From Mogibacterium sp. (lineage in GTDB: Bacteria; Bacillota; Clostridia; Peptostreptococcales; Anaerovoracaceae): a stretch of DNA of 64,000 nt. This document shows, one piece after another, positions 1 through 64,000 of the stretch; the first letter of the stretch is position 1; the number at the start of each line of letters is the position of its first letter. The stretch spans positions 189,502-253,501 of the forward strand of contig JAFRCS010000006.1 of the NCBI GenBank assembly GCA_017404265.1, read 5' to 3'. Under the pieces are notes generated by a model, which was given only the letters and a program-made list of their open reading frames with translations, had not been told where the DNA came from and did not search any database. The position numbers were made by a program, and so were the translations under genes.

Positions 1-585
1 TATATAGACGGACCTGAAGTCTCAGTCAACGCCTATATGCAGGACGGCAAAATGAAGTTTGCCCTCGTGAGCGACCGCTATGCGTTCGATGAACTTCCGG
101 GAGGTATAATCAAGGAGCACAGGGTACCGTCTTCCTTCGCAGATGAAAAGGCGCAGGCAAAGACCGTTGATCTTGCCGCCAGAGTCGCGGCAAAGATAGG
201 CATCAATAACGGCCCGTGCTATTTTCAGATAAAACTCAGGGACGGCAGAGAACCGGTGATAATAGAGGTAACACCGAGACTGGACGGCTGCCATATGTGG
301 AATCTGATAAAGCATTACTGCGGAGCCGATCTTCTGGATGCCTGCTTCAGACATCTCCTTGAAGGAGAATCAGTGCTTGATGAAGACTACTCATTTCCAA
401 AAGAAGAATACAGCCTTGAGTTCATGAGCAAGGAGCCGAATACGACATTCGCGGGGTCAGATTTCGACATTGAAGGAGCCGAGTATGTCTGCTACTACTA
501 CAACGATGGCGACAGGGTGCTCAGGATAAACGGCTACATGGAAAAGTGCGGATATGTCATCCGCAAAACGGGCAGAATACTATAA
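1..585 (+). CDS. ATP-grasp domain protein, C-terminal part (5' end outside window)
   Basis: The reading frame is open from the first base and stops at 583-585, so the N-terminus lies upstream of the window. The visible part carries the ATP-grasp C-lobe: a GPEVSVNAYM segment at the start and the metal/ATP-binding stretch IIEVTPRLDG, as in carbamoyl-phosphate-synthase-like ligases. Such enzymes join a carboxylate to an amine or thiol through an acyl phosphate. The next gene starts 18 bases on and encodes a CapK-like adenylate-forming enzyme, so both probably belong to the envelope glycan locus. A second, full-length ATP-grasp protein is at 23674-24885. The substrate cannot be told from the sequence. 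An in-frame ATG at 37 is inside the domain and is not a credible start. Confidence 0.8.
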   Translation, partial: YIDGPEVSVNAYMQDGKMKFALVSDRYAFDELPGGIIKEHRVPSSFADEKAQAKTVDLAARVAAKIGINNGPCYFQIKLRDGREPVIIEVTPRLDGCHMWNLIKHYCGADLLDACFRHLLEGESVLDEDYSFPKEEYSLEFMSKEPNTTFAGSDFDIEGAEYVCYYYNDGDRVLRINGYMEKCGYVIRKTGRIL

Positions 586-603
586 CTACGGAGGCATGCT
601 TAA

Positions 604-1911
604 ATGAGCATTCAGAAAAAACTCAAAAATGTATATACAGTATGGTACCTGCTGACGCTCAGAAGATCGTTTGACGGGGATCCTAAAAAGATAAAGGCCG
701 ATCAGAACCGCAAAGTGCACAGACTGATGAAGAGGGCTTACAGGATCCCGGTGTACAGGGAGAAATTTGAGCTTTCGGGAACGACTCCGGCTGACTATCA
801 TTCAGCAGAGGATCTCGTCAAATTCCCGACACTCACAAAACCTGAGCTCCGTCTCTGGATGCAGCAGGAATGGGACGATCATCCGGAAAAGCATGATGAT
901 ATCAACATCCTCAGCACAAGCGGATCATCCGGCACTCCGCTGAAGATGCTCTATACGCAGAAAGAACAGGCATGCAGTGATGCCAACTGGGCAAGAGCTC
1001 TGGCAGCGGCCGGATACAGACCGCTTCGCGGCAAAATGTATTCATTCTCGACAAGCCACAAGGGGCCGCGTAAAAAGGACAGAGACTCTATCATTCAGAA
1101 GTTTGGGCTTATGCGCCGCAAGGTCGTAGGCGAGGATCACATCGTCGGAGACGGCATCGCCGACCTTATAGCTGACATCAACGATTACAAGCCGGATCTT
1201 ATCTGTCTCAGACGCAACGTCATGGTCAGAATGGTCGCTTATGCTGAAGAGCACAACCTGAAAATATATAAACCGAAGTTCTATGCGCCTATCAGCGAAA
1301 TGGTCGATGATGTGACACGCAAGCTGCTGGCCAGAGCTCTCGGGCCGGGACTCATTGACGCATACGGAGTATCGGAGATGGGAAGCTTCATATATCAGTT
1401 CCCTGAGAAAGACTTCAGATACGTTGCCAATGATATCGCGGTCGCCAACGTATATAACGATAACAACGAGCTCGCCGATGACGGCCGTATAGTCGTCACG
1501 TCTCTCTACAAGCATACATATCCGCTGATCAACTACGAGACGCTCGATCTTGGCAAGTCATTTGTAAAGGACGGCATCCGTTACTTCACGGATATCGAGG
1601 GCCGCATGAACGATCTCGTCAAGCACGAGGGAGGTGCGGATTCATCAGCGCTCCAGCTGATGAGGATCGCGAATCACACGGTCGGACTCTCGCAGTTCCG
1701 GTTCATCGAGGAGACTTATCACGACATGAAGATCCAGCTCGTCTCCGATCCGTTCAACAAGACCATGACAAAAGAGCAGATAGAAGAGAGGTTCATCACA
1801 GAGGTCACCAAGCTCTACGGCGATGAATTCAGGATCACCATCGAGTGGCTCGACGAGCTGCCGCCGGAGAAGACGGGCAAGCAGAGATGCTTTGTCTGCA
1901 ATGTGAAATAA
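604..1911 (+). CDS. CapK/PaaK-like adenylate-forming enzyme
   Basis: This 435-residue protein resembles phenylacetate-CoA ligase and CapK proteins of capsule loci. The phosphate-binding loop STSGSSGTP is at residues 104-112, and the adenine-contact motif DAYGVSEMG lies near 255. The family activates a carboxylic acid as acyl-AMP; the CapK branch is found in polysaccharide clusters, where its substrate is mostly unknown. An AGGC-type ribosome site (ggaggc) precedes the ATG by 9 bases. It sits between an ATP-grasp gene and an epimerase gene, with 4 bases to the next start, so the three are probably co-transcribed. It is shorter than ordinary acyl-CoA synthetases, as expected for this family. 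Confidence 0.75.
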   Translation: MSIQKKLKNVYTVWYLLTLRRSFDGDPKKIKADQNRKVHRLMKRAYRIPVYREKFELSGTTPADYHSAEDLVKFPTLTKPELRLWMQQEWDDHPEKHDDINILSTSGSSGTPLKMLYTQKEQACSDANWARALAAAGYRPLRGKMYSFSTSHKGPRKKDRDSIIQKFGLMRRKVVGEDHIVGDGIADLIADINDYKPDLICLRRNVMVRMVAYAEEHNLKIYKPKFYAPISEMVDDVTRKLLARALGPGLIDAYGVSEMGSFIYQFPEKDFRYVANDIAVANVYNDNNELADDGRIVVTSLYKHTYPLINYETLDLGKSFVKDGIRYFTDIEGRMNDLVKHEGGADSSALQLMRIANHTVGLSQFRFIEETYHDMKIQLVSDPFNKTMTKEQIEERFITEVTKLYGDEFRITIEWLDELPPEKTGKQRCFVCNVK

Positions 1912-1915
1912 TAAT

Positions 1916-2818
1916 ATGAAGATAGCATTGACGGGAGCGAGCGGCTTCATAGGGACAGAGCTGCTTGTCGTAATGAATAGAAGAGATGACGTCAGTGTCA
2001 TCGCTCTCACAAGGGACGCTTCGGGATGTGAAGATACTGAACGATGCGAATGGCGCGGCACGGACTACTCGGAGGACAGCCTGAAGGAGGCGCTGAGAGG
2101 CGCAGACACGGTGATCCATCTGGCCGGTGTGCGCGGCACGGAAAACGACCCTGAAAAGTTTGCCGTCAATGAACAGATGACCGCGAACATTCTTGATGCC
2201 ACGGCGCACTGCGGCGCAAAGCGCATCGTTTTCGCTTCTACGATGTCAGTCTATAACGACGACGGACTGATCCCATGGAAAGAGGATGCCCCGCTGAAGG
2301 GACGTTCATGTTATGGGGATTCCAAGGCAGAATGTGAGAAACTGATAACAGACTTCGCAGAAAGGACAGGCATCACCTATGGTATCGTGCGCATAGCCCA
2401 GGTACTGGGCAAGGGTGAAAAACGCCGCGGTATGATGAATGTGTTCCTCGATACCGCACGTGACCACGGCACCATCAGGGTGATGGGCAAAAGCATCGCT
2501 AAAAAGCAGTACATATATGTAAAAGATCTTGCGGAGATCCTGATGATACTGGCCGCCGGCAACGAGAATTTAAGCGATGATGAAAATATCATCGTAAATG
2601 CCGGCATGCCTCAGGCATATACGAACCTCGAGGTAGCGCGTATAGTAAATGAGGTCTATAAAAATCCGGCTCCGATAGAATACGAAGATTCATATCCGGA
2701 AGCCGGGAGACCATTCCTGATGGATATAACAAGATTAAAAACTGCTTTAGGGTACGAGCCTCTTGATATGAGGGAAGCGGTTATGGCATTTAGAGATGCA
2801 GATACTCAGCCATATTGA
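1916..2818 (+). CDS. NAD(P)-dependent epimerase/dehydratase (extended SDR)
   Basis: The 300-residue protein starts with the Rossmann motif GASGFIG (residues 7-13) and has the SDR catalytic residues Tyr133 and Lys137 in YGDSK, with Ser/Thr near 108. The family epimerises or dehydrates nucleotide sugars. It follows the CapK-like gene by 4 bases, so it is probably translated from the same message. Its last 29 bases overlap the 3' end of the convergent decarboxylase gene (2790-3983), so the two operons are packed with no terminator between them. The sugar substrate is not determinable here. Confidence 0.8.
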   Translation: MKIALTGASGFIGTELLVVMNRRDDVSVIALTRDASGCEDTERCEWRGTDYSEDSLKEALRGADTVIHLAGVRGTENDPEKFAVNEQMTANILDATAHCGAKRIVFASTMSVYNDDGLIPWKEDAPLKGRSCYGDSKAECEKLITDFAERTGITYGIVRIAQVLGKGEKRRGMMNVFLDTARDHGTIRVMGKSIAKKQYIYVKDLAEILMILAAGNENLSDDENIIVNAGMPQAYTNLEVARIVNEVYKNPAPIEYEDSYPEAGRPFLMDITRLKTALGYEPLDMREAVMAFRDADTQPY

Positions 2819-3983
2819 AGCGTGCCGTCTCTATGCGGCTTCTCATGAGCCTGAGCTCGTTCCTTTCGTCAAGCATGTATACAGATGGAAGGTCTCTTGA
2901 AAGAAACATCGAGAAACCTTCATATACAGAATAGGCTCCGGTCCTGTAGAAGATGAGCCTGTCGCCTTCTTTAAGACCTGTGAACGCGGCACCTCTTGCA
3001 ATGACATCCGCCGTCGTGCACAGGCTTCCGCAGAGAGTCCATTTCTCTTCTTCTCCACCGGCCGATCCATCAGCAGGGATGTGTGTGATCACAGGTATCT
3101 GCATGCCCTGGATCTGACCGTCGTATTTCATTTGGTGCAGACCGCCGTCCAGTATGGCGTAGTGCGTGCCGTCGTTGAATTTGGTGTCCGCTACGGTGTT
3201 TACGAGCCATCCGCACGGAGCCGCGAAGAACCTGCCCATCTCGACTGTGAGATGGACTCTGTGCGACAATTCGCGTATGCAATCTGATATGTCGGAAAGA
3301 CGCGCGGCTTCCTTATCATCCGCGTCCGCGGCAAAATAGTCAACAGCAAGCCCCGTTCCGTACTCGATGCGCTCTGTAGTGAAACCGAGTTCTTCTTTCA
3401 GCCGGTCGATAAGCTTGTTGAGGCGCGCGATCTCCTTTATGATCTCTTTAGGTCTGGTCTTCTGTGTTCCCGTGAAATAGTGAATACCCTTTATATCCGT
3501 ACCAGGATACGAGTCTCTGTCCGCGATGACTCTGAAAACATCGCTTTTATCCATGCCGAACTGGCTTTCGCATGAAAGCCTGACCAGAACTTCAGCAGTG
3601 ATCCCCCTCTCCGACGCGGCCTTGCTGATATATCTCAGATGGTTTTCACTTTCAGCGGTTAGTATCCTCACGCCGTAGTCGATCGCCGTATTGACTTCCG
3701 CCTGTGATTTGTTGACGCCCGAGAATATGATCTTTGCGGGATCTATATCAAGAGCCCTGCAGATCTCAAGTTCGCCCGGGCTGCAGACCTCGATCTTTGA
3801 AAATTCCTCAGGCAAAACAGCGAGCAAAAAAGGATTTGCTTTTATTGAATAACAAATGTCAGTGTCTTCTCCGAAGGCTTCTTTTACCATCTTTGCTCTT
3901 GCGGCAAAGGCTTGCGCGGAGAAGACGTATGCAGGGGAAGCGACCTCCCCGAAGGCTTGTCTGAGTGCGGATTGCACGGTCAT
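2790..3983 (-). CDS. Fold-type III PLP decarboxylase, BtrK / exosortase-associated type
   Basis: This 397-residue enzyme has the alanine-racemase/diaminopimelate-decarboxylase fold. The PLP lysine is Lys48 (YSIKAN), the barrel motif HYFTGTQ is at 168-174, EMGR at 248-251 takes the place of EPGR, LCTTAD at 321-326 holds the catalytic Cys and Asp, and GAYSVYEG is at 349-356. From memory, true DAP decarboxylases read CES(G)D at the Cys site, while LCTxxD is seen in BtrK and in exosortase-associated decarboxylases that act beside an acyl ligase and carrier protein. The gene overlaps the carrier-protein gene by one base (TAATG). A carrier-bound amino acid is therefore the likely substrate; free DAP or ornithine is the alternative. 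The N-terminus could start at other codons, but this ATG fits the overlap. Confidence 0.8.
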   Translation of the reverse strand: MTVQSALRQAFGEVASPAYVFSAQAFAARAKMVKEAFGEDTDICYSIKANPFLLAVLPEEFSKIEVCSPGELEICRALDIDPAKIIFSGVNKSQAEVNTAIDYGVRILTAESENHLRYISKAASERGITAEVLVRLSCESQFGMDKSDVFRVIADRDSYPGTDIKGIHYFTGTQKTRPKEIIKEIARLNKLIDRLKEELGFTTERIEYGTGLAVDYFAADADDKEAARLSDISDCIRELSHRVHLTVEMGRFFAAPCGWLVNTVADTKFNDGTHYAILDGGLHQMKYDGQIQGMQIPVITHIPADGSAGGEEEKWTLCGSLCTTADVIARGAAFTGLKEGDRLIFYRTGAYSVYEGFSMFLSRDLPSVYMLDERNELRLMRSRIETARFNMAEYLHL

Positions 3984-4213
3984 TACTCCTCTTCCTGAAG
4001 TTTTTCGATCAGCGCGAGCATGGCCTCTGCCGAATTGAAATTCTCCGGTACGAGGTTGGCAGGCCTGATAGTGATATCGAATGCGTCGTTAAGATTGCCT
4101 ACCAGCGATATGATATCGAACGAATCGAGTATGCCGCCGGTAACAAGGGATTTCTCAGCTGCAAAGTCAACGTCAGGTCTGAGTTCTTCCAGGATCTCCA
4201 TCAATTCTTCCAT
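3983..4213 (-). CDS. Acyl/peptidyl carrier protein (DltC-like)
   Basis: This is a small acidic 76-residue carrier protein. Ser31 in ILDSFD is the expected phosphopantetheine site, with the usual DS context, and the length matches DltC and stand-alone ACPs. It lies between a DltA-like adenylation enzyme (25 bases upstream) and the decarboxylase, whose start codon overlaps its stop by one base. It most likely carries the residue activated by the ligase as a thioester for decarboxylation and for transfer by the MBOAT protein. It is unlikely to be the fatty-acid ACP, because no fatty-acid genes are near. Confidence 0.85.
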   Translation of the reverse strand: MEELMEILEELRPDVDFAAEKSLVTGGILDSFDIISLVGNLNDAFDITIRPANLVPENFNSAEAMLALIEKLQEEE

Positions 4214-4238
4214 TTTTGATTCCTCCAGTTCTGTTTTA

Positions 4239-5759
4239 TTATTTCATCATTTCTTTTAATTCACTCATCGCGATCTTGCCGTTAGGCAGATGAGGCATCT
4301 CATCGAGAGCCACCAGTTTGCGCGGTACCATAAAGGCCGGCATGTCCGCTCTGAATCTCAGTGTTATCTCTTTTGCGGTCGCAGGACCTGCATAGAACAG
4401 ATAGATCAGTTCACGTGCTTTGTCGTAGAGAGACGCGCATTCTGTGACGCCGTCTACGGTCAGAGCATACGCCTCGACTTCGGCGAGCTCGACTCTGTGG
4501 CCCATGTGCTTTATCTGCCTGTCCATGCGGCCGTGGAAGTACAGTTCGCCATCCTCTCCGATATGCCCGAGGTCGCCGCAGAGATATATCATCTCCGGAT
4601 AATCGTCATTCAGAGGATTCTGCATGAAGACCTTTTCGGTCTGCTCTTTTGATCTGTAATAACCTATCGCAAGGCATGGACCCTTGACGCATATCTGGCC
4701 GATCTCTCCGTCCGGAGTCTCGGACCACTCGCCGCTTTCTTCGTCATGCGTGAGCAGCAGTATCTGATAATGCTTATATGGCCTTCCGATAGGAAGCACG
4801 GTATCATCTGTGACAATGTCCTCGAGCACATAATATGTGCATGACGCGGTCGCTTCCGTAGGACCGTACTGGTTTATGAACGTCACATCCGGGAGATTTT
4901 GCTGCCAGACGCGAAGATACTTGTTTGATATGACCGAGCCGGAGAACACGATTCTTTTAAGATGCTCAGGCTTGCTTTCAGCAAATCCGCCAAGCTTTGC
5001 CGGGATCTCAAGACCCGCGCAGCTCCAGCACAGTGTAGTAACATTGTAGTCGTTGAGTGTCTTGAAAAGGGCGTCAGGCATAGCGAATTCGTTCTTCGGT
5101 ACCATAACGGTGCTCGCGCCTCTCATCAGAGGCAGGTACATATCCCTGATAGCCGCTATGTAGTCAAGAGGGGCCTGATTGCCAAGCACATCGCTCTCAT
5201 CAAGTCCAATGATCTCATCGAGGCCTTCGAGATAGCAGATCAGGGAACGGTGGGACGTGAGCACGCCCTTAGGCTTTCCTGTCGAACCCGAGGTAAAGAT
5301 CATATAGAGAGGAGAGGATTCGGTAACGGAAGCTTCTCTTGCCGCGACGAGATCTTCATCCACCGGATACGCGAGCAGATCTTCCATCAGAGCGATCTCA
5401 CAGTCTCCGGCAACGGCTTCAGCAGTCGCAAGATGCGCTTTATCGACGATGACTATCGCTGGCTCGGCTACGCTCATTATCTGCTCGAGCCTCTGGCGCG
5501 GCACTTCCGCGTCCATCGGAGCGTAAAAACAACCCGCGCGGGCCACACCCATGTAGCAGGCAGGCGTGAACACGTCGCGGCCGGACATGACGGCAACGGG
5601 ACGCTCAATGCCGGAGCGCTGCGCGACCCATGTCGCGACTGCCGCGGAATAACGTTCCACTTCTTCAAACGATACAGATTTTTCCGTGTCCGTATAGACG
5701 GTCCTGCTGCCATATGAAGCGGCTGAACGTCTTATCCAGTCAAATACCTGTGATGCCAT
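4239..5759 (-). CDS. DltA-like amino acid/acyl adenylation enzyme
   Basis: This 506-residue adenylate-forming ligase has all core motifs: A3 FTSGSTGKPKG (155-165), A5 NQYGPTEAT, A7 CGDLGHIGEDG, the hinge GRMDRQIKHMGHRVE, and the A10 lysine Lys495 in LPNGK. It loads its substrate on the carrier protein encoded just downstream. In the A4 region (residues 194-206) the chain reads NQAPLDYIAAIRD. DltA enzymes, as I recall them, have an FDLS Asp here that binds the alpha-amine of D-alanine; here that position is hydrophobic and an Asp sits two residues earlier. So I do not call it D-alanine ligase. The family could equally be the exosortase-associated acyl ligase. Confidence 0.85.
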   Translation of the reverse strand: MASQVFDWIRRSAASYGSRTVYTDTEKSVSFEEVERYSAAVATWVAQRSGIERPVAVMSGRDVFTPACYMGVARAGCFYAPMDAEVPRQRLEQIMSVAEPAIVIVDKAHLATAEAVAGDCEIALMEDLLAYPVDEDLVAAREASVTESSPLYMIFTSGSTGKPKGVLTSHRSLICYLEGLDEIIGLDESDVLGNQAPLDYIAAIRDMYLPLMRGASTVMVPKNEFAMPDALFKTLNDYNVTTLCWSCAGLEIPAKLGGFAESKPEHLKRIVFSGSVISNKYLRVWQQNLPDVTFINQYGPTEATASCTYYVLEDIVTDDTVLPIGRPYKHYQILLLTHDEESGEWSETPDGEIGQICVKGPCLAIGYYRSKEQTEKVFMQNPLNDDYPEMIYLCGDLGHIGEDGELYFHGRMDRQIKHMGHRVELAEVEAYALTVDGVTECASLYDKARELIYLFYAGPATAKEITLRFRADMPAFMVPRKLVALDEMPHLPNGKIAMSELKEMMK

Positions 5760-5805
5760 ATGTGTTCTCCTTTAACAATTAATAGAAACAGATATACGCG
5801 TATTA

Positions 5806-6972
5806 CTAGTCGTTCGCGCGTTCAGTTATCATTTCGAGCAGACGAGGGGAATCCGCGAGAGTCCTGACTTCACCGTTCGCGATCATCTCTTCCGCGATGT
5901 CGCACAGTATCTCGTAGTAGGCCGCAGCCTTGTCCCAGTCTTCACTGAGAGAGGCGTCGAGCTCTGAAGGCCCGATACCCATCTCGTCCTGTATGTATTT
6001 TCCAAGATATTCAGTGATCTTCTTCTGTCCGCGCACATTCGGATGGCTGCGGTTGTAATAATCGGTGGTCTCATCCAGACCTATATCGTAGAACGCTTTC
6101 TCAAGATCGAGGGTCGCGCACCCCTTGCTTTCCGCGAGTTCAAGGACGCTGTTCATGCGTTTGTTCGCATTGAAGTCCTTAGGGTAAAGCATCACGGAAG
6201 GATACTTCACAAAGAGTACCGGGATGCCCTCATCGCTGCAAAAATCGATGAAATCAGTAATGATCTCTTCAGTATTCTGGTCAAGCTCGATCTTGTCGGA
6301 TGAAAAACACTCTTCATCCAGCGGTTTGAACTCCTCCGCGTCTGTTATGGTCTCAACGCCTTTCAGCGGAGAAGGGCCATAACTGTCGATTGCCATTCTT
6401 TCCTGTATGCTCAGAAGGTTGGAAGGGACCTTCGTGTGGTACCTGATGAAAGGGAAAGCATAGCTCAGCGCGTCGCTTTCGTCCGACCGTACGCTCATTT
6501 CATATGCTGTTTCCATTCTCTCCGCGGAGAGAGGGGTGTAATTGCTGAGCATATAAAGCGGATACTTGCGGCTGCGGACCGTGTCGGCATCGTAGCCTCC
6601 GCCAAAGGTATCTATAGCGATGAGCTTTGGTTTCTGAGTCCAGAGAGCTTTCTTGACAGCCGGTTTCCACGCCGTGCATGATGAGCCGGCAATGACCAGC
6701 GGATACGATGTATAGCCGAATTTCCCGTACGCGTAGGCCGATGAGAAGCCTGAATATGACTGGCTCGATCCGAGAACCAGGACGTCTATACTGTTTTCAG
6801 GCTCCTTGCCGAACTGGATTATGCGTGTTACATCCGTGGTCATAGGAATGCAGAGGTAATACTGCATGAAAGAAACAGCCGAAAGTACTATAGCCAGCAA
6901 CGCTGCCACCGCTATAGTCCTTTTCAGATATTTTTTTCTGTTCGATTTTATTTCAGGCTTAGTTTCAGTCAT
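5806..6972 (-). CDS. Membrane-anchored SGNH/DltD-like protein
   Basis: The 388-residue protein has one N-terminal membrane segment (about residues 18-40) and an outside domain. GSSQS at 68-72 gives the block-I serine, and SHPN at 309-312 gives the His, with Asp residues just before it (DETTDYYNRS), as in SGNH hydrolase-like proteins. Such proteins partner MBOAT acyltransferases (DltD with DltB, AlgJ/AlgX with AlgI) and help hand the acyl group to a cell-surface polymer. The MBOAT gene ends 8 bases upstream. It is clearly divergent from classical DltD, so the call is by motifs and context. Confidence 0.75.
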   Translation of the reverse strand: MTETKPEIKSNRKKYLKRTIAVAALLAIVLSAVSFMQYYLCIPMTTDVTRIIQFGKEPENSIDVLVLGSSQSYSGFSSAYAYGKFGYTSYPLVIAGSSCTAWKPAVKKALWTQKPKLIAIDTFGGGYDADTVRSRKYPLYMLSNYTPLSAERMETAYEMSVRSDESDALSYAFPFIRYHTKVPSNLLSIQERMAIDSYGPSPLKGVETITDAEEFKPLDEECFSSDKIELDQNTEEIITDFIDFCSDEGIPVLFVKYPSVMLYPKDFNANKRMNSVLELAESKGCATLDLEKAFYDIGLDETTDYYNRSHPNVRGQKKITEYLGKYIQDEMGIGPSELDASLSEDWDKAAAYYEILCDIAEEMIANGEVRTLADSPRLLEMITERAND

Positions 6973-6980
6973 TTTTGTGA

Positions 6981-8621
6981 TTAGAACTGCATGTAAACGA
7001 ATTCAGCAGGGTCATACAAAGGCCCATATGTGCCAAGCACAAGCACCAGCATGATAAGGCCGAGAAGAGCCAGCCACTGTATGAATCCGCTGCGTCTCTC
7101 CAGAAGCTCCCCAGGAGTGTCCAGTGAAGTTATTTCGAGCCTTATGCTTATATACAGCAGGATCATCGCGCCAAGCATGATAGTCGCGTACTCGGTCTTA
7201 TAGAGCCCCAGAGTCTTGATCTGCTCCATGAAAACGCTTTTGTTCTGATCACTTATGATGAGTTTCATCATCTGTATGGCGTTAGTGAAATTATCCGCTA
7301 TGTCGAAAATGTAGCCTATGAGAACGATGACGAATGTCCTAAGCATCTGGAAAAGTTTCCACCATGCCGCCTCGCTGTTTATGTGCAGCGCATTGCGTGA
7401 TTTGTCATAGACCGGACCGAGCATCGCGGAGAGCATGATGATGAGACCGTTCCACACACCGAATCCAATGTATTTGCTATTGGCTCCATGCCATATACCG
7501 ACGCAGAGGAAAACTATGAACGATGCCATCGCGGTAGTGAAGACCTTTGAAAGGTGCTTGCCCGCGGCGGTCTTTCCGAATGATGATCCCGCGATCGCCG
7601 CGCTGATGCGTTTTGAGAGATCTGACATCGCGATAGGGTAGAAGACGTAGTTCTTCATCCACGCGCCGAGGGTAATGTGCCACCTGCGCCAGTACTCGCT
7701 TATGGACTTTGAGAAGTACGGCTGGCGGAAGTTGACCTCGAGTTCGATGCCCATGATCCTGCAGATACCCCGTGAGATATCGATGCCGCCCGAGAAGTCC
7801 GTATAGAGCTGAAGCGCGTAGAGGAGCGAAATGAACAGCACCATCGTTCCTCCGTAGCCTTCAAAATCAGCGGTGCCGTTCAGCCCGCCGTTTGCGTAAT
7901 AAGCCTTGATGCCTCTCCAGGCACAGTCGGCGATAACGAGTTTTTTGAACAGTCCCCAGAAAATGTTCATAACGCCCTGCTTGAAATTGATCCATTCAAG
8001 CTTGTGCTCTCCGATGAGCTGGCTGTGCAGCTTGTTATAAGAGCTGATAGGCCCCTGTATTATCTGTGGGAAGAAAGAGACGAATAGAGCGAACTTGAAT
8101 ATATTCCTTTCCGGCTCAACGGTCTCTCTGTATACGTCGATTAGATAGCCGGTGGCTATGAAGGTATAGAAGGACACGCCAAGCGGAAGAAGCAGGTGGA
8201 TCTGCGGCGCTTCGTCAGGCGATCCTCCAAGCAGCGACGCTATGCTGCCGGAAAAGAAATTGAAGTATTTAAGAAGGAAGAGTATGCCGAAATTCAGGAT
8301 GAGGCAGGCGGCGAGTACGCGGCGCCTTTTCTTTTGAGAAGCATCCTTGAAAGCTTTTTTCTCTTCTTTTGACCACTCGGCCTTGTGATTCTTTACCTCA
8401 GCTTTTGTATATTTGGAAATGTCGGCCATCTTAGTGGCAGCCAAATATATCGTGATTATGGTAACGAGAATGAATACCGTGTACTGAAAACTGTTATAGA
8501 CATAAAAAAAACTGCTCGCAATCAGAAGCACTACCCACTGGTATTGCTTCTTTGGAACAGCAAAATAAACGATACCCGTTATAATTGCAAAAGCCGCAAA
8601 CGGGAGAGATGTCAGTGCCAT
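6981..8621 (-). CDS. MBOAT family membrane O-acyltransferase (DltB/AlgI-like)
   Basis: This 546-residue polytopic protein carries the MBOAT signature: the motif with His315 (WRRWHITLGAWMKNYVFYP region) and the invariant His378 in GIWHGAN. These enzymes move an acyl group from a cytosolic thioester to an extracytoplasmic hydroxyl. Just downstream on the same strand are the SGNH partner, ligase, carrier protein and decarboxylase, which gives a complete dlt-like order. A charged loop rich in Lys (about 70-100) lies between the early membrane segments. The start ATG has a GAGGGGG site about 10 bases upstream, and a promoter-like pair is in the gap before it. Confidence 0.9.
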   Translation of the reverse strand: MALTSLPFAAFAIITGIVYFAVPKKQYQWVVLLIASSFFYVYNSFQYTVFILVTIITIYLAATKMADISKYTKAEVKNHKAEWSKEEKKAFKDASQKKRRRVLAACLILNFGILFLLKYFNFFSGSIASLLGGSPDEAPQIHLLLPLGVSFYTFIATGYLIDVYRETVEPERNIFKFALFVSFFPQIIQGPISSYNKLHSQLIGEHKLEWINFKQGVMNIFWGLFKKLVIADCAWRGIKAYYANGGLNGTADFEGYGGTMVLFISLLYALQLYTDFSGGIDISRGICRIMGIELEVNFRQPYFSKSISEYWRRWHITLGAWMKNYVFYPIAMSDLSKRISAAIAGSSFGKTAAGKHLSKVFTTAMASFIVFLCVGIWHGANSKYIGFGVWNGLIIMLSAMLGPVYDKSRNALHINSEAAWWKLFQMLRTFVIVLIGYIFDIADNFTNAIQMMKLIISDQNKSVFMEQIKTLGLYKTEYATIMLGAMILLYISIRLEITSLDTPGELLERRSGFIQWLALLGLIMLVLVLGTYGPLYDPAEFVYMQF

Positions 8622-8657
8622 TCAGTTATAGCCCCCTCAGTTTTATATTGCTTCAAT

Positions 8658-8684
8658 ATTATACTAAAACAGGCGTTTCTTCAA
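8658..8684 (-). promoter_or_regulatory. Possible promoter of the MBOAT-dlt-like genes
   Basis: On the minus strand there is a perfect TATAAT at 8658-8663 with TTGAAG at 8679-8684. The spacer is 15 bases, shorter than the ideal 17, so it may be weak. It would give the acylation genes a start separate from the glycosyltransferase. Confidence 0.35.
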
Positions 8685-8717
8685 GTTGATATGCGTTCCG
8701 GCCGTGTAAAGATAAAG

Positions 8718-9671
8718 CTAGTTATCCGAACGTTCTTTTTTGTCCCCGTATATCTCGCGCACCACGTATTGCGGATAGTTGCCCATCGTCAGGAACATCC
8801 TCCCCACATATTCTCCGACTATGCCGAGCGTCAGCAGGATTATGCCCGAGAATATGATTATGGTCATCATTGTGGATGTCCAGCCCAGGATCTTAGTCTT
8901 GCTGATGATCTTACGGATCAGCAGCCAGACAAGACCAAGCACTCCGCAGGCTGTTGTGAAAATTCCGATCTTTTGCGCAAAGATAAGAGGGACGACCGAG
9001 AAGCCCGCGATGTTTGACCAGAGGCTGAGAAGCTTTTTAAGTGTATAACCTGATTCGCCGGAGACTCTCTCGAAGTGCTCGATAGGCACACTTGCGATGC
9101 GGTCAGCCGATACAGTCCTCAGGATGAGTCCCTGCATCTGTGTGTAGTGAGCAGGGTATGTGATGATGCTGTCCCTTACGTACTTCTTCATCATGACGAA
9201 GCTGGAAGTCTTCATATCCTTTGGCTTTCCGATCAGGACCCTTACGCTCATATGAGTGAACCAGGATCCGAAATTCCTGAAGCCGGAATGCTTTTTGTCA
9301 GCGTAGTAGCCGTATACTACGTCATGATCATCATCCAGACCGCCAAACATGGTGTCAAGCTGCGAAGGATGGGTCTGACCGTCGTCATCCATCAATATGA
9401 TGACATCACCTTTTGCGTAATTGAGTCCGCAGATTATGGCGTTGTGCTGCCCCACGTTGTGAGCGAGTGCGATCGCGGTTACGCAGTCATGGTCTCCGGC
9501 CAGACTTCTGAGTTCTCTGACTGTCTCGCCGCTGTCCGGAGAGAAATCGTCCACAAGAATGAACTCATAAGGAGTCCTGCCGAGGCGATCAAGTTCAGCC
9601 ATTGTTTCTTCGACTACTTTTCTTATTGTATGCGCCGATCTGTAGCACGGTATCACTATCGAATAACTCAT
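8718..9671 (-). CDS. ArnC/DPM-like family 2 glycosyltransferase
   Basis: The 317-residue protein has a GT2 domain at the N-terminus (SIVIPCY, then LVDDFSPDSG and the DDDGQTHPSQ active-site stretch) and two C-terminal membrane segments near 230-295. The family charges undecaprenyl phosphate or dolichyl phosphate with one sugar on the cytosolic face. It is a clear paralogue of the protein at 22724-23674: both share SxxTIRKVVE, the NxGQHNA box, DDDxQTHPSQ and the SGYTxxKLL box. It is the first gene of the minus-strand operon, with a good promoter and a GGAG-type site upstream, and 96 bases separate it from the MBOAT gene. Confidence 0.85.
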   Translation of the reverse strand: MSYSIVIPCYRSAHTIRKVVEETMAELDRLGRTPYEFILVDDFSPDSGETVRELRSLAGDHDCVTAIALAHNVGQHNAIICGLNYAKGDVIILMDDDGQTHPSQLDTMFGGLDDDHDVVYGYYADKKHSGFRNFGSWFTHMSVRVLIGKPKDMKTSSFVMMKKYVRDSIITYPAHYTQMQGLILRTVSADRIASVPIEHFERVSGESGYTLKKLLSLWSNIAGFSVVPLIFAQKIGIFTTACGVLGLVWLLIRKIISKTKILGWTSTMMTIIIFSGIILLTLGIVGEYVGRMFLTMGNYPQYVVREIYGDKKERSDN

Positions 9672-9699
9672 TTTTCAAATCCTTTCAAACTCCTTTTTC

Positions 9700-9728
9700 A
9701 TTTTATTATTTATCCGGTCTGTTGGCAA
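9700..9728 (-). promoter_or_regulatory. Sigma-70/A-type promoter for the minus-strand GT2/dlt-like operon
   Basis: On the minus strand TTGCCA (9723-9728) and TAAAAT (9700-9705) are separated by exactly 17 bases, about 30 bases before the GT2 start. Confidence 0.6.
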
Positions 9729-9792
9729 TGAGGACTTTAAGCATGAGTATTTGCTTAATATTTTTTTATTGATACTCCGGTCTATCATTTAA

Positions 9793-9821
9793 TTGCATTA
9801 CAGAGCTTCTTCTGATAGAAT
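9793..9821 (+). promoter_or_regulatory. Sigma-A-type promoter for the L,D-transpeptidase gene
   Basis: TTGCAT at 9793-9798 and TAGAAT at 9816-9821 are spaced by 17 bases. The start codon at 9883 follows after a 50-60 base leader with AGAAGGG as ribosome site. Confidence 0.55.
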
Positions 9822-9882
9822 ATCATGGCTAAAGAATGTATTGATTAGTTAATCTATATTTTTACAGAAGGGATATAGTTAT

Positions 9883-11478
9883 ATGAAGAAGAGACTTGTG
9901 TCCATATTGCTGACAGCCATCATGGTACTCGGTGCTTTCGGCACTTTCGCATTCGCGGAGAATGAAGCACCTGCAGCCGGTTCGACTGACAGCCAGGGTA
10001 CAGAAGAGATAACAGAACCTGCACCTTTGGCTAAAGGCGCAGAAGACGGTGAAACGGAAACGGGGACAGTGAATCTCAGCGCGACCGCGGTCGCAGGTCC
10101 TTTATCTGCAACGGTAAGCTGGACTGCTGATGCGCAAGGTCTTACCTACAAAGTGACCCCGACCGTTGACGGAACAGAAAAAGATACTGTAAATGTAGCC
10201 GGAACGAGCTATGATCTGAAAGGCCTCAGAGAGGGCACCATAGTAAGCTTTAAGGTAGCGGCATTCAATGGAAGTGAGGAGACTCCTGTTGCCGAGGTCA
10301 CATCCAATGAAGTGGAAGTGGAAGGTCTCAGCGTGACCGCGACACCGGGTTCCTTATCGGTAATTGCCAGTTGGACTGCAGATGCGGAAGGGATTACCTA
10401 CAAAGTGACTCCGACTGTTGACGGAATAGAAAAAGATCCTGTATATGTGACCGGAACGAGCTATGAAGAGAAAGGCCTTATGGAGGGTACCAAGGTAAGC
10501 TTTAAAGTAGAGGCATTCCTTGATGATGAGCTTATTGCAACGGCCTATTCTGAAGAAGTGGAAGCCGGCAAGATCGCTGCTCCGTCCGGAGTGAAAGCTT
10601 TCTGGTCGTATAACAGCGTAGCTCTCGAGTGGGAGCCTGTTGAAGGTGCTGTAAAGTACTGGATCTACAAAGACGGTAAGCATGTCAAGAACGCAAATCC
10701 TGACTCGACTGCGTATGATGTCATTGATCATGAAGGAAAAGTGTCCAGCATTTTATGGAACATCAAGGACGATAATTATCATAAATTTTGCGTCAGAGCC
10801 ATGGCAGAAGACGGTTCTTTGTCAGAAAAGTCTGAAATAAAGAACGCTAAGAGAGTTACCCAGATGTACATCCAGGTAAGATTCAGAGTTGCCCGCGACC
10901 TGACCTCACACGACGGATATGGCAAGACGCACTACTTCCCAAAGGGAACAAAGGTAACAGCTTTCGGATTCGGAGGAGGAAAGTACAAATTCTACTATAA
11001 TGGTTATCTGTATTGGGTCTCCTATCTGAACACAGACTGGGCAAAAGCTATCACGGCTAAGACGGACGGATACAGCTGGAACTGGAACAAGAAAGAGGCC
11101 GAATACTTCATCAATACATCCGGAGTAACAAGCCCTACACAGTACTATTTCTGGGTAAGTCCGTATGTACAGCACGTTTACGTTTTCAAGGGATCCAAGG
11201 GCAAATGGAAACTTTATGATGACTGGGAATGCAACACAGGTGCTGCCGCGACACCTTCTCCTACGGGCTGGGACAAGTCCATATATAAGAAGGTATGGAG
11301 AAGAAACGGGCACGGACCATGGTCAGCATTCCAGTCCTGGACTTCATTCCATGATATACGGTTCACGAGTGAACCTCTGGGATCCCCGATATCCCATGCA
11401 TGCGTAAGATGTCCTAATGACAGAGCGGATTGGATCTATTATTCAGTACCTTATAATACAAGAGTTGCTGTTTACTAA
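9883..11478 (+). CDS. Secreted L,D-transpeptidase (YkuD) with FN3-like repeats
   Basis: The 531-residue protein begins with a signal peptide (MKKR, hydrophobic core, FAFAEN cleavage region). Two near-identical FN3-like domains of 84 codons follow (starting about 10072 and 10324), then a third, more divergent one from about residue 230. The C-terminal quarter is a YkuD domain: His490 in SFHDIRF, and the nucleophile Cys507 in SHACVR, then a W-x-Y/VP/TRV tail that matches the family end. Such enzymes make 3-3 crosslinks or attach proteins to peptidoglycan. The usual motif is SHGC, so Gly is replaced by Ala506 here. The gene stands alone between its own promoter and a strong terminator. Confidence 0.8.
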   Translation: MKKRLVSILLTAIMVLGAFGTFAFAENEAPAAGSTDSQGTEEITEPAPLAKGAEDGETETGTVNLSATAVAGPLSATVSWTADAQGLTYKVTPTVDGTEKDTVNVAGTSYDLKGLREGTIVSFKVAAFNGSEETPVAEVTSNEVEVEGLSVTATPGSLSVIASWTADAEGITYKVTPTVDGIEKDPVYVTGTSYEEKGLMEGTKVSFKVEAFLDDELIATAYSEEVEAGKIAAPSGVKAFWSYNSVALEWEPVEGAVKYWIYKDGKHVKNANPDSTAYDVIDHEGKVSSILWNIKDDNYHKFCVRAMAEDGSLSEKSEIKNAKRVTQMYIQVRFRVARDLTSHDGYGKTHYFPKGTKVTAFGFGGGKYKFYYNGYLYWVSYLNTDWAKAITAKTDGYSWNWNKKEAEYFINTSGVTSPTQYYFWVSPYVQHVYVFKGSKGKWKLYDDWECNTGAAATPSPTGWDKSIYKKVWRRNGHGPWSAFQSWTSFHDIRFTSEPLGSPISHACVRCPNDRADWIYYSVPYNTRVAVY

Positions 11479-11499
11479 AGGTATAGTTTATTGAAAATC

Positions 11500-11548
11500 G
11501 CACCATGTACGGAACGTAGTATTTGACATTCCGTGCATGGTGCTTTTA
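11500..11548 (+). terminator. Intrinsic terminator after the L,D-transpeptidase gene
   Basis: A 15-base stem (11500-11514 with 11529-11543, one mismatch) ends in TTTTA. It separates the transpeptidase gene from the flippase gene, whose ATG lies only 5 bases downstream. Confidence 0.85.
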
Positions 11549-11552
11549 TATT

Positions 11553-12854
11553 ATGCGTATGCTGAAAGCTTTAAAGAATCTGTTCCTGAATACCGGAGAT
11601 CCGGCTAAAGACAGTTATCTCTGGAATATGATCCAGAGCATTCTGTTTGCCGTACAGTCGGCGGTGCTTCTGATGGTCATCAACAGGACCAACGGACTTG
11701 ATGACGCCGGCGTTTTTTCGATAGCCTACGCGATCGCCAGCCTCATATACTACATCGGCGAGTTCGGCGTACGGAAGTATCAGGTGACGGATGTAGAAGA
11801 GAAGAGCAGCTTTTGCGACTATCATACACACAGGATAGCGAGCTGTCTGGTGGCGCTTATCGCGGGCATCGGATACGCTGCCAACGGATACATCCAGGGG
11901 CAGTATTCCGCGTACAAGTTTCAGATAATCGTACTCGTATGCGCCATAAAGGTGCTCGAGGCGTACTGCGACGTTTACTTCGCGAGATTCCAGCAGAAGG
12001 GAAGGCTTGACGTATCTTCAAAGGCGAGCGCGTACAGGATAACCGTACCTATGGTCGCCTGCATGCTGGCCCTGATACTGACTCACGATCTGCTGGCATC
12101 TGTGCTGATATGGCTGGCAGTGACCGTACTGTCGATCCTTACATCCTTCATTCTGGTGGCGCCTGAATTCGGAAAGATAGAAGTCAGACTGGACATGTCC
12201 AGGTTCATAACAATAACGAGGGAATGCATCCCTCTGTTTGCCGGCAGCTTCCTGCTGTTGTACATCGGCAATGCTCCGAAATATGCGATAGACGCTTTCC
12301 TTGATGACAAGGCTCAGGCCTGCTTCAACTTCATCTTTATGCCTGTCTTCGCGATAGGGATGCTGGCGAACTTCATTTTCAATCCTATTCTGGTCAGACT
12401 GGCAGAAGAGTGGAACAAGGGAAACATAAAGGAGTTCAGAAGGATAGTGATCAGGCAGATGCTTGTGATAGGCGGCATAACCCTGCTTGCGGTCACAGTG
12501 GCGCTGACGATAGGCTGTCCTGTTTTAGGCGCTATCTTCGGAGCCGATCTGAGCGGCAACCGGTTCAGTCTCACGATACTGATGGTGGGCGGAGGCATGC
12601 TTGCCCTGGCGAATTTCTTTACCGTTGTGGTGACGGTCGTAAGAGGGCAGAAGCATTTGCTGGCAGGCTATATACTGGGCGCGCTTACTGCCAGACTGCT
12701 TTCCGGATACTTTGTCAGAACTTACGGAGTGCCGGGAGCGTCGCTCTTCTACACATTCCTTATGACGCTCATATCCCTGATATTCGCGGTGGTGTTCATG
12801 CTCTGCGTAAGAAAGGGGATCAGACAAATGGACATAAAAAAAGATGCTTCCTAG
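11553..12854 (+). CDS. Wzx-type polysaccharide flippase (MOP superfamily)
   Basis: This is a polytopic protein of 433 residues, with about 12 hydrophobic segments and the N-terminal LWNMIQSILFAVQSA region typical of O-antigen/teichoic-acid flippases. It would move lipid-linked repeat units across the membrane. I start it at ATG 11553 (or ATG 11559): the longer frame from TTG 11523 begins inside the terminator hairpin. No Shine-Dalgarno sequence is visible before the ATG, and no promoter is obvious between the terminator and the gene, so how it is expressed is unclear. The stop codon sits in the centre of a palindromic terminator shared with the convergent gene. Confidence 0.8.
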   Translation: MRMLKALKNLFLNTGDPAKDSYLWNMIQSILFAVQSAVLLMVINRTNGLDDAGVFSIAYAIASLIYYIGEFGVRKYQVTDVEEKSSFCDYHTHRIASCLVALIAGIGYAANGYIQGQYSAYKFQIIVLVCAIKVLEAYCDVYFARFQQKGRLDVSSKASAYRITVPMVACMLALILTHDLLASVLIWLAVTVLSILTSFILVAPEFGKIEVRLDMSRFITITRECIPLFAGSFLLLYIGNAPKYAIDAFLDDKAQACFNFIFMPVFAIGMLANFIFNPILVRLAEEWNKGNIKEFRRIVIRQMLVIGGITLLAVTVALTIGCPVLGAIFGADLSGNRFSLTILMVGGGMLALANFFTVVVTVVRGQKHLLAGYILGALTARLLSGYFVRTYGVPGASLFYTFLMTLISLIFAVVFMLCVRKGIRQMDIKKDAS

Positions 12855-12866
12855 GAAGCATCTTTT
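12839..12866. terminator. Perfect palindromic bidirectional terminator spanning two stop codons
   Basis: A-tract, an 8-base arm (GATGCTTC), CTAG loop, the exact complementary arm, then a T-tract; it reads the same on both strands. The CTAG loop supplies TAG for both convergent genes (12852-12854 plus, 12851-12853 minus). Confidence 0.9.
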
Positions 12867-14983
12867 ATTTCATATATATCTATGTCATCGTTTTGATAAC
12901 ACAATTCGTAATCTTTGTTTTCCAGACTCGGTATATCCGTGAACCGTTTGGAAACGATCACATAGTCTATGCCAAGTTCGCGGGCGGTATCGCCGCGCGC
13001 ATCATTGTCGGGATCATAAAGCTCGGCATTCTTTTTTATCATCTCAAGTCTTGTCGGCCATTCATACCTGCCAAGGTTGTAGCCCGAACCGGCTATATAG
13101 CAGAAGCGGTTCGAATAAGAGGCGTACAGGAAGAACCTGTTGGACCAGCGATCCTCGTAAGAATATTTGTCGAGCGGAACGCTGTAATACCGGTCTGTCG
13201 CAAGCAGCGCATCTGAAGGAGTGTTGTCTTCTATCCATTCCATTGCCTGATATTCATCATTGCTCATGCTCGTATACATATCGTATTCGACGGTCGGGTC
13301 GGCGTGCCTGATGTCATCCGGGTAGATGTTCAGCAGGCTTTTTGTGAGCAGCATAGTGGTGCCCGCGAGAGACACGACGAACACAGAAAGCATGGCTATG
13401 TACAGGCCTTTTCTAAAGCCCTTTGACACGCGGTACCTGTCCTCGGCTCCTTCAAGATACCAGAACGAGATAAGCGGAGCGAAAAACAGTGAAAGCAGAC
13501 CGAAATAGATCTGGCTGTGTCCGCTGTATCGGAGCAGGAACATGGCGATGAATCCGACAAGAAAAGCCGCATATACGATCACCTCATAGAATACATAAGG
13601 CTTCTTCTTTGTCAGCACCAGGAAGAGTTCTCTGATATATCCGACAATAAGCGGAATGAAAAACGCCGTCAGATAGAACAGCAGAAATACGATCATGAGT
13701 ATGACGAGCCTTGCAGGCAGCGGCAGCGCTGCGGCCTTCAGATGCTCTATCAGCGGATCTTTCCAGTAACAGATGTTCGTTATATTCGCGAAGTCGAACA
13801 GAGTGTTTCCGCCGGTAGCTTCTCCTCTTCCTTTCGCACCGAGTATGGTCATATAGACGATAGCGAACGCAGCTGTAAAAGTGACGGCCGGGATCGCAAG
13901 ATTGAATTTGCTTTGCCTGAGTATCCAGCCAAGGAAGAGCGTCCCCCAGAAAGAAGCAAGGAGCACGATGCCCATAGGCCCCTTGATGCCCGCTATCAGA
14001 AGCATGAGCGCTGTCAGGAGAGCGGTCAGTCCCCAAGGGATGCGCTTGCCTTTTTCTTCATATTCTTCAAAGAAGTATTTCAGCAGCACGACGAATGTCA
14101 TGGATGACATGACTCCATATCCGGAGGTGTTGTCGTTGGTGATTATGAATTTGAAGGCGATCGAATCGCAGAACGTTTTCGCTATGAACGGATTCGAGAG
14201 GATCACGATGAGGCAGTATGCTCCTGCACGCTCAGCTTTGTGTGAAAGCTCCGCGAAAAAGCTGTACATCGATGTGCAGATCGCAAACGTAGTCAGATAA
14301 GGTCCGCAGGAGAGCAGAAGGAAGTCCGCTTCCATGCCGAACAGCCTGACCGGGATCGCGTACAGGACCTCGGTAAAAATGTGATAGCTTATGAAACGTC
14401 CCTGTATCCACGGACTCTGAAGCGGATAGTCATGCGACAGAGAGTCGATCAGGCCCATGTGGTAGGCTTTATCCGGATTGACGTTGATGGAGGCGCTCAG
14501 ATCAGGTGACATATACAGATACTGAGTGGTCATCAGGGCGTAAAGCAACACCAGAACAAAGAATATGCAGAATGAGACCGGTATGCGGGATATGTGTTCT
14601 CTCACGGATATCCTGCCGGGCTCTTTCGGTTTTTTTATCTCGTGGATCAGCCAACAGACCGTGATGAGAGGGCAGCCGGCAGCCACCAGCAAATTGAAGC
14701 GGATAATATCCGCCAGGAAGTAAAGCAGTACACAGAGCGCCCAGCCGCTGTAAAGACTGAGAGCCAGTATGGTGGACAGATGCGGAGTATCGATCTTCAG
14801 AAGTCTTGTTATGACATAGCCCGGGACCATGACATAAACGATCATGAAAAGCACAAAAAGACATAGAGCGGATACATCCGCTCCATATACGATTATGCCA
14901 ACAGCGGTCATCTCTGCTGCAAACAGGACAGTGATGACATGCGCTGCTAAATTATATTTTTTTACGTTCCGGAGGTAACTCAA
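12851..14983 (-). CDS. Polytopic GT-C-like membrane protein
   Basis: The 710-residue protein has roughly a dozen or more membrane segments and a C-terminal outside part with AMEWIEDNTPSDALLATD, a phrase common in GT-C-fold glycosyltransferases. A large loop after the fourth or fifth segment contains DKAYHMGLIDSL and a proline/aromatic-rich stretch. It probably transfers sugar from a lipid carrier or acts in polymer assembly; a Wzy-type polymerase is an alternative. It starts with TTG one base after the stop of the preceding gene (14985), with GAGGAA as ribosome site, so the two are translationally linked. No known family name could be assigned with certainty. Confidence 0.6.
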   Translation of the reverse strand: MSYLRNVKKYNLAAHVITVLFAAEMTAVGIIVYGADVSALCLFVLFMIVYVMVPGYVITRLLKIDTPHLSTILALSLYSGWALCVLLYFLADIIRFNLLVAAGCPLITVCWLIHEIKKPKEPGRISVREHISRIPVSFCIFFVLVLLYALMTTQYLYMSPDLSASINVNPDKAYHMGLIDSLSHDYPLQSPWIQGRFISYHIFTEVLYAIPVRLFGMEADFLLLSCGPYLTTFAICTSMYSFFAELSHKAERAGAYCLIVILSNPFIAKTFCDSIAFKFIITNDNTSGYGVMSSMTFVVLLKYFFEEYEEKGKRIPWGLTALLTALMLLIAGIKGPMGIVLLASFWGTLFLGWILRQSKFNLAIPAVTFTAAFAIVYMTILGAKGRGEATGGNTLFDFANITNICYWKDPLIEHLKAAALPLPARLVILMIVFLLFYLTAFFIPLIVGYIRELFLVLTKKKPYVFYEVIVYAAFLVGFIAMFLLRYSGHSQIYFGLLSLFFAPLISFWYLEGAEDRYRVSKGFRKGLYIAMLSVFVVSLAGTTMLLTKSLLNIYPDDIRHADPTVEYDMYTSMSNDEYQAMEWIEDNTPSDALLATDRYYSVPLDKYSYEDRWSNRFFLYASYSNRFCYIAGSGYNLGRYEWPTRLEMIKKNAELYDPDNDARGDTARELGIDYVIVSKRFTDIPSLENKDYELCYQNDDIDIYEIKDAS

Positions 14984-14984
14984 T

Positions 14985-15500
14985 TCAATTCCTCGTCAGC
15001 ACTGTGTTCAGATACGTGCCGTCTCCGCTGCGGTCTTCCTGCATTACGAGTTTTCCGCTTTCGGTAAACGCAAGTGTTACATTAAAGAGATCGCTTGACA
15101 GACTGAGGTATGTGCCGTCAAAGGTCCATGATCCCGACAGATCTTCATCCGCAACGTTCCCGGTCCATTTACCGCCTTTCTCGATGTCAAGATCGATATT
15201 GCCGTACAGATAGTGAGCCTGACCGGAAGTAGACGTCCATGAACCCATGAACTCGGATTCCTCCGAACTCCTGAACGAAAGCTGTGCGCCTTCGATTTCT
15301 TCCTCAAAATCTATGCCGGTATCATAGTCTTCTTCTTCGATCTCTGCGTCTTCAGGAATGGCGAATTCATCGCCTGCATAATCATTCGGATCCTCTGCCT
15401 TGCCTGATATGCCGCTTCTGATGAGAAAAAATATCAGCCCCGCGATCGCGATGACAACTAAAAGCACTACCCACCAGCGCTTTTTCAAAAACTCGCGCAT
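14985..15500 (-). CDS. Single-pass membrane protein with outside beta-rich domain, unknown function
   Basis: This 171-residue protein has a short basic N-terminus, one membrane helix (about residues 9-27), a very acidic linker (about 35-70), and a C-terminal domain rich in Gly, Trp and beta-forming residues (GSWTST, SGSWTFDG), a lipocalin-like pattern seen in small secreted proteins of Clostridia. GGAGG stands before the ATG. Its stop is one base from the start of the GT-C-like gene, so it is probably an accessory protein of that membrane enzyme. I do not recognise a named family. Confidence 0.65.
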   Translation of the reverse strand: MREFLKKRWWVVLLVVIAIAGLIFFLIRSGISGKAEDPNDYAGDEFAIPEDAEIEEEDYDTGIDFEEEIEGAQLSFRSSEESEFMGSWTSTSGQAHYLYGNIDLDIEKGGKWTGNVADEDLSGSWTFDGTYLSLSSDLFNVTLAFTESGKLVMQEDRSGDGTYLNTVLTRN

Positions 15501-15544
15501 TTTCTGACCTCCGTATATTAAATGGCTCTAATGTGCCATGTGGA

Positions 15545-15574
15545 TTGAAAATCCTTGATGGATTAAAGTATAAT
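15545..15574 (+). promoter_or_regulatory. Promoter of the rfbB operon
   Basis: TTGAAA (15545-15550) and a perfect TATAAT (15569-15574) with an 18-base spacer, 41 bases before the rfbB ATG. Confidence 0.6.
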
Positions 15575-15614
15575 GTATTGACAGTTTTTTGTAAATTCAA
15601 AGGAGTACGAATAT

Positions 15615-16634
15615 ATGAAAATCCTCGTTACCGGCGCCGCCGGATTCATCGGAAGCAATTTTGTTTTCCATATGCTTGATACATATCCTGACTATGATAT
15701 CGTCGGACTTGACGCTCTTACATACGCAGGAAACTTAGAGACGCTCGCGCCTGTCATCGATTCTCCTCACTTCAAATTCGTGAAGGCGGATATCACTGAT
15801 GCCGAGGCCATCGACAAGCTTTTTTTTGAAGAAAAATTCGACATAGTCATCAATTTCGCGGCGGAGTCCCACGTGGACAGGTCTATCGAGGATCCAGGCC
15901 TCTTTTTAAGAACAAATATCCTGGGCACGCAGGTACTCATGGATGCATCTATCAAGCATGGAGTCAGCAGATTCCATCAGGTCGGAACAGATGAGGTATA
16001 CGGCGATCTGCCGCTCGACAGGCCTGACCTCTTCTTCGTTGAGACGATGCCTCTGACTGCTTCGAGCCCTTATTCAGCTTCGAAGGCTTCTGCCGATCTG
16101 CTTGCCATGGCATATCACCGCACCTACGGACTGCCTGTGACGATCAGCAGATGCAGCAACAATTACGGACCTTATCAGTTCCCTGAGAAGCTGATCCCGC
16201 TCATGATCGCCAACGCGACAGCAGACAAGCCGCTGCCTGTATACGGCGAGGGTCTCAACGTAAGAGACTGGCTCTATGTAGAGGATCACTGCAGGGCCAT
16301 AGACCTTGTCATCCATAACGGAAGAGTAGGCGAGGTATACAACATCGGCGGACACAATGAGAAGGCCAACATCGAGGTCGTAAAGATCATCCTTGAACAA
16401 CTGGGAAAACCTGAAAGTCTCATTACATACGTAACTGACCGCAAGGGACATGACCAGCGTTATGCCATAGACCCTACGAAGATCCATGATGAACTCGGCT
16501 GGCTGCCTGAGACAAAGTTTGAGGATGGCATCCGCAAGACCATCCAGTGGTATCTCGATAACGAGGATTGGTGGAAGAACATCATCAGCGGAGAATACCA
16601 GCAGTACTACGAAAAAATGTACGGAAACAGATAA
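15615..16634 (+). CDS. rfbB: dTDP-glucose 4,6-dehydratase
   Basis: This 339-residue extended SDR has the NAD motif GAAGFIG (7-13), the dehydratase triad residues Thr125-Asp126-Glu127 (GTDEVYG), and Tyr153/Lys157 in PYSASK. It converts dTDP-glucose to dTDP-4-keto-6-deoxyglucose in the cytosol. Length and motifs match RfbB/RmlB closely. It is followed by a WecE-type transaminase 14 bases on, so the pathway goes to a 4-amino sugar rather than to rhamnose; no rmlA, rmlC or rmlD is in the window. AAAGGAG precedes the ATG. Confidence 0.95.
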
Positions 16635-16648
16635 AAAAGGAGTCAGAG

Positions 16649-17776
16649 ATGATCAGCTTCAACGTGCCTCCATACATAGGCAAAGAACAGGATTACATAA
16701 TGGATGCCATCAACGCCCACAAGATCTGCGGGGATGGTTCATTCACAAAGAAGTGCAACAAGTGGATAGAAGACAGGATGGGAGCGCACAAGGCGCTGCT
16801 TGCAACATCAGGCTCGACCGCCCTTGACATGGCGGCCATACTGACAGAAGTAGGCCCGGGAGATGAAGTCATTCTGCCTTCATATACCTTCGTTTCCACT
16901 GCAAATGCCTTTGTTCTCAGGGGCGCGCAGCTCGTGTTCGTAGATATAAGGCCGGACACCCAGAACATCGATGAAAAGCTTATAGAAGATGCCATAACGG
17001 AGAGGACAAAAGTCATAGTTCCCGTACACTACGCAGGCGTTGGCTGCGAGATGGACACTATCATGGACATCGCTAAGAAGCACGGCCTCATGGTAGTGGA
17101 AGATGCCGCACAGGGAGTCTACGCTTTCTATAAAGGCAGAGGCCTTGGAAGCATAGGTGACTACGGCTGCTATAGTTTCCATGAGACAAAGAATTACAGC
17201 ATGGGTGAAGGAGGCGCTCTCCTTATCAGGGATGAGGACAAGACTGAAAGAGCTGAGATCATCAGGGAAAAAGGTACTGACAGAAGCAAATTCCTCAGAG
17301 GCGCCATTGATAAATACACATGGGTCGACATGGGATCCTCCTACCTCCCGAGCGAGCTGAACGCGGCATATCTTCTTGCCGAGCTCGAGGAAGCCGACAT
17401 GATCAACGATAACAGGCTTGCGAGCTGGAATGCGTATTACGAACTGCTCACTCCGCTTGCGGAGGAAGGCCGCATCGTGCTTCCGGTAGTTCCTGAGGAA
17501 TGCTCTCACAATGCCCATATGTTTTACATAAAGACGGCAAACATAGAAGAAAGGACTGCGCTGACGTCCTTCCTTAAGGAAAACGGCATAGGCTCCGCGT
17601 TCCATTACGTACCGCTCCACAGTTCTCCGGCAGGCGCACGCTTCGGCAGGTTCCACGGAGAAGACAAATATACGACAAATACGTTCGAAAGGCTTCTGAG
17701 ACTGCCTATGTACTATGGACTGAAGCCTGAGGAAGTCGAATATATCACAGAGAAGATCAAAGAGTTTTACAGGTAG
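16649..17776 (+). CDS. wecE: dTDP-4-amino-4,6-dideoxygalactose transaminase (DegT/DnrJ family)
   Basis: The 375-residue fold-type I PLP enzyme has the PLP lysine Lys181 in SFHETKNY, the hallmark of WecE/RffA, and the EDAAQG Asp that holds the pyridine nitrogen. It transfers an amino group from glutamate to dTDP-4-keto-6-deoxyglucose. The start is ATG 16649, behind AAAAGGAG; a longer frame to 16568 would overlap rfbB and adds an unrelated basic extension. It lies between rfbB and the priming transferase. The 4-amino group could be a target for the acylating or ATP-grasp enzymes of this locus, which is inference. Confidence 0.9.
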   Translation: MISFNVPPYIGKEQDYIMDAINAHKICGDGSFTKKCNKWIEDRMGAHKALLATSGSTALDMAAILTEVGPGDEVILPSYTFVSTANAFVLRGAQLVFVDIRPDTQNIDEKLIEDAITERTKVIVPVHYAGVGCEMDTIMDIAKKHGLMVVEDAAQGVYAFYKGRGLGSIGDYGCYSFHETKNYSMGEGGALLIRDEDKTERAEIIREKGTDRSKFLRGAIDKYTWVDMGSSYLPSELNAAYLLAELEEADMINDNRLASWNAYYELLTPLAEEGRIVLPVVPEECSHNAHMFYIKTANIEERTALTSFLKENGIGSAFHYVPLHSSPAGARFGRFHGEDKYTTNTFERLLRLPMYYGLKPEEVEYITEKIKEFYR

Positions 17777-17814
17777 ATCAAAAAAGGAGATAAGCAAAGA
17801 CCCGTATCATATAA

Positions 17815-19056
17815 ATGGCTAATTATTATCTTGGAAAAATAATAGAAGCGTTGTTGATAAGCAGCGTGGTCGCATTCCTGACTACGCCTTTAAGCATTCG
17901 CCTGGCCCACAGGCTGGGAGTGATCGACAGGCCTAAGGATGCCAGAAGAGTCCATAAGAAGCCGATCCCGCGCTTTGGCGGAATGGCGATCTTTTTGGGC
18001 TCAATGGTGACCATGTTTATTCCTGCAGGCATGAATGACAAGATCAGGATCGCCATGATAGGCGGGCTGCTGATGTATCTGCTGGGGATAGCCGATGACA
18101 TACTGGATATCAAGCCGGCAGTCAAATTCCTGGGGCAGTTCGGTATAGCGAGCTTGGTTTTTGTGCTTGGAGTCAGGATAACGTTCATCAGCAACTACTT
18201 CGGAGCCGCTGTCACGGATCCGCACGCGAACGTTGTGCTCAGCTCCGGGGTCGGATATCTGATAACCGTGCTGTGGATAGTCGGAATAACCAACGCTGTG
18301 AACCTGATGGACGGACTGGACGGTCTCGCGGCCGGATCGGTGGCAATAATGTCTCTTTCGCTGGCGTATATCGCGTACATCCACGGAGCAAGGATCGGAT
18401 CGATGCCGGTATGCATCGCTCTGGTAGCTATAGCCGGCGGATGCCTTGGGTTTTTGCCTTACAATTTCTCGCCTGCCAAAACCTTCATGGGCGACGGAGG
18501 AGCGCTTTACCTCGGATATATGATCGCTGTTCTTTCTGTCATATCTCCGCTCAAGAGGGCGACGGTAGTCGGAGTTCTGGTCCCTGTGCTGACGCTGGCA
18601 GTGCCTATCTTCGATACATTGCTGGCGATGCTGAGACGCACTCTCAAACATGAGTCGATAATGAAAGCTGACAAAGGGCACCTGCATCACCATCTGATGG
18701 CCGCAGGCTTCGGACAGAGACGTTCCGTACTGATCATGTATGGTATCGTGGGCATCATGGGCGTCGTAGCAGTGCTGATCAGCCGCGAACTTTACAAAGA
18801 TGCGTTCTTCCTGTTCATGATAGCGGTGCTGTATCTATGCATAATAATCGTTCCTAAAAAGCCTAAAAAGGGCATCAAAAGGATCATCACACAGGATGTA
18901 AGCGAGCTCGAAAAAGAGTATTTTACTGAATACCTCAACTATGAGAGGGAAAGACGCAAAGAACTGCGTGAGGCGGCTAAGGCTGCCGCTGAAGCGGAGG
19001 CCGATAGGGAAGAAGCCGCTATGAAAGAGGCTCAGGCCAAAGAAACGGAAATATAA
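17815..19056 (+). CDS. Undecaprenyl-phosphate sugar-1-phosphate transferase (WecA/TagO-like)
   Basis: This 413-residue member of the MraY/WecA family has about 11 membrane segments. It carries the N-terminal RRVHKKPIPRFGG box, the NLMDGLDGLA catalytic Asp region, FMGDGGALYLG, and the HLHHHL motif. It starts lipid-linked glycan synthesis by adding HexNAc-phosphate to undecaprenyl phosphate. An extra tail rich in Lys, Glu and Ala follows the last helix. The nearest strong ribosome site (AAGGAG, 17784-17789) is about 25 bases from the ATG, and a TAA directly before the ATG forbids an upstream start. The LCP gene starts 1 base after its stop. Confidence 0.9.
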   Translation: MANYYLGKIIEALLISSVVAFLTTPLSIRLAHRLGVIDRPKDARRVHKKPIPRFGGMAIFLGSMVTMFIPAGMNDKIRIAMIGGLLMYLLGIADDILDIKPAVKFLGQFGIASLVFVLGVRITFISNYFGAAVTDPHANVVLSSGVGYLITVLWIVGITNAVNLMDGLDGLAAGSVAIMSLSLAYIAYIHGARIGSMPVCIALVAIAGGCLGFLPYNFSPAKTFMGDGGALYLGYMIAVLSVISPLKRATVVGVLVPVLTLAVPIFDTLLAMLRRTLKHESIMKADKGHLHHHLMAAGFGQRRSVLIMYGIVGIMGVVAVLISRELYKDAFFLFMIAVLYLCIIIVPKKPKKGIKRIITQDVSELEKEYFTEYLNYERERRKELREAAKAAAEAEADREEAAMKEAQAKETEI

Positions 19057-19057
19057 T

Positions 19058-20365
19058 TTGGAAAAAGATAAAGAAAAAAAGAAAAGAAGAAAAAAAGAAG
19101 CTGAAGCCGGGAAGCACGGAGTGAATGATAAGAAAAGTGTGTTCCCGCGCAAGCCTGCATACATGATCGCCATAATGCTGATGGGTGTGGCAGCGATAGC
19201 TTTTTTTGCCATGATGATAATTGCCGACATCCTTCCGCCGGATCTGACGATAATCGTGTCGCTGATCGTGACAGCGCTTTTGGTGCTTACATGCCTGATG
19301 TTTGCGAGCAAGCGCCGCTGGAAGAGGATCACGGGCATAGTGCTCGCACTGGCATTCGTTCTGGTGATCTCGACGGTCACGAGTTTCATGGCCAGCACAT
19401 ACAGCACGCTGGAGGAGATCAGCGCGACCAGAACGAACGCAACCGGACCGGTAGCGAAGTCCGTGAATGTAACGGAAGAAGCGTTCAACATCTACATTAC
19501 GGGAATAGACCAGTGGGAGTGTGAAAAAGGCCTCGATCTTGAGAGAAGCGACGTAAACATGATCGTTACGATCGATCCAAGGACCAAGAAGATACTCCTC
19601 ACTTCGATCCCGCGCGACACCTACGTCAGGCTCCATACCGCTCAGCAAATGGACAAGCTGACGCATACCGGAGTCTACGGAATCGAGGAGACTCTGTCCA
19701 CGGTAGAAGACTGGCTGGGCATAGACATCAATTATTATGTAAAGATGAACTTCAGCGCTACCAGAGACATCATAGACGCGATGGGCGGCATCAGAGTTTA
19801 TTCGCCGGCGACTTTCGACAGCAGCCTGAAGGAAGAATATCATTATGATCAGGGATGGAACCTGATGGGCGGCAATCGCGCTTTGTATTTCGCAAGAGAA
19901 AGGAAAGCCTTTGAAGGCCAGGATTCTGTAAGAGTAGAGAACCAGCAGAGAGTTGTAGAGGGAATGATCGACAGGATGACTTCATCGACAACACTGCTTA
20001 CTCATTACGGAGACATAATGAATGCCGCCGGTGACAATCTTACGACCAACCTGTCCGCAGATGATATGACGGAGCTGGTCAAGATGCAGATCACCAATCC
20101 TGTCAAATGGGACGTTGAGACCCAGAAGATAGAAGGCGAATACGACATGGACTACGTAGCGTCCCTGACACAGAGCCAGAAGTTCTCTGTCTACAGAGCT
20201 GACCCTGCATCCGCAAGAAAGTGCGTTGAAGCCATACAAAGCGTGCTGAATCCGAAGGCCGGCGAGATCGAGGCGGCAGAAAAGAACAGCAGCAGGAGCT
20301 TTGTTGTCAATTATATAAATCACCTGGTCGACAGCTATAAAAAGATAAAAGACAAAGAAGATTAA
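19058..20365 (+). CDS. LytR-CpsA-Psr (LCP) family wall-polymer ligase
   Basis: This 435-residue protein has a very basic N-terminus (KDKEKKKRRKK), about three membrane segments, and an outside LCP domain beginning near NIYITGID, with SDVNMIVTIDP and the phosphate-binding SIPRDTYV motif. LCP enzymes transfer lipid-linked polymers to peptidoglycan. It begins with TTG one base after the priming transferase stop, so the first and last steps of one polymer pathway are encoded side by side. No strong ribosome site is seen, so coupling is likely. Confidence 0.9.
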   Translation: MEKDKEKKKRRKKEAEAGKHGVNDKKSVFPRKPAYMIAIMLMGVAAIAFFAMMIIADILPPDLTIIVSLIVTALLVLTCLMFASKRRWKRITGIVLALAFVLVISTVTSFMASTYSTLEEISATRTNATGPVAKSVNVTEEAFNIYITGIDQWECEKGLDLERSDVNMIVTIDPRTKKILLTSIPRDTYVRLHTAQQMDKLTHTGVYGIEETLSTVEDWLGIDINYYVKMNFSATRDIIDAMGGIRVYSPATFDSSLKEEYHYDQGWNLMGGNRALYFARERKAFEGQDSVRVENQQRVVEGMIDRMTSSTTLLTHYGDIMNAAGDNLTTNLSADDMTELVKMQITNPVKWDVETQKIEGEYDMDYVASLTQSQKFSVYRADPASARKCVEAIQSVLNPKAGEIEAAEKNSSRSFVVNYINHLVDSYKKIKDKED

Positions 20366-20373
20366 CTACCGCG

Positions 20374-21579
20374 ATGAGCAACACTTTGAATAAAAAGGGC
20401 CTGAGGATCACAGACATCCTGTATGCGGCTGCGGTCGCGGGCCTGTCATCGATATGCTACAAACTGTTTTACAGGATGGCGACAAATTATCACGGAAAAT
20501 ACCCGTCAGATTTTCCGTGGTATATTAATTTGCCTGTTTCTGAATATAAAGAAAGATACAGACTGCTCGGATGGCTGTTCGACATCATCTGGAGGCACAG
20601 TCACGAGATAACGGGAATGGTCGTTTATCTGGCCGCTGTGATCGGATGTATCGTTCTGATGAATTTCGTATTCCTGAGGTTTTATACCGGACAGTCAGGA
20701 ACAAACAGGGCGGCACTCCAGCTGGCATCTTTGCTGGTGCCTTTCATAGGCCCTGTTTACGTGCCGGGGATCCACGAATTCTATTACAGATGGTCGTTCC
20801 AGATATTTGCCTGGCATTCCCCTACAGAACAGTCCATGATCCTATGCAGCCTGATCGCGTTTTTATGCTTCGTAAAGATGTATGAAGAGAGCGATAACGG
20901 CGTAAGTTTAAAGAACTGGATATTTGCCATGCTCTCGGGGCTGCTGTCGGCGTTCGCGAAACCGGCATTCATCATCGACCTTATCGTCGCGATGATATGC
21001 CTGTTCCTGATAGATCTGTTCACGGTGAAGGGAAAGAGCTTCATCAAAAGGTTCAAGGAACTCTTTATCATGGGGTGCTCACTCATACCTTCGGGCGTAT
21101 ATATGCTCGTCATAATGAAGTACAGCTTCAACGGAGAGGGTGATCTTCATGAAGGAGAAGTCAAGGTCGATCTTACCCATGTGCTTGAATATAAAAACCT
21201 GCTCGCTGCAATAGTATGCGGACTCGCGTTTGCCATCGTTGTCTGGGCGGTGAATATAAAGCTGCTCCGGGAGAAGAGATACAGGACGGTATTCGCGGTG
21301 TTCCTTGCGGGCATCCTTCAATGGGCTCTGTTCGTTGAGGACGGAGACAGGGCAACGCACGGCAATTTCACATGGGGAAGGCAGATCGGATGCTATCTTC
21401 TGGTTATCACAGCCGTTGCGATAGCTTTCAATAATCTGAAAGACGAAAACTTCATGGCGGGCAATAAAAAAGCCAGAACAGCTTACTTTGCCATTCTGGC
21501 CGTGCTGCTGCTGTTGCATATAGGTTCACAGCTGCATTACTTCTATCTCATATGTACGGGACACGGCTATATGCTGTAA
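20374..21579 (+). CDS. Polytopic membrane protein of unknown function
   Basis: This 401-residue protein has about nine or ten hydrophobic segments and is encoded 8 bases after the LCP gene. Loops contain ATNYHGKYPSDFPWYINLP and a short acidic loop (GEGDLHEGEVKVD). It has the look of a GT-C glycosyltransferase or a Wzy-type polymerase, but I recognise no diagnostic motif. Its last 13 bases overlap the 3' end of the convergent gene at 21567. Position in a polymer operon with a priming transferase and an LCP protein supports a role in glycan assembly. Confidence 0.55.
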   Translation: MSNTLNKKGLRITDILYAAAVAGLSSICYKLFYRMATNYHGKYPSDFPWYINLPVSEYKERYRLLGWLFDIIWRHSHEITGMVVYLAAVIGCIVLMNFVFLRFYTGQSGTNRAALQLASLLVPFIGPVYVPGIHEFYYRWSFQIFAWHSPTEQSMILCSLIAFLCFVKMYEESDNGVSLKNWIFAMLSGLLSAFAKPAFIIDLIVAMICLFLIDLFTVKGKSFIKRFKELFIMGCSLIPSGVYMLVIMKYSFNGEGDLHEGEVKVDLTHVLEYKNLLAAIVCGLAFAIVVWAVNIKLLREKRYRTVFAVFLAGILQWALFVEDGDRATHGNFTWGRQIGCYLLVITAVAIAFNNLKDENFMAGNKKARTAYFAILAVLLLLHIGSQLHYFYLICTGHGYML

Positions 21580-22538
21580 TTCAGGACCGCGTCAGCGATG
21601 ATGCGCATCTCCTTTTCACCGTAGCGCTGGTCTACAGGGAGAGGGAGTATGTTAGCCGACCACTCGTATTCAAGGCTGCCTTCGGGCAGCTTTTTTAACA
21701 GGTAAGACCAGTTGGTCGGAACAAAGATATTCTGCGCTGCGAGATGCTTTCTGAGTTCGACTCCGTCCGGATGGTGGAAAGGATACGCGAACGGCGCCGA
21801 AGGCATGTGTCTGTTGAACGGGTTGTCATCCGGCAGCAGGTTCTGTAGGATCCTGTAGTTTTCACACCTCTTCTGCCGCACATAGTCATAATCTATGCCG
21901 CGGAGAAGGTTTTCTGTAAGCAGAGACATGCGCTTGGGCGTTTCGCTGCCGAAAGAATCCGAGACGGCAAGCATCTCTCCGTAATGGCCCCTGGCGTTTT
22001 CTTCGAGACGGCCGGTCAGATGGCTGATCCTTCCGCCGGATACATCCGTCTCCATGCTGTCATAGTCGACCGGGATGCTGCTCGCAACATAAGCTCCGTC
22101 ACTCAGTCCGAAGTACTTGCGCGCAGTATATATCGTATGGATGCCTTCAAGGCTGACAGGAGCGTCATAGAACGCCTGCGCGTTGTCCACTATCATAAGA
22201 GGGTATCTGTCGTGATACTTCAGGATATCTTCTTCCGTCAGCTGGCCATAGAAACTCACAAGGTAGAAGATGTCGTCCCTGCCAGGTTCACCGGCCGGGC
22301 CCCAGACAGGCTCAAGGGATCCATCGAGGGCGTATCTGACAACTTCAAAGCCGGCGGCCTCGGCGCTGTCCGGAACGGAATTGCATATGTATTCAGGTAT
22401 GAAGACCCTTCTGTGCTCGATGTTTCTGAGAAGCCATACTAAAGCGGTCCTTCCGAGGTTGAATTTATGAAGGGATCCGTAAAGTTCGTTCCCTCTGAAA
22501 TTCTCGAGCTCCATGTATCCGCCTATCTCTTTTGGCAT
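21567..22538 (-). CDS. Short DegT/DnrJ-like PLP-dependent protein
   Basis: The 323-residue protein has the fold-type I aminotransferase layout of the DegT family: FIPEYICNSVPDS, the pyridine-nitrogen Asp in VDNAQAF, and the PLP-site stretch TARKYFGLSDGAYV with a likely lysine. It is about 50 residues shorter than WecE and lacks the usual SxHxTKN box, so it is a divergent branch that could be a sugar aminotransferase or a related dehydratase. AAAAGGAGG stands upstream of the ATG. On the minus strand a TATAAT at 22600-22605 could belong to its promoter; the -35 is poor. It is a single gene convergent with 20374-21579. Confidence 0.65.
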   Translation of the reverse strand: MPKEIGGYMELENFRGNELYGSLHKFNLGRTALVWLLRNIEHRRVFIPEYICNSVPDSAEAAGFEVVRYALDGSLEPVWGPAGEPGRDDIFYLVSFYGQLTEEDILKYHDRYPLMIVDNAQAFYDAPVSLEGIHTIYTARKYFGLSDGAYVASSIPVDYDSMETDVSGGRISHLTGRLEENARGHYGEMLAVSDSFGSETPKRMSLLTENLLRGIDYDYVRQKRCENYRILQNLLPDDNPFNRHMPSAPFAYPFHHPDGVELRKHLAAQNIFVPTNWSYLLKKLPEGSLEYEWSANILPLPVDQRYGEKEMRIIADAVLNYSI

Positions 22539-22648
22539 TTTGCCGCCTCCTTTTTAAACGACAGCCCCCGCGCAGGCAGGGGGATCATATATTGAAATGA
22601 TTATACCAAAACGAGCCTGTCATAGAAACACGCAAGAGCACTGATATC

Positions 22649-22677
22649 TTGCGGACAAACTGCGCGTAAGGTATAAT
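22649..22677 (+). promoter_or_regulatory. Promoter of the GT2/ATP-grasp/SMR/YfhO operon
   Basis: TTGCGG (22649-22654), 17 bases, perfect TATAAT (22672-22677), then an A/G-rich leader with AGAAGGAG before ATG 22724. Confidence 0.65.
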
Positions 22678-22723
22678 TTCTGCAGTATGTAAAGATCCAG
22701 ACAGAAGGAGAACAAGACCGGTT

Positions 22724-23674
22724 ATGCTGATATCCATAGTCATTCCATGCTATTACTCCGAAAAGACCATCCGCAAGGTTGTGGAAATGGTGATGGATGA
22801 ATTCAATAAGAATCCGGGATATGAGTGTGAGTTCGTTCTGGCCAATGACGGGTCAACTGACGGCACTTTCGATGAGATCCGCAAGCTCAGCAGGGAACAC
22901 TCAAATGTAAAGGGAGTAAACCTGATGAGGAATTTCGGCCAGCACAACGCCCTGATGGCGGCTCTCCGGTATACGGAGGGCGACTACGTGCTTGGCATGG
23001 ATGATGATATGCAGACGCACCCTTCGCAGATATTCAAACTGATCAACAGGATACAGGAGGGCGATTTCGATCTGGTCTACGGCATCTATCCGGAGGTCAA
23101 GAACGGACCGATAAAGAACCTTACAAGCAAGATCAACAGAAAGACGTCACGAGTGATGCTGGGACGCCCAAAGGATATCACATCCAGCAACTTCTGGATC
23201 ATCACCAGTGCCATCAGGGATGAAGTCATCAAGTTCGATACCTTCAATCCGTATGTGGATGCCATATTCTACAGGGCTACCAGCAATATTGGCATGGTCC
23301 CGGTAGAGCACTTCAAGAGAGAGTACGGCCAGTCCGGATACACCTTCAGAAAACTGCTGAAGCTCTGGATGGCATACTGGAACTTCTCGGTGGTGCCGCT
23401 GAGGATGTCTTTCTTTGTGGGCATGTTTTCCTTCCTTGCGGGCATACTTTTCACGGTCTATATCATCATCAACAAGATCATTTCGCCAGACCTTCCGGTA
23501 GGATGGTCATCGACCATATGCATCCTTGCATTGCTCTTCGGTGTTGTGCTGATGATGCTCGGCGTGATAGGTGAATATCTGGGTAAGATAATCCTTATAC
23601 TTAACAAGACTCCTCAATTTGTCGTAAGGGAAACTGTCGGGATCGATAAAGACAGAATACAGGAGGAAGCGTGA
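22724..23674 (+). CDS. ArnC/CsbB-like undecaprenyl-phosphate glycosyltransferase (GT2)
   Basis: This 316-residue protein has a GT2 domain (SIVIPCY; DDDMQTHPSQ) followed by two membrane segments near 225-290. It is a paralogue of the protein at 8718-9671. The family makes C55-P-sugar for later flipping. It leads an operon with an ATP-grasp gene, a pair of SMR-type flippase halves and a YfhO-type GT-C protein, the parts of a three-component extracytoplasmic glycosylation system. The next gene overlaps its stop (TGATG). Confidence 0.9.
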   Translation: MLISIVIPCYYSEKTIRKVVEMVMDEFNKNPGYECEFVLANDGSTDGTFDEIRKLSREHSNVKGVNLMRNFGQHNALMAALRYTEGDYVLGMDDDMQTHPSQIFKLINRIQEGDFDLVYGIYPEVKNGPIKNLTSKINRKTSRVMLGRPKDITSSNFWIITSAIRDEVIKFDTFNPYVDAIFYRATSNIGMVPVEHFKREYGQSGYTFRKLLKLWMAYWNFSVVPLRMSFFVGMFSFLAGILFTVYIIINKIISPDLPVGWSSTICILALLFGVVLMMLGVIGEYLGKIILILNKTPQFVVRETVGIDKDRIQEEA

Positions 23675-24885
23675 TGCAGAAGATCATGATTCTTGGAGCA
23701 AGCATTTATCAGGTCCCATTGATCCGCACAGCCAGGAGAAAGGGCCTGTCTACTATCGTCGCAAGCATCCCGGGCGATTACCCGGGCTTTTCTGATGCGG
23801 ACAAAGTCTATTTTATAAATACCACCGACAAGGAGGGCATACTCCAGGTCGCGCAGGCTGAGGGCATCAGCGGGATATGCACTTCCGGCACCGACGTCGC
23901 TGTAGCCACCATAGGCTATGTAAATGAGAAGATGGGTCTCGCGGGCGTTTCAGAAGACGCGGCGGTCAAGGCCTGCGATAAATACAGAATGAAGGAGGCC
24001 TTCAGAGAGGGAGGCGTCTCCGCTTCACGCTTCATCAAGGCCGAGACTCCTGAAGAGGCTTACAAAGCTGCAGATGAGATCGGATATCCGGTCGTGGTGA
24101 AATGTGTCGACAGCTCGGGTAGCCGCGGCATAAACGTAGTAGAAGAAAGAAGCGGTCTCAGAGAGGCATATAACGAAGCGATCAAGTATTCAAGAAAGAA
24201 GTACGTCCTGATCGAAGAAAAGCTGGGCGGTGTCGAGATAGGCGTTGACGGCATGGTGCAGGACGGAGAGATCAAACTGATCGCGCCGCATCAGAAATAT
24301 ACATATAAGCATAACGGGGCGACTATCCCTGCGGGACATTCATATCCGTACAGATGCAGCGATGAGGTGCGCGCTGAGATCGAGAAGCAGGCCGGCAAGG
24401 CTGTCAAAGCCCTCGGGCTCGACAACTGCGCTTTCAACTCTGACGTGTTCGTGGACGGGAATGACGTGTATATCATCGAGATGGGCGGAAGAGCAGGGGC
24501 TACGTGTATACCGGAGCTCACATCCATCTACTATGGCTTTGATTTTTATGAGAAGATGATAGACAACGCGCTCGGCAAGGAAGTGGATCTTACGGGTAGC
24601 GACCACAGGACTCCGTGCATGGCCAAGCTGCTGATGAGCCCTGTTGACGGAACGATAAGCGGCATAGACAACGCAAGACTTGATGAGCTCAGGGCACAGG
24701 GCAATGTGATCGGCCTCGACTACGGAGTCGGACACGCGGTAGAAAAGATGTATAACGGCACCACAAGGATAGGCCATTTGATAGTGAAAAATGATGATGA
24801 GGCTGCAGTAAACAGTATAATGGATGAGATCTACGGAGCCATTTATGTAGACGGCAGATCCATGAGGGAATTATGGGCAAAGTAA
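23674..24885 (+). CDS. ATP-grasp ligase (carbamoyl-phosphate-synthase-like)
   Basis: This 403-residue protein has an N-terminal Rossmann-like domain (MILGASIYQVP), the ATP-grasp A-domain (VVVKCVDSSGSRGI) and the C-lobe with Glu/Asn metal ligands in VYIIEMGGRAGATC. The family makes amide or peptide bonds through acyl phosphates. I choose ATG 23674, which overlaps the GT2 stop and has AGGAGG 8 bases before it; GTG 23671 is the alternative. The 3' end overlaps the first SMR gene by 13 bases. Its presence between a lipid-sugar synthase and the flippase suggests that the sugar or lipid carries an aminoacyl or other acyl group, which is inference. Confidence 0.8.
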   Translation: MQKIMILGASIYQVPLIRTARRKGLSTIVASIPGDYPGFSDADKVYFINTTDKEGILQVAQAEGISGICTSGTDVAVATIGYVNEKMGLAGVSEDAAVKACDKYRMKEAFREGGVSASRFIKAETPEEAYKAADEIGYPVVVKCVDSSGSRGINVVEERSGLREAYNEAIKYSRKKYVLIEEKLGGVEIGVDGMVQDGEIKLIAPHQKYTYKHNGATIPAGHSYPYRCSDEVRAEIEKQAGKAVKALGLDNCAFNSDVFVDGNDVYIIEMGGRAGATCIPELTSIYYGFDFYEKMIDNALGKEVDLTGSDHRTPCMAKLLMSPVDGTISGIDNARLDELRAQGNVIGLDYGVGHAVEKMYNGTTRIGHLIVKNDDEAAVNSIMDEIYGAIYVDGRSMRELWAK

Positions 24886-25244
24886 AAAACTATCTGCTTC
24901 TGCATATGTGTGTCATGATATTCTCCTTCACGAGCGTTTTCGCAAAGTTTGCGGCAAACGCCTATAACGAAGGAGGATTTCTGAATTACAAGTTCTTTCT
25001 GTTTGTGTTCCTTATGCTGCTGATCTGCGTCCTTTACGCGTTCTTCTGGCAGAAGGTCATAAAGAACGTCGATCTTCATGTCGGTTATGCCAACCGCAGC
25101 GTTTATCTGATATGGGGACAGATCTGGGCGATCACCATATTCGGCGAACATCTCTCCTTTAAAAACGTAATAGGACTTCTGGTCGTGCTGGCCGGAGTTC
25201 TCATCGTTACGCTGAATACCAATTATGAGGAGGATGATGCATGA
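24873..25244 (+). CDS. SMR/EamA-type four-helix flippase subunit (ArnE/F-like), first half
   Basis: The 123-residue protein has four membrane segments and an SMR-like fold; the last helix carries GLLVVLAGVLIVTL, close to EamA/SMR ends. It starts within the ATP-grasp gene and overlaps the next SMR gene by 4 bases (ATGA). Paired SMR proteins of this type (ArnE and ArnF) move undecaprenyl-phosphate sugars to the outer face. The family also includes drug and guanidinium exporters, but the context argues for a lipid-sugar flippase. Confidence 0.75.
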   Translation: MGKVKNYLLLHMCVMIFSFTSVFAKFAANAYNEGGFLNYKFFLFVFLMLLICVLYAFFWQKVIKNVDLHVGYANRSVYLIWGQIWAITIFGEHLSFKNVIGLLVVLAGVLIVTLNTNYEEDDA

Positions 25245-25576
25245 ATATCTATCTTCTGGTGCTCTTCGTCGCGACTTTTTTCTCAGCCGGATCCCAGGTG
25301 CTGCTCAAGCAGAGCGCGCGTATGGAACATAAGAGCTGGATATATGAATATCTCAACTGGCGCGTCATCACGGCGTACGCCATATCTTTCGGCGTGCTGT
25401 TTTCAACGACCTACGCATACACAAAGGTTGACATGAGATACGGCCCCGTCATAGATACTTTCACTTATGTGTTTGTCATGCTCCTTTCATACCTGCTTCT
25501 CAAAGAGAAGTTCACAAAGGGACAGCTGATCGGCAACCTGATAATAATCGCGGGCGTGCTGATATACACCATTTAG
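25241..25576 (+). CDS. SMR/EamA-type four-helix flippase subunit (ArnE/F-like), second half
   Basis: This is a 111-residue SMR-like protein: GSQVLLKQSA in helix 1, a YAYTKVDMRYGPVID stretch, and GNLIIIAGVLIYTI at the end. Together with the preceding gene (4-base overlap) it would form a heterodimeric transporter. It is more typical of the SMR family than the first half. The YfhO gene follows 12 bases on. Confidence 0.8.
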   Translation: MNIYLLVLFVATFFSAGSQVLLKQSARMEHKSWIYEYLNWRVITAYAISFGVLFSTTYAYTKVDMRYGPVIDTFTYVFVMLLSYLLLKEKFTKGQLIGNLIIIAGVLIYTI

Positions 25577-25588
25577 TTAAACGGACGG

Positions 25589-28330
25589 TTGGGATTGAGA
25601 ATAACAAAACAAGGCGAACTGAAGCACAGGGGCATATGGTCCAACATATTCCTGCAGTACACACTTCTCTATGGAGTGTATGTTGCGGGGATTTTTGCTG
25701 TACTCATCCTTTCGCACCGCGATATCATGCAATACCACGACTCGTTCACACAGGGAGTGTACCGCCTCGTTGAGCTCAGGAACCAGCTGCGCAGCATACT
25801 GTCAGGAGACGGATTCTCGTTCTGGTCGTGGTATGAAGGCACGGGACTTGATGAACCGCTCGAGAACTTTGTTGACCCGTTCTCACTCATTGGCTCGCTC
25901 TTTCCTGACAGATATCTGGAGCTCGGGTTCTCCTGCGCATCTCTTCTGAGGATGTACTTTGGCGGGATCGCCTTCCTCGTCCTCGGCAAGGAGAACGGGC
26001 TGAAAAAAGAGCAGGATCTCATAGGAGCGTTGCTCTACGTGTTCTCAGCCTGCTTCATGGGACTTGCGCTCCGCCAGGGTGAGCAGCTCGTGAACATATA
26101 CCTGTTCCCGCTGCTCGTGGCATCGGTTGACAAGATCTATAAGGGCAAAAGCCCGGCGCTTTTCATCCTTACTGTCGCGTACTACATGATCGCTGACATC
26201 TACTTCTCATACATGTCGGCGATAGCTATAGTCCTCTACATCGCGATCAGGTTCTATGCATATAATGATGAGTCCGACATAAAGAATTACGCCCGTACCA
26301 TGATGGGCTTTATTGGATATGGGATCACAGGCATAATGATCTCGATCTTCACATCAGCTTTCTCTGCGTTCAGCATCATGAGGGCATCGACTGAGAGTTC
26401 AGCGGAATCGTATGGCCTGCTATTCGACCCGGACTGGTACATAGCGTTCGGAAAGATGCTGCTTGGCACAGGCGCGACTTACGACTACATGGATATCGGG
26501 CTTCCTATACTCATAATCATGCTCCTGCCTCTGGCGGTAAGGAACTGTACACGGAGATCCACCAACACCATCATGACGGTCATACTGTTCGTGATGATGA
26601 TGATCCCATTCTTCGGAAGCATGTTCAACGGCTTCGGATATGTATCGTTCAGATGGTCTTATACTTTTGTGCTCTTTGCCACATGGGCGGCAGCAGAGCA
26701 GATAGACGCAGAAAAACTGAAGACACGGTCAGGTATCATACTTCCGGCGGCAGGCCTGGTCCTGATAAGCGCGTGGACATTCGCGCTTTATCAGACGGGA
26801 GAAATATCGATCAATAAAACAGGCAGGGTTTTCGTTCCTGTGCAGCTTGCCGCGGGACTGATCATAATAGCGATCATTGTGATCATCAGAAAGAAGGGAG
26901 AGATCGGAAGGCTTGCCGTGACCGGCATACTCGCGGTCACCCTGCTTTCCTTGTCGGCCGGATGGTCGGTCGGATTCATAAACAATTTAAGCAGCTTCAC
27001 AAGGAACGCCGCAGTATACAAGCACCTTCAGGATTCGACCCTCCGTGCGGGCAATCAGATAGAGGACGAAGGTTTCTACAGGATCGATTCGGTGGACGGC
27101 ATATTCAGGCACGCGAACCTGAAATATCCTTCGAATGAAAACATCTGGTGGAAGACAAACAACCTCTTCATCTATAACAGCAGGATCCCTGAGACTCTTA
27201 CGGAGTTCAACGTGGAGATGGGTAACAGCTACGGCTACGCGAGGCGTGTATATATGCTGTCTAACAGCAACCGCGCGAGCATGGATTTCCTTTACGGCGT
27301 AAGGTATTTCCTCGGAAGCGATGCCAAAAAGGATGGCGATGAAGACTCCGACAATTACGCGGGTTATGGCTTTGAAAAGATCGGAGAGATCGACGGAGTG
27401 AACGTCTATAAGAATAAATATGACGCAGGACTCGGATTCGTGCTTGACAAGGCGATGCTTGAGAGCGACTTCAGACAGCTGGACAGGCTCCATAAGGAGC
27501 AGGCGCTTCTTCAGGCAGCGGTGATCCCCGATGAGCAGGCGGACAAATGCGGCGGGGTGACTCTGGTCGGTCCTGAGGATCTCGATTTCGATATAAGCGA
27601 GCTGCCTTACGAGATAGTCTCAACTGACGGCATCACCTTTGAGGAAGGCAGGATCACAGCCGATAAGAAGGATGCGTCGTTCACCATATCACTCAAAGAT
27701 ATCCCGGAAGGGCAGCTGATGATCTCGTTCGATGACCTTCTGCGTGATTCGCCTGACGGTGAAGAAAGCGAGCCATATGAGATCAATGCATGGGACGGCA
27801 GAGTCACAAAGACCGTGCTCAACCAGCACAGCCGGCAGGGGGTCTCCGGCCTTAAGAACCACGACCTCAACATGGGCAATATATCGGGCAATGACGAGAT
27901 CACTATCAGCCTTTCAAGGAAAGGAACCTACACATTCGACAGGTTCTATGTGAGCTCGATGAGCAATGAGAACTATGATAAATACGCGTCGGAGTGCATG
28001 GAGAACGCGCTTGACGTGAAAGAATATGATGATAAGCACGTCGAGGCATCGATCGATACGGATGAAGAGGGAATACTCTTCCTGTCCATACCGGCTCATG
28101 ACAACTGGGACGTATATGTTGACGGAGAAGAGGCTGCGGAGATAAGAGATCTGGATATAACGTTCATGGGAGTCCGCGTCCCTGCGGGCAGACATGAGAT
28201 CGCACTCAGATACAATAACCGCTTCGTCAGATACGGGAGTATCGTGTCGCTTGCGGGCGTGCTGATCCTGGCGCTGATTCTGATAAGGAGAAAGAAATCA
28301 AACAGAGGATATACAGATACGACAACATAA
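25589..28330 (+). CDS. YfhO-family membrane protein (GT-C glycosyltransferase)
   Basis: This 913-residue protein has a long membrane domain (about 13 segments), an outside domain from about residue 470, and a last membrane segment near 885-905. The family marks are visible near the N-terminus: HDSFTQGVYRLVE, then GDGFSFWSW and DPFSLIGSLFP. In Bacillus and Listeria, YfhO-type proteins move a sugar from C55-P-sugar made by a CsbB-type GT2 to teichoic acid. It probably starts at TTG 25589 (or TTG 25595); neither has a strong ribosome site. Its 3' end overlaps the real start of the acyltransferase gene. Confidence 0.85.
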   Translation: MGLRITKQGELKHRGIWSNIFLQYTLLYGVYVAGIFAVLILSHRDIMQYHDSFTQGVYRLVELRNQLRSILSGDGFSFWSWYEGTGLDEPLENFVDPFSLIGSLFPDRYLELGFSCASLLRMYFGGIAFLVLGKENGLKKEQDLIGALLYVFSACFMGLALRQGEQLVNIYLFPLLVASVDKIYKGKSPALFILTVAYYMIADIYFSYMSAIAIVLYIAIRFYAYNDESDIKNYARTMMGFIGYGITGIMISIFTSAFSAFSIMRASTESSAESYGLLFDPDWYIAFGKMLLGTGATYDYMDIGLPILIIMLLPLAVRNCTRRSTNTIMTVILFVMMMIPFFGSMFNGFGYVSFRWSYTFVLFATWAAAEQIDAEKLKTRSGIILPAAGLVLISAWTFALYQTGEISINKTGRVFVPVQLAAGLIIIAIIVIIRKKGEIGRLAVTGILAVTLLSLSAGWSVGFINNLSSFTRNAAVYKHLQDSTLRAGNQIEDEGFYRIDSVDGIFRHANLKYPSNENIWWKTNNLFIYNSRIPETLTEFNVEMGNSYGYARRVYMLSNSNRASMDFLYGVRYFLGSDAKKDGDEDSDNYAGYGFEKIGEIDGVNVYKNKYDAGLGFVLDKAMLESDFRQLDRLHKEQALLQAAVIPDEQADKCGGVTLVGPEDLDFDISELPYEIVSTDGITFEEGRITADKKDASFTISLKDIPEGQLMISFDDLLRDSPDGEESEPYEINAWDGRVTKTVLNQHSRQGVSGLKNHDLNMGNISGNDEITISLSRKGTYTFDRFYVSSMSNENYDKYASECMENALDVKEYDDKHVEASIDTDEEGILFLSIPAHDNWDVYVDGEEAAEIRDLDITFMGVRVPAGRHEIALRYNNRFVRYGSIVSLAGVLILALILIRRKKSNRGYTDTTT

Positions 28331-29439
28331 AAGCCATACTCATCTTCCTGGTAGTGCTGGGTCACATGACGACAGATTACGTGTCGGACTCGTTTTTGAT
28401 AAGATGGACGACACTGTGGATATATTCTTTCCACATGCCGGCGTTCATATTCATCTCGGGCCTTGTACACAAGCATTACATAAGTGAAGAAATGGCGTCA
28501 CTTGGCGCAAAGGGAGAGACTCGCATACGCTGGGACAAGGTCCTGGGTTTCTTCCTGTGCGGTTACGGTCTCAAACTGTTCCTGCAGTTCACAAGGACGC
28601 TCATGGGGCAGCATCCGCTTTGGCATACGATAGCAGAACCGGGCATTCCGTGGTACCTATTCGTGATGGCAGAGTACGAGATGCTTTTCTATGTGATGCG
28701 CAGACTGGATGAGAAAGTTAAGCCGTGGATGATGATAAGCGGAGCTTTCGCTCTCAGCGCGATCATCGGATATTTCCCATGCGTAAACGACACGTTCTGT
28801 CTCTCGCGCATGATCAACTTCCTGCCGATATACATGATAAGCTACTATCTGGACATGAAGGAGTTCAACGCCTTGCTGAGCGGCAAAAAATGGCTCAAAG
28901 CCGCAGGCTGGTGCGGCATAGCCATATCCATGGCGGTATGCTTCTTCGGAAAATGGGGACTGTACAGCTGGCGCAAGTGGTTCACCGGCAGGCGCTCTTA
29001 TGAGTTCCTGACGGACTTCTTCCCGCATGCCTACAGCAATGGCTGGTGGATAAGGATAGCGGTATGGGCGGTCGCTATCGCTATAACGCTTTCGATCATT
29101 GCGGTCATACCGGACAAAGACTTCGGCTATATAACGACGATAGGAGCCCGCACGCTCAACGTTTACTTCTGGCACAGACCGCTATGCTATCTGTTCCGCA
29201 ACTGGGCAGTGCTGCCTAAGCTGTTTGTGCTGTTCGGAGGAAGATATGACGCGTCAGTAGCGGGACAGGTAAAAGGGCTCGCTTTCATTGGAAGCAACGC
29301 GTCAATGCTGGCGGCTTACGCGGTATACATATTGATAGGAGCCGCGATGACCGCGTTTTTCAGCCTTAAATTGTTTGAGCATCCGTGCTCAGATCTCATG
29401 AAACTTGCCGGAAAGATCACATCGGGCAAAAGGAAATAA
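28297..29439 (+). CDS. Acyltransferase family 3 membrane protein (OafA-like), probable ATC start
   Basis: About ten membrane segments; the N-terminal YDNIKAILIFLVVLGHM box with the catalytic His is typical of the acyltransferase-3 family, which acetylates surface glycans. The box lies upstream of the first standard start codon in frame (GTG 28354), so translation must begin earlier. AAGGAG at 28285-28290 is followed, after 6 bases, by ATC AAA CAG AGG: an ATC start at 28297 gives a 380-residue protein with a normal N-terminus. A G-to-C change or sequence error in an ATG would explain it. It overlaps YfhO by 34 bases; its stop overlaps the next start by one base (TAATG). Confidence 0.75.
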   Translation: MKQRIYRYDNIKAILIFLVVLGHMTTDYVSDSFLIRWTTLWIYSFHMPAFIFISGLVHKHYISEEMASLGAKGETRIRWDKVLGFFLCGYGLKLFLQFTRTLMGQHPLWHTIAEPGIPWYLFVMAEYEMLFYVMRRLDEKVKPWMMISGAFALSAIIGYFPCVNDTFCLSRMINFLPIYMISYYLDMKEFNALLSGKKWLKAAGWCGIAISMAVCFFGKWGLYSWRKWFTGRRSYEFLTDFFPHAYSNGWWIRIAVWAVAIAITLSIIAVIPDKDFGYITTIGARTLNVYFWHRPLCYLFRNWAVLPKLFVLFGGRYDASVAGQVKGLAFIGSNASMLAAYAVYILIGAAMTAFFSLKLFEHPCSDLMKLAGKITSGKRK

Positions 29440-30818
29440 TGGACCGGGAAGAAAAGATCGCGAAAAAAAGAGAACAGCTTAGAAACAAAAAGACCACTGC
29501 AGGAAAAACCGGCGGCAAAAAGAAAAGCGCCGGGAAGCTGCAGGGCCTGCTTGTTCTTGTGCTTATAGCCGTGCTGGTCAGCGTGTTATTTTCAGGCAGG
29601 AACCCGGCGGGATTTGATGCCGGCACCATGCAGAAGACGGGTGACCCGGAAGCCAAGGCGCCGGATATACAGGCGGAAGCGGCGGAGCTCTACATAGTGA
29701 ACCTTGAGCAGCCGGTCTATCAGAAGAACGCTGATGAAAAGATAGACCCTTACAGCATCACGAAGATACTAACATGCTATCTGGCGATCGAGAATCTCGA
29801 TCTGGATCAGATAGTGACTGTCTCCGAATACGCCGCGACACCGCTTGAAGACGGCACCACGATCTTCCTTGAAGCGGGCGAAGAGATAAGTGTAAGGGAC
29901 CTTCTTTACGGGGCCATGCTCGAGTCAGGCAACGACGCCGCTACGGCACTCGGAGAGGCGGTCTCGGGAAGCGAAAAGGACTTTGCCAAACTCATGAATG
30001 AGCAGGCTGCTGAATGGGGCTGCGTCAATACCCATTTTGTCAACGCGAACGGATGGAAGGATGAGGATCATTACACTACCGCTCATGACATGGCTCTGAT
30101 CACCGCGAGATCGTTCGAGAACGAGACCCTGCGCGAGATCGCCATGACAAGAGAGTACGTGATAGGCCCAACAAACATGAAGGGCGAAAGGTACCTCGAG
30201 AGCCATACTCTGAGGGGCACGCAGATCGAATACATAACCGGCGGCAAGACCGGCGGATGGACCGGCAGCGACAGTTCGATCGCCGTGGCGTTCTCAAAGG
30301 ATGGCCTGGATGGAGCAGCGGTGGTGCTCAGAACAAAGGTAAAAAACCGCAAGCCGGAGGCGTCAAAGCTGATAGCCTTCAGCAAGGAAGTGACCCCGGG
30401 ATTCATAGTAGCTGAACCGGGAACTGTCATCTGCGAGTCGATGGTGAAGGGCGGAAGCAGGAACAAGGTCAAACTCTGCAGTGATGAGACAATCTACGCT
30501 TATCCTAAAGGGCAGGATGAGAAAGGTGTCCGCATGGAGATAGAAAGGACCGACCTCGAGGCGCCGGTCGCAAAGGGCGAAAAGGCCGGCACGTACACGC
30601 TCTATGTAGATGACAGGGAGATAAAGACGGGAGATCTGTATGCGGCAGAAGACATAGAGAAGGGATGGATCCTTTCAAGGCTTTACGTGCCGGATAAGAC
30701 AGGCGCATTGCTTTGCGTTTTCCTGGTGCTTTGGGCCATACTTTTTGCTCTGGCCTGCAGGATGCCGCGCACAGGTCATGGGAGAAAGACCTCCAAAAAA
30801 GATATTCAAAAGCCTTGA
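29439..30818 (+). CDS. D-alanyl-D-alanine carboxypeptidase (peptidase S11, DacF-like)
   Basis: The 459-residue penicillin-binding protein has a basic cytosolic start, a membrane anchor at about 36-52, and the three active-site motifs: Ser106-x-x-Lys109 (SITK), SGN at 163-165 and KTG at 270-272. It trims the terminal D-Ala from peptidoglycan stem peptides. An unusual second membrane segment near the C-terminus (about 425-445) replaces the usual amphipathic anchor. ATG 29439 overlaps the acyltransferase stop and follows AAAGGAAA. The rpsF promoter overlaps its stop codon. Confidence 0.9.
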   Translation: MDREEKIAKKREQLRNKKTTAGKTGGKKKSAGKLQGLLVLVLIAVLVSVLFSGRNPAGFDAGTMQKTGDPEAKAPDIQAEAAELYIVNLEQPVYQKNADEKIDPYSITKILTCYLAIENLDLDQIVTVSEYAATPLEDGTTIFLEAGEEISVRDLLYGAMLESGNDAATALGEAVSGSEKDFAKLMNEQAAEWGCVNTHFVNANGWKDEDHYTTAHDMALITARSFENETLREIAMTREYVIGPTNMKGERYLESHTLRGTQIEYITGGKTGGWTGSDSSIAVAFSKDGLDGAAVVLRTKVKNRKPEASKLIAFSKEVTPGFIVAEPGTVICESMVKGGSRNKVKLCSDETIYAYPKGQDEKGVRMEIERTDLEAPVAKGEKAGTYTLYVDDREIKTGDLYAAEDIEKGWILSRLYVPDKTGALLCVFLVLWAILFALACRMPRTGHGRKTSKKDIQKP

Positions 30819-30843
30819 ATTGAACATTTAAAGTAAGTATAAT
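30815..30843 (+). promoter_or_regulatory. Promoter of the rpsF-ssb-rpsR operon
   Basis: TTGAAT (30815-30820), 17 bases, perfect TATAAT (30838-30843). It overlaps the stop codon of the carboxypeptidase gene. Confidence 0.75.
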
Positions 30844-30851
30844 AACCGAGC

Positions 30852-30896
30852 GCGTCAATAGGGACGCACTACCTACTGCACCGGGAGAGCCGGTGC
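30852..30896 (+). promoter_or_regulatory. Structured rpsF leader, candidate S6:S18 autoregulatory site
   Basis: Two hairpins lie between the promoter and rpsF: GCGTC/GACGC (30852-30856 with 30863-30867) and GCACCGG/CCGGTGC (30878-30884 with 30890-30896). Ribosomal proteins S6 and S18 are known to bind a CCG-containing leader in many bacteria; position and CCG fit, but I cannot confirm the full consensus. Confidence 0.4.
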
Positions 30897-30921
30897 CATC
30901 AAGACCACAGGAGGTGTCAAC

Positions 30922-31209
30922 ATGAGAGATTATGAACTTCTATTCGTGCTTGATCCAAGCCTGGACGAGGAAGCCAAGGCTGACCTGATCGAAAAGGTCA
31001 AGGCAGTCATCAACACAGACGGCGAAGCCGGAGAAGCTGATGTTTGGGGCGACAGAAAGCTTGCTTACAACATCAACAAGAAGAGCACAGGCTACTATGT
31101 AGTACTGCCTTTCAAGGCCGGAGCAGAGCTGCCTAAGGAACTCGACAGAAGGATGAGGATCAACGAAAACGTAATGAGACACATTATCGTATCTCAGGAC
31201 GAAGAGTAG
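30922..31209 (+). CDS. rpsF: Ribosomal protein S6
   Basis: A 95-residue protein with the S6 start MRDYELLFVLDP and the WGDRKLAYNINKKSTGYYVV core. It binds 16S rRNA of the small subunit with S18. ACAGGAGG stands before the ATG. First gene of the conserved rpsF-ssb-rpsR operon. Confidence 0.97.
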   Translation: MRDYELLFVLDPSLDEEAKADLIEKVKAVINTDGEAGEADVWGDRKLAYNINKKSTGYYVVLPFKAGAELPKELDRRMRINENVMRHIIVSQDEE

Positions 31210-31225
31210 TAAAGGGGGGCAAGTT

Positions 31226-31714
31226 ATGAACAGTGTAGTACTTATCGGAAGACTTGCCAGAGATCCTGAACTCAGCTACACAGCAAACACACAGACAGCG
31301 ATCTGCCGCTTTACCATCGCGGTCGACAGACCAAGAAGACAGGGCGAAGATCAGGGCGCGGATTTCATCCGCATAACCGTTTGGGGCAGACAGGCTGAGA
31401 CCTGCGACCGCTACCTCAGCAAGGGCAGACAGGTCGCCGTTATGGGAAGGATCCAGACCGGAAGCTACAAGAACAGAGAAGGTGCCACAGTATATACGAC
31501 TGACGTCGTAGCCGACAGAGTAGAGTTCCTCGGCGGAGGAAACGGAGAAGGCAGACGCGACACGTTCGCGAGCCGTGACACATACACGGGCAGAGAACAG
31601 GTATTTGGTTCCGAGCCTCAGGGCACCGGCTTCAGCGCACCGGCAGAACCGCTCGCAGGTTTTGACGACATGCCGGATACATTCCAGGCAGCTGAAGATG
31701 ACATTCCATTCTAA
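31226..31714 (+). CDS. ssb: Single-stranded DNA-binding protein
   Basis: This 162-residue protein has an N-terminal OB fold ([39 protein letters not shown]), a Gly/polar linker, and the acidic tip DDIPF that binds partner proteins in replication and repair. AAGGGGG ribosome site. It lies between rpsF and rpsR, as in most Bacillota. Confidence 0.97.
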
Positions 31715-31734
31715 GAAAGGGGAAAGCACGAATC

Positions 31735-31986
31735 ATGGAAAGAAACAGCAGACCTAAGCGCGTAAACACTGGCATCAGAAGACGCAAAGTTTGCCAGTTC
31801 TGCGCAGATCAGGACAAGAAGATCGACTACAAGGATGCTGAGACTCTTAAGAAATACATCACAGAGAGAGGAAAGATCCTCCCTAGAAGAGTCACGGGCA
31901 CATGCGCAATGCATCAGAGAGCAGTCGCTAAGGCCATCAAGAGAGCCAGAGTAGTCGCGATACTGCCGTTTGACGCAGATCAGTAA
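31735..31986 (+). CDS. rpsR: Ribosomal protein S18
   Basis: An 83-residue basic protein with the S18 core ([41 protein letters not shown]). It keeps a Cys-rich form (CQFC plus a further Cys), so it may bind zinc. It is the last gene of the operon; a GC-rich hairpin follows. Confidence 0.97.
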
Positions 31987-31996
31987 AACACAATCA

Positions 31997-32025
31997 GAGA
32001 GCCGGCCCGTTAAGGACCGGCTCTC
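31997..32025 (+). terminator. GC-rich hairpin after rpsR, weak terminator
   Basis: A perfect 9-base stem (GAGAGCCGG with CCGGCTCTC) but no T-tract after it. It may pause polymerase or mark a processing site; read-through into the next gene is possible. Confidence 0.4.
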
Positions 32026-32047
32026 ACTATAAGGGGCAAAAATAAGG

Positions 32048-33619
32048 ATGCCGCAATTCAGGCTCTTAAAGAGCAAAAAGAATACAGATACAGAAAATAC
32101 TGAAGAAAACCTTGATTTTCAGGAAGTCCGGAAGAAGCCGCGCAAATACGTGGCGCGCAAGTTTGACCGGTACAAGAGGATCAGGCTCTTTTCGTATGTC
32201 TCCGTTATTCTGATGGCGGTATTTACTCTCGCGGCGATAATGGCTGTACATCATTACTGGATATATCCGGGACGTGTCGAGAGAGACTCGATCAGCTCCC
32301 CGGGAAGAGGATCCGACTACATCATACTCAGCTGGGAAGAGACGCATAATACAGAGGTATATAAGGTCTGGGTAAAAGAGCGCGACATGTCTCCGAAGAC
32401 CGATGAGCCGGTCAAAGACGGGCTCGATGAGGAGGGCAAGGCCGGAAAAAGCCGAGAGGTCGAGATAGACGATACCTGGATGGCGCTTGAGACCAGTGAG
32501 CCGGAGATCACGGTAGACGGACTCAAAGAGAACACATCATATTCGTTCATAGTCAGAGCGGATAATAAAAACAAAGAGGGTATCCCTACCGGTGTCAGAA
32601 ACTTCAGGACAAAGAAGCCTCAGTCGATCGATGTCATCAAGACGGTCACCAAGTTCTCATTCAGCGAACCGTTCAAACTCCGCGCGTCGGCTGAGACAGA
32701 CGTAATGTACGAATCGAGCGATACTGATGTGGCGGCGGTTGATCCGGAAACGAAAGAGATACAGATCGTTGGCCCGGGCGATGCAGAGATCACTGTCAGC
32801 GCTAAGTCCAACCAGGAGTACGAGGGAGCAAAGGAAGTCGTAGAACTCAAGGTCCTCGACTCATATCCTGTATCTGCCGGAGGCGCTGCTGCGCACAACA
32901 TCTATCACCTGGATTCAGACAACTGTGAGGTGGTCAAGAGGATCACCGGAGCAGGCGGCGCAACGGTCCCGCAGGGCCTGGCCTACACGGGTGACAAGTA
33001 TATAATATCGTACGGAATGGGAAGTCCCGACAGGGTCATAAGCTTTGACGTCGACGGCGACGGCAAGGAAGTCAGCGTACCGACGGTAGCGCTTGGGCAT
33101 CCTAACGGCTTCACCTACGCAAACGAGAACGGCCGCTGCTACTGCGCAAAGGGCTGGACAAGCAAGGTCTTCACATACGAGCCTACTTCGGATACCTACG
33201 GTTCGGTCAACCTCTCATACGGCGCTTCAGGCATCGGATATGACAGAAAGGAAAAGCTGCTTTATACCTGCTCCAGGACGATCATGGCGGCTTATGACAT
33301 TTCCAAAGGCTACGAGGTCGTTTACACGACGGGTGTAGTCAACCACGGAGGCTATCTGGCCACACAGGACTGCGGAGGCCACGCGGGCATAATGCTCAGG
33401 TGTCTGTCCGGAAGCAATACCCACGGGACCAACTACATCGATCTGTATCACATGCCGACCGGAAGATACCTTGGGACTATATCCTGCGATCTGTCGGAGG
33501 TCGAAAGCTGCATAGTAGATAACGAAGGTTTTCTGGAGATACTTGCGAACAATACGAGCGATACAGACTATATCTGGAAAACAAACCTGAATATCGATAC
33601 ATTGGGAGAGGGACTGTAA
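32048..33619 (+). CDS. Membrane-anchored protein with FN3 and Ig-like domains and a propeller-like end
   Basis: The 523-residue protein has a basic cytosolic part, one membrane helix (about residues 50-70), an FN3-like domain (SDYIILSWEETHNTEVY; LKENTSYSFIVRADN), a BIG2-like domain (VMYESSDTDVAAVDPETKEI; GPGDAEITVSA) and a C-terminal half with repeated Gly/Tyr/Asp blades (GLAYTGDKYIISYG; GFTYANENGRCYC; GIGYDRKEKLLYTC) that resembles a beta-propeller. It is probably an outside adhesive or sensing protein. No catalytic motif is evident. It follows rpsR by about 60 bases and may be read from the rpsF promoter. Confidence 0.6.
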   Translation: MPQFRLLKSKKNTDTENTEENLDFQEVRKKPRKYVARKFDRYKRIRLFSYVSVILMAVFTLAAIMAVHHYWIYPGRVERDSISSPGRGSDYIILSWEETHNTEVYKVWVKERDMSPKTDEPVKDGLDEEGKAGKSREVEIDDTWMALETSEPEITVDGLKENTSYSFIVRADNKNKEGIPTGVRNFRTKKPQSIDVIKTVTKFSFSEPFKLRASAETDVMYESSDTDVAAVDPETKEIQIVGPGDAEITVSAKSNQEYEGAKEVVELKVLDSYPVSAGGAAAHNIYHLDSDNCEVVKRITGAGGATVPQGLAYTGDKYIISYGMGSPDRVISFDVDGDGKEVSVPTVALGHPNGFTYANENGRCYCAKGWTSKVFTYEPTSDTYGSVNLSYGASGIGYDRKEKLLYTCSRTIMAAYDISKGYEVVYTTGVVNHGGYLATQDCGGHAGIMLRCLSGSNTHGTNYIDLYHMPTGRYLGTISCDLSEVESCIVDNEGFLEILANNTSDTDYIWKTNLNIDTLGEGL

Positions 33620-33660
33620 AGCAGTCCGGTCTGATCAGAAGAAAGGATGGATCTCAGATC

Positions 33661-34371
33661 ATGTATAAGACACTGGGCATGATAGGAGGAATGGGACCTG
33701 CTGCGACGGCAGACCTGCTCCTTAAGATCACTAAACTGACTGATGCGAAACGCGATCAGGATCATGTGCACGTCATAATCGATTCGAATATAAACATACC
33801 GGACCGCACAGCGGCCATACTGCACGGAGGAGAGGATCCTCTGCCGGAACTTACAGCCAGCGCTAAGCTGCTTGAAAACGCGGGAGCGGACATGATCATT
33901 ATGGCGTGCAATACCGCGCACTATTTTGTCACGGAGCTTGCAAAGGCCACTTCGCTCCCTATTATCAGCATGCCTGAAGAGACTGCTCACCTGCTGAAGG
34001 AAAGGGGTATCAAAAAGGCTGCCCTGCTGGCGACTGACGGGACTGTCCAGAGCGGTGTATACCAGAATGTTCTGGACGCAGAGGAGATAGAGACGATATA
34101 TCCGAATCACGAGCAGCAGGCGCTCATAATGTCTGTTATTTATAACTACATAAAAAGAGGCATACTTGATGCCTCTGAGCTTCCTGTCAGGGAAGTACTG
34201 GATGTATGTATCGATTTGAAAAAGCGCGGCGCGGAGGCTGTGCTGCTGGCATGTACAGAGCTGCCTGTAGCCTTCGAAGTGATGGGCCTTCTGGATGAAA
34301 GCTGCGTTGACCCGACTGAGGTGCTCGCGGCAGCGGCTGTAAAAGCTGCCGGTGCTCCGGTACGGGAATAG
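33661..34371 (+). CDS. Aspartate/glutamate racemase family protein
   Basis: The 236-residue protein has the two catalytic cysteines of PLP-independent racemases: MACNTAHYF near residue 80 and LLACTELP near 195, plus the start MIGGMGPAATAD. It interconverts L- and D-aspartate (or D-glutamate for wall synthesis). Closest in look to RacD/YgeA-type proteins. It ends one base from the convergent panE-like gene. No operon partner on its strand. Confidence 0.85.
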   Translation: MYKTLGMIGGMGPAATADLLLKITKLTDAKRDQDHVHVIIDSNINIPDRTAAILHGGEDPLPELTASAKLLENAGADMIIMACNTAHYFVTELAKATSLPIISMPEETAHLLKERGIKKAALLATDGTVQSGVYQNVLDAEEIETIYPNHEQQALIMSVIYNYIKRGILDASELPVREVLDVCIDLKKRGAEAVLLACTELPVAFEVMGLLDESCVDPTEVLAAAAVKAAGAPVRE

Positions 34372-34372
34372 C

Positions 34373-35299
34373 TTAGCCCTTGCGAAGTTCTGAGATCTTC
34401 TGTCTTGCTGTTATTGCCAGATACAGGATCTCGTTGGCAGGAGTCGGTATCCCGTGCTTTCTGCCAAGCTTTATAACTTCGCCGGCGTACTCGTCTATCT
34501 CTATCGGTCTGCCGGCCTCGTAGTCCTGCAGCATGGACATCTTTTTATCAGGAGGGAAGTTGATGAGCATCTCGATGATTTCATCTCTGTCCTGCTCTGT
34601 CAGGTTGACGCCCTCTGCCCTAGCTACCGCAAGGATCTCATCCATGAGCATCTTCATCAGCGCGCGGACCTCCTCTACCTGTCCGAAGAATCCGCACTCT
34701 GCCTGCACTTCGACAGCCGTCTGGCTGGCTCCTGTGTTGAGCATCCACTTGCGCCACTTGGTCCTGCGCATATCCTCATAGATCTTCACATTTATACCGA
34801 GCTCTTTCAGCCTGTCGTACGCTTCCTGTACTTCAGGCTTGATTTCTTTATTGTCGGCATATCCCATCTGCATTTCGCCAAGAGTACTGTAATATACCCT
34901 GCGGCTCATGCGGTGGGCATCGGTCCTCAGCACTACACCGTAGAAGACGCGGTTTTCCGGGAATTCCTTTTCCAACAGCGTAGACGTGGTGATGCCGTTC
35001 TCGATCGGAAGGATAATGGTGTCCTTATCGATGAGAGGGCGCATGTCTTCTATGACAGAATCCATGCTGTACGTCTTGGCCGCGAGTATGAGCAGGTCGA
35101 TATGCACTCCCTGCGAAGGGTCCGAATATACCTTCGGATAAATGACTTCATTATTGACTGAGATGCCTTTTGTAGAAAGACGCTCCGCGCGCTCGCCTGT
35201 AGCGAGAAGATACACGTTTTCAGGATCTCTCTGATACATCTCATACATCAGGGCGCTGCCTACAGAGCCGGCGCCGAGAATGCCTACAGTTTTTATCAT
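34373..35299 (-). CDS. panE: 2-dehydropantoate 2-reductase
   Basis: This 308-residue NADPH enzyme has the start GILGAGSVGSALM, the catalytic lysine region TKWRKWMLNTGASQ, and the C-terminal GRPIEIDEYAGEVIKLGRKHGIPTP box. It reduces ketopantoate to pantoate for coenzyme A. ATG 35299 has GAGGAG 6 bases before it; the longer frame from TTG 35320 would contain that site. The fit to PanE is good, although related reductases for other 2-keto acids exist. CoaBC, two steps later in the pathway, is at 49743-50960. Confidence 0.85.
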   Translation of the reverse strand: MIKTVGILGAGSVGSALMYEMYQRDPENVYLLATGERAERLSTKGISVNNEVIYPKVYSDPSQGVHIDLLILAAKTYSMDSVIEDMRPLIDKDTIILPIENGITTSTLLEKEFPENRVFYGVVLRTDAHRMSRRVYYSTLGEMQMGYADNKEIKPEVQEAYDRLKELGINVKIYEDMRRTKWRKWMLNTGASQTAVEVQAECGFFGQVEEVRALMKMLMDEILAVARAEGVNLTEQDRDEIIEMLINFPPDKKMSMLQDYEAGRPIEIDEYAGEVIKLGRKHGIPTPANEILYLAITARQKISELRKG

Positions 35300-35464
35300 T
35301 TCATGCTCCTCTTCATTCAAACAAAATGTCTGATCCCGCCATAAGCATAACAGATATCAGGCGGATAAATCCATAACTACTTGATACTTCAGCCCTATAC
35401 AAATAAAGGCCTTTATGTTCAGTAAAACACGAGGCTGTTTTAATAGTTATCTATTTGTCTTTTA

Positions 35465-35494
35465 TTGAAATAGGAGGGGCGCACAAGGTACAAT
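35465..35494 (+). promoter_or_regulatory. Promoter of the CW-repeat surface protein gene
   Basis: TTGAAA (35465-35470), 18 bases, TACAAT (35489-35494); the leader has AGGAG before ATG 35578. The rest of the 278-base gap upstream shows only A/T-rich sequence. Confidence 0.5.
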
Positions 35495-35577
35495 TACCTT
35501 AACAGTTATTAATGAAGCATCCTGGAGCAGACAGGGGGAATGCTGCCGGATGCGAATGCAATTATAGGAGCTTTATT

Positions 35578-38500
35578 ATGTTAACAAACAATATCAAGAG
35601 CATGCTTAAACGCATCATAGTTCTTGCGCTATGTGCGTTTATTTCTATTGCTTACACACCGGGCATGGCATATGCGCTGGGAGAATCAGACACTGCCGGC
35701 GGAGAGGATCCTGCAGCAGCGTCAGTGGAGAACGGGCAAGACAATGAACAGGATCATGACGGAGCAGGAATCGCAGCGGAATCTCAGCCGGATGAGGCAG
35801 CCGGGAAGAAGGCTGCCTCTGCAGAGGCCACAGAGGGCGGAAACAGAGGTGTCACAGAGGGAGAAGTGACAGAAGGCGATACTGGTGATGAGGAGACAGT
35901 GGTCACTAACCGGCAGCCTGAACCTCAGCTGGATCCGGAAGTCCTTTGGGCCGGCTGTGAATACTATTCCCCGGCATCTTTCGATACCGATATGGATGGC
36001 GCGGAATTGATCAATGTTACATCCAGCAATACAAATGTCATTAAAGTCCATATGTATGACGATGTTGATCATCCTATGATCGATGATTATTATCTTGAAC
36101 CATTGACCCCCGGAACAAGCCTGATCACGGTAAAGTATTCTTTGAACGGAACAACCGGAACTGCAAGCGCTGTGTTTACCGTTAAGCCGTTCCCGACATT
36201 TGCAAGCAGCCTTACTATTGACGGGGAGGCTGTAGATCTCAGTAATAATAAGAACTATTACCATCAATATAACTATACGGGCACGGAACCGACAATCAAA
36301 TATGCGCCGGCCAATGGTTGGCAGATAGTCTACGGATACTACTTCCTTGAAGACGGATCCGGTGAAGATGATGGTTACACTGAAATAGATGATAACGATC
36401 TTGATAACATCAAGAACGGGCTTGAATTCTCTTTCCCTGAAGAATGTGAGGCGCTGAGAATGTTCTTCGACTTCGAAAACGAAGACGGCGAAACAATAAT
36501 GCACTCAGTTCAGCTCTGCAGAGGGGAAGGATATGAACCGGAGGAGACAGGCCTATATACTGAAACAGTATGGGTGGACTGCAGCTATGGTACTTATCTC
36601 AATCTAACAGGAGATCTGAGCGGTGCTGAAATAACTTCAGCCGTATCAAGTGACGCGAATACGATAAGTGTTCACGAGGCAGAATGGGGAGGTTTCTACC
36701 TTCTTGCAGAGAAACCGGGAACAGCCACTATTACTGTCACATATGAGCTTGATGATGGTGTAACGGGTACTGTAGATGCTGAATTCACTGCAAAGGCATT
36801 TCCTAATTTCCTTAAAAGTTTGAAGATCGATGGAAATGACGCCGGAGAAAGCGAACAAAAAAACGATTACTACGTTTATGAATATACCGGGACTAATCCG
36901 AGTGTCGAGTATACTCCTGCGGATGGATGGGAAATCATAGGTGTGTGGCTGAATATTCATGAGGATTTTATTGATATCGATGTTGATGATTATATCAACG
37001 ATCCTTCTTTCGCATTCCCTGCAGAGTATTCAGAAGCAATACTGGGGGTCGAGTTCGAGAATAGTGATGGCGACACCATCAGGCACACGACTACTCTGTG
37101 CAGAGACTCCGATTGGCATGGCGATGATGACGAGCCTGAATACTGGATAAGCACCGGCCACGCTGACGCAAGAAGGATGGGTCTGCCGGGTCATGAATTC
37201 GAAATGTACGCTACGCCAAATCATGGTTATACAGATGAGAATGGCGAGTATCAGGAAGAGAGTGAAGGCCTTAGGCTCAAATGGTCATATGCTATAGCGT
37301 CTAAGCTTCCGGATTGGTCGGTCGACAATGATGGGGTCGAACCCGAGGATGACGATTGGGAAGTCGTCCCGGAGACAGGACTATCGACTCCGTTTGCAGA
37401 CTTCACAGTAACAAAAGGCGATGAAGGTGATGCTGAGGAGACAGGACATCTTAAATTCAAGGCGCTTGGAACAGACTCAAGCGGAAAGGATGCAATAGAG
37501 AACAGGTTCTTTATCAAGGTCGAAATAGTTGATGATGAAGGAGAGGTCCTTGCCGAAGATTATTTCGAATCATACAACTGCTTCAAAGCGTATGAGGTGA
37601 TATATCCATATGAACTCGAAGATTCCTGCATTGAGCCCGGTGAAAAATTTGAGGATATAAAATTCGAAGTCAGGAAGTATTCCGATGAGAACACTCAGAC
37701 CGAGGACAATGATGGATATACGCTGGTAGACGCTTCGGATCTGACCTTCACATGGGGCGAGAATGAGGCAGGAAGCGGAGATGTTATAAGGATCACTGAT
37801 TCGAATGGCGATCTTGTCACTTTGGATACACCGACATCGGAGAACACGTTTACCTTAGAGAGACTTTCAAGCGATTACGCATCCTTATATCTGAGAGCTG
37901 AGTGGACTGAACAGGGTGACCCGTTTGATACGAAAAACGATTACGTCCTCGATGAAGTAGAGGTGTGCGAGCACGAGTGGGATAACGGCGAAGTTACAAT
38001 TCAGCCAACATGCGAGACCACCGGCGTTAAGACTTATACATGCTCTATCTGCGATAAGACAAAGACTGAAGAGATCGAAGCTCTTGGTCATACGCCTGCA
38101 AAGGTCGACGCTGTTGAGGCAAGCTGTGAAACGACAGGCGTCAGTGAACACTGGGAGTGCAGCAGATGCCACAAAGTGTTCACAGATGCTGATTGTGAAT
38201 CCGAGACAACTTTGGTTGATCTGACCATACCGTCTCTCGGTCACGTCATCAATAAAGTCGACGCTGTTGAGGCAAGCTGTGAAACGACAGGCGTCAGTGA
38301 ACACTGGGAGTGCAGCAGATGCCACAAACTGTTCAGCGATGCCAATGGAAACAATGAAACCACACTGGATGCAGTAACAGTCGATGCTCTTGACCATGAT
38401 TGGGGCGACTGGACAGACTGCGAAGATGGATCAAACCATCAGAGAGTCTGTGCACGCGACAATACACACAAAGAAACTGCGGCACACGAGTGGGATGCCG

Positions 38501-39369
38501 GAGAAGTCATAACTGCGGCGACCTATTGGGAAGACGGGGAAAAGAAACTTACCTGTGAAAAATGCGGAGCTACCAAGAATGAAGTGATCCCTAAACTCGT
38601 TGGCAAAGGCTGGACTAAGATAGACGGCTACTGGTACTTCTATGAGAGCGACGGCACGATGGCGAAATCAGTCTGGAAGAAGGACTCCAAGGGCTGGTGC
38701 TATCTCGGAGCGGATGGCCGCATGGTCACCAATGACTGGGCAAAAGACAGCAAAGGATGGTGCTGGATCGGACCTAACGGGTATATGGTCGAGAAGACGC
38801 AGTGGCTGCAAGACGGGGATGACTGGTATCATATCACTAAGGGATATAGGACCGTTAATAAATGGATGAAGGACGGCAAGGGTTGGATGTATCTTGGATC
38901 CGACGGACTTGCAGTGAAGAAAGTCTGGAAAAAAGACAGCAAGGGCTGGTGCTACCTGGGAGAAGATGGCTACATGGTTACAAATGACTGGGCACCAGAT
39001 AGCAAGGGCTGGTGCTGGATTGGATCGGACGGTTATATGGTCGAGAAGAACAAGTGGATCCAGTACGAAGGAGGCTGGTATTACATCGAAAAGGGCTACA
39101 GAGCCCAGAACAAATGGAGAAAGGACTCCAAAGGCTGGTGCTATCTGGGATCAGATGGCCGCATGGTAACAAATGACTGGGCAAAAGATTCCAAAGGATG
39201 GTGCTGGATCGGACCTGATGGCTACATGATAGAGAAAGACATGTGGATCGGAGACGAAGGAGCAGCCGGCAGCAGCTACATCAATAAGGGTTACCGTGTA
39301 GACAACAAGAAAATCACGATCAATGGAGTCGAGTACACCTTTGATGCTGATGGAAAGTTGGTAGCATAA
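35578..39369 (+). CDS. Large secreted surface protein with Ig-like, Cys-rich and CW repeats
   Basis: This 1263-residue protein has a signal peptide (residues 1-34, ending AYA), an acidic/Ala linker, two tandem bacterial-Ig-like regions (each with SxxxNxI, GTxxITVxY and AFP/PFPxF phrases), a further beta-rich part, a run of Cys-rich units (PTCETTGV..YTCSICDK; ASCETTGV..WECSRCHK twice) and a C-terminal choline-binding-like CW domain of 21-residue repeats (KDSKGWCYLG, DGRMVTNDW). CW repeats bind wall polymers, so the protein is held on the surface without a sortase motif. Translation starts at ATG 35578 behind AGGAG; the frame extends to 35512, but that adds a non-signal sequence. A strong terminator follows. 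Confidence 0.85.
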   Translation: MLTNNIKSMLKRIIVLALCAFISIAYTPGMAYALGESDTAGGEDPAAASVENGQDNEQDHDGAGIAAESQPDEAAGKKAASAEATEGGNRGVTEGEVTEGDTGDEETVVTNRQPEPQLDPEVLWAGCEYYSPASFDTDMDGAELINVTSSNTNVIKVHMYDDVDHPMIDDYYLEPLTPGTSLITVKYSLNGTTGTASAVFTVKPFPTFASSLTIDGEAVDLSNNKNYYHQYNYTGTEPTIKYAPANGWQIVYGYYFLEDGSGEDDGYTEIDDNDLDNIKNGLEFSFPEECEALRMFFDFENEDGETIMHSVQLCRGEGYEPEETGLYTETVWVDCSYGTYLNLTGDLSGAEITSAVSSDANTISVHEAEWGGFYLLAEKPGTATITVTYELDDGVTGTVDAEFTAKAFPNFLKSLKIDGNDAGESEQKNDYYVYEYTGTNPSVEYTPADGWEIIGVWLNIHEDFIDIDVDDYINDPSFAFPAEYSEAILGVEFENSDGDTIRHTTTLCRDSDWHGDDDEPEYWISTGHADARRMGLPGHEFEMYATPNHGYTDENGEYQEESEGLRLKWSYAIASKLPDWSVDNDGVEPEDDDWEVVPETGLSTPFADFTVTKGDEGDAEETGHLKFKALGTDSSGKDAIENRFFIKVEIVDDEGEVLAEDYFESYNCFKAYEVIYPYELEDSCIEPGEKFEDIKFEVRKYSDENTQTEDNDGYTLVDASDLTFTWGENEAGSGDVIRITDSNGDLVTLDTPTSENTFTLERLSSDYASLYLRAEWTEQGDPFDTKNDYVLDEVEVCEHEWDNGEVTIQPTCETTGVKTYTCSICDKTKTEEIEALGHTPAKVDAVEASCETTGVSEHWECSRCHKVFTDADCESETTLVDLTIPSLGHVINKVDAVEASCETTGVSEHWECSRCHKLFSDANGNNETTLDAVTVDALDHDWGDWTDCEDGSNHQRVCARDNTHKETAAHEWDAGEVITAATYWEDGEKKLTCEKCGATKNEVIPKLVGKGWTKIDGYWYFYESDGTMAKSVWKKDSKGWCYLGADGRMVTNDWAKDSKGWCWIGPNGYMVEKTQWLQDGDDWYHITKGYRTVNKWMKDGKGWMYLGSDGLAVKKVWKKDSKGWCYLGEDGYMVTNDWAPDSKGWCWIGSDGYMVEKNKWIQYEGGWYYIEKGYRAQNKWRKDSKGWCYLGSDGRMVTNDWAKDSKGWCWIGPDGYMIEKDMWIGDEGAAGSSYINKGYRVDNKKITINGVEYTFDADGKLVA
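38104..38328 (+). repeat. Perfect 72-base direct repeat coding the Cys-rich unit
   Basis: Bases 38104-38175 and 38257-38328 are identical; the period is 153 bases (51 codons). The unit codes VDAVEASCETTGVSEHWECS and RCHK. Identity at silent sites shows recent duplication or gene conversion. Confidence 0.9.
38602..39300 (+). repeat. CW repeat array, 21-codon units in 63-codon superunits
   Basis: Trp-, Gly- and Lys-rich units repeat every 63 bases. The KDSK-GWCYLG unit recurs with the Asp codon at 38683, 38935 and 39124, that is 252 and 189 bases apart, exactly 4 and 3 units. One superunit therefore has an extra KDGKGWMYLGSDG unit. Confidence 0.85.
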
Positions 39370-39411
39370 GAAAAGCACCAATATAATTACTGATAGAGAC
39401 AGAAATGGAGC

Positions 39412-39450
39412 AGAGGCAACCGGAACATACCGGTTGCCTCTTATTCTTTA
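39412..39450 (+). terminator. Intrinsic terminator after the surface protein gene
   Basis: A 12-base perfect stem (39412-39423 with 39430-39441), loop AACATA, followed by a T-rich run. Confidence 0.9.
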
Positions 39451-39523
39451 AGTTCTGTAAGACTTGGGCGGTTTCTTGAATCTGACACACAAAGCCGGAC
39501 AGCTTGGTATTATAATAAGGACC

Positions 39524-39973
39524 ATGGAAATATGGGATATCATTTATACATTTTCAATATGGATATCGAGGATCCATGAAAAGGTCCTGAGCATAAACGA
39601 CGCCGGCGGCTGGTACCTTGATGACAAGCAGCTGCACTTCGTAGTGACCGGCCTTGCCGGCATGCTGATGCTGCTTGTGCTCTATCCTATCTTCAAGTGG
39701 CTCGCGAAGAAGGACCACACGATGGTGATCACATGGCTCTACGTGTTCACTGTGGTGCTGGTGATCTCGTTCGCTATCGAGATAGGCCAGTGGTGGACGG
39801 GGACCGGCTACATGGAAAGCAGCGACATCGCTTACGGTGTGGCGGGCTTCCTGGTCATGTTCCTTATCTACTCTGTGCTGAGAGGCCTCTACCACGGCAT
39901 ACGCAGGATGGTGCACAAGGACAAAAGGCCTACCAGGGTCTATTCCCGGGACGAGCTGAATCTTCCGGAATAA
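39524..39973 (+). CDS. VanZ-like small membrane protein
   Basis: This 149-residue protein has about three membrane segments. FAIEIGQWWTGTGYMESSDIAYGVAG resembles the conserved E..Q......D......G block of VanZ-like proteins, whose role is mostly unknown (teicoplanin resistance in the founding case). I start it at ATG 39524, since upstream codons run back toward the terminator; AAGGA is close to the ATG. Basic C-terminal tail. No clear operon partner; purN follows after 74 bases. Confidence 0.55.
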   Translation: MEIWDIIYTFSIWISRIHEKVLSINDAGGWYLDDKQLHFVVTGLAGMLMLLVLYPIFKWLAKKDHTMVITWLYVFTVVLVISFAIEIGQWWTGTGYMESSDIAYGVAGFLVMFLIYSVLRGLYHGIRRMVHKDKRPTRVYSRDELNLPE

Positions 39974-40047
39974 TTAGTCATATCTCAGCCGTGCAAAATG
40001 ATATATAATTACTTAGATAATTTTTTCGCGGCAGCGGAGGTATTGGA

Positions 40048-40659
40048 ATGGCAGATAAAGCAAGAGTAGCCGTCATGGTGAGCAGTGAGGGCACCAATCT
40101 TCAGGCGCTCATTGACGCTCAGAAATCCGGACTCCTTGAAAAGGGCGAAATAGTACTCGTGATCTCAAACAGAGAGGACGCGTACGCGCTTGAGCGTGCC
40201 CGCAAAGAGGGTATAGAGACCTGCGTCATAAACGCAAAGGCAAATGGCCGCGAAGCATTCGAAGAGGAATGCAAGAAGATCATCGATGCGAGGAACATCG
40301 ATCTCATAGTGCTTGCGGGATTCCTCATGATACTCAGCAAGGACTTCGTAAATTACTACGATCATAAGATAATCAATATACATCCCGCTCTTATCCCTTC
40401 GTTCTGCGGAGACGGATTCTACGGGCTCAAACCTCATATCGCGGCGCTGGAGCGCGGCGTAAAGGTGACCGGAGCCACGGTGCATTTCGTCAACGAGATA
40501 GCCGACGGCGGCGAGATCATCGCCCAGAAGGCGGTCAGCGTAGAGGAGGGCGACACGCCTGAGACACTGCAGAGGCGCGTCATGGAGCAGGCCGAGTGGC
40601 TCATACTCCCGGTCGCGGTAGCAAAGCTCTGCCGCAAGATCGTCAAGGAACGGAGCTGA
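40048..40659 (+). CDS. purN: Phosphoribosylglycinamide formyltransferase
   Basis: The 203-residue protein has the start VAVMVSSEGTNLQALIDA, the IVLAGFLMIL region, the catalytic INIHPALIPSF and the TGATVHFVNEIADGGEIIAQ region with the active-site Asp. It transfers a formyl group from 10-formyl-THF to GAR in purine synthesis. The classic HPSLLPSFPG box reads HPALIPSFCGDG here. GGAGG precedes the ATG. purL follows after a terminator-like hairpin. Confidence 0.93.
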   Translation: MADKARVAVMVSSEGTNLQALIDAQKSGLLEKGEIVLVISNREDAYALERARKEGIETCVINAKANGREAFEEECKKIIDARNIDLIVLAGFLMILSKDFVNYYDHKIINIHPALIPSFCGDGFYGLKPHIAALERGVKVTGATVHFVNEIADGGEIIAQKAVSVEEGDTPETLQRRVMEQAEWLILPVAVAKLCRKIVKERS

Positions 40660-40674
40660 AACCCGTGCCAAACC

Positions 40675-40707
40675 GCGATGACGCCAAACCCGTCATCGCA
40701 TATTTTT
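40675..40707 (+). terminator. Intrinsic terminator between purN and purL
   Basis: GCGATGACG (40675-40683) pairs with CGTCATCGC (40691-40699), then ATATTTTTG. It may end purN transcripts or attenuate read-through into purL. Confidence 0.75.
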
Positions 40708-40744
40708 GTTATGGAAGGATACTGAGGATATAAAGGAGAAACGT

Positions 40745-43700
40745 ATGGTCTACAGGATCTACGCGGAGAAAAAGGAAGGCTTCAGAAAAGAGGCGGCCGT
40801 GCTCAGGAACGAGGCCAAGACCCTCCTCGGAGTCAGCAGGCTCAAGGACGTGAGGATAATCAGGCGCTTCGATATCGAGGGCATCGACGAGGATCTGTTT
40901 GAGGAATGCCGCTGGAAGGTGTTTGCCGAGCTGCAGGTAGACGTGACGTCGGTCACTCTGCCGGGGCTTATCGGCGCGCTCGTGGATGATGACGGGTTCG
41001 TCTATGAAGAGGATGAAGCGTTCGAACCGCGAATGAAGGGCTTTGTCTTTGCGACAGAGATACTCCCGGGCATACATGATCAGAAGGCGGATTCCGCTGA
41101 GAAGTGCATACAGTTTATGGCGGAAGGCGTGAAGCCTGTCGTCAGATGCGCAAAGGTCTACATGCTCTGCGGCGAACTCATGCCTGCCGACAGGGACGCC
41201 ATAATGAACTACGTGATCAACCCGGCTGAGGTTAGGCCGGCGTCTCTTGAGATGCCTGACACCCTCGCAGAAGAGGTAAGCGAGTCGGAGATAATGCAGT
41301 CTTCCGGCGCGGAGGCCTCGGAATTTGACGCGGTAATAAACAGCGCTTCATTCGAAGACCAGCTGCTTGAAAACGCGTATAAGGATTATCTCGCGGTGCG
41401 AAAGAGTCTTGGGCGTAATACGCCTGTGACACTGAATGACATTGCCGGCATCGCGGTCAGATACATGAAGAGAGAGGGCTGGCTGGATAAGCTCGGCAAG
41501 GCCGGTGAGAACGGCATCAGCCCTATAATGATAGACGTGGAAGTCGACGGCGAGAAAGAGCCGTGGCTGCTGTTCATAGGAAGCGGCATGGACAAGGGGC
41601 TCAGCGAGATAAGGCCTGCTGACGGAGCCGCGGCATGTCTTGAAGGCTGCGTGAAAGAACCTCTCACCGAGAGAGCGTATCCGTACGCGCTGATGAGACT
41701 GAGCGGCATGGCCGATCCGCTGCAGCACGCGGCTGACACTCTGCAGGGCAAACTGCCTCAGAGAAAGCTGGCTGTCGGCGCAGCGGAGGGAAGCTCAGGG
41801 GCGGTCAACATGACAGGCCTTGCCACGGGCCTGGCGGATGAGATATACCATCCGAAATTCGCTGCAAAGAGGATGGAGGCATGGGCCGTACTGGCTGCCG
41901 CTCCGTCCGTGAACATAAGAAAAGAAACTGTAGAGCCGGGCGATGCTGTAATGGTTCTCCTCGGCAAGGGAGCGGCCGATCATCATAAGATGCAGAGACT
42001 TCTGAACGACGGCGTCGCGGCCCGCATGATCAAAAGCTGCAGCGATGCCGACGCCTACGGATACGAAGGCCTGGCATGCGTGATACCTGCCGGCAATGAG
42101 AAGCTGTTCAAGCTGATCGCGTCCGGCGAGGACCTTCAGTGCGTTAAGGCAGCGGAAATAGAGGATCCTGCGGATAAGGGTCCGGAAGGTGAAACAGCTG
42201 AGGCTGCGGAGCCGACTTTGAGCGCGGAACCGGCCGTAAGACATATCGATGTAATGACAAGCGCTCCGGGCTACTGGAAGGGAACAAGCCTGCACGCGAG
42301 CGACAGAAGCTTCATGATAGGCATGCGCACCCTGGCGGCAGATCTCAATGTCTGCTCAAAGAGAGGCCTTACCGAACGCTTCGATTCCACGGCGGGATCG
42401 GGCACCGTGCTGATGCCTTTCGGCGGCATGAACCAGCTTACTCCGGCGCAGGCGATGGTACAGAAGATACCTGCCGGTGGAGAGACTGATGACTGCTCTG
42501 TGATGGCCTGGGGCTATAACCCGCTCATCTCGGATGTATCGCCTTATCATGGGGCGTACCTCGCGGTGATCGAGTCGGTATCCAGGCTGATCGCGAGCGG
42601 AGCCAAATTCAAGGACGTATATCTTTCGCTAAGAAGCCGTTTTGGCGCTCCGGGCGATGACCAGGTAAGATGGGGCAAGCCGCTGGCAGCGATGCTTGGC
42701 GCGTTCAAAGCCCAGATGGATCTTGGGATAGGCGCGACAGGTATCAAGGGCTCGATGGACGGTTCATACGGAGAACTCGACGCGCCTCCAGCCCTGATCT
42801 CATATGCGGTCACGATGGCAAAGACCGGTGACATCGCAACTCCTGAGTTCAAGAAACCGGGGCACAGGGTCGTGTTGCTGAGGCCTTTCGCGGAAAGCGA
42901 TGACAGCAGATCCGGAAGAGGACTGCCTAATATAGAGTCGCTTCTGAAGGTCTGGGAGAGGGCATCCGAACTTCTGGCTTCGGGCAATGCGGTGGCGGCG
43001 TACGCTCCGGGCATCGGAGGAGTCGCCGAGGCGGTCATGAAGATGTGCTTCGGAAACGGCATTGGCTTCAGCTTCGAGGCTGCTGACCCTGAGACCATCT
43101 TTGGATACTCTTACGGCAGTATCATCCTCGAGATAGATGAAGAAGTAGAAATTACGGGACGGCAGTTCGACTCGATACTGCTGGGCCGCACTATAAAAGA
43201 AAGATCGATCACTTACGGAGAAGGCAGAGTGAGCCTTGCCGAGCTCCTGACCCTGTATGAGGGCAGGATGGAGGGTGTGTACCCTGCTGTAGTCGGCAGC
43301 AAGGGCGGCGCTGTAAGCAATGTGGAATACAGAGCGCGCAGCTGGCATACACCTATATACAAGCGTGCGGAGCCTAAGGTGCTGATCCCTGTGTTCCCGG
43401 GCACCAATTGCGAGGCCGACACGGCGCGTGCGGTGCGAGAGGCTGGGGCGACTCCTGAGATAATGATAATCAAAGATCAGAGCGCGGATGACATAAAGCG
43501 TTCGCTGGAGGCTTTCGCTTCCGCGATGAGAGGGACGCAGGCACTGCTGATCCCGGGAGGAAACTCGGGATACGGCGAGCCTGACGGTTCGGCCAAGCTC
43601 ATCACAGCGTTCTTCAGGAACCCTGAGGTGAGTGAGGTGACCATGGATCTTCTGGAGAAGAAGGACGGACTCATCTGCGGCATCTGCGACGGATTCCAGG

Positions 43701-44167
43701 CGCTGATCAAACTGGGATTGCTTCCTGAAGGGAAGATCATGGACGTGGACGCGGATCATCCGACGCTGACGCTGAATTCCATCGGACGCCACCAGTCCAG
43801 GATAGCGCGCGTGAGGATCGCGTCCAACAAGTCGCCTTGGCTGAGATACAACAAGGTAGGCGACATATATTCGGTACCTGTGTCGCATACGGAGGGCAGG
43901 TTCATAGCGCCGGATGAGGTCATAAGACACCTGGCGGCTGTAGGACAGATCGCGACTCAGTACGTTGACAACAAAGATAACGCAACGGCGGACATACGCT
44001 TCAACCCGGCCGGCTCGATGATGGCCGTTGAAGGAATATGCTCGCCTGACGGAAGGGTATTCGGCAGGATGGGACACGCGGAGAGGACCGGAAACGGGCT
44101 GTATAAGAACGTGCCGGGCAACTATCTCTTTGGGATGTTCGAAAATGCCGTCAAGTATTTCAAATAG
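40745..44167 (+). CDS. purL: Phosphoribosylformylglycinamidine synthase, single-chain (PurL+PurQ)
   Basis: This 1140-residue protein is the one-chain clostridial type. The two AIRS-like halves make up most of it (GTVLMPFGGMNQLTPAQAM; ATGIKGSMDGSYGELD), and a glutamine amidotransferase domain starts near KVLIPVFPGTNCEADTARA, with its Cys in GICDGFQAL and a MGHAER end motif. It makes FGAM from FGAR, glutamine and ATP. The Cys motif has Asp where Asn is common (GICNGFQ). ATG 40745 follows AAAGGAG; the frame extends upstream to 40706, in the terminator. Confidence 0.93.
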   Translation: MVYRIYAEKKEGFRKEAAVLRNEAKTLLGVSRLKDVRIIRRFDIEGIDEDLFEECRWKVFAELQVDVTSVTLPGLIGALVDDDGFVYEEDEAFEPRMKGFVFATEILPGIHDQKADSAEKCIQFMAEGVKPVVRCAKVYMLCGELMPADRDAIMNYVINPAEVRPASLEMPDTLAEEVSESEIMQSSGAEASEFDAVINSASFEDQLLENAYKDYLAVRKSLGRNTPVTLNDIAGIAVRYMKREGWLDKLGKAGENGISPIMIDVEVDGEKEPWLLFIGSGMDKGLSEIRPADGAAACLEGCVKEPLTERAYPYALMRLSGMADPLQHAADTLQGKLPQRKLAVGAAEGSSGAVNMTGLATGLADEIYHPKFAAKRMEAWAVLAAAPSVNIRKETVEPGDAVMVLLGKGAADHHKMQRLLNDGVAARMIKSCSDADAYGYEGLACVIPAGNEKLFKLIASGEDLQCVKAAEIEDPADKGPEGETAEAAEPTLSAEPAVRHIDVMTSAPGYWKGTSLHASDRSFMIGMRTLAADLNVCSKRGLTERFDSTAGSGTVLMPFGGMNQLTPAQAMVQKIPAGGETDDCSVMAWGYNPLISDVSPYHGAYLAVIESVSRLIASGAKFKDVYLSLRSRFGAPGDDQVRWGKPLAAMLGAFKAQMDLGIGATGIKGSMDGSYGELDAPPALISYAVTMAKTGDIATPEFKKPGHRVVLLRPFAESDDSRSGRGLPNIESLLKVWERASELLASGNAVAAYAPGIGGVAEAVMKMCFGNGIGFSFEAADPETIFGYSYGSIILEIDEEVEITGRQFDSILLGRTIKERSITYGEGRVSLAELLTLYEGRMEGVYPAVVGSKGGAVSNVEYRARSWHTPIYKRAEPKVLIPVFPGTNCEADTARAVREAGATPEIMIIKDQSADDIKRSLEAFASAMRGTQALLIPGGNSGYGEPDGSAKLITAFFRNPEVSEVTMDLLEKKDGLICGICDGFQALIKLGLLPEGKIMDVDADHPTLTLNSIGRHQSRIARVRIASNKSPWLRYNKVGDIYSVPVSHTEGRFIAPDEVIRHLAAVGQIATQYVDNKDNATADIRFNPAGSMMAVEGICSPDGRVFGRMGHAERTGNGLYKNVPGNYLFGMFENAVKYFK

Positions 44168-44176
44168 GGGAGAAAT

Positions 44177-45196
44177 ATGTTTAAGAAAACTAGTATCACA
44201 AACCGCATAATCTGGATCATACTGGCGTTCTTTGGCTGGTACATACTGCTTGCCGATATGCTGGTACTTTTGTTCGAAAAGTTTCTTCACAGCATATTCA
44301 GCCATCCATCCAACGCGCTGGTATTCGTGAATACATACTACGCGCCGATCTTTGCGTCCTGCGTGTTCTTTGTGCTTATGTGCCTGATAATCAAAAAGAA
44401 CCGCTTCATGCTTGAGATCATAAAGCCGACACGTGAGAAACGCAGCATGAGCAAGCTTGGAACGGGCATACTGCTGGGCTTCCTGATGAACTTTTTCTGC
44501 ATAGTCTGCGCGTTGCTGCACGGAGACATCAAGCTGTACTTCGATTTCTCCGCTGTGCAGATACCGGTGATGATATGGGCATTCATAGGAGTGTTCTTCC
44601 AGAGCACATCGGAGGAGCTCTGGTGCAGATGCTTCATGTATGAGAGGATCAATGTACACTATCCGCTCTGGGTGGCGATAGTGGTGAACGGTGTGGTATT
44701 CGGAGCGCTTCACAGCTTCAACGACGGCATCACTTGGCTGGCGATGGCAGACCTCATCATCTGCGGCCTGTCGTTCTCGCTGCTGCGCTGGTATTCAGGC
44801 AGCATCTGGACGTGCTTCGGCATCCATACCATGTGGAACTTCACACAGAACTTTATCTTCGGTATGCCTAACAGCGGACTGATCTCGGAAGCGTCGATAT
44901 TCCACATGGACGCTGTGAACGCTGTAAGCAACTGGTGCTACAGCTATGAGTTCGGAGTCGAGGGCGCGGTGCCGGCGCTGCTTATGGATCTGCTGCTGGG
45001 CGTGCTGATAGTCGTATTTGCGGCAAGGCAAGGACGTCTCGGCGAGCTGCTCGAGAGCAGGGAGTCGAAGGGCGAACTGGCCATGATAGGACAGAAGCCG
45101 ATGGAAGCGTTTGATGAAGAGCCGGAGGTTGAATTTGAAGAGCCGGCCGCGGAGGAAGCAAAAGAAGAAGCGGCTGTAGAGTTCACGGAAGAATAG
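44177..45196 (+). CDS. CPBP family intramembrane metalloprotease
   Basis: The 339-residue polytopic protein carries the CPBP (CAAX/Abi) motifs: Glu146-Glu147-x-x-x-Arg151, FGALH at 175-179, and HTMWNFTQN later. The family cleaves within membranes; some members give bacteriocin self-immunity. The last 35 residues are an unusual acidic tail rich in Glu and Ala (EEPEVEFEEPAAEE), cytosolic by prediction. It starts 9 bases after purL, with GGGGAG as ribosome site. Confidence 0.85.
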   Translation: MFKKTSITNRIIWIILAFFGWYILLADMLVLLFEKFLHSIFSHPSNALVFVNTYYAPIFASCVFFVLMCLIIKKNRFMLEIIKPTREKRSMSKLGTGILLGFLMNFFCIVCALLHGDIKLYFDFSAVQIPVMIWAFIGVFFQSTSEELWCRCFMYERINVHYPLWVAIVVNGVVFGALHSFNDGITWLAMADLIICGLSFSLLRWYSGSIWTCFGIHTMWNFTQNFIFGMPNSGLISEASIFHMDAVNAVSNWCYSYEFGVEGAVPALLMDLLLGVLIVVFAARQGRLGELLESRESKGELAMIGQKPMEAFDEEPEVEFEEPAAEEAKEEAAVEFTEE

Positions 45197-45212
45197 AAAA
45201 GAGGATTTAAGA

Positions 45213-45848
45213 TTGAGTTCGATAAAGAGTTTGAATATAGAGGAATATCTGGAGCGGCTCGCGTCGCGATCCGCGACGCCGGGCGGCGGCGCCGCCGCTG
45301 CGCTGACCTCAGCGCAGGGAGCCGCCCTTGTAATGATGGTCGCCAACCTGACCATAGGAAAGTCCGAGTACGCTGAGTTCGAAGAGCTCAACAAGGACGT
45401 ACTGAGCGAAGCGGAGGTGCTGCTTAAAAGTTTGACAGACGGGGCGGACAATGATGCCGACGCGTTCGGCAAAGTCTCAGCCGCATATGCCCTGCCAAAG
45501 GATGACGAGAACTGCGCTGCCGAGATCGCGTCGGCTTCGGTCCTCGCCGCGGAGGCTCCGCTCATGGTCATGGAGGACTCCCTTGCTGCGCTCCGCCTCG
45601 CGGCGAAGCTCAAGGGCCGCTCCAACAAAAATCTTGAAAGCGATATCTACGTCGCGGCCCTCTGCCTCTATGCAGGCATCAAGTCCGCGAAGGTGAACGT
45701 GGACGCCAATCTTAAAGTCATATGGAAGGCTGATCCGTACAACGCGCATCTCATGGATTGCCGCGCGTCGGACGTCCTTACCGACGCTACTCTGATCATA
45801 ACGGAGCTGTCCCACAGCAGGAATTCCGAAAAGCAGGCAGAAGAATAA
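45213..45848 (+). CDS. Cyclodeaminase/cyclohydrolase (FchA-like)
   Basis: This all-helical 211-residue protein has the family start RLASRSATPGGGAAAALTSAQGAALVMMV and the DNDADAFGKV box. Members are formiminotetrahydrofolate cyclodeaminase or methenyl-THF cyclohydrolase (FchA), part of one-carbon metabolism in anaerobes. It starts at TTG 45213 behind AAGAGGAT. The LysR gene overlaps its stop by one base (TAATG), so the two are co-expressed. Which folate reaction it does cannot be told. Confidence 0.85.
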   Translation: MSSIKSLNIEEYLERLASRSATPGGGAAAALTSAQGAALVMMVANLTIGKSEYAEFEELNKDVLSEAEVLLKSLTDGADNDADAFGKVSAAYALPKDDENCAAEIASASVLAAEAPLMVMEDSLAALRLAAKLKGRSNKNLESDIYVAALCLYAGIKSAKVNVDANLKVIWKADPYNAHLMDCRASDVLTDATLIITELSHSRNSEKQAEE

Positions 45849-46723
45849 TGGAAAGCGCGCGCTGCAAGGCATTTATTGAATCAGTGGAACGTGGAAGCTT
45901 CAGAGCTGCCGCGGACGCTCTCGGCTACACACCGTCAGCCGTGAGCCAGCTTGTCGCGGCGCTTGAAAAAGAACTTGGCCTCACGCTCCTTATCCGCTCC
46001 AAGAAAGGAGTCACCATGACTTCCGAGGGAGCGAAGCTGGCGCCTATAGTCCGCTCGTACCTTGCCCGCGAAAAGGAGATGTACGAGCTCGCCTCGGAGA
46101 TGCAGGGCGTCTCGATAGGAAACCTGACGATAGCCGCTTATCCGAGCGTAGCCACTACCTGGCTCCCTGAGATAGTCCGCACATTCCAGCGCGATTACCC
46201 GGACGTGCAGTTCAGCATCATGGAAGGCATCCGCGCCGAGATCTTCAAGCACCTTGACGATCATGTAGCCGACATGGGCTTCATGGCCTATGCCGAGCCT
46301 ATGGACTACGAATGGACTCCGCTCGCGCAGGAGCAGATAATCGCGGTAGTGCCGGAGGATCATCCGCTGGCAAACGCGAAGGCGTATCCTATAGCTGACT
46401 GCGAAAAGGACGATTTCATAATGACGTCCTGGGGCAAGGACATAGAGATACAGAACATCTTCCGTAAGCACAAGGTAACGCCTAATGTGAAGTACACCAC
46501 TTACGACACGCCGGCGACCCTGGCCATGGTGCGCATGGGCCTAGGAGTAACATTTGCCAACGAGCTCGCAGCACAGTACTGGAACGAGCATCTGGTGAAG
46601 CTCGCGCTGGATCCGCCTGAAAATGTAGAGTTTGGCATTGCCTATACTTCGAAGGAACATATGACGGCGGCAGCGAAGAAGTTCTATGACTACGCTATCA
46701 AATATATTAGAGAAAAAAAATAA
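45848..46723 (+). CDS. LysR family transcriptional regulator
   Basis: The 291-residue protein has the LysR winged helix at the N-terminus (FIESVERGSFRAAADALGYTPSAVSQLVAALEKELG) and an effector domain (SIGNLTIAAYPSVATTWLPEIV). The start is ATG 45848, which overlaps the cyclodeaminase stop. Unlike most LysR genes it is not divergent from a target but lies last in the operon, so its target is not clear; the cyclodeaminase itself is the simplest guess. Confidence 0.9.
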   Translation: MESARCKAFIESVERGSFRAAADALGYTPSAVSQLVAALEKELGLTLLIRSKKGVTMTSEGAKLAPIVRSYLAREKEMYELASEMQGVSIGNLTIAAYPSVATTWLPEIVRTFQRDYPDVQFSIMEGIRAEIFKHLDDHVADMGFMAYAEPMDYEWTPLAQEQIIAVVPEDHPLANAKAYPIADCEKDDFIMTSWGKDIEIQNIFRKHKVTPNVKYTTYDTPATLAMVRMGLGVTFANELAAQYWNEHLVKLALDPPENVEFGIAYTSKEHMTAAAKKFYDYAIKYIREKK

Positions 46724-46757
46724 ACGCGCATCCCGCGCACGGAAAACATAAGGAAAG

Positions 46758-46786
46758 GACCCCGACCATACGGCCGGGGTCTTTTG
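46758..46786 (+). terminator. Intrinsic terminator after the LysR gene
   Basis: GACCCCG (46758-46764) with CGGGGTC (46775-46781), then TTTTG. The A/G-rich flank on the other side gives a U-rich end for the minus strand too, so it may also end the small-peptide transcript. Confidence 0.8.
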
Positions 46787-46816
46787 CTTTCTCGCTACTA
46801 CAGCTTTATAGTGGTC

Positions 46817-46900
46817 TTAGTTCTTTAAAGTTTTTTCAAATGTGTATGTTGCGAAAACGTATACCACCATTGCGGCACCTACTACTGTTACTCCAAACAT
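46817..46900 (-). CDS. 27-residue hydrophobic membrane peptide
   Basis: A very short gene on the minus strand codes MFGVTVVGAAMVVYVFATYT plus FEKTLKN. It is one likely membrane helix with a short basic cytosolic end. It has a textbook ribosome site (AGAAGGAGG, 7 bases before the ATG) and a consensus promoter about 60 bases upstream (46959-46987), so it is probably real. It resembles one-helix accessory subunits of transporters or oxidoreductases in size only; I recognise no family. The leader has a small hairpin (ACGCC/GGCGT). It is the only gene in the 394-base gap between the LysR and rubredoxin genes, which also holds their terminator and two promoters. Confidence 0.6.
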   Translation of the reverse strand: MFGVTVVGAAMVVYVFATYTFEKTLKN

Positions 46901-46958
46901 TTTGTTACCTCCTTCTATAACATACGCCCGTCAGGCGTTTTCCTTTCTTCTTGTCTGT

Positions 46959-46987
46959 ATTATAGAGCCGGCTTTAACAAAAGTAAA
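46959..46987 (-). promoter_or_regulatory. Promoter of the 27-residue peptide gene
   Basis: On the minus strand TTTACT (46982-46987), 17 bases, perfect TATAAT (46959-46964). Confidence 0.6.
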
Positions 46988-47044
46988 ACTATAGATTTTA
47001 ATGCTTATAAACAGTAATACTTAACACAACACAAACACTGTTTA

Positions 47045-47073
47045 TTGATTTACCGCGCGTTAAAAGGTAGAAT
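47045..47073 (+). promoter_or_regulatory. Promoter of the rubredoxin gene
   Basis: TTGATT (47045-47050), 17 bases, TAGAAT (47068-47073); AGGAGG then precedes the ATG at 47116. Confidence 0.6.
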
Positions 47074-47115
47074 CGAATCGTAGGAATACTCTTTGTATCA
47101 AATAGGAGGAACGAA

Positions 47116-47274
47116 ATGGATAAGTATGTATGCAGTATCTGCGGTTATGTTTATGATCCTGAAGTAGGCGATCCGGACAACGGCGTTGCACCGGGCACTG
47201 CATGGGAAGATGTTCCTGAAGATTGGGTCTGCCCTCTGTGCGGAGTAGGCAAGGACAATTTCGAGGCTGAATAG
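47116..47274 (+). CDS. Rubredoxin
   Basis: This 52-residue protein binds one iron with four cysteines: Cys6/Cys9 (CSICG) and Cys39/Cys42 (CPLCG), with the conserved [12 protein letters not shown] and [12 protein letters not shown] stretches. It carries single electrons in anaerobes, often to oxygen- or superoxide-removing enzymes. It has its own promoter, a strong AGGAGG site and its own terminator, so it is monocistronic. The NfnAB genes follow. Confidence 0.97.
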
Positions 47275-47281
47275 TAAAAAG

Positions 47282-47312
47282 GCGCCGCCTGACTTGCGGC
47301 GCTCTTTTTTTT
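47282..47312 (+). terminator. Intrinsic terminator after rubredoxin
   Basis: GCGCCGC (47282-47288) with GCGGCGC (47296-47302), then an eight-T run. Confidence 0.9.
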
Positions 47313-47336
47313 CGGAAATCCAGAGAGGATACTGAT

Positions 47337-48203
47337 ATGTATAAAATCGTAAGAAGAAAGGCCCTCAGACCGACTGTCACACAGCTTGAGGTCGAGGCGC
47401 CTCTTGTGGCGCGCAAGGCCAAGCCGGGGCAGTTCATTATCCTTCGCATTGATGAAGAGGGCGAGCGCATCCCGCTGACTGTTGCGGGAACGAACCCTGA
47501 GAAGGGGACCGTCAAGATCATCTTCCAGGTGGTCGGCGCTACGACTGAGATGCTGAATCACGTGCCTGAGGGCGGATATATCCAGGACTTTGTGGGACCT
47601 CTTGGAAACGCGACCGAGACCGAGGGCATCAAGAAGGTCTGCATAGTCGGCGGCGGTGTGGGCTGCGCCATCGCGATGCCGGTCGCTCAGGAGTTCCACA
47701 GGATAGGCGCTGAGGTAACGAGCATTATCGGATTCAGGAGCGAGGACCTTGTGATCTTAGAGGATGAGTTCAACGAATGTTCCGACAAGCTCTATGTCAT
47801 GACGGATGACGGATCGTACGGAAGACAGGGCAATGTAACTGTCCCGCTTGACGAGATGCTCTCGGCAGGCGAGAAATTCGACATGATCATCACGATCGGA
47901 CCGCTGATCATGATGAAGTTCGTCACACTGACCGCAAAGAAGTATGACGCGCCGATCACGGTTTCTATGAGCCCTATCATGATCGACGGTACCGGCATGT
48001 GCGGAGGCTGCAGGCTGACGCTCAACACGCCGGAAGGCCCTAAGATGAAATTCGCATGCGTCGACGGTCCGGACTTCAACGGATACGAAGTCGACTTTGA
48101 CGAGGCGATCTCAAGAGGCCGCATGTATTTCGATTACGAGAGGCACATGCACGAGAAGACCTGCAATCTGTATAAACAGGCCGACGAGGCCGCCAAAGCG
48201 TAG
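47337..48203 (+). CDS. nfnA: NfnA: ferredoxin-NADP reductase-like FAD/[2Fe-2S] subunit
   Basis: This 288-residue protein of the PyrK/FNR type has an FAD domain (PGQFIILRIDEEGERIPLTV), an NAD domain (VGGGVGCAIAMPVAQEF) and a C-terminal cluster site (GTGMCGGCRL and later FACVDGP). Together with the downstream subunit it forms NADH-dependent ferredoxin:NADP oxidoreductase, an electron-bifurcating complex of anaerobes. Gap to nfnB is 16 bases. A PyrK role is unlikely because no pyrD is present. Confidence 0.88.
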   Translation: MYKIVRRKALRPTVTQLEVEAPLVARKAKPGQFIILRIDEEGERIPLTVAGTNPEKGTVKIIFQVVGATTEMLNHVPEGGYIQDFVGPLGNATETEGIKKVCIVGGGVGCAIAMPVAQEFHRIGAEVTSIIGFRSEDLVILEDEFNECSDKLYVMTDDGSYGRQGNVTVPLDEMLSAGEKFDMIITIGPLIMMKFVTLTAKKYDAPITVSMSPIMIDGTGMCGGCRLTLNTPEGPKMKFACVDGPDFNGYEVDFDEAISRGRMYFDYERHMHEKTCNLYKQADEAAKA

Positions 48204-48219
48204 GAAAGGGGGAACTGAA

Positions 48220-49629
48220 ATGGCACTTGATCCTAAGAAACATGAAATGCCTGCACAGGACCCTCAGGTCCGCGCGCACAATTTTGACGAGGTAGCGCTG
48301 GGATACACGGAAGAGATCGCTCTCGCTGAGGCTCAGAGATGCCTCAATTGCAAGAACAAACCTTGCGTGGAAGGCTGCCCGGTCAACGTCAACATCCCGG
48401 ACTTTATCATGAAGGCGAAGGAAGGCGACTGGGAGGGAGCTTATCAGATAATAAACGCGACATCGACTCTGCCTGCGGTATGCGGACGCGTATGTCCGCA
48501 GGAGACCCAGTGTGAAGCAAAGTGCACCATGGGCATAAAATTCGAGCCTGTAGGTATCGGACGTCTGGAGAGATTCGTGGCCGACTGGCACAATGCCAAC
48601 GCCAAGGAAAAAGCAGTGGCTCCTGCAAGCAACGGCCACAAGGTAGCTGTCGTAGGATCCGGCCCGTCCGGACTTACCTGCGCGGGCGACCTGGCAAAGA
48701 AGGGCTACAAGGTATCCGTATTTGAGGCTCTGCACACAGCCGGCGGCGTGCTGGTTTACGGCATCCCTGAGTTTCGTCTTCCGAAGGCCATCGTGGCGCG
48801 CGAGGTCGAGGGACTCAAGGACCTCGGCGTCGACATCGAGACCAACGTCATCATCGGAAAGACTCTCACAGTCGACGAACTCTTCGACATGGGCTTTGAG
48901 GCTGTATTCATCGGATCGGGCGCGGGACTTCCGATGTTCATGAACATCCCGGGCGAGTCGCTCAAGGGCGTGTTCTCCGCAAACGAATACCTGACTAGGT
49001 CCAACCTGATGAAGGCTTTCAGGGACGAGCCGAGGACACCTATCATGAAGGGCGGCAAGGTCGCGGTAGTCGGCGGTGGAAACGTTGCCATGGACGCCGC
49101 GAGGACAGCGCTGAGGCTCGGCGCAGAGAAGGTATATATCGTTTACAGAAGATCGATGGAGGAGTTGCCTGCAAGGGCGGAGGAAGTCGAGCACGCAATA
49201 GAAGAGGGCATCGATTTCAGACTGCTGAACAATCCGGTGGAGATACTCGGATACAACAATCCGGATGATCCGAGGGATCCGAAGAACGGATTCGTAAGAG
49301 GCATGCGCTGCATCAAGATGGAGCTTGGCGAGCCTGACGCTTCAGGCAGAAGGAGGCCTGTTCCTATACCGGGCAGCGAGTTCGAGCTAGACGTCGATGC
49401 TGTCATCATGGCTCTTGGCACCAGCCCTAACCCGCTTATCAAGAACACGACGGAAGGTCTTGAGGTGAACCGCAAGGGCGGCATCATCGTGGACGAGGCC
49501 GGCCTCACGAGCCGTGAGGCCGTGTTTGCCGGCGGCGATGCGGTCACTGGAGCGGCTACGGTAATAAGCGCGATGGGCGCCGGCAAACTTGCCGCCGCAT
49601 CCATCGACAAAATGCTTTCCGGCAAGTAA
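48220..49629 (+). CDS. nfnB: NfnB: NADPH/glutamate-synthase-like FAD/Fe-S subunit
   Basis: The 469-residue protein has two N-terminal [4Fe-4S] motif sets (CLNCKNKPCVEGCP and VCGRVCPQETQCEAKC), then FAD (GSGPSGLTCAGDLAKKG) and NADPH (GGGNVAMDAARTALRLG) Rossmann motifs, as in the small subunit of glutamate synthase and NfnB. The downstream partner of nfnA confirms Nfn over a lone GltD. Starts at ATG 48220 behind AAGGGGG; a frame extends upstream to 48097, inside nfnA. Confidence 0.88.
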   Translation: MALDPKKHEMPAQDPQVRAHNFDEVALGYTEEIALAEAQRCLNCKNKPCVEGCPVNVNIPDFIMKAKEGDWEGAYQIINATSTLPAVCGRVCPQETQCEAKCTMGIKFEPVGIGRLERFVADWHNANAKEKAVAPASNGHKVAVVGSGPSGLTCAGDLAKKGYKVSVFEALHTAGGVLVYGIPEFRLPKAIVAREVEGLKDLGVDIETNVIIGKTLTVDELFDMGFEAVFIGSGAGLPMFMNIPGESLKGVFSANEYLTRSNLMKAFRDEPRTPIMKGGKVAVVGGGNVAMDAARTALRLGAEKVYIVYRRSMEELPARAEEVEHAIEEGIDFRLLNNPVEILGYNNPDDPRDPKNGFVRGMRCIKMELGEPDASGRRRPVPIPGSEFELDVDAVIMALGTSPNPLIKNTTEGLEVNRKGGIIVDEAGLTSREAVFAGGDAVTGAATVISAMGAGKLAAASIDKMLSGK

Positions 49630-49680
49630 CCGCGGTAAACATATGCAGTAATTATAAAGAAGCAATACTGAAAAAACATA

Positions 49681-49721
49681 AAAAGAGGTACATATCCCGG
49701 CCGGAATGTGTACCTCTTTTT
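49681..49721. terminator. Bidirectional terminator between nfnB and coaBC
   Basis: AAAAGAGGTACA (49681-49692) pairs perfectly with TGTACCTCTTTT (49709-49720); A- and T-tracts flank both sides, so it serves both convergent genes. Confidence 0.9.
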
Positions 49722-49742
49722 AAACTGTTATTTGTATTGATC

Positions 49743-50960
49743 TTATCTGCGTTTCATTATCTCATCAAGTATCGCGTCGGCGGTCTCAAGCTTTGTCATA
49801 AGAGGCAGCTGTGTGATGCCGTCCTTTGCCATTATGGTGACGACATTGGTATCGCCCGCGAAACCCGCGCCTTTAGTCTTAAGGCTGTTGGCGCATATCA
49901 TGTCTACGTTCTTCTTGACCAGCTTTTCCGCCGCGTTCTTAAGAAGATCCTGGGTCTCCATCGCGAAGCCGCAGAGGAACTGTCCCTCGGTCCTGTGTTC
50001 GCCCAGATAAGCGAGGATATCGCGTGTAGGAGCAAGGCTGATCGACATGCCGCCATAGCCTTCTGTGTCGTCGGCGATGAGGTCGGCCTTCTTGATCTTC
50101 TGGTCTGCCGGATTGGCAGGAGTAAAGTCGGCGACTGCCGCTGCCTTTATGATTATATCCATATCCGGCGCGCGCTCCGTGACAGCATGGAACATGTCAT
50201 CCGCGCTCAGTATATCCACGGTCTCAACGAATGGCTCGCGCGGAAGCGCTGTCCTGCCGGACACCAGCGTCACGTTCGCGCCGCGCCTTGCGGCCATTCT
50301 CGCGATGGCGTAGCCCATCTTTCCGCTCGAATGGTTCGTGATGAAACGAACCGGATCCACGGCCTCTTCAGTCGGGCCTGCGGTGACGAGCACGTTGAGC
50401 CCTGCCATGTCCTTTTCTTTTGAGATCCACTGCTCAACGTAGCTGATGAGCACATCAGGCTCGGGCATCTTGCCCTTGCCCTCGACACCGCAGGCCAGCA
50501 TGCCCGTGGCCGGTTCGATTATCTCATAGCCGCGTCTGCGAAGTATCTCAAGGTTCTCCTGGGTAGCCGGGTTCTCAAACATCTTGGTGTTCATCGCCGG
50601 CGAGATAAGGATAGGGCAGGTACAGGCCAGCATGGTCGTGGTCAGCATGTCATCCCCGATCCCGTGAGCCAGCTTGGCGATGGTGTTTGCAGTCGCAGGT
50701 GCTATGAGCACCAGGTCAGCCGTCTGTCCCAGCTCTATGTGCTCGGTCGGAGTATCGTTTGCCGGATCGAACACGTCCGTTACCACTTTGTTGCCGCTCA
50801 TGGTCGCGAAGGTAATCGGTGTCACGAACTTTGCTGCGTTCTCCGTCATGATGACGTGCACGTCATAGCCCATCTTCTTGAGCCCGCTCGCTACATACAC
50901 AGTTTTATACGCGGAGATCCCTCCCGAGACCCCCAGGATCACTTTCTTTTTGTCTTCCAT
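49743..50960 (-). CDS. coaBC: CoaBC: phosphopantothenoylcysteine decarboxylase/synthetase
   Basis: This 405-residue two-domain enzyme carries out two steps of coenzyme A synthesis. The CoaC flavodoxin-like half has GGISAYKT and the PAMNTKMFENPA loop; the CoaB half has VTAGPTEEAVDPVRFITN with HSSGKMG, which binds CTP. ATG 50960 is preferred over TTG 50966; GGGGAA is upstream. A promoter is at 51031-51060 on the same strand. It acts downstream of PanE, encoded elsewhere in the window. Confidence 0.95.
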   Translation of the reverse strand: MEDKKKVILGVSGGISAYKTVYVASGLKKMGYDVHVIMTENAAKFVTPITFATMSGNKVVTDVFDPANDTPTEHIELGQTADLVLIAPATANTIAKLAHGIGDDMLTTTMLACTCPILISPAMNTKMFENPATQENLEILRRRGYEIIEPATGMLACGVEGKGKMPEPDVLISYVEQWISKEKDMAGLNVLVTAGPTEEAVDPVRFITNHSSGKMGYAIARMAARRGANVTLVSGRTALPREPFVETVDILSADDMFHAVTERAPDMDIIIKAAAVADFTPANPADQKIKKADLIADDTEGYGGMSISLAPTRDILAYLGEHRTEGQFLCGFAMETQDLLKNAAEKLVKKNVDMICANSLKTKGAGFAGDTNVVTIMAKDGITQLPLMTKLETADAILDEIMKRR

Positions 50961-51030
50961 TTTCAATTCCCCATTTCTAAGGAGCTGCTGTCATCCGGCC
51001 GCAAGCCGGCGGATCTTTACTATCGTAGAA

Positions 51031-51060
51031 ATTATACTTTACACGCTTTTAAATTGGCAA
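51031..51060 (-). promoter_or_regulatory. Promoter of coaBC
   Basis: On the minus strand TTGCCA (51055-51060), 18 bases, perfect TATAAT (51031-51036), about 70 bases before the start codon. Confidence 0.6.
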
Positions 51061-51194
51061 TATTTATCGTATTCAGGTGTCATTCAGACGCCTAAAGTAT
51101 TAAAATAGACATGCGTCTCCCTCATAACGGGGAGGTCATGCAAGAACTTTATTTGTTGACACTGAAAGACCCTGAAAGGACATAAGGCCCGGCC

Positions 51195-52400
51195 ATGAAG
51201 ATCAGGAAAGAACTGCTGGAGCAGGAGAAGATAAGCTACGCGATGGAACACATCGAGCTGCCTGAGGGCGGTGTCGACTGCAGCGAGGGATGCAATCCAT
51301 ATGGATTCCCACCTGAATGCGCTGAAGCGCTGAAGCAGTTCGACCCGGCAAGGCTCGGCCCTTACCCTCACAGCGACGTTCTGTATGATGCCATCCGCGA
51401 CTTCTGGAAAGAGCAGATCGACGTGGAGCATCACAACGTCCTGCTGACTGACGGCAGCATCAGCGCGCTGTACATTATCAACAACATATTCGACACGCAC
51501 AATTCGGTCGTGCTCGGCATCTCGCCGCAGTTCACTGATTACTACATGCATGCCGAGATGATAGGCATCGATTACGCGCCTTACCAGCTGAAGCCACAGT
51601 ACAACTACAAGTTCGACGCTTCCGAGTTCATGTCGATGCATTACATCGCGGACACTTTCGCGTACGCGTCCATGCCTGTCAAGTCCTACAACTTCATCTA
51701 CATCGACAACCCTAACAACCCGACCGGCCAGTGCATCGACATCGAAGACATCGAGAGGATAGTCAGGGGCGCGCTCAAGAAGGACATCACGGTCATAATC
51801 GACGAGGCTTACGGTGACTTCATGCCGAAGGAGAACTCAGCGGTGCAGCTCTTTGCCAGGTATCCTAACCTCGCGGTGGTACGCACGCTCTCAAAGGGCT
51901 ACGGTCTGGCGGGCCTTCGCATCGGCTACATCATCGCTCACAAGGAGCTCATCGGCTACATGAAAAAGATGGTCAATCCGTACATGGTGAGCGAGCTGGC
52001 GAGAGAAGTCGGAGCTGTGGCACTCAGGCACCCGGAATTCGTCGGGAAGAGCAAGGCGGACTTTGTCGACATGAAGGCGCAGATAAGGGAAGTCCTGACT
52101 CCGAGCACGGTCAGGAAACTCAAAAAGCACGCAGACGCGGAATATGAAGAGGTGAAGATCCACGGCGCGTCGTCCGGACACCTGCACATGGCGGAGACGC
52201 TGGACACCAACTCGCTCCTGCTGCTCTACCACGATAACAAGGACATAAAGCTTTACGATGAGTTCTTAAAGCGCAAGGTCCTCGTGATCGACGGCTACGA
52301 CTTCAAGGGACTCGACTCTAACTCAGCCCGCGTCAGGCTGCCGCGCATGGAGGAGTTCCCGGTGCTGCTGCAGGCGATAAAAGAAATCAACAAGTTATAA
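51195..52400 (+). CDS. Class I/II aminotransferase, HisC-like
   Basis: This 401-residue fold-type I PLP enzyme has the NPNNPTGQ loop, IIDEAYGDF (Asp/Tyr for the cofactor) and the PLP lysine in TLSKGYGLAGLRIGY. The layout matches histidinol-phosphate aminotransferase and its relatives, including threonine-phosphate decarboxylase (CobD). There are no his or cob genes beside it, so the substrate is open. No good ribosome site is seen apart from AAGG about 12 bases upstream. Terminator follows at once. Confidence 0.8.
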   Translation: MKIRKELLEQEKISYAMEHIELPEGGVDCSEGCNPYGFPPECAEALKQFDPARLGPYPHSDVLYDAIRDFWKEQIDVEHHNVLLTDGSISALYIINNIFDTHNSVVLGISPQFTDYYMHAEMIGIDYAPYQLKPQYNYKFDASEFMSMHYIADTFAYASMPVKSYNFIYIDNPNNPTGQCIDIEDIERIVRGALKKDITVIIDEAYGDFMPKENSAVQLFARYPNLAVVRTLSKGYGLAGLRIGYIIAHKELIGYMKKMVNPYMVSELAREVGAVALRHPEFVGKSKADFVDMKAQIREVLTPSTVRKLKKHADAEYEEVKIHGASSGHLHMAETLDTNSLLLLYHDNKDIKLYDEFLKRKVLVIDGYDFKGLDSNSARVRLPRMEEFPVLLQAIKEINKL

Positions 52401-52405
52401 AGAGA

Positions 52406-52429
52406 AAGGCGGTATCTGCCGCCTTTTTG
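52406..52429 (+). terminator. Intrinsic terminator after the aminotransferase gene
   Basis: AGGCGG with CCGCCT stem (extended by A-T pairs), loop TATCTG, T-run. Confidence 0.88.
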
Positions 52430-52431
52430 CT

Positions 52432-52460
52432 TTACGCAAGGCCGCCGGAAGCGGTATAAT
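52432..52460 (+). promoter_or_regulatory. Promoter of pta
   Basis: TTTACG (52432-52437), 17 bases, perfect TATAAT (52455-52460), starting directly after the previous terminator. Confidence 0.6.
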
Positions 52461-52541
52461 TACAATGTTGGGAAGGTGTGCAGCCGCTGCGCCGCGCATC
52501 TCAAAATACAGTCACTATTGAGTATCTAAAGGAGACAAGAT

Positions 52542-53552
52542 ATGTTTGATAAACTGATCGAAAAAGTTAAAGCTGAGCCTAAGACCATCGTCTTCACAGA
52601 AGGATCGGACGCCCGTATCCAGGAAGCTGCCGCAAGGCTCCTCGCCGAGGGACTCATGGACGTAGTTCTCGTAGGAGACGTTGATGAAGTCAAGAAGGCT
52701 GCTGAGGAGAAAGGCTTCGACATCAGCAAGGCTGAGATCATCGACCCTGAGAAGTACGAGGGAATGGATGAGATGGTCGCAAAGATGGTAGAGCTCAGAA
52801 AGGGCAAAATGACTGAAGAGGAGTGCGCGGCTGCACTTAAGAAGGGCAACTACTTCGGCACAATGCTCGTAAAGATGGGCAAGGCTGACTGCCTGCTCGG
52901 CGGCGCGACATACTCCACGGCTGACACCATCCGTCCGGCTCTCCAGCTTGTTAAGACAAAACCGGGCGCACACCTGGTAAGCTCCTGCTTCATTCTCACA
53001 AGAGAGGGCGGAGACGAGAACCTCAGGACCATCGCCATGGGCGACTGCGCTGTAAACCTCGGCTACGAAGACAGCAAGGACAAAGAGGGCAACGTTACAT
53101 TCACAGGCGCTCAGAAGCTTGCTGAGGTAGCGGTAGAGATCGAGAAGTGCGCAAGGACTTTCGGCATCGATCCTAAGGTAGCGATGCTCAGCTTCTCCAC
53201 AAAGGGATCGGGCAAGGGCAACACCGTTGCTCTCTCTGCAGAAGCTACAAAGATCGCCAAGGAACTCAACCCAGACATGGCCATCGACGGCGAGATGCAG
53301 TTCGACGCGGCTGTATCGCCGACAGTAGGCCAGCTGAAGTTCCCTGGTTCCCCGGTAGCAGGCTATGCGAACACATTCGTATTCCCTATCATCGAGGCAG
53401 GCAACATCGGCTACAAGATCGCTCAGAGACTCGGCGGCTATGCTGCTTACGGACCTATCCTGCTCGGACTCAACGCTCCGATCAACGACCTCTCCAGAGG
53501 CTGCGACGCAGAGGAAGTCTACAAGATGGCAATCATCACAGCTGCACTGTAA
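52542..53552 (+). CDS. pta: Phosphate acetyltransferase
   Basis: This 336-residue protein is the short Pta type: TIVFTEGSDARIQEAAARLL, GGATYSTADTIRPALQ, the SFSTKGSG box and EMQFDAAVSPTVGQLKFPGSPVAGYANTFVFP. It converts acetyl-CoA and phosphate to acetyl phosphate, for ATP formation by acetate kinase in fermentation. No ackA is in the window. It is monocistronic with its own promoter and a bidirectional terminator, and AAGGAG stands before the ATG. Confidence 0.95.
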   Translation: MFDKLIEKVKAEPKTIVFTEGSDARIQEAAARLLAEGLMDVVLVGDVDEVKKAAEEKGFDISKAEIIDPEKYEGMDEMVAKMVELRKGKMTEEECAAALKKGNYFGTMLVKMGKADCLLGGATYSTADTIRPALQLVKTKPGAHLVSSCFILTREGGDENLRTIAMGDCAVNLGYEDSKDKEGNVTFTGAQKLAEVAVEIEKCARTFGIDPKVAMLSFSTKGSGKGNTVALSAEATKIAKELNPDMAIDGEMQFDAAVSPTVGQLKFPGSPVAGYANTFVFPIIEAGNIGYKIAQRLGGYAAYGPILLGLNAPINDLSRGCDAEEVYKMAIITAAL

Positions 53553-53578
53553 ATCAGGCATCATCTGAAAATAAAAAG

Positions 53579-53606
53579 CGGACGGCTCAAAAGCCGTCCG
53601 TTTTAT
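53579..53606. terminator. Bidirectional terminator between pta and the acyl-CoA ligase gene
   Basis: CGGACGGCT (53579-53587) with AGCCGTCCG (53592-53600), loop CAAA, T-run on one side and A-run on the other. Confidence 0.9.
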
Positions 53607-53620
53607 TATGTCCTTTTGCG

Positions 53621-55486
53621 CTATGCGCGTTTGTTGTCTTCCACGAAGCGCCTTATCTTCTGCGTTGTCGTCTTGTCGAACTCACGCTCGCGTACTATCA
53701 CGTGCGCGATCCTCTTGAACCTCGGCAGGTTGTCGTTGATCTTGTCGACTGCTTCGTCGATGAGCGCCTCAGCTTGTTCCGCTGTGTAGTCCGCGCCAAG
53801 CTTTCTCTCCAGTTCTTCCTTGTTGAGCCTTACCGTGGCATGGATGCCGTTGAACGGCGAGTTAGGGTCGAGTTCTCCGCCCCATACCATGCACTCCTCA
53901 ACGATAGGCAGTCCGAGGAGGTAGCCTTCGAGCTCCTCAGGGAACACGTTCTTGCCGTTGCTTGCGATGATGACGTTCTTTTTGCGGCCCGTGATGAACA
54001 CGTAGTTGTCGCGGTCAAGGTAGCCGATGTCTCCTGTGTGGAACCAGCCCTCTTCATCGATCACGGCCTTTGTGTTCTCAGGATCCTTGTAGTAGCCCAT
54101 CATGACCTGCGGTCCGCGGAAGCAGATCTCGCCGATGCCGTTGCTGTCAGGATCGAGGATCTTGCATTCTGTGAACGGCATCAGATGTCCGGCCGACGCG
54201 TTCTTCATGAACTTACGCTTTGCCGGGTTGAGCGCCACGATAGGAGCGCATTCCGACAGGCCGTAGCCCTGGATGGCGTTGAAGCCAACATTGCAGAACG
54301 AGTCGAGGATAGCGCCGTCTATAGGAGCTCCGCCGGAGATCAGCGTATGCAGCCTCCCGCCGAATACCGCCTCGATGTCCTTTGTGACCTTCTTAGGCAG
54401 CTTCACCTTCAGGCGGCTCGCCTCGCGGTCCATGATCTCGAAAGCTTTCATCTGCTTTGGAGAAAGCTTGTCAGCGACCGAGCGTCTGATCTTGTTATGG
54501 AAGTTCTCGATTATGGCAGGCACGGCCAGAAGGATGGTCGGCTTTACCTCGAGTATGTCCTTGCGGATGTATTTGAGTCCGCGGCAGAAAGCGACTGTCG
54601 CCCCGCTGTATACGCAGGAGAGGAAGGTCGCCGTGCACTCGTAGCAGTGATGCATCGGAAGCACCGAGAAGCATATGTCCTTAGGGCGGGCTTCAAACAT
54701 GGACTGCACCAGGATGGTGTCGAGCATGAGGTTGCGGTGTGAGAGCATGACTCCCTTTGACACTCCCGTTGTGCCGGACGTGAAGATGATGGACGCGAGA
54801 TCCGTGTTGACGACCTGCGCGTCTATGTAGCGGCGGTCGCCGTTCCAGATCATGTGGCGGCCCTTCTCGCGGAGCTTCTTCCACGAGATGAGTCCGGCTT
54901 CAGCATCCTCGTCCTCGTCCATGTCGGCGTTGATGACGTAGCGCAGCAGCGTGTCGCCGCTCGCCTTGATGTTCTTGAAGATTTCGTAGTACTTGTTGTT
55001 GACGGTAATGACCGCCTCGATCTCTCCCTTGATGGTCAGCTGCTTCAGCTCGCTCTCGTTCAGCTCTCTGTCCAGCGGGACCACGACTCCGACGCCTCCG
55101 ACTATAGCGAGGTAGGATTCGCCCCACTCGACGGAGTTGCGGCCGATGAGCCCGATGTGCCTGTCCTCAAGTCCAAGATCCATGAGGGCCGTGCCTATGG
55201 CGTTGACGTCCTCGCGGGCCTGACGGAAGCTTACCTCCCTGAACGGCTGGTTCGGCTTGTACTTCTGCATGAAGAGCGGAAGATCAGGCCATTCGTCGGC
55301 GCTGTAGTTCAGCATGTCCTTGAGATCGGTGACTACGTGTTTTTCCTTGAAGAGGTAGCGCTTGTCCTTGGACTTTTTGAGCTCGTCGAGCATCTGACCA
55401 ATGACTTCGCGTTCACGCCTCTTGATGTTTCTGTATTCTGAATCTGTATATTTTCTGCCCATATTACTGCGTGCATATTTCGGCAC
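53621..55486 (-). CDS. Long-chain acyl-CoA synthetase (AMP-forming)
   Basis: This 621-residue adenylate-forming enzyme is of the FadD/FACS type: IIFTSGTTGVSKGVMLSH, GYGLSECAPI, GWFHTGDIGYLDRDNYVFITGRKK, and a C-terminal domain. It would activate fatty acids to acyl-CoA in the cytosol; a hydrophobic gate region is not diagnostic here. The start is GTG 55486 or ATG 55462; neither has a clear ribosome site. A minus-strand TATAAT at 55518-55523 sits within the hypB promoter, so the two divergent promoters interlock. Confidence 0.88.
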   Translation of the reverse strand: MPKYARSNMGRKYTDSEYRNIKRREREVIGQMLDELKKSKDKRYLFKEKHVVTDLKDMLNYSADEWPDLPLFMQKYKPNQPFREVSFRQAREDVNAIGTALMDLGLEDRHIGLIGRNSVEWGESYLAIVGGVGVVVPLDRELNESELKQLTIKGEIEAVITVNNKYYEIFKNIKASGDTLLRYVINADMDEDEDAEAGLISWKKLREKGRHMIWNGDRRYIDAQVVNTDLASIIFTSGTTGVSKGVMLSHRNLMLDTILVQSMFEARPKDICFSVLPMHHCYECTATFLSCVYSGATVAFCRGLKYIRKDILEVKPTILLAVPAIIENFHNKIRRSVADKLSPKQMKAFEIMDREASRLKVKLPKKVTKDIEAVFGGRLHTLISGGAPIDGAILDSFCNVGFNAIQGYGLSECAPIVALNPAKRKFMKNASAGHLMPFTECKILDPDSNGIGEICFRGPQVMMGYYKDPENTKAVIDEEGWFHTGDIGYLDRDNYVFITGRKKNVIIASNGKNVFPEELEGYLLGLPIVEECMVWGGELDPNSPFNGIHATVRLNKEELERKLGADYTAEQAEALIDEAVDKINDNLPRFKRIAHVIVREREFDKTTTQKIRRFVEDNKRA

Positions 55487-55503
55487 TTAAAGATATAATG
55501 TTG

Positions 55504-55532
55504 TTTACAATGCGGCAATTATACCATATAAT
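55504..55532 (+). promoter_or_regulatory. Promoter of the hypB operon, interlocked with a minus-strand -10
   Basis: TTTACA (55504-55509), 17 bases, perfect TATAAT (55527-55532). ATTATA at 55518-55523 reads TATAAT on the minus strand and could serve the acyl-CoA ligase gene. Confidence 0.65.
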
Positions 55533-55633
55533 TCTGCGGATGAGTAAAAAAGATAAAAACGGGCAGCCGGCGCAAAAAAGAAGAGGCCCGCGGCCCTCTG
55601 ACTATACAGATTCGAAAGGAATTAACAGGATAA

Positions 55634-56317
55634 ATGGAAGAAGTAAGAATAATCGATTTGAAGGAAAGCATACTCGCGGACAATGACGCGGATGCCGAAA
55701 AGCTTCGCGAAGAGCTCGCGGTCGATAAGACGGTGTACATCAACGTGATGAGTTCGCCGGGCTCCGGCAAGACCTCAACTATACTGAGACTTGTAGAGGA
55801 ACTGAGGCTGAGCTTCAAGGTGGGAGTCCTTGAGGCTGACATCGACGGAGACGTGGACACAAGGACCATGCTCGACGCGGGCATCCCGGCTGTGCAGCTC
55901 CATACGGGCGGCATGTGCCACCTGGACGCTGACATGAGCCGCCAGGCCCTGGCTGAGATCAAGTCAAAAGATCTCGATATCGTCATCCTCGAGAACGTCG
56001 GCAACCTGGTCTGCCCGGCGGAGTTCGACACGGGAGCGCAGATCAACCTGGTCATCCTCTCCGTGCCTGAGGGCGACGACAAGCCGCTGAAGTACCCTCT
56101 GATGTTCAGCAAGGCTGACGTCGTGGCGGTCAACAAGATCGACGCCATGGAGGTGTTCGACTTCAATCCGGAAACGTTCATGAAAAATGTCTATGAGTGC
56201 CGTCCGGAAGCGCCGGTATTCATGGTGTCGGCAGCGACGGGCATAGGGATCCACGAGCTGGCCGGATGGATAGGCGAGCGCGCACGCGAGATCCTGGATT
56301 TTGAATCAGCATATTAA
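55634..56317 (+). CDS. hypB: HypB-family nickel-insertion GTPase, first copy
   Basis: This 227-residue G3E GTPase has the P-loop SSPGSGKTS (about 40-48), a Cys95-His96 pair in GGMCHLD, Cys127 in ENVGNLVCP, and the NKID G4 motif. These Cys/His residues form the G-domain metal site of HypB, used to insert Ni into NiFe hydrogenase; the N-terminal Cys or His-rich metal store is absent. It is 18 bases from a second copy. No hypA, hypC-F or hydrogenase genes are in the window, so the target is unknown. Confidence 0.85.
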   Translation: MEEVRIIDLKESILADNDADAEKLREELAVDKTVYINVMSSPGSGKTSTILRLVEELRLSFKVGVLEADIDGDVDTRTMLDAGIPAVQLHTGGMCHLDADMSRQALAEIKSKDLDIVILENVGNLVCPAEFDTGAQINLVILSVPEGDDKPLKYPLMFSKADVVAVNKIDAMEVFDFNPETFMKNVYECRPEAPVFMVSAATGIGIHELAGWIGERAREILDFESAY

Positions 56318-56335
56318 AGCAGGACGGACAGAACG

Positions 56336-57007
56336 ATGAGTGAAAAGAAAGTAAAAGTAATAGATGTAAACGTAGGCATCTTTGAAGAGAACGACCGCAT
56401 CGCGGCCGAGGTAAGGGCGCAGAACAAGGCCAACGGCACCGTCATGGTGAACGTCATGGCATCGCCGGGCGCGGGCAAGACCACAACGCTGCTTCGCACC
56501 ATCGAAGCGCTTAGCGGCGAGTACAATATCGGCGTAATGGAGGCAGATATCGAAGCAACCGTGGACGCTGAGAAGATGGCTGCTGCCGGAGTTCGCTCGA
56601 TGCAGATCCATACGGGCGGCGAGTGCTGCATGGACGCGGCCATGACCCAGGCTGCCCTCAAAGAGTTCGACACTAAGGACCTCGACCTCATCTTCCTTGA
56701 GAACGTGGGCAATCTGGTCTGCACCGCAGAACAGGACACGGGCGCGAATATCAACATTGAGATACTCTCGGTGCCTGAAGGCGATGACAAGCCGTTGAAG
56801 TACCCTCTGATGTTCACGGTCACACAGGCGGTCCTGGTCAACAAGAACGACACGAGAAAGTTCTTCGCGTTTGATGACGAGGCATTTATTGAGAGAGTAC
56901 ACAGCCTCAATCCGCTGTCGGAGATCTTCTTCGTTTCCGCAAAGACGGGCGAGGGATTCGACGCGTGGATCAGCTGGCTGCGCAGACAGATAGAACTGAA
57001 CAAATAG
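56336..57007 (+). CDS. HypB-family GTPase, second copy with Cys-Cys metal site
   Basis: This 223-residue paralogue of the preceding protein has the P-loop ASPGAGKTT (42-50), Cys97-Cys98 in GGECCMD, Cys129 in ENVGNLVCT, and NKND for guanine. The metal pair is thus Cys-Cys instead of Cys-His. The long ENVGNLVC and SVPEGDDKPLKYPLMF stretches are shared by both copies. The two may act on different metals or as a heterodimer; that is inference. A terminator-like hairpin follows. Confidence 0.85.
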   Translation: MSEKKVKVIDVNVGIFEENDRIAAEVRAQNKANGTVMVNVMASPGAGKTTTLLRTIEALSGEYNIGVMEADIEATVDAEKMAAAGVRSMQIHTGGECCMDAAMTQAALKEFDTKDLDLIFLENVGNLVCTAEQDTGANINIEILSVPEGDDKPLKYPLMFTVTQAVLVNKNDTRKFFAFDDEAFIERVHSLNPLSEIFFVSAKTGEGFDAWISWLRRQIELNK

Positions 57008-57014
57008 GGACCGG

Positions 57015-57041
57015 AAGCCGCGGCCTTTGCCTGCGGCTTTT
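57015..57041 (+). terminator. Weak intrinsic terminator after the HypB pair
   Basis: AAGCCGC (57015-57021) with GCGGCTT (57033-57039) and a short T-run. It may reduce rather than stop transcription into the flavoprotein gene. Confidence 0.5.
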
Positions 57042-57057
57042 ATGAAGGGGGGAAAAC

Positions 57058-57921
57058 ATGGTTTACGACGTTGCCATAGTAGGTACGGGGCCTGCGGGAC
57101 TGGCCGCGGCGCTGACTCTGAAACTGCATAATAAAGAGATCATCTGGTTCGGCTCAGCCGAGCTTTCCGACAAGGTAGGCAAGTCCGAGAAGATAGCAAA
57201 TTATCCGGGCGTGCCTATGGTATCCGGAGAAGATCTCAACGCTGCTTTCGCGGCCCAGGCCAGGGAGATGGAGCTTGAGCCTAAGGAAGCGCGTGTGACT
57301 AATATCGCCGACCTGGGCGACAAGTACATGGTGCTGGCGGACAGCGAGACCTACGAGGCACGCGCACTGCTTCTTTCGACAGGCGTGGCTTCAGCCAAGG
57401 GCATGGAAGGCGAGGCAGAGATGCTGGGCCGCGGTGTCAGCTACTGCGCGACCTGCGACGGCTTCCTCTATAAGGGCAAGACGGTCGCAGTATACTGCAC
57501 GGATGAACGCATGGCGCACGACATCAAGTACCTTGAGGAGATCTGCGGCAAGGTATACATCTATACCAACTTTGGCTATGAAGCGTCCGCGGAGGCATCC
57601 GAGGTGCTGGCATCACCGTTCAGGAAGCTGAGCGGAGGATTCAAGTGTGATTCCGTAGAACTCTTTGACGGAACAAAGCTGGCCGTAGACGGAGTCTTCA
57701 TTCTGAGGCCTGCCATCGCGCCGTCGACATTGTTCCCGGGTCTTGAGACTGACGGCGCGCACATAAAGGTGGGCCGCAGCCAGGAGACGAATTATAAGGG
57801 ATGCTATGCTGCGGGCGACTGCACGGGCAGGCCGTATCAGATAGCGAAAGCGGTCGGCGAAGGAAACGTGGCCGCGCACGCTATACTTGAATATCTCAGT
57901 GAACTTGAAAAGGAGAACTAG
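57058..57921 (+). CDS. Thioredoxin-reductase-like flavoprotein lacking the usual NADPH motif
   Basis: This 287-residue FAD protein has GTGPAG (9-14), the redox pair Cys130-Ala-Thr-Cys133 and the FAD end motif CYAAGDCTGRPYQ. The second Rossmann unit (residues 141-155) reads KTVAVYCTDERMAHD, so the GxGxxA/G NADPH loop is missing, and no HRRxxxR motif follows. From memory, clostridial ferredoxin-dependent flavin thioredoxin reductases look like this. It is a thiol-disulphide reductase of unknown partner; thioredoxin is not encoded nearby. GGGGGG ribosome site; the next gene starts 2 bases after its stop. Confidence 0.85.
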   Translation: MVYDVAIVGTGPAGLAAALTLKLHNKEIIWFGSAELSDKVGKSEKIANYPGVPMVSGEDLNAAFAAQAREMELEPKEARVTNIADLGDKYMVLADSETYEARALLLSTGVASAKGMEGEAEMLGRGVSYCATCDGFLYKGKTVAVYCTDERMAHDIKYLEEICGKVYIYTNFGYEASAEASEVLASPFRKLSGGFKCDSVELFDGTKLAVDGVFILRPAIAPSTLFPGLETDGAHIKVGRSQETNYKGCYAAGDCTGRPYQIAKAVGEGNVAAHAILEYLSELEKEN

Positions 57922-57923
57922 GG

Positions 57924-58616
57924 ATGGCAGAACTTAAGATCGAAAACCAGGCTATGATGTTCGCATTACTGAGCCGCGCGGCCATAGAGGCCAGGGGCGA
58001 AGAAGGAAGAAAAGCGATCCAGAACGGCATGATACAGTACGGCAGGGAGCGCGGAGCCAGGATGGCGGAACGCGCCAGAAAGGCCGGCGATCCTGTCGAC
58101 CTCTGGACCAATCAGGCATACGGCGAGTGGAAACCTGACTACGCCGGTCAGATGGAATTCGGCATGCTAAGAAGCGAGCCGACTTATCAGACATATATCG
58201 CAAAATGCGCGTGGTGCGAGGCATGGAAGAAATACGACATCCTCGAATACGGACGCGAATACTGCGTCAATGTCGACGCTGCCGTTTACGACGGTTTCGG
58301 CTGCGGAGCGGTCTGCACGCCTATCAGCACTTCGATGAGCTGGGGCGGCGAGCGCTGCGATTTCGACTGGGGCAAGCCGCTTTCCGCGGAAGAACTTCAG
58401 ATGGTCAAAGATAAAAAGGCCGAGCTGGGGACATCCGCGATGAGAGACTTCAACTTCCACACCGCTCACATCTACTGCACGGTAGCCGACGCGATCTGCA
58501 AGGCCTTCCCCGGAGAGTCAGAGGATATCATCAACAGGGCTGTTGCTGATTACATAGATCTTTTCGGACAGGAGGCATACGACTGCCTGCTGGACTTCTC
58601 GCCTGACGAGTTCTGA
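57924..58616 (+). CDS. L-2-amino-thiazoline-4-carboxylic acid hydrolase family protein
   Basis: This 230-residue helical protein has the family layout of ATC hydrolase (Pfam ATC_hydrolase): a helical start, WCEAWKKYDILEYGREYC, CVNVDAAVYDGF, a Cys-rich centre (GCGAVCTP), GGERCDFDW and a helical end. The founding enzyme opens the thiazoline ring to give cysteine derivatives, but most members are untested. It is 2 bases after the flavoprotein gene and 11 bases before an MFS gene, so the three may form a small thiol-linked pathway. This is a family call only. Confidence 0.7.
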   Translation: MAELKIENQAMMFALLSRAAIEARGEEGRKAIQNGMIQYGRERGARMAERARKAGDPVDLWTNQAYGEWKPDYAGQMEFGMLRSEPTYQTYIAKCAWCEAWKKYDILEYGREYCVNVDAAVYDGFGCGAVCTPISTSMSWGGERCDFDWGKPLSAEELQMVKDKKAELGTSAMRDFNFHTAHIYCTVADAICKAFPGESEDIINRAVADYIDLFGQEAYDCLLDFSPDEF

Positions 58617-58627
58617 AAGGCAAGGAT

Positions 58628-59884
58628 TTGAACAAACTGAAACTCAACACTGAATACGCTGCATCTTTCGGGGCATACTGGATGATCTACGCGATCGCAG
58701 GCAGTCTTGCCTCGGTTTTTATGCTCGCAAAAGGTTACAGCAATCTGTATATCGGGATGACTCTGGCTGCCGCAAATATCGTGGCCATGGGTCTGCAGCC
58801 TTTCATTGCCGACCACATGGACAAGGCAAAGGGCGTAACGCTGATCGACACAGTGGCATGGTCCACTCTCGTCATAATGATCATCGGCGCCGGATATTTC
58901 TTCTTCAAAGGCGGGACCTTCATGCTGGCTTTGGTGATAATGCTGGTGCTTGCGATCCATGCCTTGCTGCAGCCTCTCATGAACACGCTCGCTTTCAGGC
59001 TGAGCGAGAGCGGCACAGATGTCAGCTTCGGATTCGGACGGGCCGGCGGATCGCTTGGGTATTCATTGATAGTGGCTGCCGTGGGGACGCTTGTAGAGAA
59101 AAAGGGAGTTATGACGATGCCTGTCTGCACAGAGGCAGCTTGCCTGCTTCTGATAGTGCTCCTTCTGCTGACAAAGCACAGCTGCAACAGGATCGTAAGA
59201 CAGGCAGACGCCGCGGCCGCAGACGGAATGAGTGAAGCAGGCGCGGCAGCCCGCAGAAGAGCGAATGCCGAAAGAATAGATATCAATGCCTTCGTAAAGA
59301 GAAACAAGAACTTCTTCATAGTCAACCTCGGGCTTGCGGCGATCCTCTTCAGCAATGCTGTGCTCAGCACCTACATGGCGCAGATCGCCGGAAACGTGAA
59401 CGGAACGACGGAGCAGGTAGGCAGGATACTGTCGCTGATGGCTCTCGCGGAGATCCCCGTGATGATTTTTTACGACAAGATCCACAAGCACTTTTCGAGC
59501 CGCACGCTCATAAAAGTCGCGTCGGTCGGCTTCACGCTCAAGATCGCCGTGTGCTGGCTCGCGCGTTCGGTCGGAATGCTTTACGCGGCACAGGTCTTCC
59601 AGTTCATAGGATTCGCCCTGATGATGCCGGCCATGGTCTACTATATAAACGAGATAATGAGTCAGGGAGAAGCAGTAAAAGGACAGGCTCTTTTCACGAT
59701 GATGCTGACTTTTTCCACGATAGCCGCGAGTTTTGCGGGAGGCTGGATACTCGACGCGTACGGCGCAAGGACGCTGACCTTCATTTCGACCATCGTGACA
59801 GCTGCCGGAGCCGTGGTAGTCAACCTCTTCATAGGCAAAGTGAAGAGCCATAAAGAGCAGCCGGGTGAATCCGATTGCCAATAA
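58628..59884 (+). CDS. MFS transporter (12 helices)
   Basis: This 418-residue MFS protein has twelve hydrophobic segments and an inner loop near 180-215 rich in Ala and Arg. The symmetry and the phrase GYSNLYIGMTLAAANI resemble the nucleoside/oligosaccharide symporter-like (LacY-type) MFS group. It starts at TTG 58628. The promoter of the next gene overlaps its stop codon. Substrate unknown; it may import or export the substrate or product of the upstream hydrolase. Confidence 0.8.
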   Translation: MNKLKLNTEYAASFGAYWMIYAIAGSLASVFMLAKGYSNLYIGMTLAAANIVAMGLQPFIADHMDKAKGVTLIDTVAWSTLVIMIIGAGYFFFKGGTFMLALVIMLVLAIHALLQPLMNTLAFRLSESGTDVSFGFGRAGGSLGYSLIVAAVGTLVEKKGVMTMPVCTEAACLLLIVLLLLTKHSCNRIVRQADAAAADGMSEAGAAARRRANAERIDINAFVKRNKNFFIVNLGLAAILFSNAVLSTYMAQIAGNVNGTTEQVGRILSLMALAEIPVMIFYDKIHKHFSSRTLIKVASVGFTLKIAVCWLARSVGMLYAAQVFQFIGFALMMPAMVYYINEIMSQGEAVKGQALFTMMLTFSTIAASFAGGWILDAYGARTLTFISTIVTAAGAVVVNLFIGKVKSHKEQPGESDCQ

Positions 59885-59903
59885 GTCCCGGGACTGTTAA
59901 AAT
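59875..59903 (+). promoter_or_regulatory. Promoter before the TM1266-like gene
   Basis: TTGCCA (59875-59880), 17 bases, TAAAAT (59898-59903), overlapping the MFS stop. Confidence 0.55.
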
Positions 59904-59934
59904 ACAGGTACCACAATTAAATAAGGAGACAGAA

Positions 59935-60180
59935 ATGGAAACCAGAGTCGCCGTGATAAGCATTATCGTCACGGAGTCCGACAAGGTGGAAATGCTGAAC
60001 GACCTGCTCCATGAGTATTCCGGTTTTATAATCGGACGTATGGGGATCCCGTACAGAGAAAAGGGAATAAGTATCATCAGCATAGCCATTGACGCCCCGA
60101 TGGATGAGATCAACTCGCTCACCGGCGCGCTCGGACGCCTCGACGGTATAAATGCCAAGGTGACCTATGCCAAAGTCTGA
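59935..60180 (+). CDS. TM1266-type ACT-like regulator (iron-only hydrogenase system regulator family)
   Basis: This 81-residue alpha/beta protein starts at ATG 59935 behind AAGGAGAC. It shows the TM1266 family pattern: VAVISIIVTE, IIGRMGIPYREKG (32-44), SIIxIAID, and NAKVTYAK at the end. The fold resembles the C-terminal, nickel-sensing domain of NikR, without the DNA-binding part. The same domain is fused to the ABC ATPase encoded 1.2 kb downstream, which links it to the transporter. Effector unknown. Confidence 0.8.
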   Translation: METRVAVISIIVTESDKVEMLNDLLHEYSGFIIGRMGIPYREKGISIISIAIDAPMDEINSLTGALGRLDGINAKVTYAKV

Positions 60181-60221
60181 AACACCTTCCTAAAGACCGA
60201 AATCCCGTTATGCGGTTTTGA

Positions 60222-60321
60222 GGCTGAAGCAAGATGCGAGGGCGGTCTGCTGCAAGTACGCTTTGATGTACTGAGATTTTGATCGTGTCAGCCTTGCTTC
60301 AAAGGGAGCAGGGCTGTTTTA
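60222..60321 (+). promoter_or_regulatory. Candidate riboswitch-like leader with overlapping terminator
   Basis: A closing stem P1 (60226-60233 GAAGCAAG with 60293-60300 CTTGCTTC) encloses a second helix (60242-60247 with 60281-60286) and a hairpin AGTAC/GTACT (60255-60259 with 60268-60272). The 3' strand of P1 also forms a 12-base terminator stem (60289-60300 with 60305-60316, two G-U pairs, loop AAAG) followed by TTTTA. The two are mutually exclusive, as in transcription-control riboswitches. No known class is recognised. The permease start is about 40 bases downstream. Confidence 0.55.
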
Positions 60322-60363
60322 GTTAAAGGCAGGGCACCGCAAAATACAACAGAAAGAGATCAG

Positions 60364-61386
60364 ATGAGCCAGAGAAGAGACGGAAGGCTTGGCGCCGTAT
60401 GGATCGTAATATTGATAGTGCTGCCGCTTGCTGCAGCTGTCATCGCGCTGGGTATCGGACGCATGTCGATAGCCCCGGGCGAGGTCCTTGACGTGCTGAG
60501 AGCCAATCTGTCCGGAGGGCATGCGGCCAACGAACTGGCGGAGAAGACCATCATGCAGCTGAGGCTGCCGAGGATAATCCTGGCCGTGCTGGTAGGAGCC
60601 GGACTTTCGGTATCCGGCTGCGCTTTCCAGAGCCTCTTCGCAAACCCGCTGGCTACGCCGGACACACTCGGTGTCGCGAGCGGCGCGGCGTTTGGCGCCG
60701 CCCTGGGGATACTTCTTGGTTTCAACCTGATAGGCATACAGATAATGGGCCTTGCCATGGGCGGCGCCGCTGTGGCGCTCACATGGCTCGCGGGCTCAGG
60801 CAGAGACAGGGGAGGCCTCAGCTACATAGTGCTGTCCGGCATCATGATAGGCTCCCTCTTCAGCGCCCTCATATCTTTCATAAAGTTTGCCGCAGACGCT
60901 GAATCGCAGCTGCCTGCCATCACCTACTGGCTGATGGGTGGCCTGGACAAGGCAAACTACCATACGCTCGCCCTGGGAGCGCCGGTGATCATCGCCGGCA
61001 TAATCCTCTTCATCCTCATAAGATGGCGCATGAACCTGCTGCCGCTTTCCGATGACGAGGCCAAAGCATCGGGTGTAGACATCAGGCTGCTGAGGGCGGT
61101 CACTGTCGTGGCAGCAACAGCCATAACCGCGTCCTGCGTCTCGATGTGCGGACAGGTCGGCTGGGTGGGACTTCTGATCCCGCACATGTGCCGCATGGTA
61201 TTCGGCAATAACCACCTGTCTATAGTGCCGGCATCCGTGAGTTTCGGAGCCGTCTTCATGATAATCGTCGACACGATGGCGCGCAGCATCTCCGCGGCGG
61301 AGATCCCTGTGTCGATACTTACGGCAATAATAGGCGCGCCTGTATTCATAATCCTGATGAGAAGAAGCGGAGGCTGGCGTATATGA
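60364..61386 (+). CDS. FecCD/BtuC-type ABC transporter permease
   Basis: This 340-residue protein has about ten membrane segments and belongs to the FecCD family: LRLPRIILAVLVGAGLSVSGCAFQSLFANPLATPDTLGV, GLDKANYHT, and the coupling motif GWVGLLIPHMCRMVFG. The family imports iron chelates, cobalamin, haem or other metal chelates. It overlaps the ATPase gene by 4 bases (ATGA). No substrate-binding protein is seen in the window; it may lie further on. Confidence 0.93.
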   Translation: MSQRRDGRLGAVWIVILIVLPLAAAVIALGIGRMSIAPGEVLDVLRANLSGGHAANELAEKTIMQLRLPRIILAVLVGAGLSVSGCAFQSLFANPLATPDTLGVASGAAFGAALGILLGFNLIGIQIMGLAMGGAAVALTWLAGSGRDRGGLSYIVLSGIMIGSLFSALISFIKFAADAESQLPAITYWLMGGLDKANYHTLALGAPVIIAGIILFILIRWRMNLLPLSDDEAKASGVDIRLLRAVTVVAATAITASCVSMCGQVGWVGLLIPHMCRMVFGNNHLSIVPASVSFGAVFMIIVDTMARSISAAEIPVSILTAIIGAPVFIILMRRSGGWRI

Positions 61387-62465
61387 GCGAGATGAACAGA
61401 CAGGCCGCGCCGCTTCTGAAGATAGAAGGCGGCAGCTTCGCCTACAAGGGCGGGCCGCAGATACTTAAGGATATAAATATAGAAGTCGATCCTGGCGAGA
61501 TACTGGCCGTACTGGGACCGAACGGTTCCGGCAAGACGACCATGCTCCGCTGCATGATGGATATGCTTCACTGGCAGAGCGGAAGGAGCCTGCTGGACGG
61601 AGAGGACATCCGCGGCATACCGGCATCCACGCTCTGGAAGAAGATGGCGTACGTGCCTCAGGCAGGGACGGCGGCGACTTCGTACACGGCTTTCCAGACC
61701 GTGCTCATTGGAAGGAGCAGCCGCATAGGAGCTTTCTCTTCGCCGACTGAAGAGGACATGAAAGTCACGGAGCGCGTCATGGAGAGGCTTGGCATCTCGC
61801 ATCTTGCCGACAAGCCATGCCACGCCATAAGCGGCGGCGAGCTGCAGATGGTCCTCATAGCACGCGCCATGGCGGCTGAACCAAAGTTTCTGGTGCTGGA
61901 TGAGCCTGAGTCCAACCTCGACTTCAAAAACCAGCTGATAGTCCTTGATACAATGACAGCGCTGGCAGCCGAAGGAGTGGCCTGCGTATTCAACACGCAT
62001 TATCCGTCCCACGCGCTGCAGAGAGCAGGCAAGTCGCTCATGCTGTCGAAGGAAGGATGGAGCCTCTTTGGCGACACCACAGGAGTGGTGACTGAGGATA
62101 ATATCAGAAGGGCGTTCGGCGTCGAGGCTCTCATTGGTGAGGTCGAGACACCGCAGAACATAATGAAGAATGTCGTGGCGGTAGGCATCAGCGAAGAAGC
62201 CTTCGCACAGGAGCCCGGCGCAGCAGACAGGAGCGTGCTTGCTTCACTTACAGTCATCATGCAAAACAACGCTCACGCTGATCAGATCAACAAGGCGCTT
62301 CGCGAATACAACCACCTGCTGATAGGCAGAATGGGACTTCCGCACAGGAGCTCAGATAAATATATAATCAACGTGATGCTGGAGGGGCCTGTTTCGGAGA
62401 TCGAGGCGCTCTCGCACAGGCTCAGCCTGATACCTGACATAAGCGTCAAAACGACATATGAATAA
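61383..62465 (+). CDS. ABC transporter ATPase fused to a TM1266-like ACT domain
   Basis: The 360-residue protein has a FepC/BtuD-type ATPase: Walker A GPNGSGKT (45-52), signature SGGELQ (150-155), Walker [13 protein letters not shown] (169-180) and the H-loop His in NTHYPSH. After residue ~287 a second domain follows with [15 protein letters not shown] (313-322) and VKTTYE at the end, which aligns over its length with the 81-residue TM1266-type protein encoded at 59935-60180. The extra domain may let the transporter sense its substrate, like the C-terminal regulatory domain of MetN, which is inference. Partner of the permease just upstream. Confidence 0.9.
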
Positions 62466-62527
62466 ACAGTCGGAAATCGGCTGAGCATGCCGCGGCATCA
62501 TTGCGGCAAATAAGGAAAGGTAAAAAC

Positions 62528-63298
62528 ATGATAAAAATTGCAGTATACGGAAAAGGCGGAATAGGCAAGTCGACAACCGTGTCGAACGTGTCGGCCGCGC
62601 TCGCGGACATGGGCTACAAAGTGATGCAGATCGGCTGCGATCCTAAGGCCGATTCAACGCAGAGCCTGCACCACTCGGCAGACATCAAAACCGTGCTGGA
62701 GCTGGTGAGGGAACATAAGAACGACTTCACGCTCAGCGATATGGTTCGCGAAGGCTACGGCGGTGTCATCTGCGTGGAGGCGGGAGGACCGACTCCGGGC
62801 CTCGGCTGCGCGGGACGCGGCATCATCGCTGCGCTCGACAAGCTGAAAGAGAAAGGCGCCTACGAAACATTCAAACCGGACGTCGTGATATACGACGTTC
62901 TGGGCGACGTCGTATGCGGCGGCTTTTCCATGCCAATGCGCGGCGGCTATGCCGATAAGGTATTCGTGATCACTTCAGGCGAGAACATGGCCATCCATGC
63001 CGCCGCGAACATCGCGGTCGCGATCGACAACTTCAAGGACAGAGGATACGCGAAACTCGGAGGCATCATACTCAACCGACGCAACGTGAAGGATGAAGAT
63101 GCCAAGGTCGCCGAGCTTGCTTCGGATATCAAGTCAGAAGTCATTGGCGAGCTGAGCCGCAGCGACACCGTCATAGAGGCGGAGGATCTGGGAAAGACGG
63201 TCATTGAAGCGTTCCCTGACAGCCCGATGGCGGATGAGTACCGCAAGCTGGCAAAGACGCTTATAAAGATCTGCAATTCGGAAATGAGAGTATGCTGA
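62528..63298 (+). CDS. NifH/BchL-like nitrogenase-type iron protein
   Basis: This 256-residue protein has the P-loop [10 protein letters not shown] (8-17), GCDPKADST, the [4Fe-4S] ligands Cys94 (GLGCAGRG) and Cys130 ([10 protein letters not shown]) and the Arg97 site that is ADP-ribosylated in nitrogenases. It is an ATP-driven electron donor to a NifD/K-like partner encoded next (7-base overlap). There are no nifB, nifE, nifN or other nitrogenase genes, and dinitrogen fixation is not implied; the family also includes CfbC, BchL/X and methylthio-alkane reductases. ATG 62528 follows AAGGAAAGG. Confidence 0.92.
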
Positions 63299-64000
63299 AA
63301 AAAGTAAACGAAAAACAGAATATAAAGCTGGACGCATCCGAGATCCCGCATGTGAGGATAGCAGATGCTAATTTCCCTGCGCCGTTCCGGTCGGGGCTGG
63401 AGTATTCGTCTCCGGCCCGCGGCACGTGGAACATCGTCCACACCGGGATGCTCATCCCGGAGGCACACGAAATCTTCGTGTGCGCCGCGGGCTGCCTGCG
63501 CGGAGTCGTTCTGACTGCCGCCGAGATGGGCACCCAGGACAGGTTCTCAACGGTAGCCGTCAGGGAGAACAACCTTCTGGACGGCGACATGGAAGAACTG
63601 GTCATCGAGGGCGTGACGGATATCATCAACAAGCTGCCTAAGAGACCGCCTGCTGTCCTCGTGTACACAAGCTGTGTCCACCACTTTACAGGTGTAGACC
63701 TCGACATGATCTACGCGACTCTCAGGAGCCGCTTTCCGGACATCGATTTCACCGACTGCTACATGAACCCTATCATGCGAAAGAGTGGTCTGACTCCGGA
63801 TCAGCTGATGAGGTCCCGCCTTTACATGCTCCTGCACGAGCGTGAGAAGAATCCGGACGCAGTTGCCATAATCGGCAACGACCTTCCGACCGATGAGGAC
63901 AGCGACCTGATGCATATGCTCAAGGGCGCGGGACTTAAGGTGCACGAGATCACATCCTGCAAAAACTACGCAGAGTACCAGGAGATGGCCGAGAGCTGCG
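63292..64000 (+). CDS. Nitrogenase component 1 (NifD/NifK)-like subunit, 3' end outside window
   Basis: An open frame starts at ATG 63292, overlapping the NifH-like stop, and stays open to the last base (236 codons visible). Cys64 and Cys68 in VCAAGCLRG and Cys128 in YTSCVHHF take the places of two cluster-Cys regions of NifD; the first NifD ligand region (GC.YAG) reads SPARG here, with no Cys. This fits the component-1 fold with a simpler iron-sulphur cluster. The pair is a nitrogenase-like reductase of unknown substrate. Motif placement is from memory of NifD and is approximate. Confidence 0.75.

Follow-up and report, generated by a model that had tools for sequence, protein, structure and literature searches.

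We identified in Mogibacterium sp. a five-gene operon that is best called a fusion of dlt-type acylation with carrier-bound decarboxylation. The operon probably encodes a self-contained envelope acylation system, in which an acidic amino acid would be decarboxylated while bound to a carrier protein and the amine product would be transferred onto a wall polymer. We infer every reaction, as well as the substrate, the product and the acceptor, from features that were directly established, namely, gene content, conservation, motifs, phylogeny and the predicted SGNH fold.

Organization and conservation of the operon

The operon occupies positions 2790-8621 of the window, the 64,000-nucleotide stretch of contig JAFRCS010000006.1 (assembly GCA_017404265.1) that was analyzed. 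All five minus-strand open reading frames and their domains were found where the original prediction had placed them, including the 1-base overlap of the carrier and decarboxylase genes (TAATG). The features are as follows:

6981..8621, minus strand: MBOAT acyltransferase, 546 aa, resembling DltB but scoring under the DltB cut-off (Pfam MBOAT; WHG His378 and RWH)
6984..7001, minus strand: FVYMQF hexapeptide at the MBOAT C-terminus, with Tyr543 at 6993-6995 (match to the FXYXXF acyl-shuttle motif)
5806..6972, minus strand: SGNH acyltransferase, predicted to be membrane-anchored, 388 aa (N-terminal helix 12-40; AlphaFold and Foldseek; Ser70, His310)
4239..5759, minus strand: adenylating ligase, predicted carrier loader, 506 aa (AMP-binding, 205 bits; sister to DltA in the tree)
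5145..5165, minus strand: ligase pocket Asp199/Ile201/Arg205 (PheA positions 233/235/239), invariant in the type A family
3983..4213, minus strand: carrier protein, 76 aa, phosphopantetheine Ser31 at 4121-4123 (PP-binding; DSF motif)
2790..3983, minus strand: fold-III PLP decarboxylase, 397 aa (PF02784, PF00278; own clade)
3231..3242, minus strand: EMGR motif of the decarboxylase (most carrier-dependent enzymes have ESGR or ELGR, LysA has EPGR)
3006..3029, minus strand: GSLCTTAD motif of the decarboxylase (equivalent to LCTPxD of BtrK, VinO-type and TIGR03099 enzymes)

The remaining intergenic gaps are short (MBOAT/SGNH, 8 bp; SGNH/ligase, 46 bp; ligase/carrier, 25 bp), and promoter and terminator scans returned nothing beyond chance level. 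Conservation of the module does not extend to the GT2 gene at 8718-9671, which was accordingly left out of the system.

We denoted the family of the window operon type A, a second clade from other Clostridia families (33-41% identity) type B, and loci whose ligase, carrier, MBOAT and SGNH proteins are of this kind but that have no decarboxylase, type C. Linkage was counted in the 56 related loci whose flanks were long enough. In 48 of them, the five genes are all present and ordered LIG-ACP-DEC-MBOAT-SGNH; the gene order in the window, with MBOAT and SGNH first, is an exception among the relatives. The decarboxylase gene is adjacent to the carrier gene in all 56 loci and is linked to the ligase in 55, to the MBOAT in 52 and to the SGNH gene in 49. 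Among type B systems, the full gene set is kept, with permuted order, in 11 of 12 divergent loci. Because of this linkage and its recurrence in type B, chance is excluded, and the system is real.

Predicted loading and decarboxylation on the carrier

The ligase scores 238.6 bits with the DltA model TIGR01734, against a cut-off of 559.85. In the phylogenetic tree, it belongs to a clade that also contains types B and C and is sister to DltA; type C is nested within type B, which suggests that type C lost the decarboxylase. The pocket of the window ligase, LDYIAAIRD, carries Ile at position 235 and Arg at position 239, whereas the D-Ala type, FSFDLSVMD, has Asp at 235. Across positions 233/235/239, Asp/Ile/Arg is invariant in type A, DltA has Ser/Asp/Met or Ser, and type B ligases have D235 and K239; the true DltA of congeners keeps the D-Ala pocket. 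The low score with the DltA model and the missing D-Ala pocket led us to reject a D-Ala ligase identity and, as far as sequence can say, the pocket also speaks against the possibility, considered at the outset, that the enzyme loads D-alanine only. With the amino-binding Asp235 lost and Arg present at 239, the pocket is consistent with an acidic amino acid being activated at its side-chain carboxylate. The type B code could also suit an acidic amino acid activated in the usual way at its alpha-carboxylate; in that case, the type B decarboxylase could not remove the alpha-carboxylate on the carrier. A putative Glu code of NRPSs, with Lys at position 239, was not used as evidence. The carrier protein itself matches PP-binding at 21.1 bits (cut-off 20.8), and at least 97% of the 80 relatives examined have Ser31.

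The decarboxylase contains the Orn/DAP decarboxylase domains PF02784 (88.9 bits) and PF00278. Its best PDB match is BtrK (1.3e-31), described as acting on a glutamyl-carrier (title of PDB 7ru7), and BtrK structures outrank all DAP decarboxylases. Superfamily members that act on free DAP, Orn, Lys and Arg are also among the PDB matches. K48, H168, E248, R251, C322 and Y351 are conserved in the 80 relatives. The replacements pointed out originally, LCTTAD for CESGD and EMGR for EPGR, were confirmed, and the core residues of GSLCTTAD and EMGR are kept in at least 97% of the relatives. Type B decarboxylases have GSLC[TS]xxD. LCTxxD combined with a non-EPGR motif is common to the window enzyme, BtrK, VinO-type enzymes and TIGR03099, whereas LysA has CES/CET-x-D, EPGR and an Arg-containing distal motif (KYDGQ in the window enzyme). 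These motifs are indicative rather than exclusive because EPGR occurs in one carrier-type reference (L169) and LCTPxD in a siderophore enzyme.

Phylogenetic analysis placed the decarboxylase in its own clade (support 100/100), apart from LysA, on a long branch outside the BtrK, TIGR03099 and VinO branches, in a tree whose deep order has low support (59/75). Tree and motifs oppose clustering with true LysA, one of the outcomes considered originally, but the enzyme does not fall inside the BtrK/TIGR03099 branch either. A LysA identity was rejected given the TIGR01048 score (186.5 bits, cut-off 297.9), the motifs, the tree and the presence of a separate LysA encoded elsewhere in the source genome. 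Membership in the exosortase-A families was likewise rejected, both scores being far below cut-off (ligase with TIGR03098, 156.5 against 592.35 bits; decarboxylase with TIGR03099, 176.1 against 478.45 bits).

In the proposed pathway, the ligase would adenylate a side-chain carboxylate, most likely the gamma-carboxylate of L-glutamate, with aspartate as the second candidate, and would load the acidic amino acid onto the phosphopantetheine of carrier Ser31. The decarboxylase would then strip the free alpha-carboxylate from the tethered substrate, yielding an omega-aminoacyl (GABA or beta-alanyl) thioester. There is precedent in VinN, which loads 3-methylaspartate in the beta-amino-acid mode, and VinO, which requires a thioester (PMC11284099, PMC11253843). 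The ligase/carrier/decarboxylase logic originally proposed thus matches BtrK and VinN/VinL/VinO, with the qualification that the decarboxylase itself belongs to a separate clade.

The reverse order appears unlikely, in which a free amino acid would be decarboxylated first, its product (for example, GABA, or lysine if DAP is the substrate) would be loaded by the ligase afterwards, and no chemistry would take place on the carrier. Such an order would agree with the activity of superfamily members on free DAP, Orn, Lys and Arg and with type C ligases, which are near type B and work without an adjacent decarboxylase. However, Arg or Lys at pocket position 239 suits a free carboxylate and not a bare amine, the decarboxylase motifs match those of carrier-dependent enzymes, the genome already encodes LysA for DAP, and in the vicenistatin system VinN does not accept the product of decarboxylation, while VinO depends on the thioester (PMC11284099). 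A point against carrier-bound decarboxylation is that type C loci have the transfer genes but no decarboxylase, so that transfer can proceed in its absence.

Predicted transfer to an envelope acceptor

The MBOAT protein matches Pfam MBOAT at 60 bits and the DltB model TIGR04091 at 134.7 bits (cut-off 375). WHG His378 and RWH are kept in types A and B; H378, F541, Y543 and F546 are present in at least 97% of relatives, and nearly all full-length type A MBOATs end in F[VI]YxxF. FXYXXF is the motif of DltX and PatA (PMC12148441). Its counterpart on the MBOAT was absent from the original prediction. No DltX microprotein with FXYXXF is encoded in the operon, given that the 8, 46 and 25 bp gaps leave no room for one and the motif lies on the MBOAT itself.

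The SGNH protein has no significant Pfam match of its own. AlphaFold modeling with 37 relatives reached a pLDDT of 94 (42.5 in a single-sequence run), and Foldseek matched the model to SGNH esterases, PatB and DltD. Among the 37 relatives, Ser70 is invariant and His310 nearly so; the residue 3-4 positions before the His is Asn in the window protein and most of type A, and Asp in type B.

The combination of MBOAT and SGNH proteins with an acyl-shuttle motif implies, at the level of sequence, transfer to an envelope acceptor, and the motif on the MBOAT provides an explicit route, from the carrier via MBOAT Tyr543 and SGNH Ser70 to the polymer. Using His378, the MBOAT would carry the aminoacyl group across the membrane to its own Tyr543 in FVYMQF; Ser70 of the SGNH protein would take it over and esterify a polymer of the cell wall or one linked to the membrane, which would gain positive charge, as in D-alanylation. 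A wall polymer esterified with omega-aminoacyl groups (GABA or beta-alanyl) would be the likely product.

We consider it improbable that the same carrier chemistry instead supplies a membrane lipid, a glycolipid or a small molecule destined for export, or that other transferases, too, are fed by the trio of ligase, carrier and decarboxylase. Some loci encode the trio without an adjacent MBOAT or SGNH gene (L052, L109 and L111), in L036 it is followed by two sugar-transfer-associated ATP-grasp genes, and in Ruminococcus the neighbors of the module are mostly housekeeping genes unrelated to wall polymers. Against this, a close MBOAT is encoded elsewhere in two trio-only genomes, the fused acyl-shuttle MBOAT with an SGNH protein is typical of envelope polymer acylation, and in the window genus, the module is flanked by WecA/LCP wall-polymer genes on one side and rpsF on the other.

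Comparison with known systems

With dltABCD/DltX, the operon shares a ligase, a carrier, an MBOAT and an SGNH protein, a ligase clade sister to DltA, and the predicted acyl-Tyr shuttle chemistry. It differs in having a decarboxylase, in a pocket without the D-Ala code, in scores below cut-off for all models, and in FXYXXF being fused to the MBOAT rather than carried by the DltX microprotein. It is very improbable that this is an ordinary D-alanylation operon with a LysA paralogue adjacent by accident: the ligase, MBOAT and carrier have the DltA, DltB and, weakly, DltC models among their closest named matches, but all three score far below cut-off, the D-Ala pocket kept by the true DltA of congeners is lost, the decarboxylase accompanies the carrier in all 56 loci and again in the second clade, and it lies outside the LysA clade.

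VinN/VinL/VinO (vicenistatin) and similar macrolactam starter trios also consist of a standalone adenylating enzyme, a carrier and a PLP decarboxylase, and by analogy may share the beta-amino-acid loading mode followed by decarboxylation on the carrier. Unlike the window operon, they feed a polyketide synthase, their decarboxylases belong to a different clade, and VinN-type ligases retain Asp235, with K/R used at 330-331 (PMC11253843). The butirosin pathway (BtrI/BtrK) contains the closest relative of the decarboxylase with a solved structure, BtrK, which likewise has LCTxxD, but this pathway makes an antibiotic side chain rather than an envelope modification and BtrK falls in a separate clade; BtrI is probably a different ligase type from the window ligase. 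In exosortase-A loci (TIGR03098/TIGR03099), a ligase gene sits next to a decarboxylase gene in the vicinity of polysaccharide genes (L165), with LCTPxD and ELGR; in contrast to the window, their ligase keeps Asp235, and no MBOAT/SGNH pair was seen in L165. PatA/PatB and AlgI-type O-acetylation systems similarly pair an MBOAT carrying a C-terminal FXYXXF with a separate SGNH transferase but use acetyl-CoA, whereas the window pair comes with a carrier and its loader.

Distribution and implications

The module is carried by rumen and gut Clostridia, including Ruminococcus bromii. Neither a canonical dlt operon nor a genuine DltA was found in the source genome. In an even sample of 391 Clostridia genomes, the decarboxylase was detected in 14 and DltA in 17, with no co-occurrence, a non-overlap that is not statistically significant (about 0.6 co-occurrences expected by chance); one congener (G001) has both the decarboxylase system and DltA. 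Literature searches, with subscription papers outside their scope, returned nothing relevant on this gene set or on GABA or beta-alanine esters of teichoic acids.

D-alanylation is the textbook Gram-positive route to positive envelope charge and cationic peptide resistance. We tentatively propose, as a possibility at somewhat less than even chances, that the system represents a widespread, undescribed envelope modification in Clostridia, in which omega-amino acid (GABA or beta-alanine) esters made by carrier-tethered decarboxylation of an acidic amino acid and exported by a shuttle MBOAT replace D-alanylation in gut lineages without dlt. If so, it would join carrier-bound decarboxylation, familiar from antibiotic pathways, with MBOAT-SGNH envelope acylation, the two being known only apart, and would provide a new ester to seek in clostridial polymers. 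It would also explain surface modification in some rumen and gut Clostridia, R. bromii among them, in a class where few genomes (17/391) encode DltA.

A five-gene module with a built-in decarboxylase

The window, taken from contig C14 of a 1.83-Mb Clostridia genome, is at the operon region almost identical to a goat-gut MAG of Mogibacterium sp. (L049). As originally predicted, it contains a five-gene operon that includes a decarboxylase, here in transcription order:

8621-6981, minus strand, MBOAT
6972-5806, minus strand, SGNH protein
5759-4239, minus strand, adenylating ligase
4213-3983, minus strand, carrier protein
3983-2790, minus strand, decarboxylase

The carrier and decarboxylase genes overlap by a single base (TAATG, stop codon of the former and start codon of the latter), and the decarboxylase end overlaps a convergent epimerase gene by 29 bp. 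Family-model scores tell what these proteins are, yet none falls inside a named family (decarboxylase, 186.5 against a cut-off of 297.9 for LysA and 176.1 against 478.45 for TIGR03099; ligase, 238.6 against 559.85 for DltA; MBOAT, 134.7 against 375 for DltB; carrier, 31.8 against 68 for DltC). Directly upstream of the MBOAT gene, on the same strand and after a 96-bp gap, lies a PgfS/ArnC-like GT2 gene (8718-9671) that may be co-transcribed with the operon; it is not conserved with the five-gene module. Divergent from the operon, positions 9883-11478 encode a secreted protein of 531 aa that carries an fn3 domain and, at its C terminus, an L,D-transpeptidase (YkuD) domain.

Conservation and variants of the module

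A scan of genome contigs yielded 289 decarboxylase relatives, the best 80 of which come from Mogibacterium-like MAGs, Ruminococcus (including R. bromii YE282), Lachnospiraceae, Eubacterium, and Oscillospiraceae. In the 56 loci where the flank reaches at least 2.5 kb ahead of the decarboxylase gene and at least 4 kb beyond it, that gene is adjoined by carrier (56), ligase (55), MBOAT (52), and SGNH (49) genes, with all five in the order ligase-carrier-decarboxylase-MBOAT-SGNH in 48. The MBOAT-SGNH-first order of the window is unusual; in one relative (L035/L051) the ligase-carrier-decarboxylase trio has an MBOAT-SGNH pair at either end, so that one of two copies may have been lost from the window. 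Two such pairs near one trio occur in this locus and in L037/L053, as if two acceptors were served by one loaded carrier.

Of 391 evenly sampled Clostridia genomes, 14 contain the decarboxylase family, 13 of them in a divergent form (33-41% identity) that we denoted type B, the window's form being type A. All five genes are present in 11 of the 12 type B loci fetched, often in the order ligase-decarboxylase-carrier-MBOAT-SGNH. Congeners of the window contain a third form, type C, with no decarboxylase gene nearby:

L159, L160, and L161 (genomes G009, G006, and G026), SGNH-MBOAT-ligase-carrier modules

Searches of these genomes for the decarboxylase gave at most LysA-level matches. Type C modules lie next to WecA and LCP genes, at the chromosomal position that the decarboxylase-bearing type A holds in congeners. 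Given that type C nests within type B in the ligase tree, it probably lost the decarboxylase.

The decarboxylase is distinct from LysA

The closest solved structures are two BtrK structures, all DAP decarboxylases ranking behind. Type A decarboxylases form a clade (support 100/100), as do types A and B together in a separate tree (100/100), and LysA forms another clade in the same trees (100/96 to 100/99). In the phylogeny against BtrK, TIGR03099, and LysA, the enzyme thus lies outside the LysA clade, and the trees do not fix the branching order at depth. The sharpest evidence on the nature of this enzyme lies in the aligned motifs. LysA has CESGD or CETSD where LCTPxD occurs in the BtrK, BtrK-like, VinO-type, TIGR03099, and siderophore enzymes and LCTTAD in the window enzyme; at the EPGR position of LysA, BtrK and VinO-type enzymes have ESGR, most other carrier-linked enzymes ELGR (one has EPGR), and the window enzyme EMGR. 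Both replacements had been read correctly in the original prediction. The LysA motif with Arg preceding Pro-Ala-Leu-Tyr is missing from the window enzyme, and the glycine loop GTGL, instead of GGGxG, is peculiar to its clade. Considering that the catalytic residues Lys48, His168, Glu248, Arg251, Cys322, and Tyr351 are retained in at least 97% of the best 80 of the 289 relatives (type A), the enzyme is probably active. LysA identity was rejected on the sub-cut-off score, the motifs, the separate clade, and the presence of a separate LysA in the same genome (L001 in the tree).

Ligase pocket and candidate substrate

Ligases of types A, B, and C together form the sister clade of DltA (97/96). The pocket motif is FSFDLSVMD in genuine DltA of congeners, FDFDVSVKD in types B and C, and LDYIAA(I/V)RD in type A. 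Common to all three types are Asp at position 233 and a basic residue at 239 (PheA numbering). In type A, the Asp responsible for binding the amino group beside the activated carboxylate is lost and an invariant Arg is gained at 239; Asp235 is retained in VinN-type and TIGR03098 ligases. Such a pocket would fit a substrate with an amino group distant from the activated carboxylate and a second free carboxylate. The candidate is glutamate, with activation at its gamma-carboxylate, in analogy to 3-methylaspartate and VinN (PMC11284099; PMC11253843). For type B, the pocket code could be compatible with aspartate activated via its beta-carboxylate, or with ordinary alpha-activation. The conversion of Glu to GABA, originally proposed as an example, is the best single guess and no more than that.

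Proposed transfer to the acceptor

The window MBOAT has the C terminus FVYMQF, which in nearly all full-length type A relatives takes the form F[VI]YxxF; type B termini are mostly PIYAxF or FIYGGF. In DltX and the MBOAT PatA, FXYXXF serves as the acyl-shuttle motif, its Tyr passing the acyl group to the SGNH partner, and systems with the fused motif are said to lack a carrier (PMC12148441), evidently owing to acyl-CoA use. Unlike these, the window module combines the fused motif with a carrier. The SGNH protein has no significant Pfam match of its own; its predicted fold (pLDDT 94) matches SGNH esterases, PatB, and DltD, and among 37 relatives Ser70 never varies and His310 hardly ever does. 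On the same contig, immediately ahead of the window (L047:12765-15397), a second MBOAT (ending FIYFNF) and an AlgX-like SGNH partner are encoded with no adjoining carrier genes. The two probably form an O-acetylation pair of the acetyl-CoA type and provide a natural control within the same genome.

In congeners, WecA and LCP genes border the type A or C module at one end, and rpsF with an acyltransferase-3 gene borders it at the other. In the window, these flanking genes lie apart from the operon:

17815-31209, wall-polymer island: WecA/TagO-type transferase, LCP protein, GT2, ATP-grasp, two small EamA-like transporters, YfhO-like membrane protein, and acyltransferase 3 beside rpsF

The placement of the module beside WecA and LCP genes in congeners points to a WecA-primed, LCP-attached wall polymer as the acceptor in this genus. 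In L058 and L059, the trio lies near a sulfatase-family gene resembling LTA synthase; in these loci a transglutaminase-domain lipoprotein takes the MBOAT position. The neighbors in Ruminococcus are mostly housekeeping genes, which would be expected of a self-contained module like dlt. Of three tested trio genomes without an adjoining MBOAT, two encode a close one elsewhere. In L036:8159-17986 (G004), the genes that come after a trio lacking MBOAT and SGNH are two sugar-transfer-associated ATP-grasp genes, one for a GT2, and one for a MatE exporter; here, the trio may also supply another pathway.

Relation to dlt

Membership in dlt, LysA, or the exosortase-A trio was in each case rejected on the tested features. 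Canonical DltA was not found in a search of the window genome. Among the 391 Clostridia genomes, DltA is present in 17 and none of these is among those with the decarboxylase, a non-overlap that is suggestive and statistically not significant; the congener G001 carries both. Carrier-bound decarboxylation feeding envelope acylation is the best explanation, one that we consider reasonably likely: the module would work like the dlt pathway, with a BtrK/VinO-type step built in.
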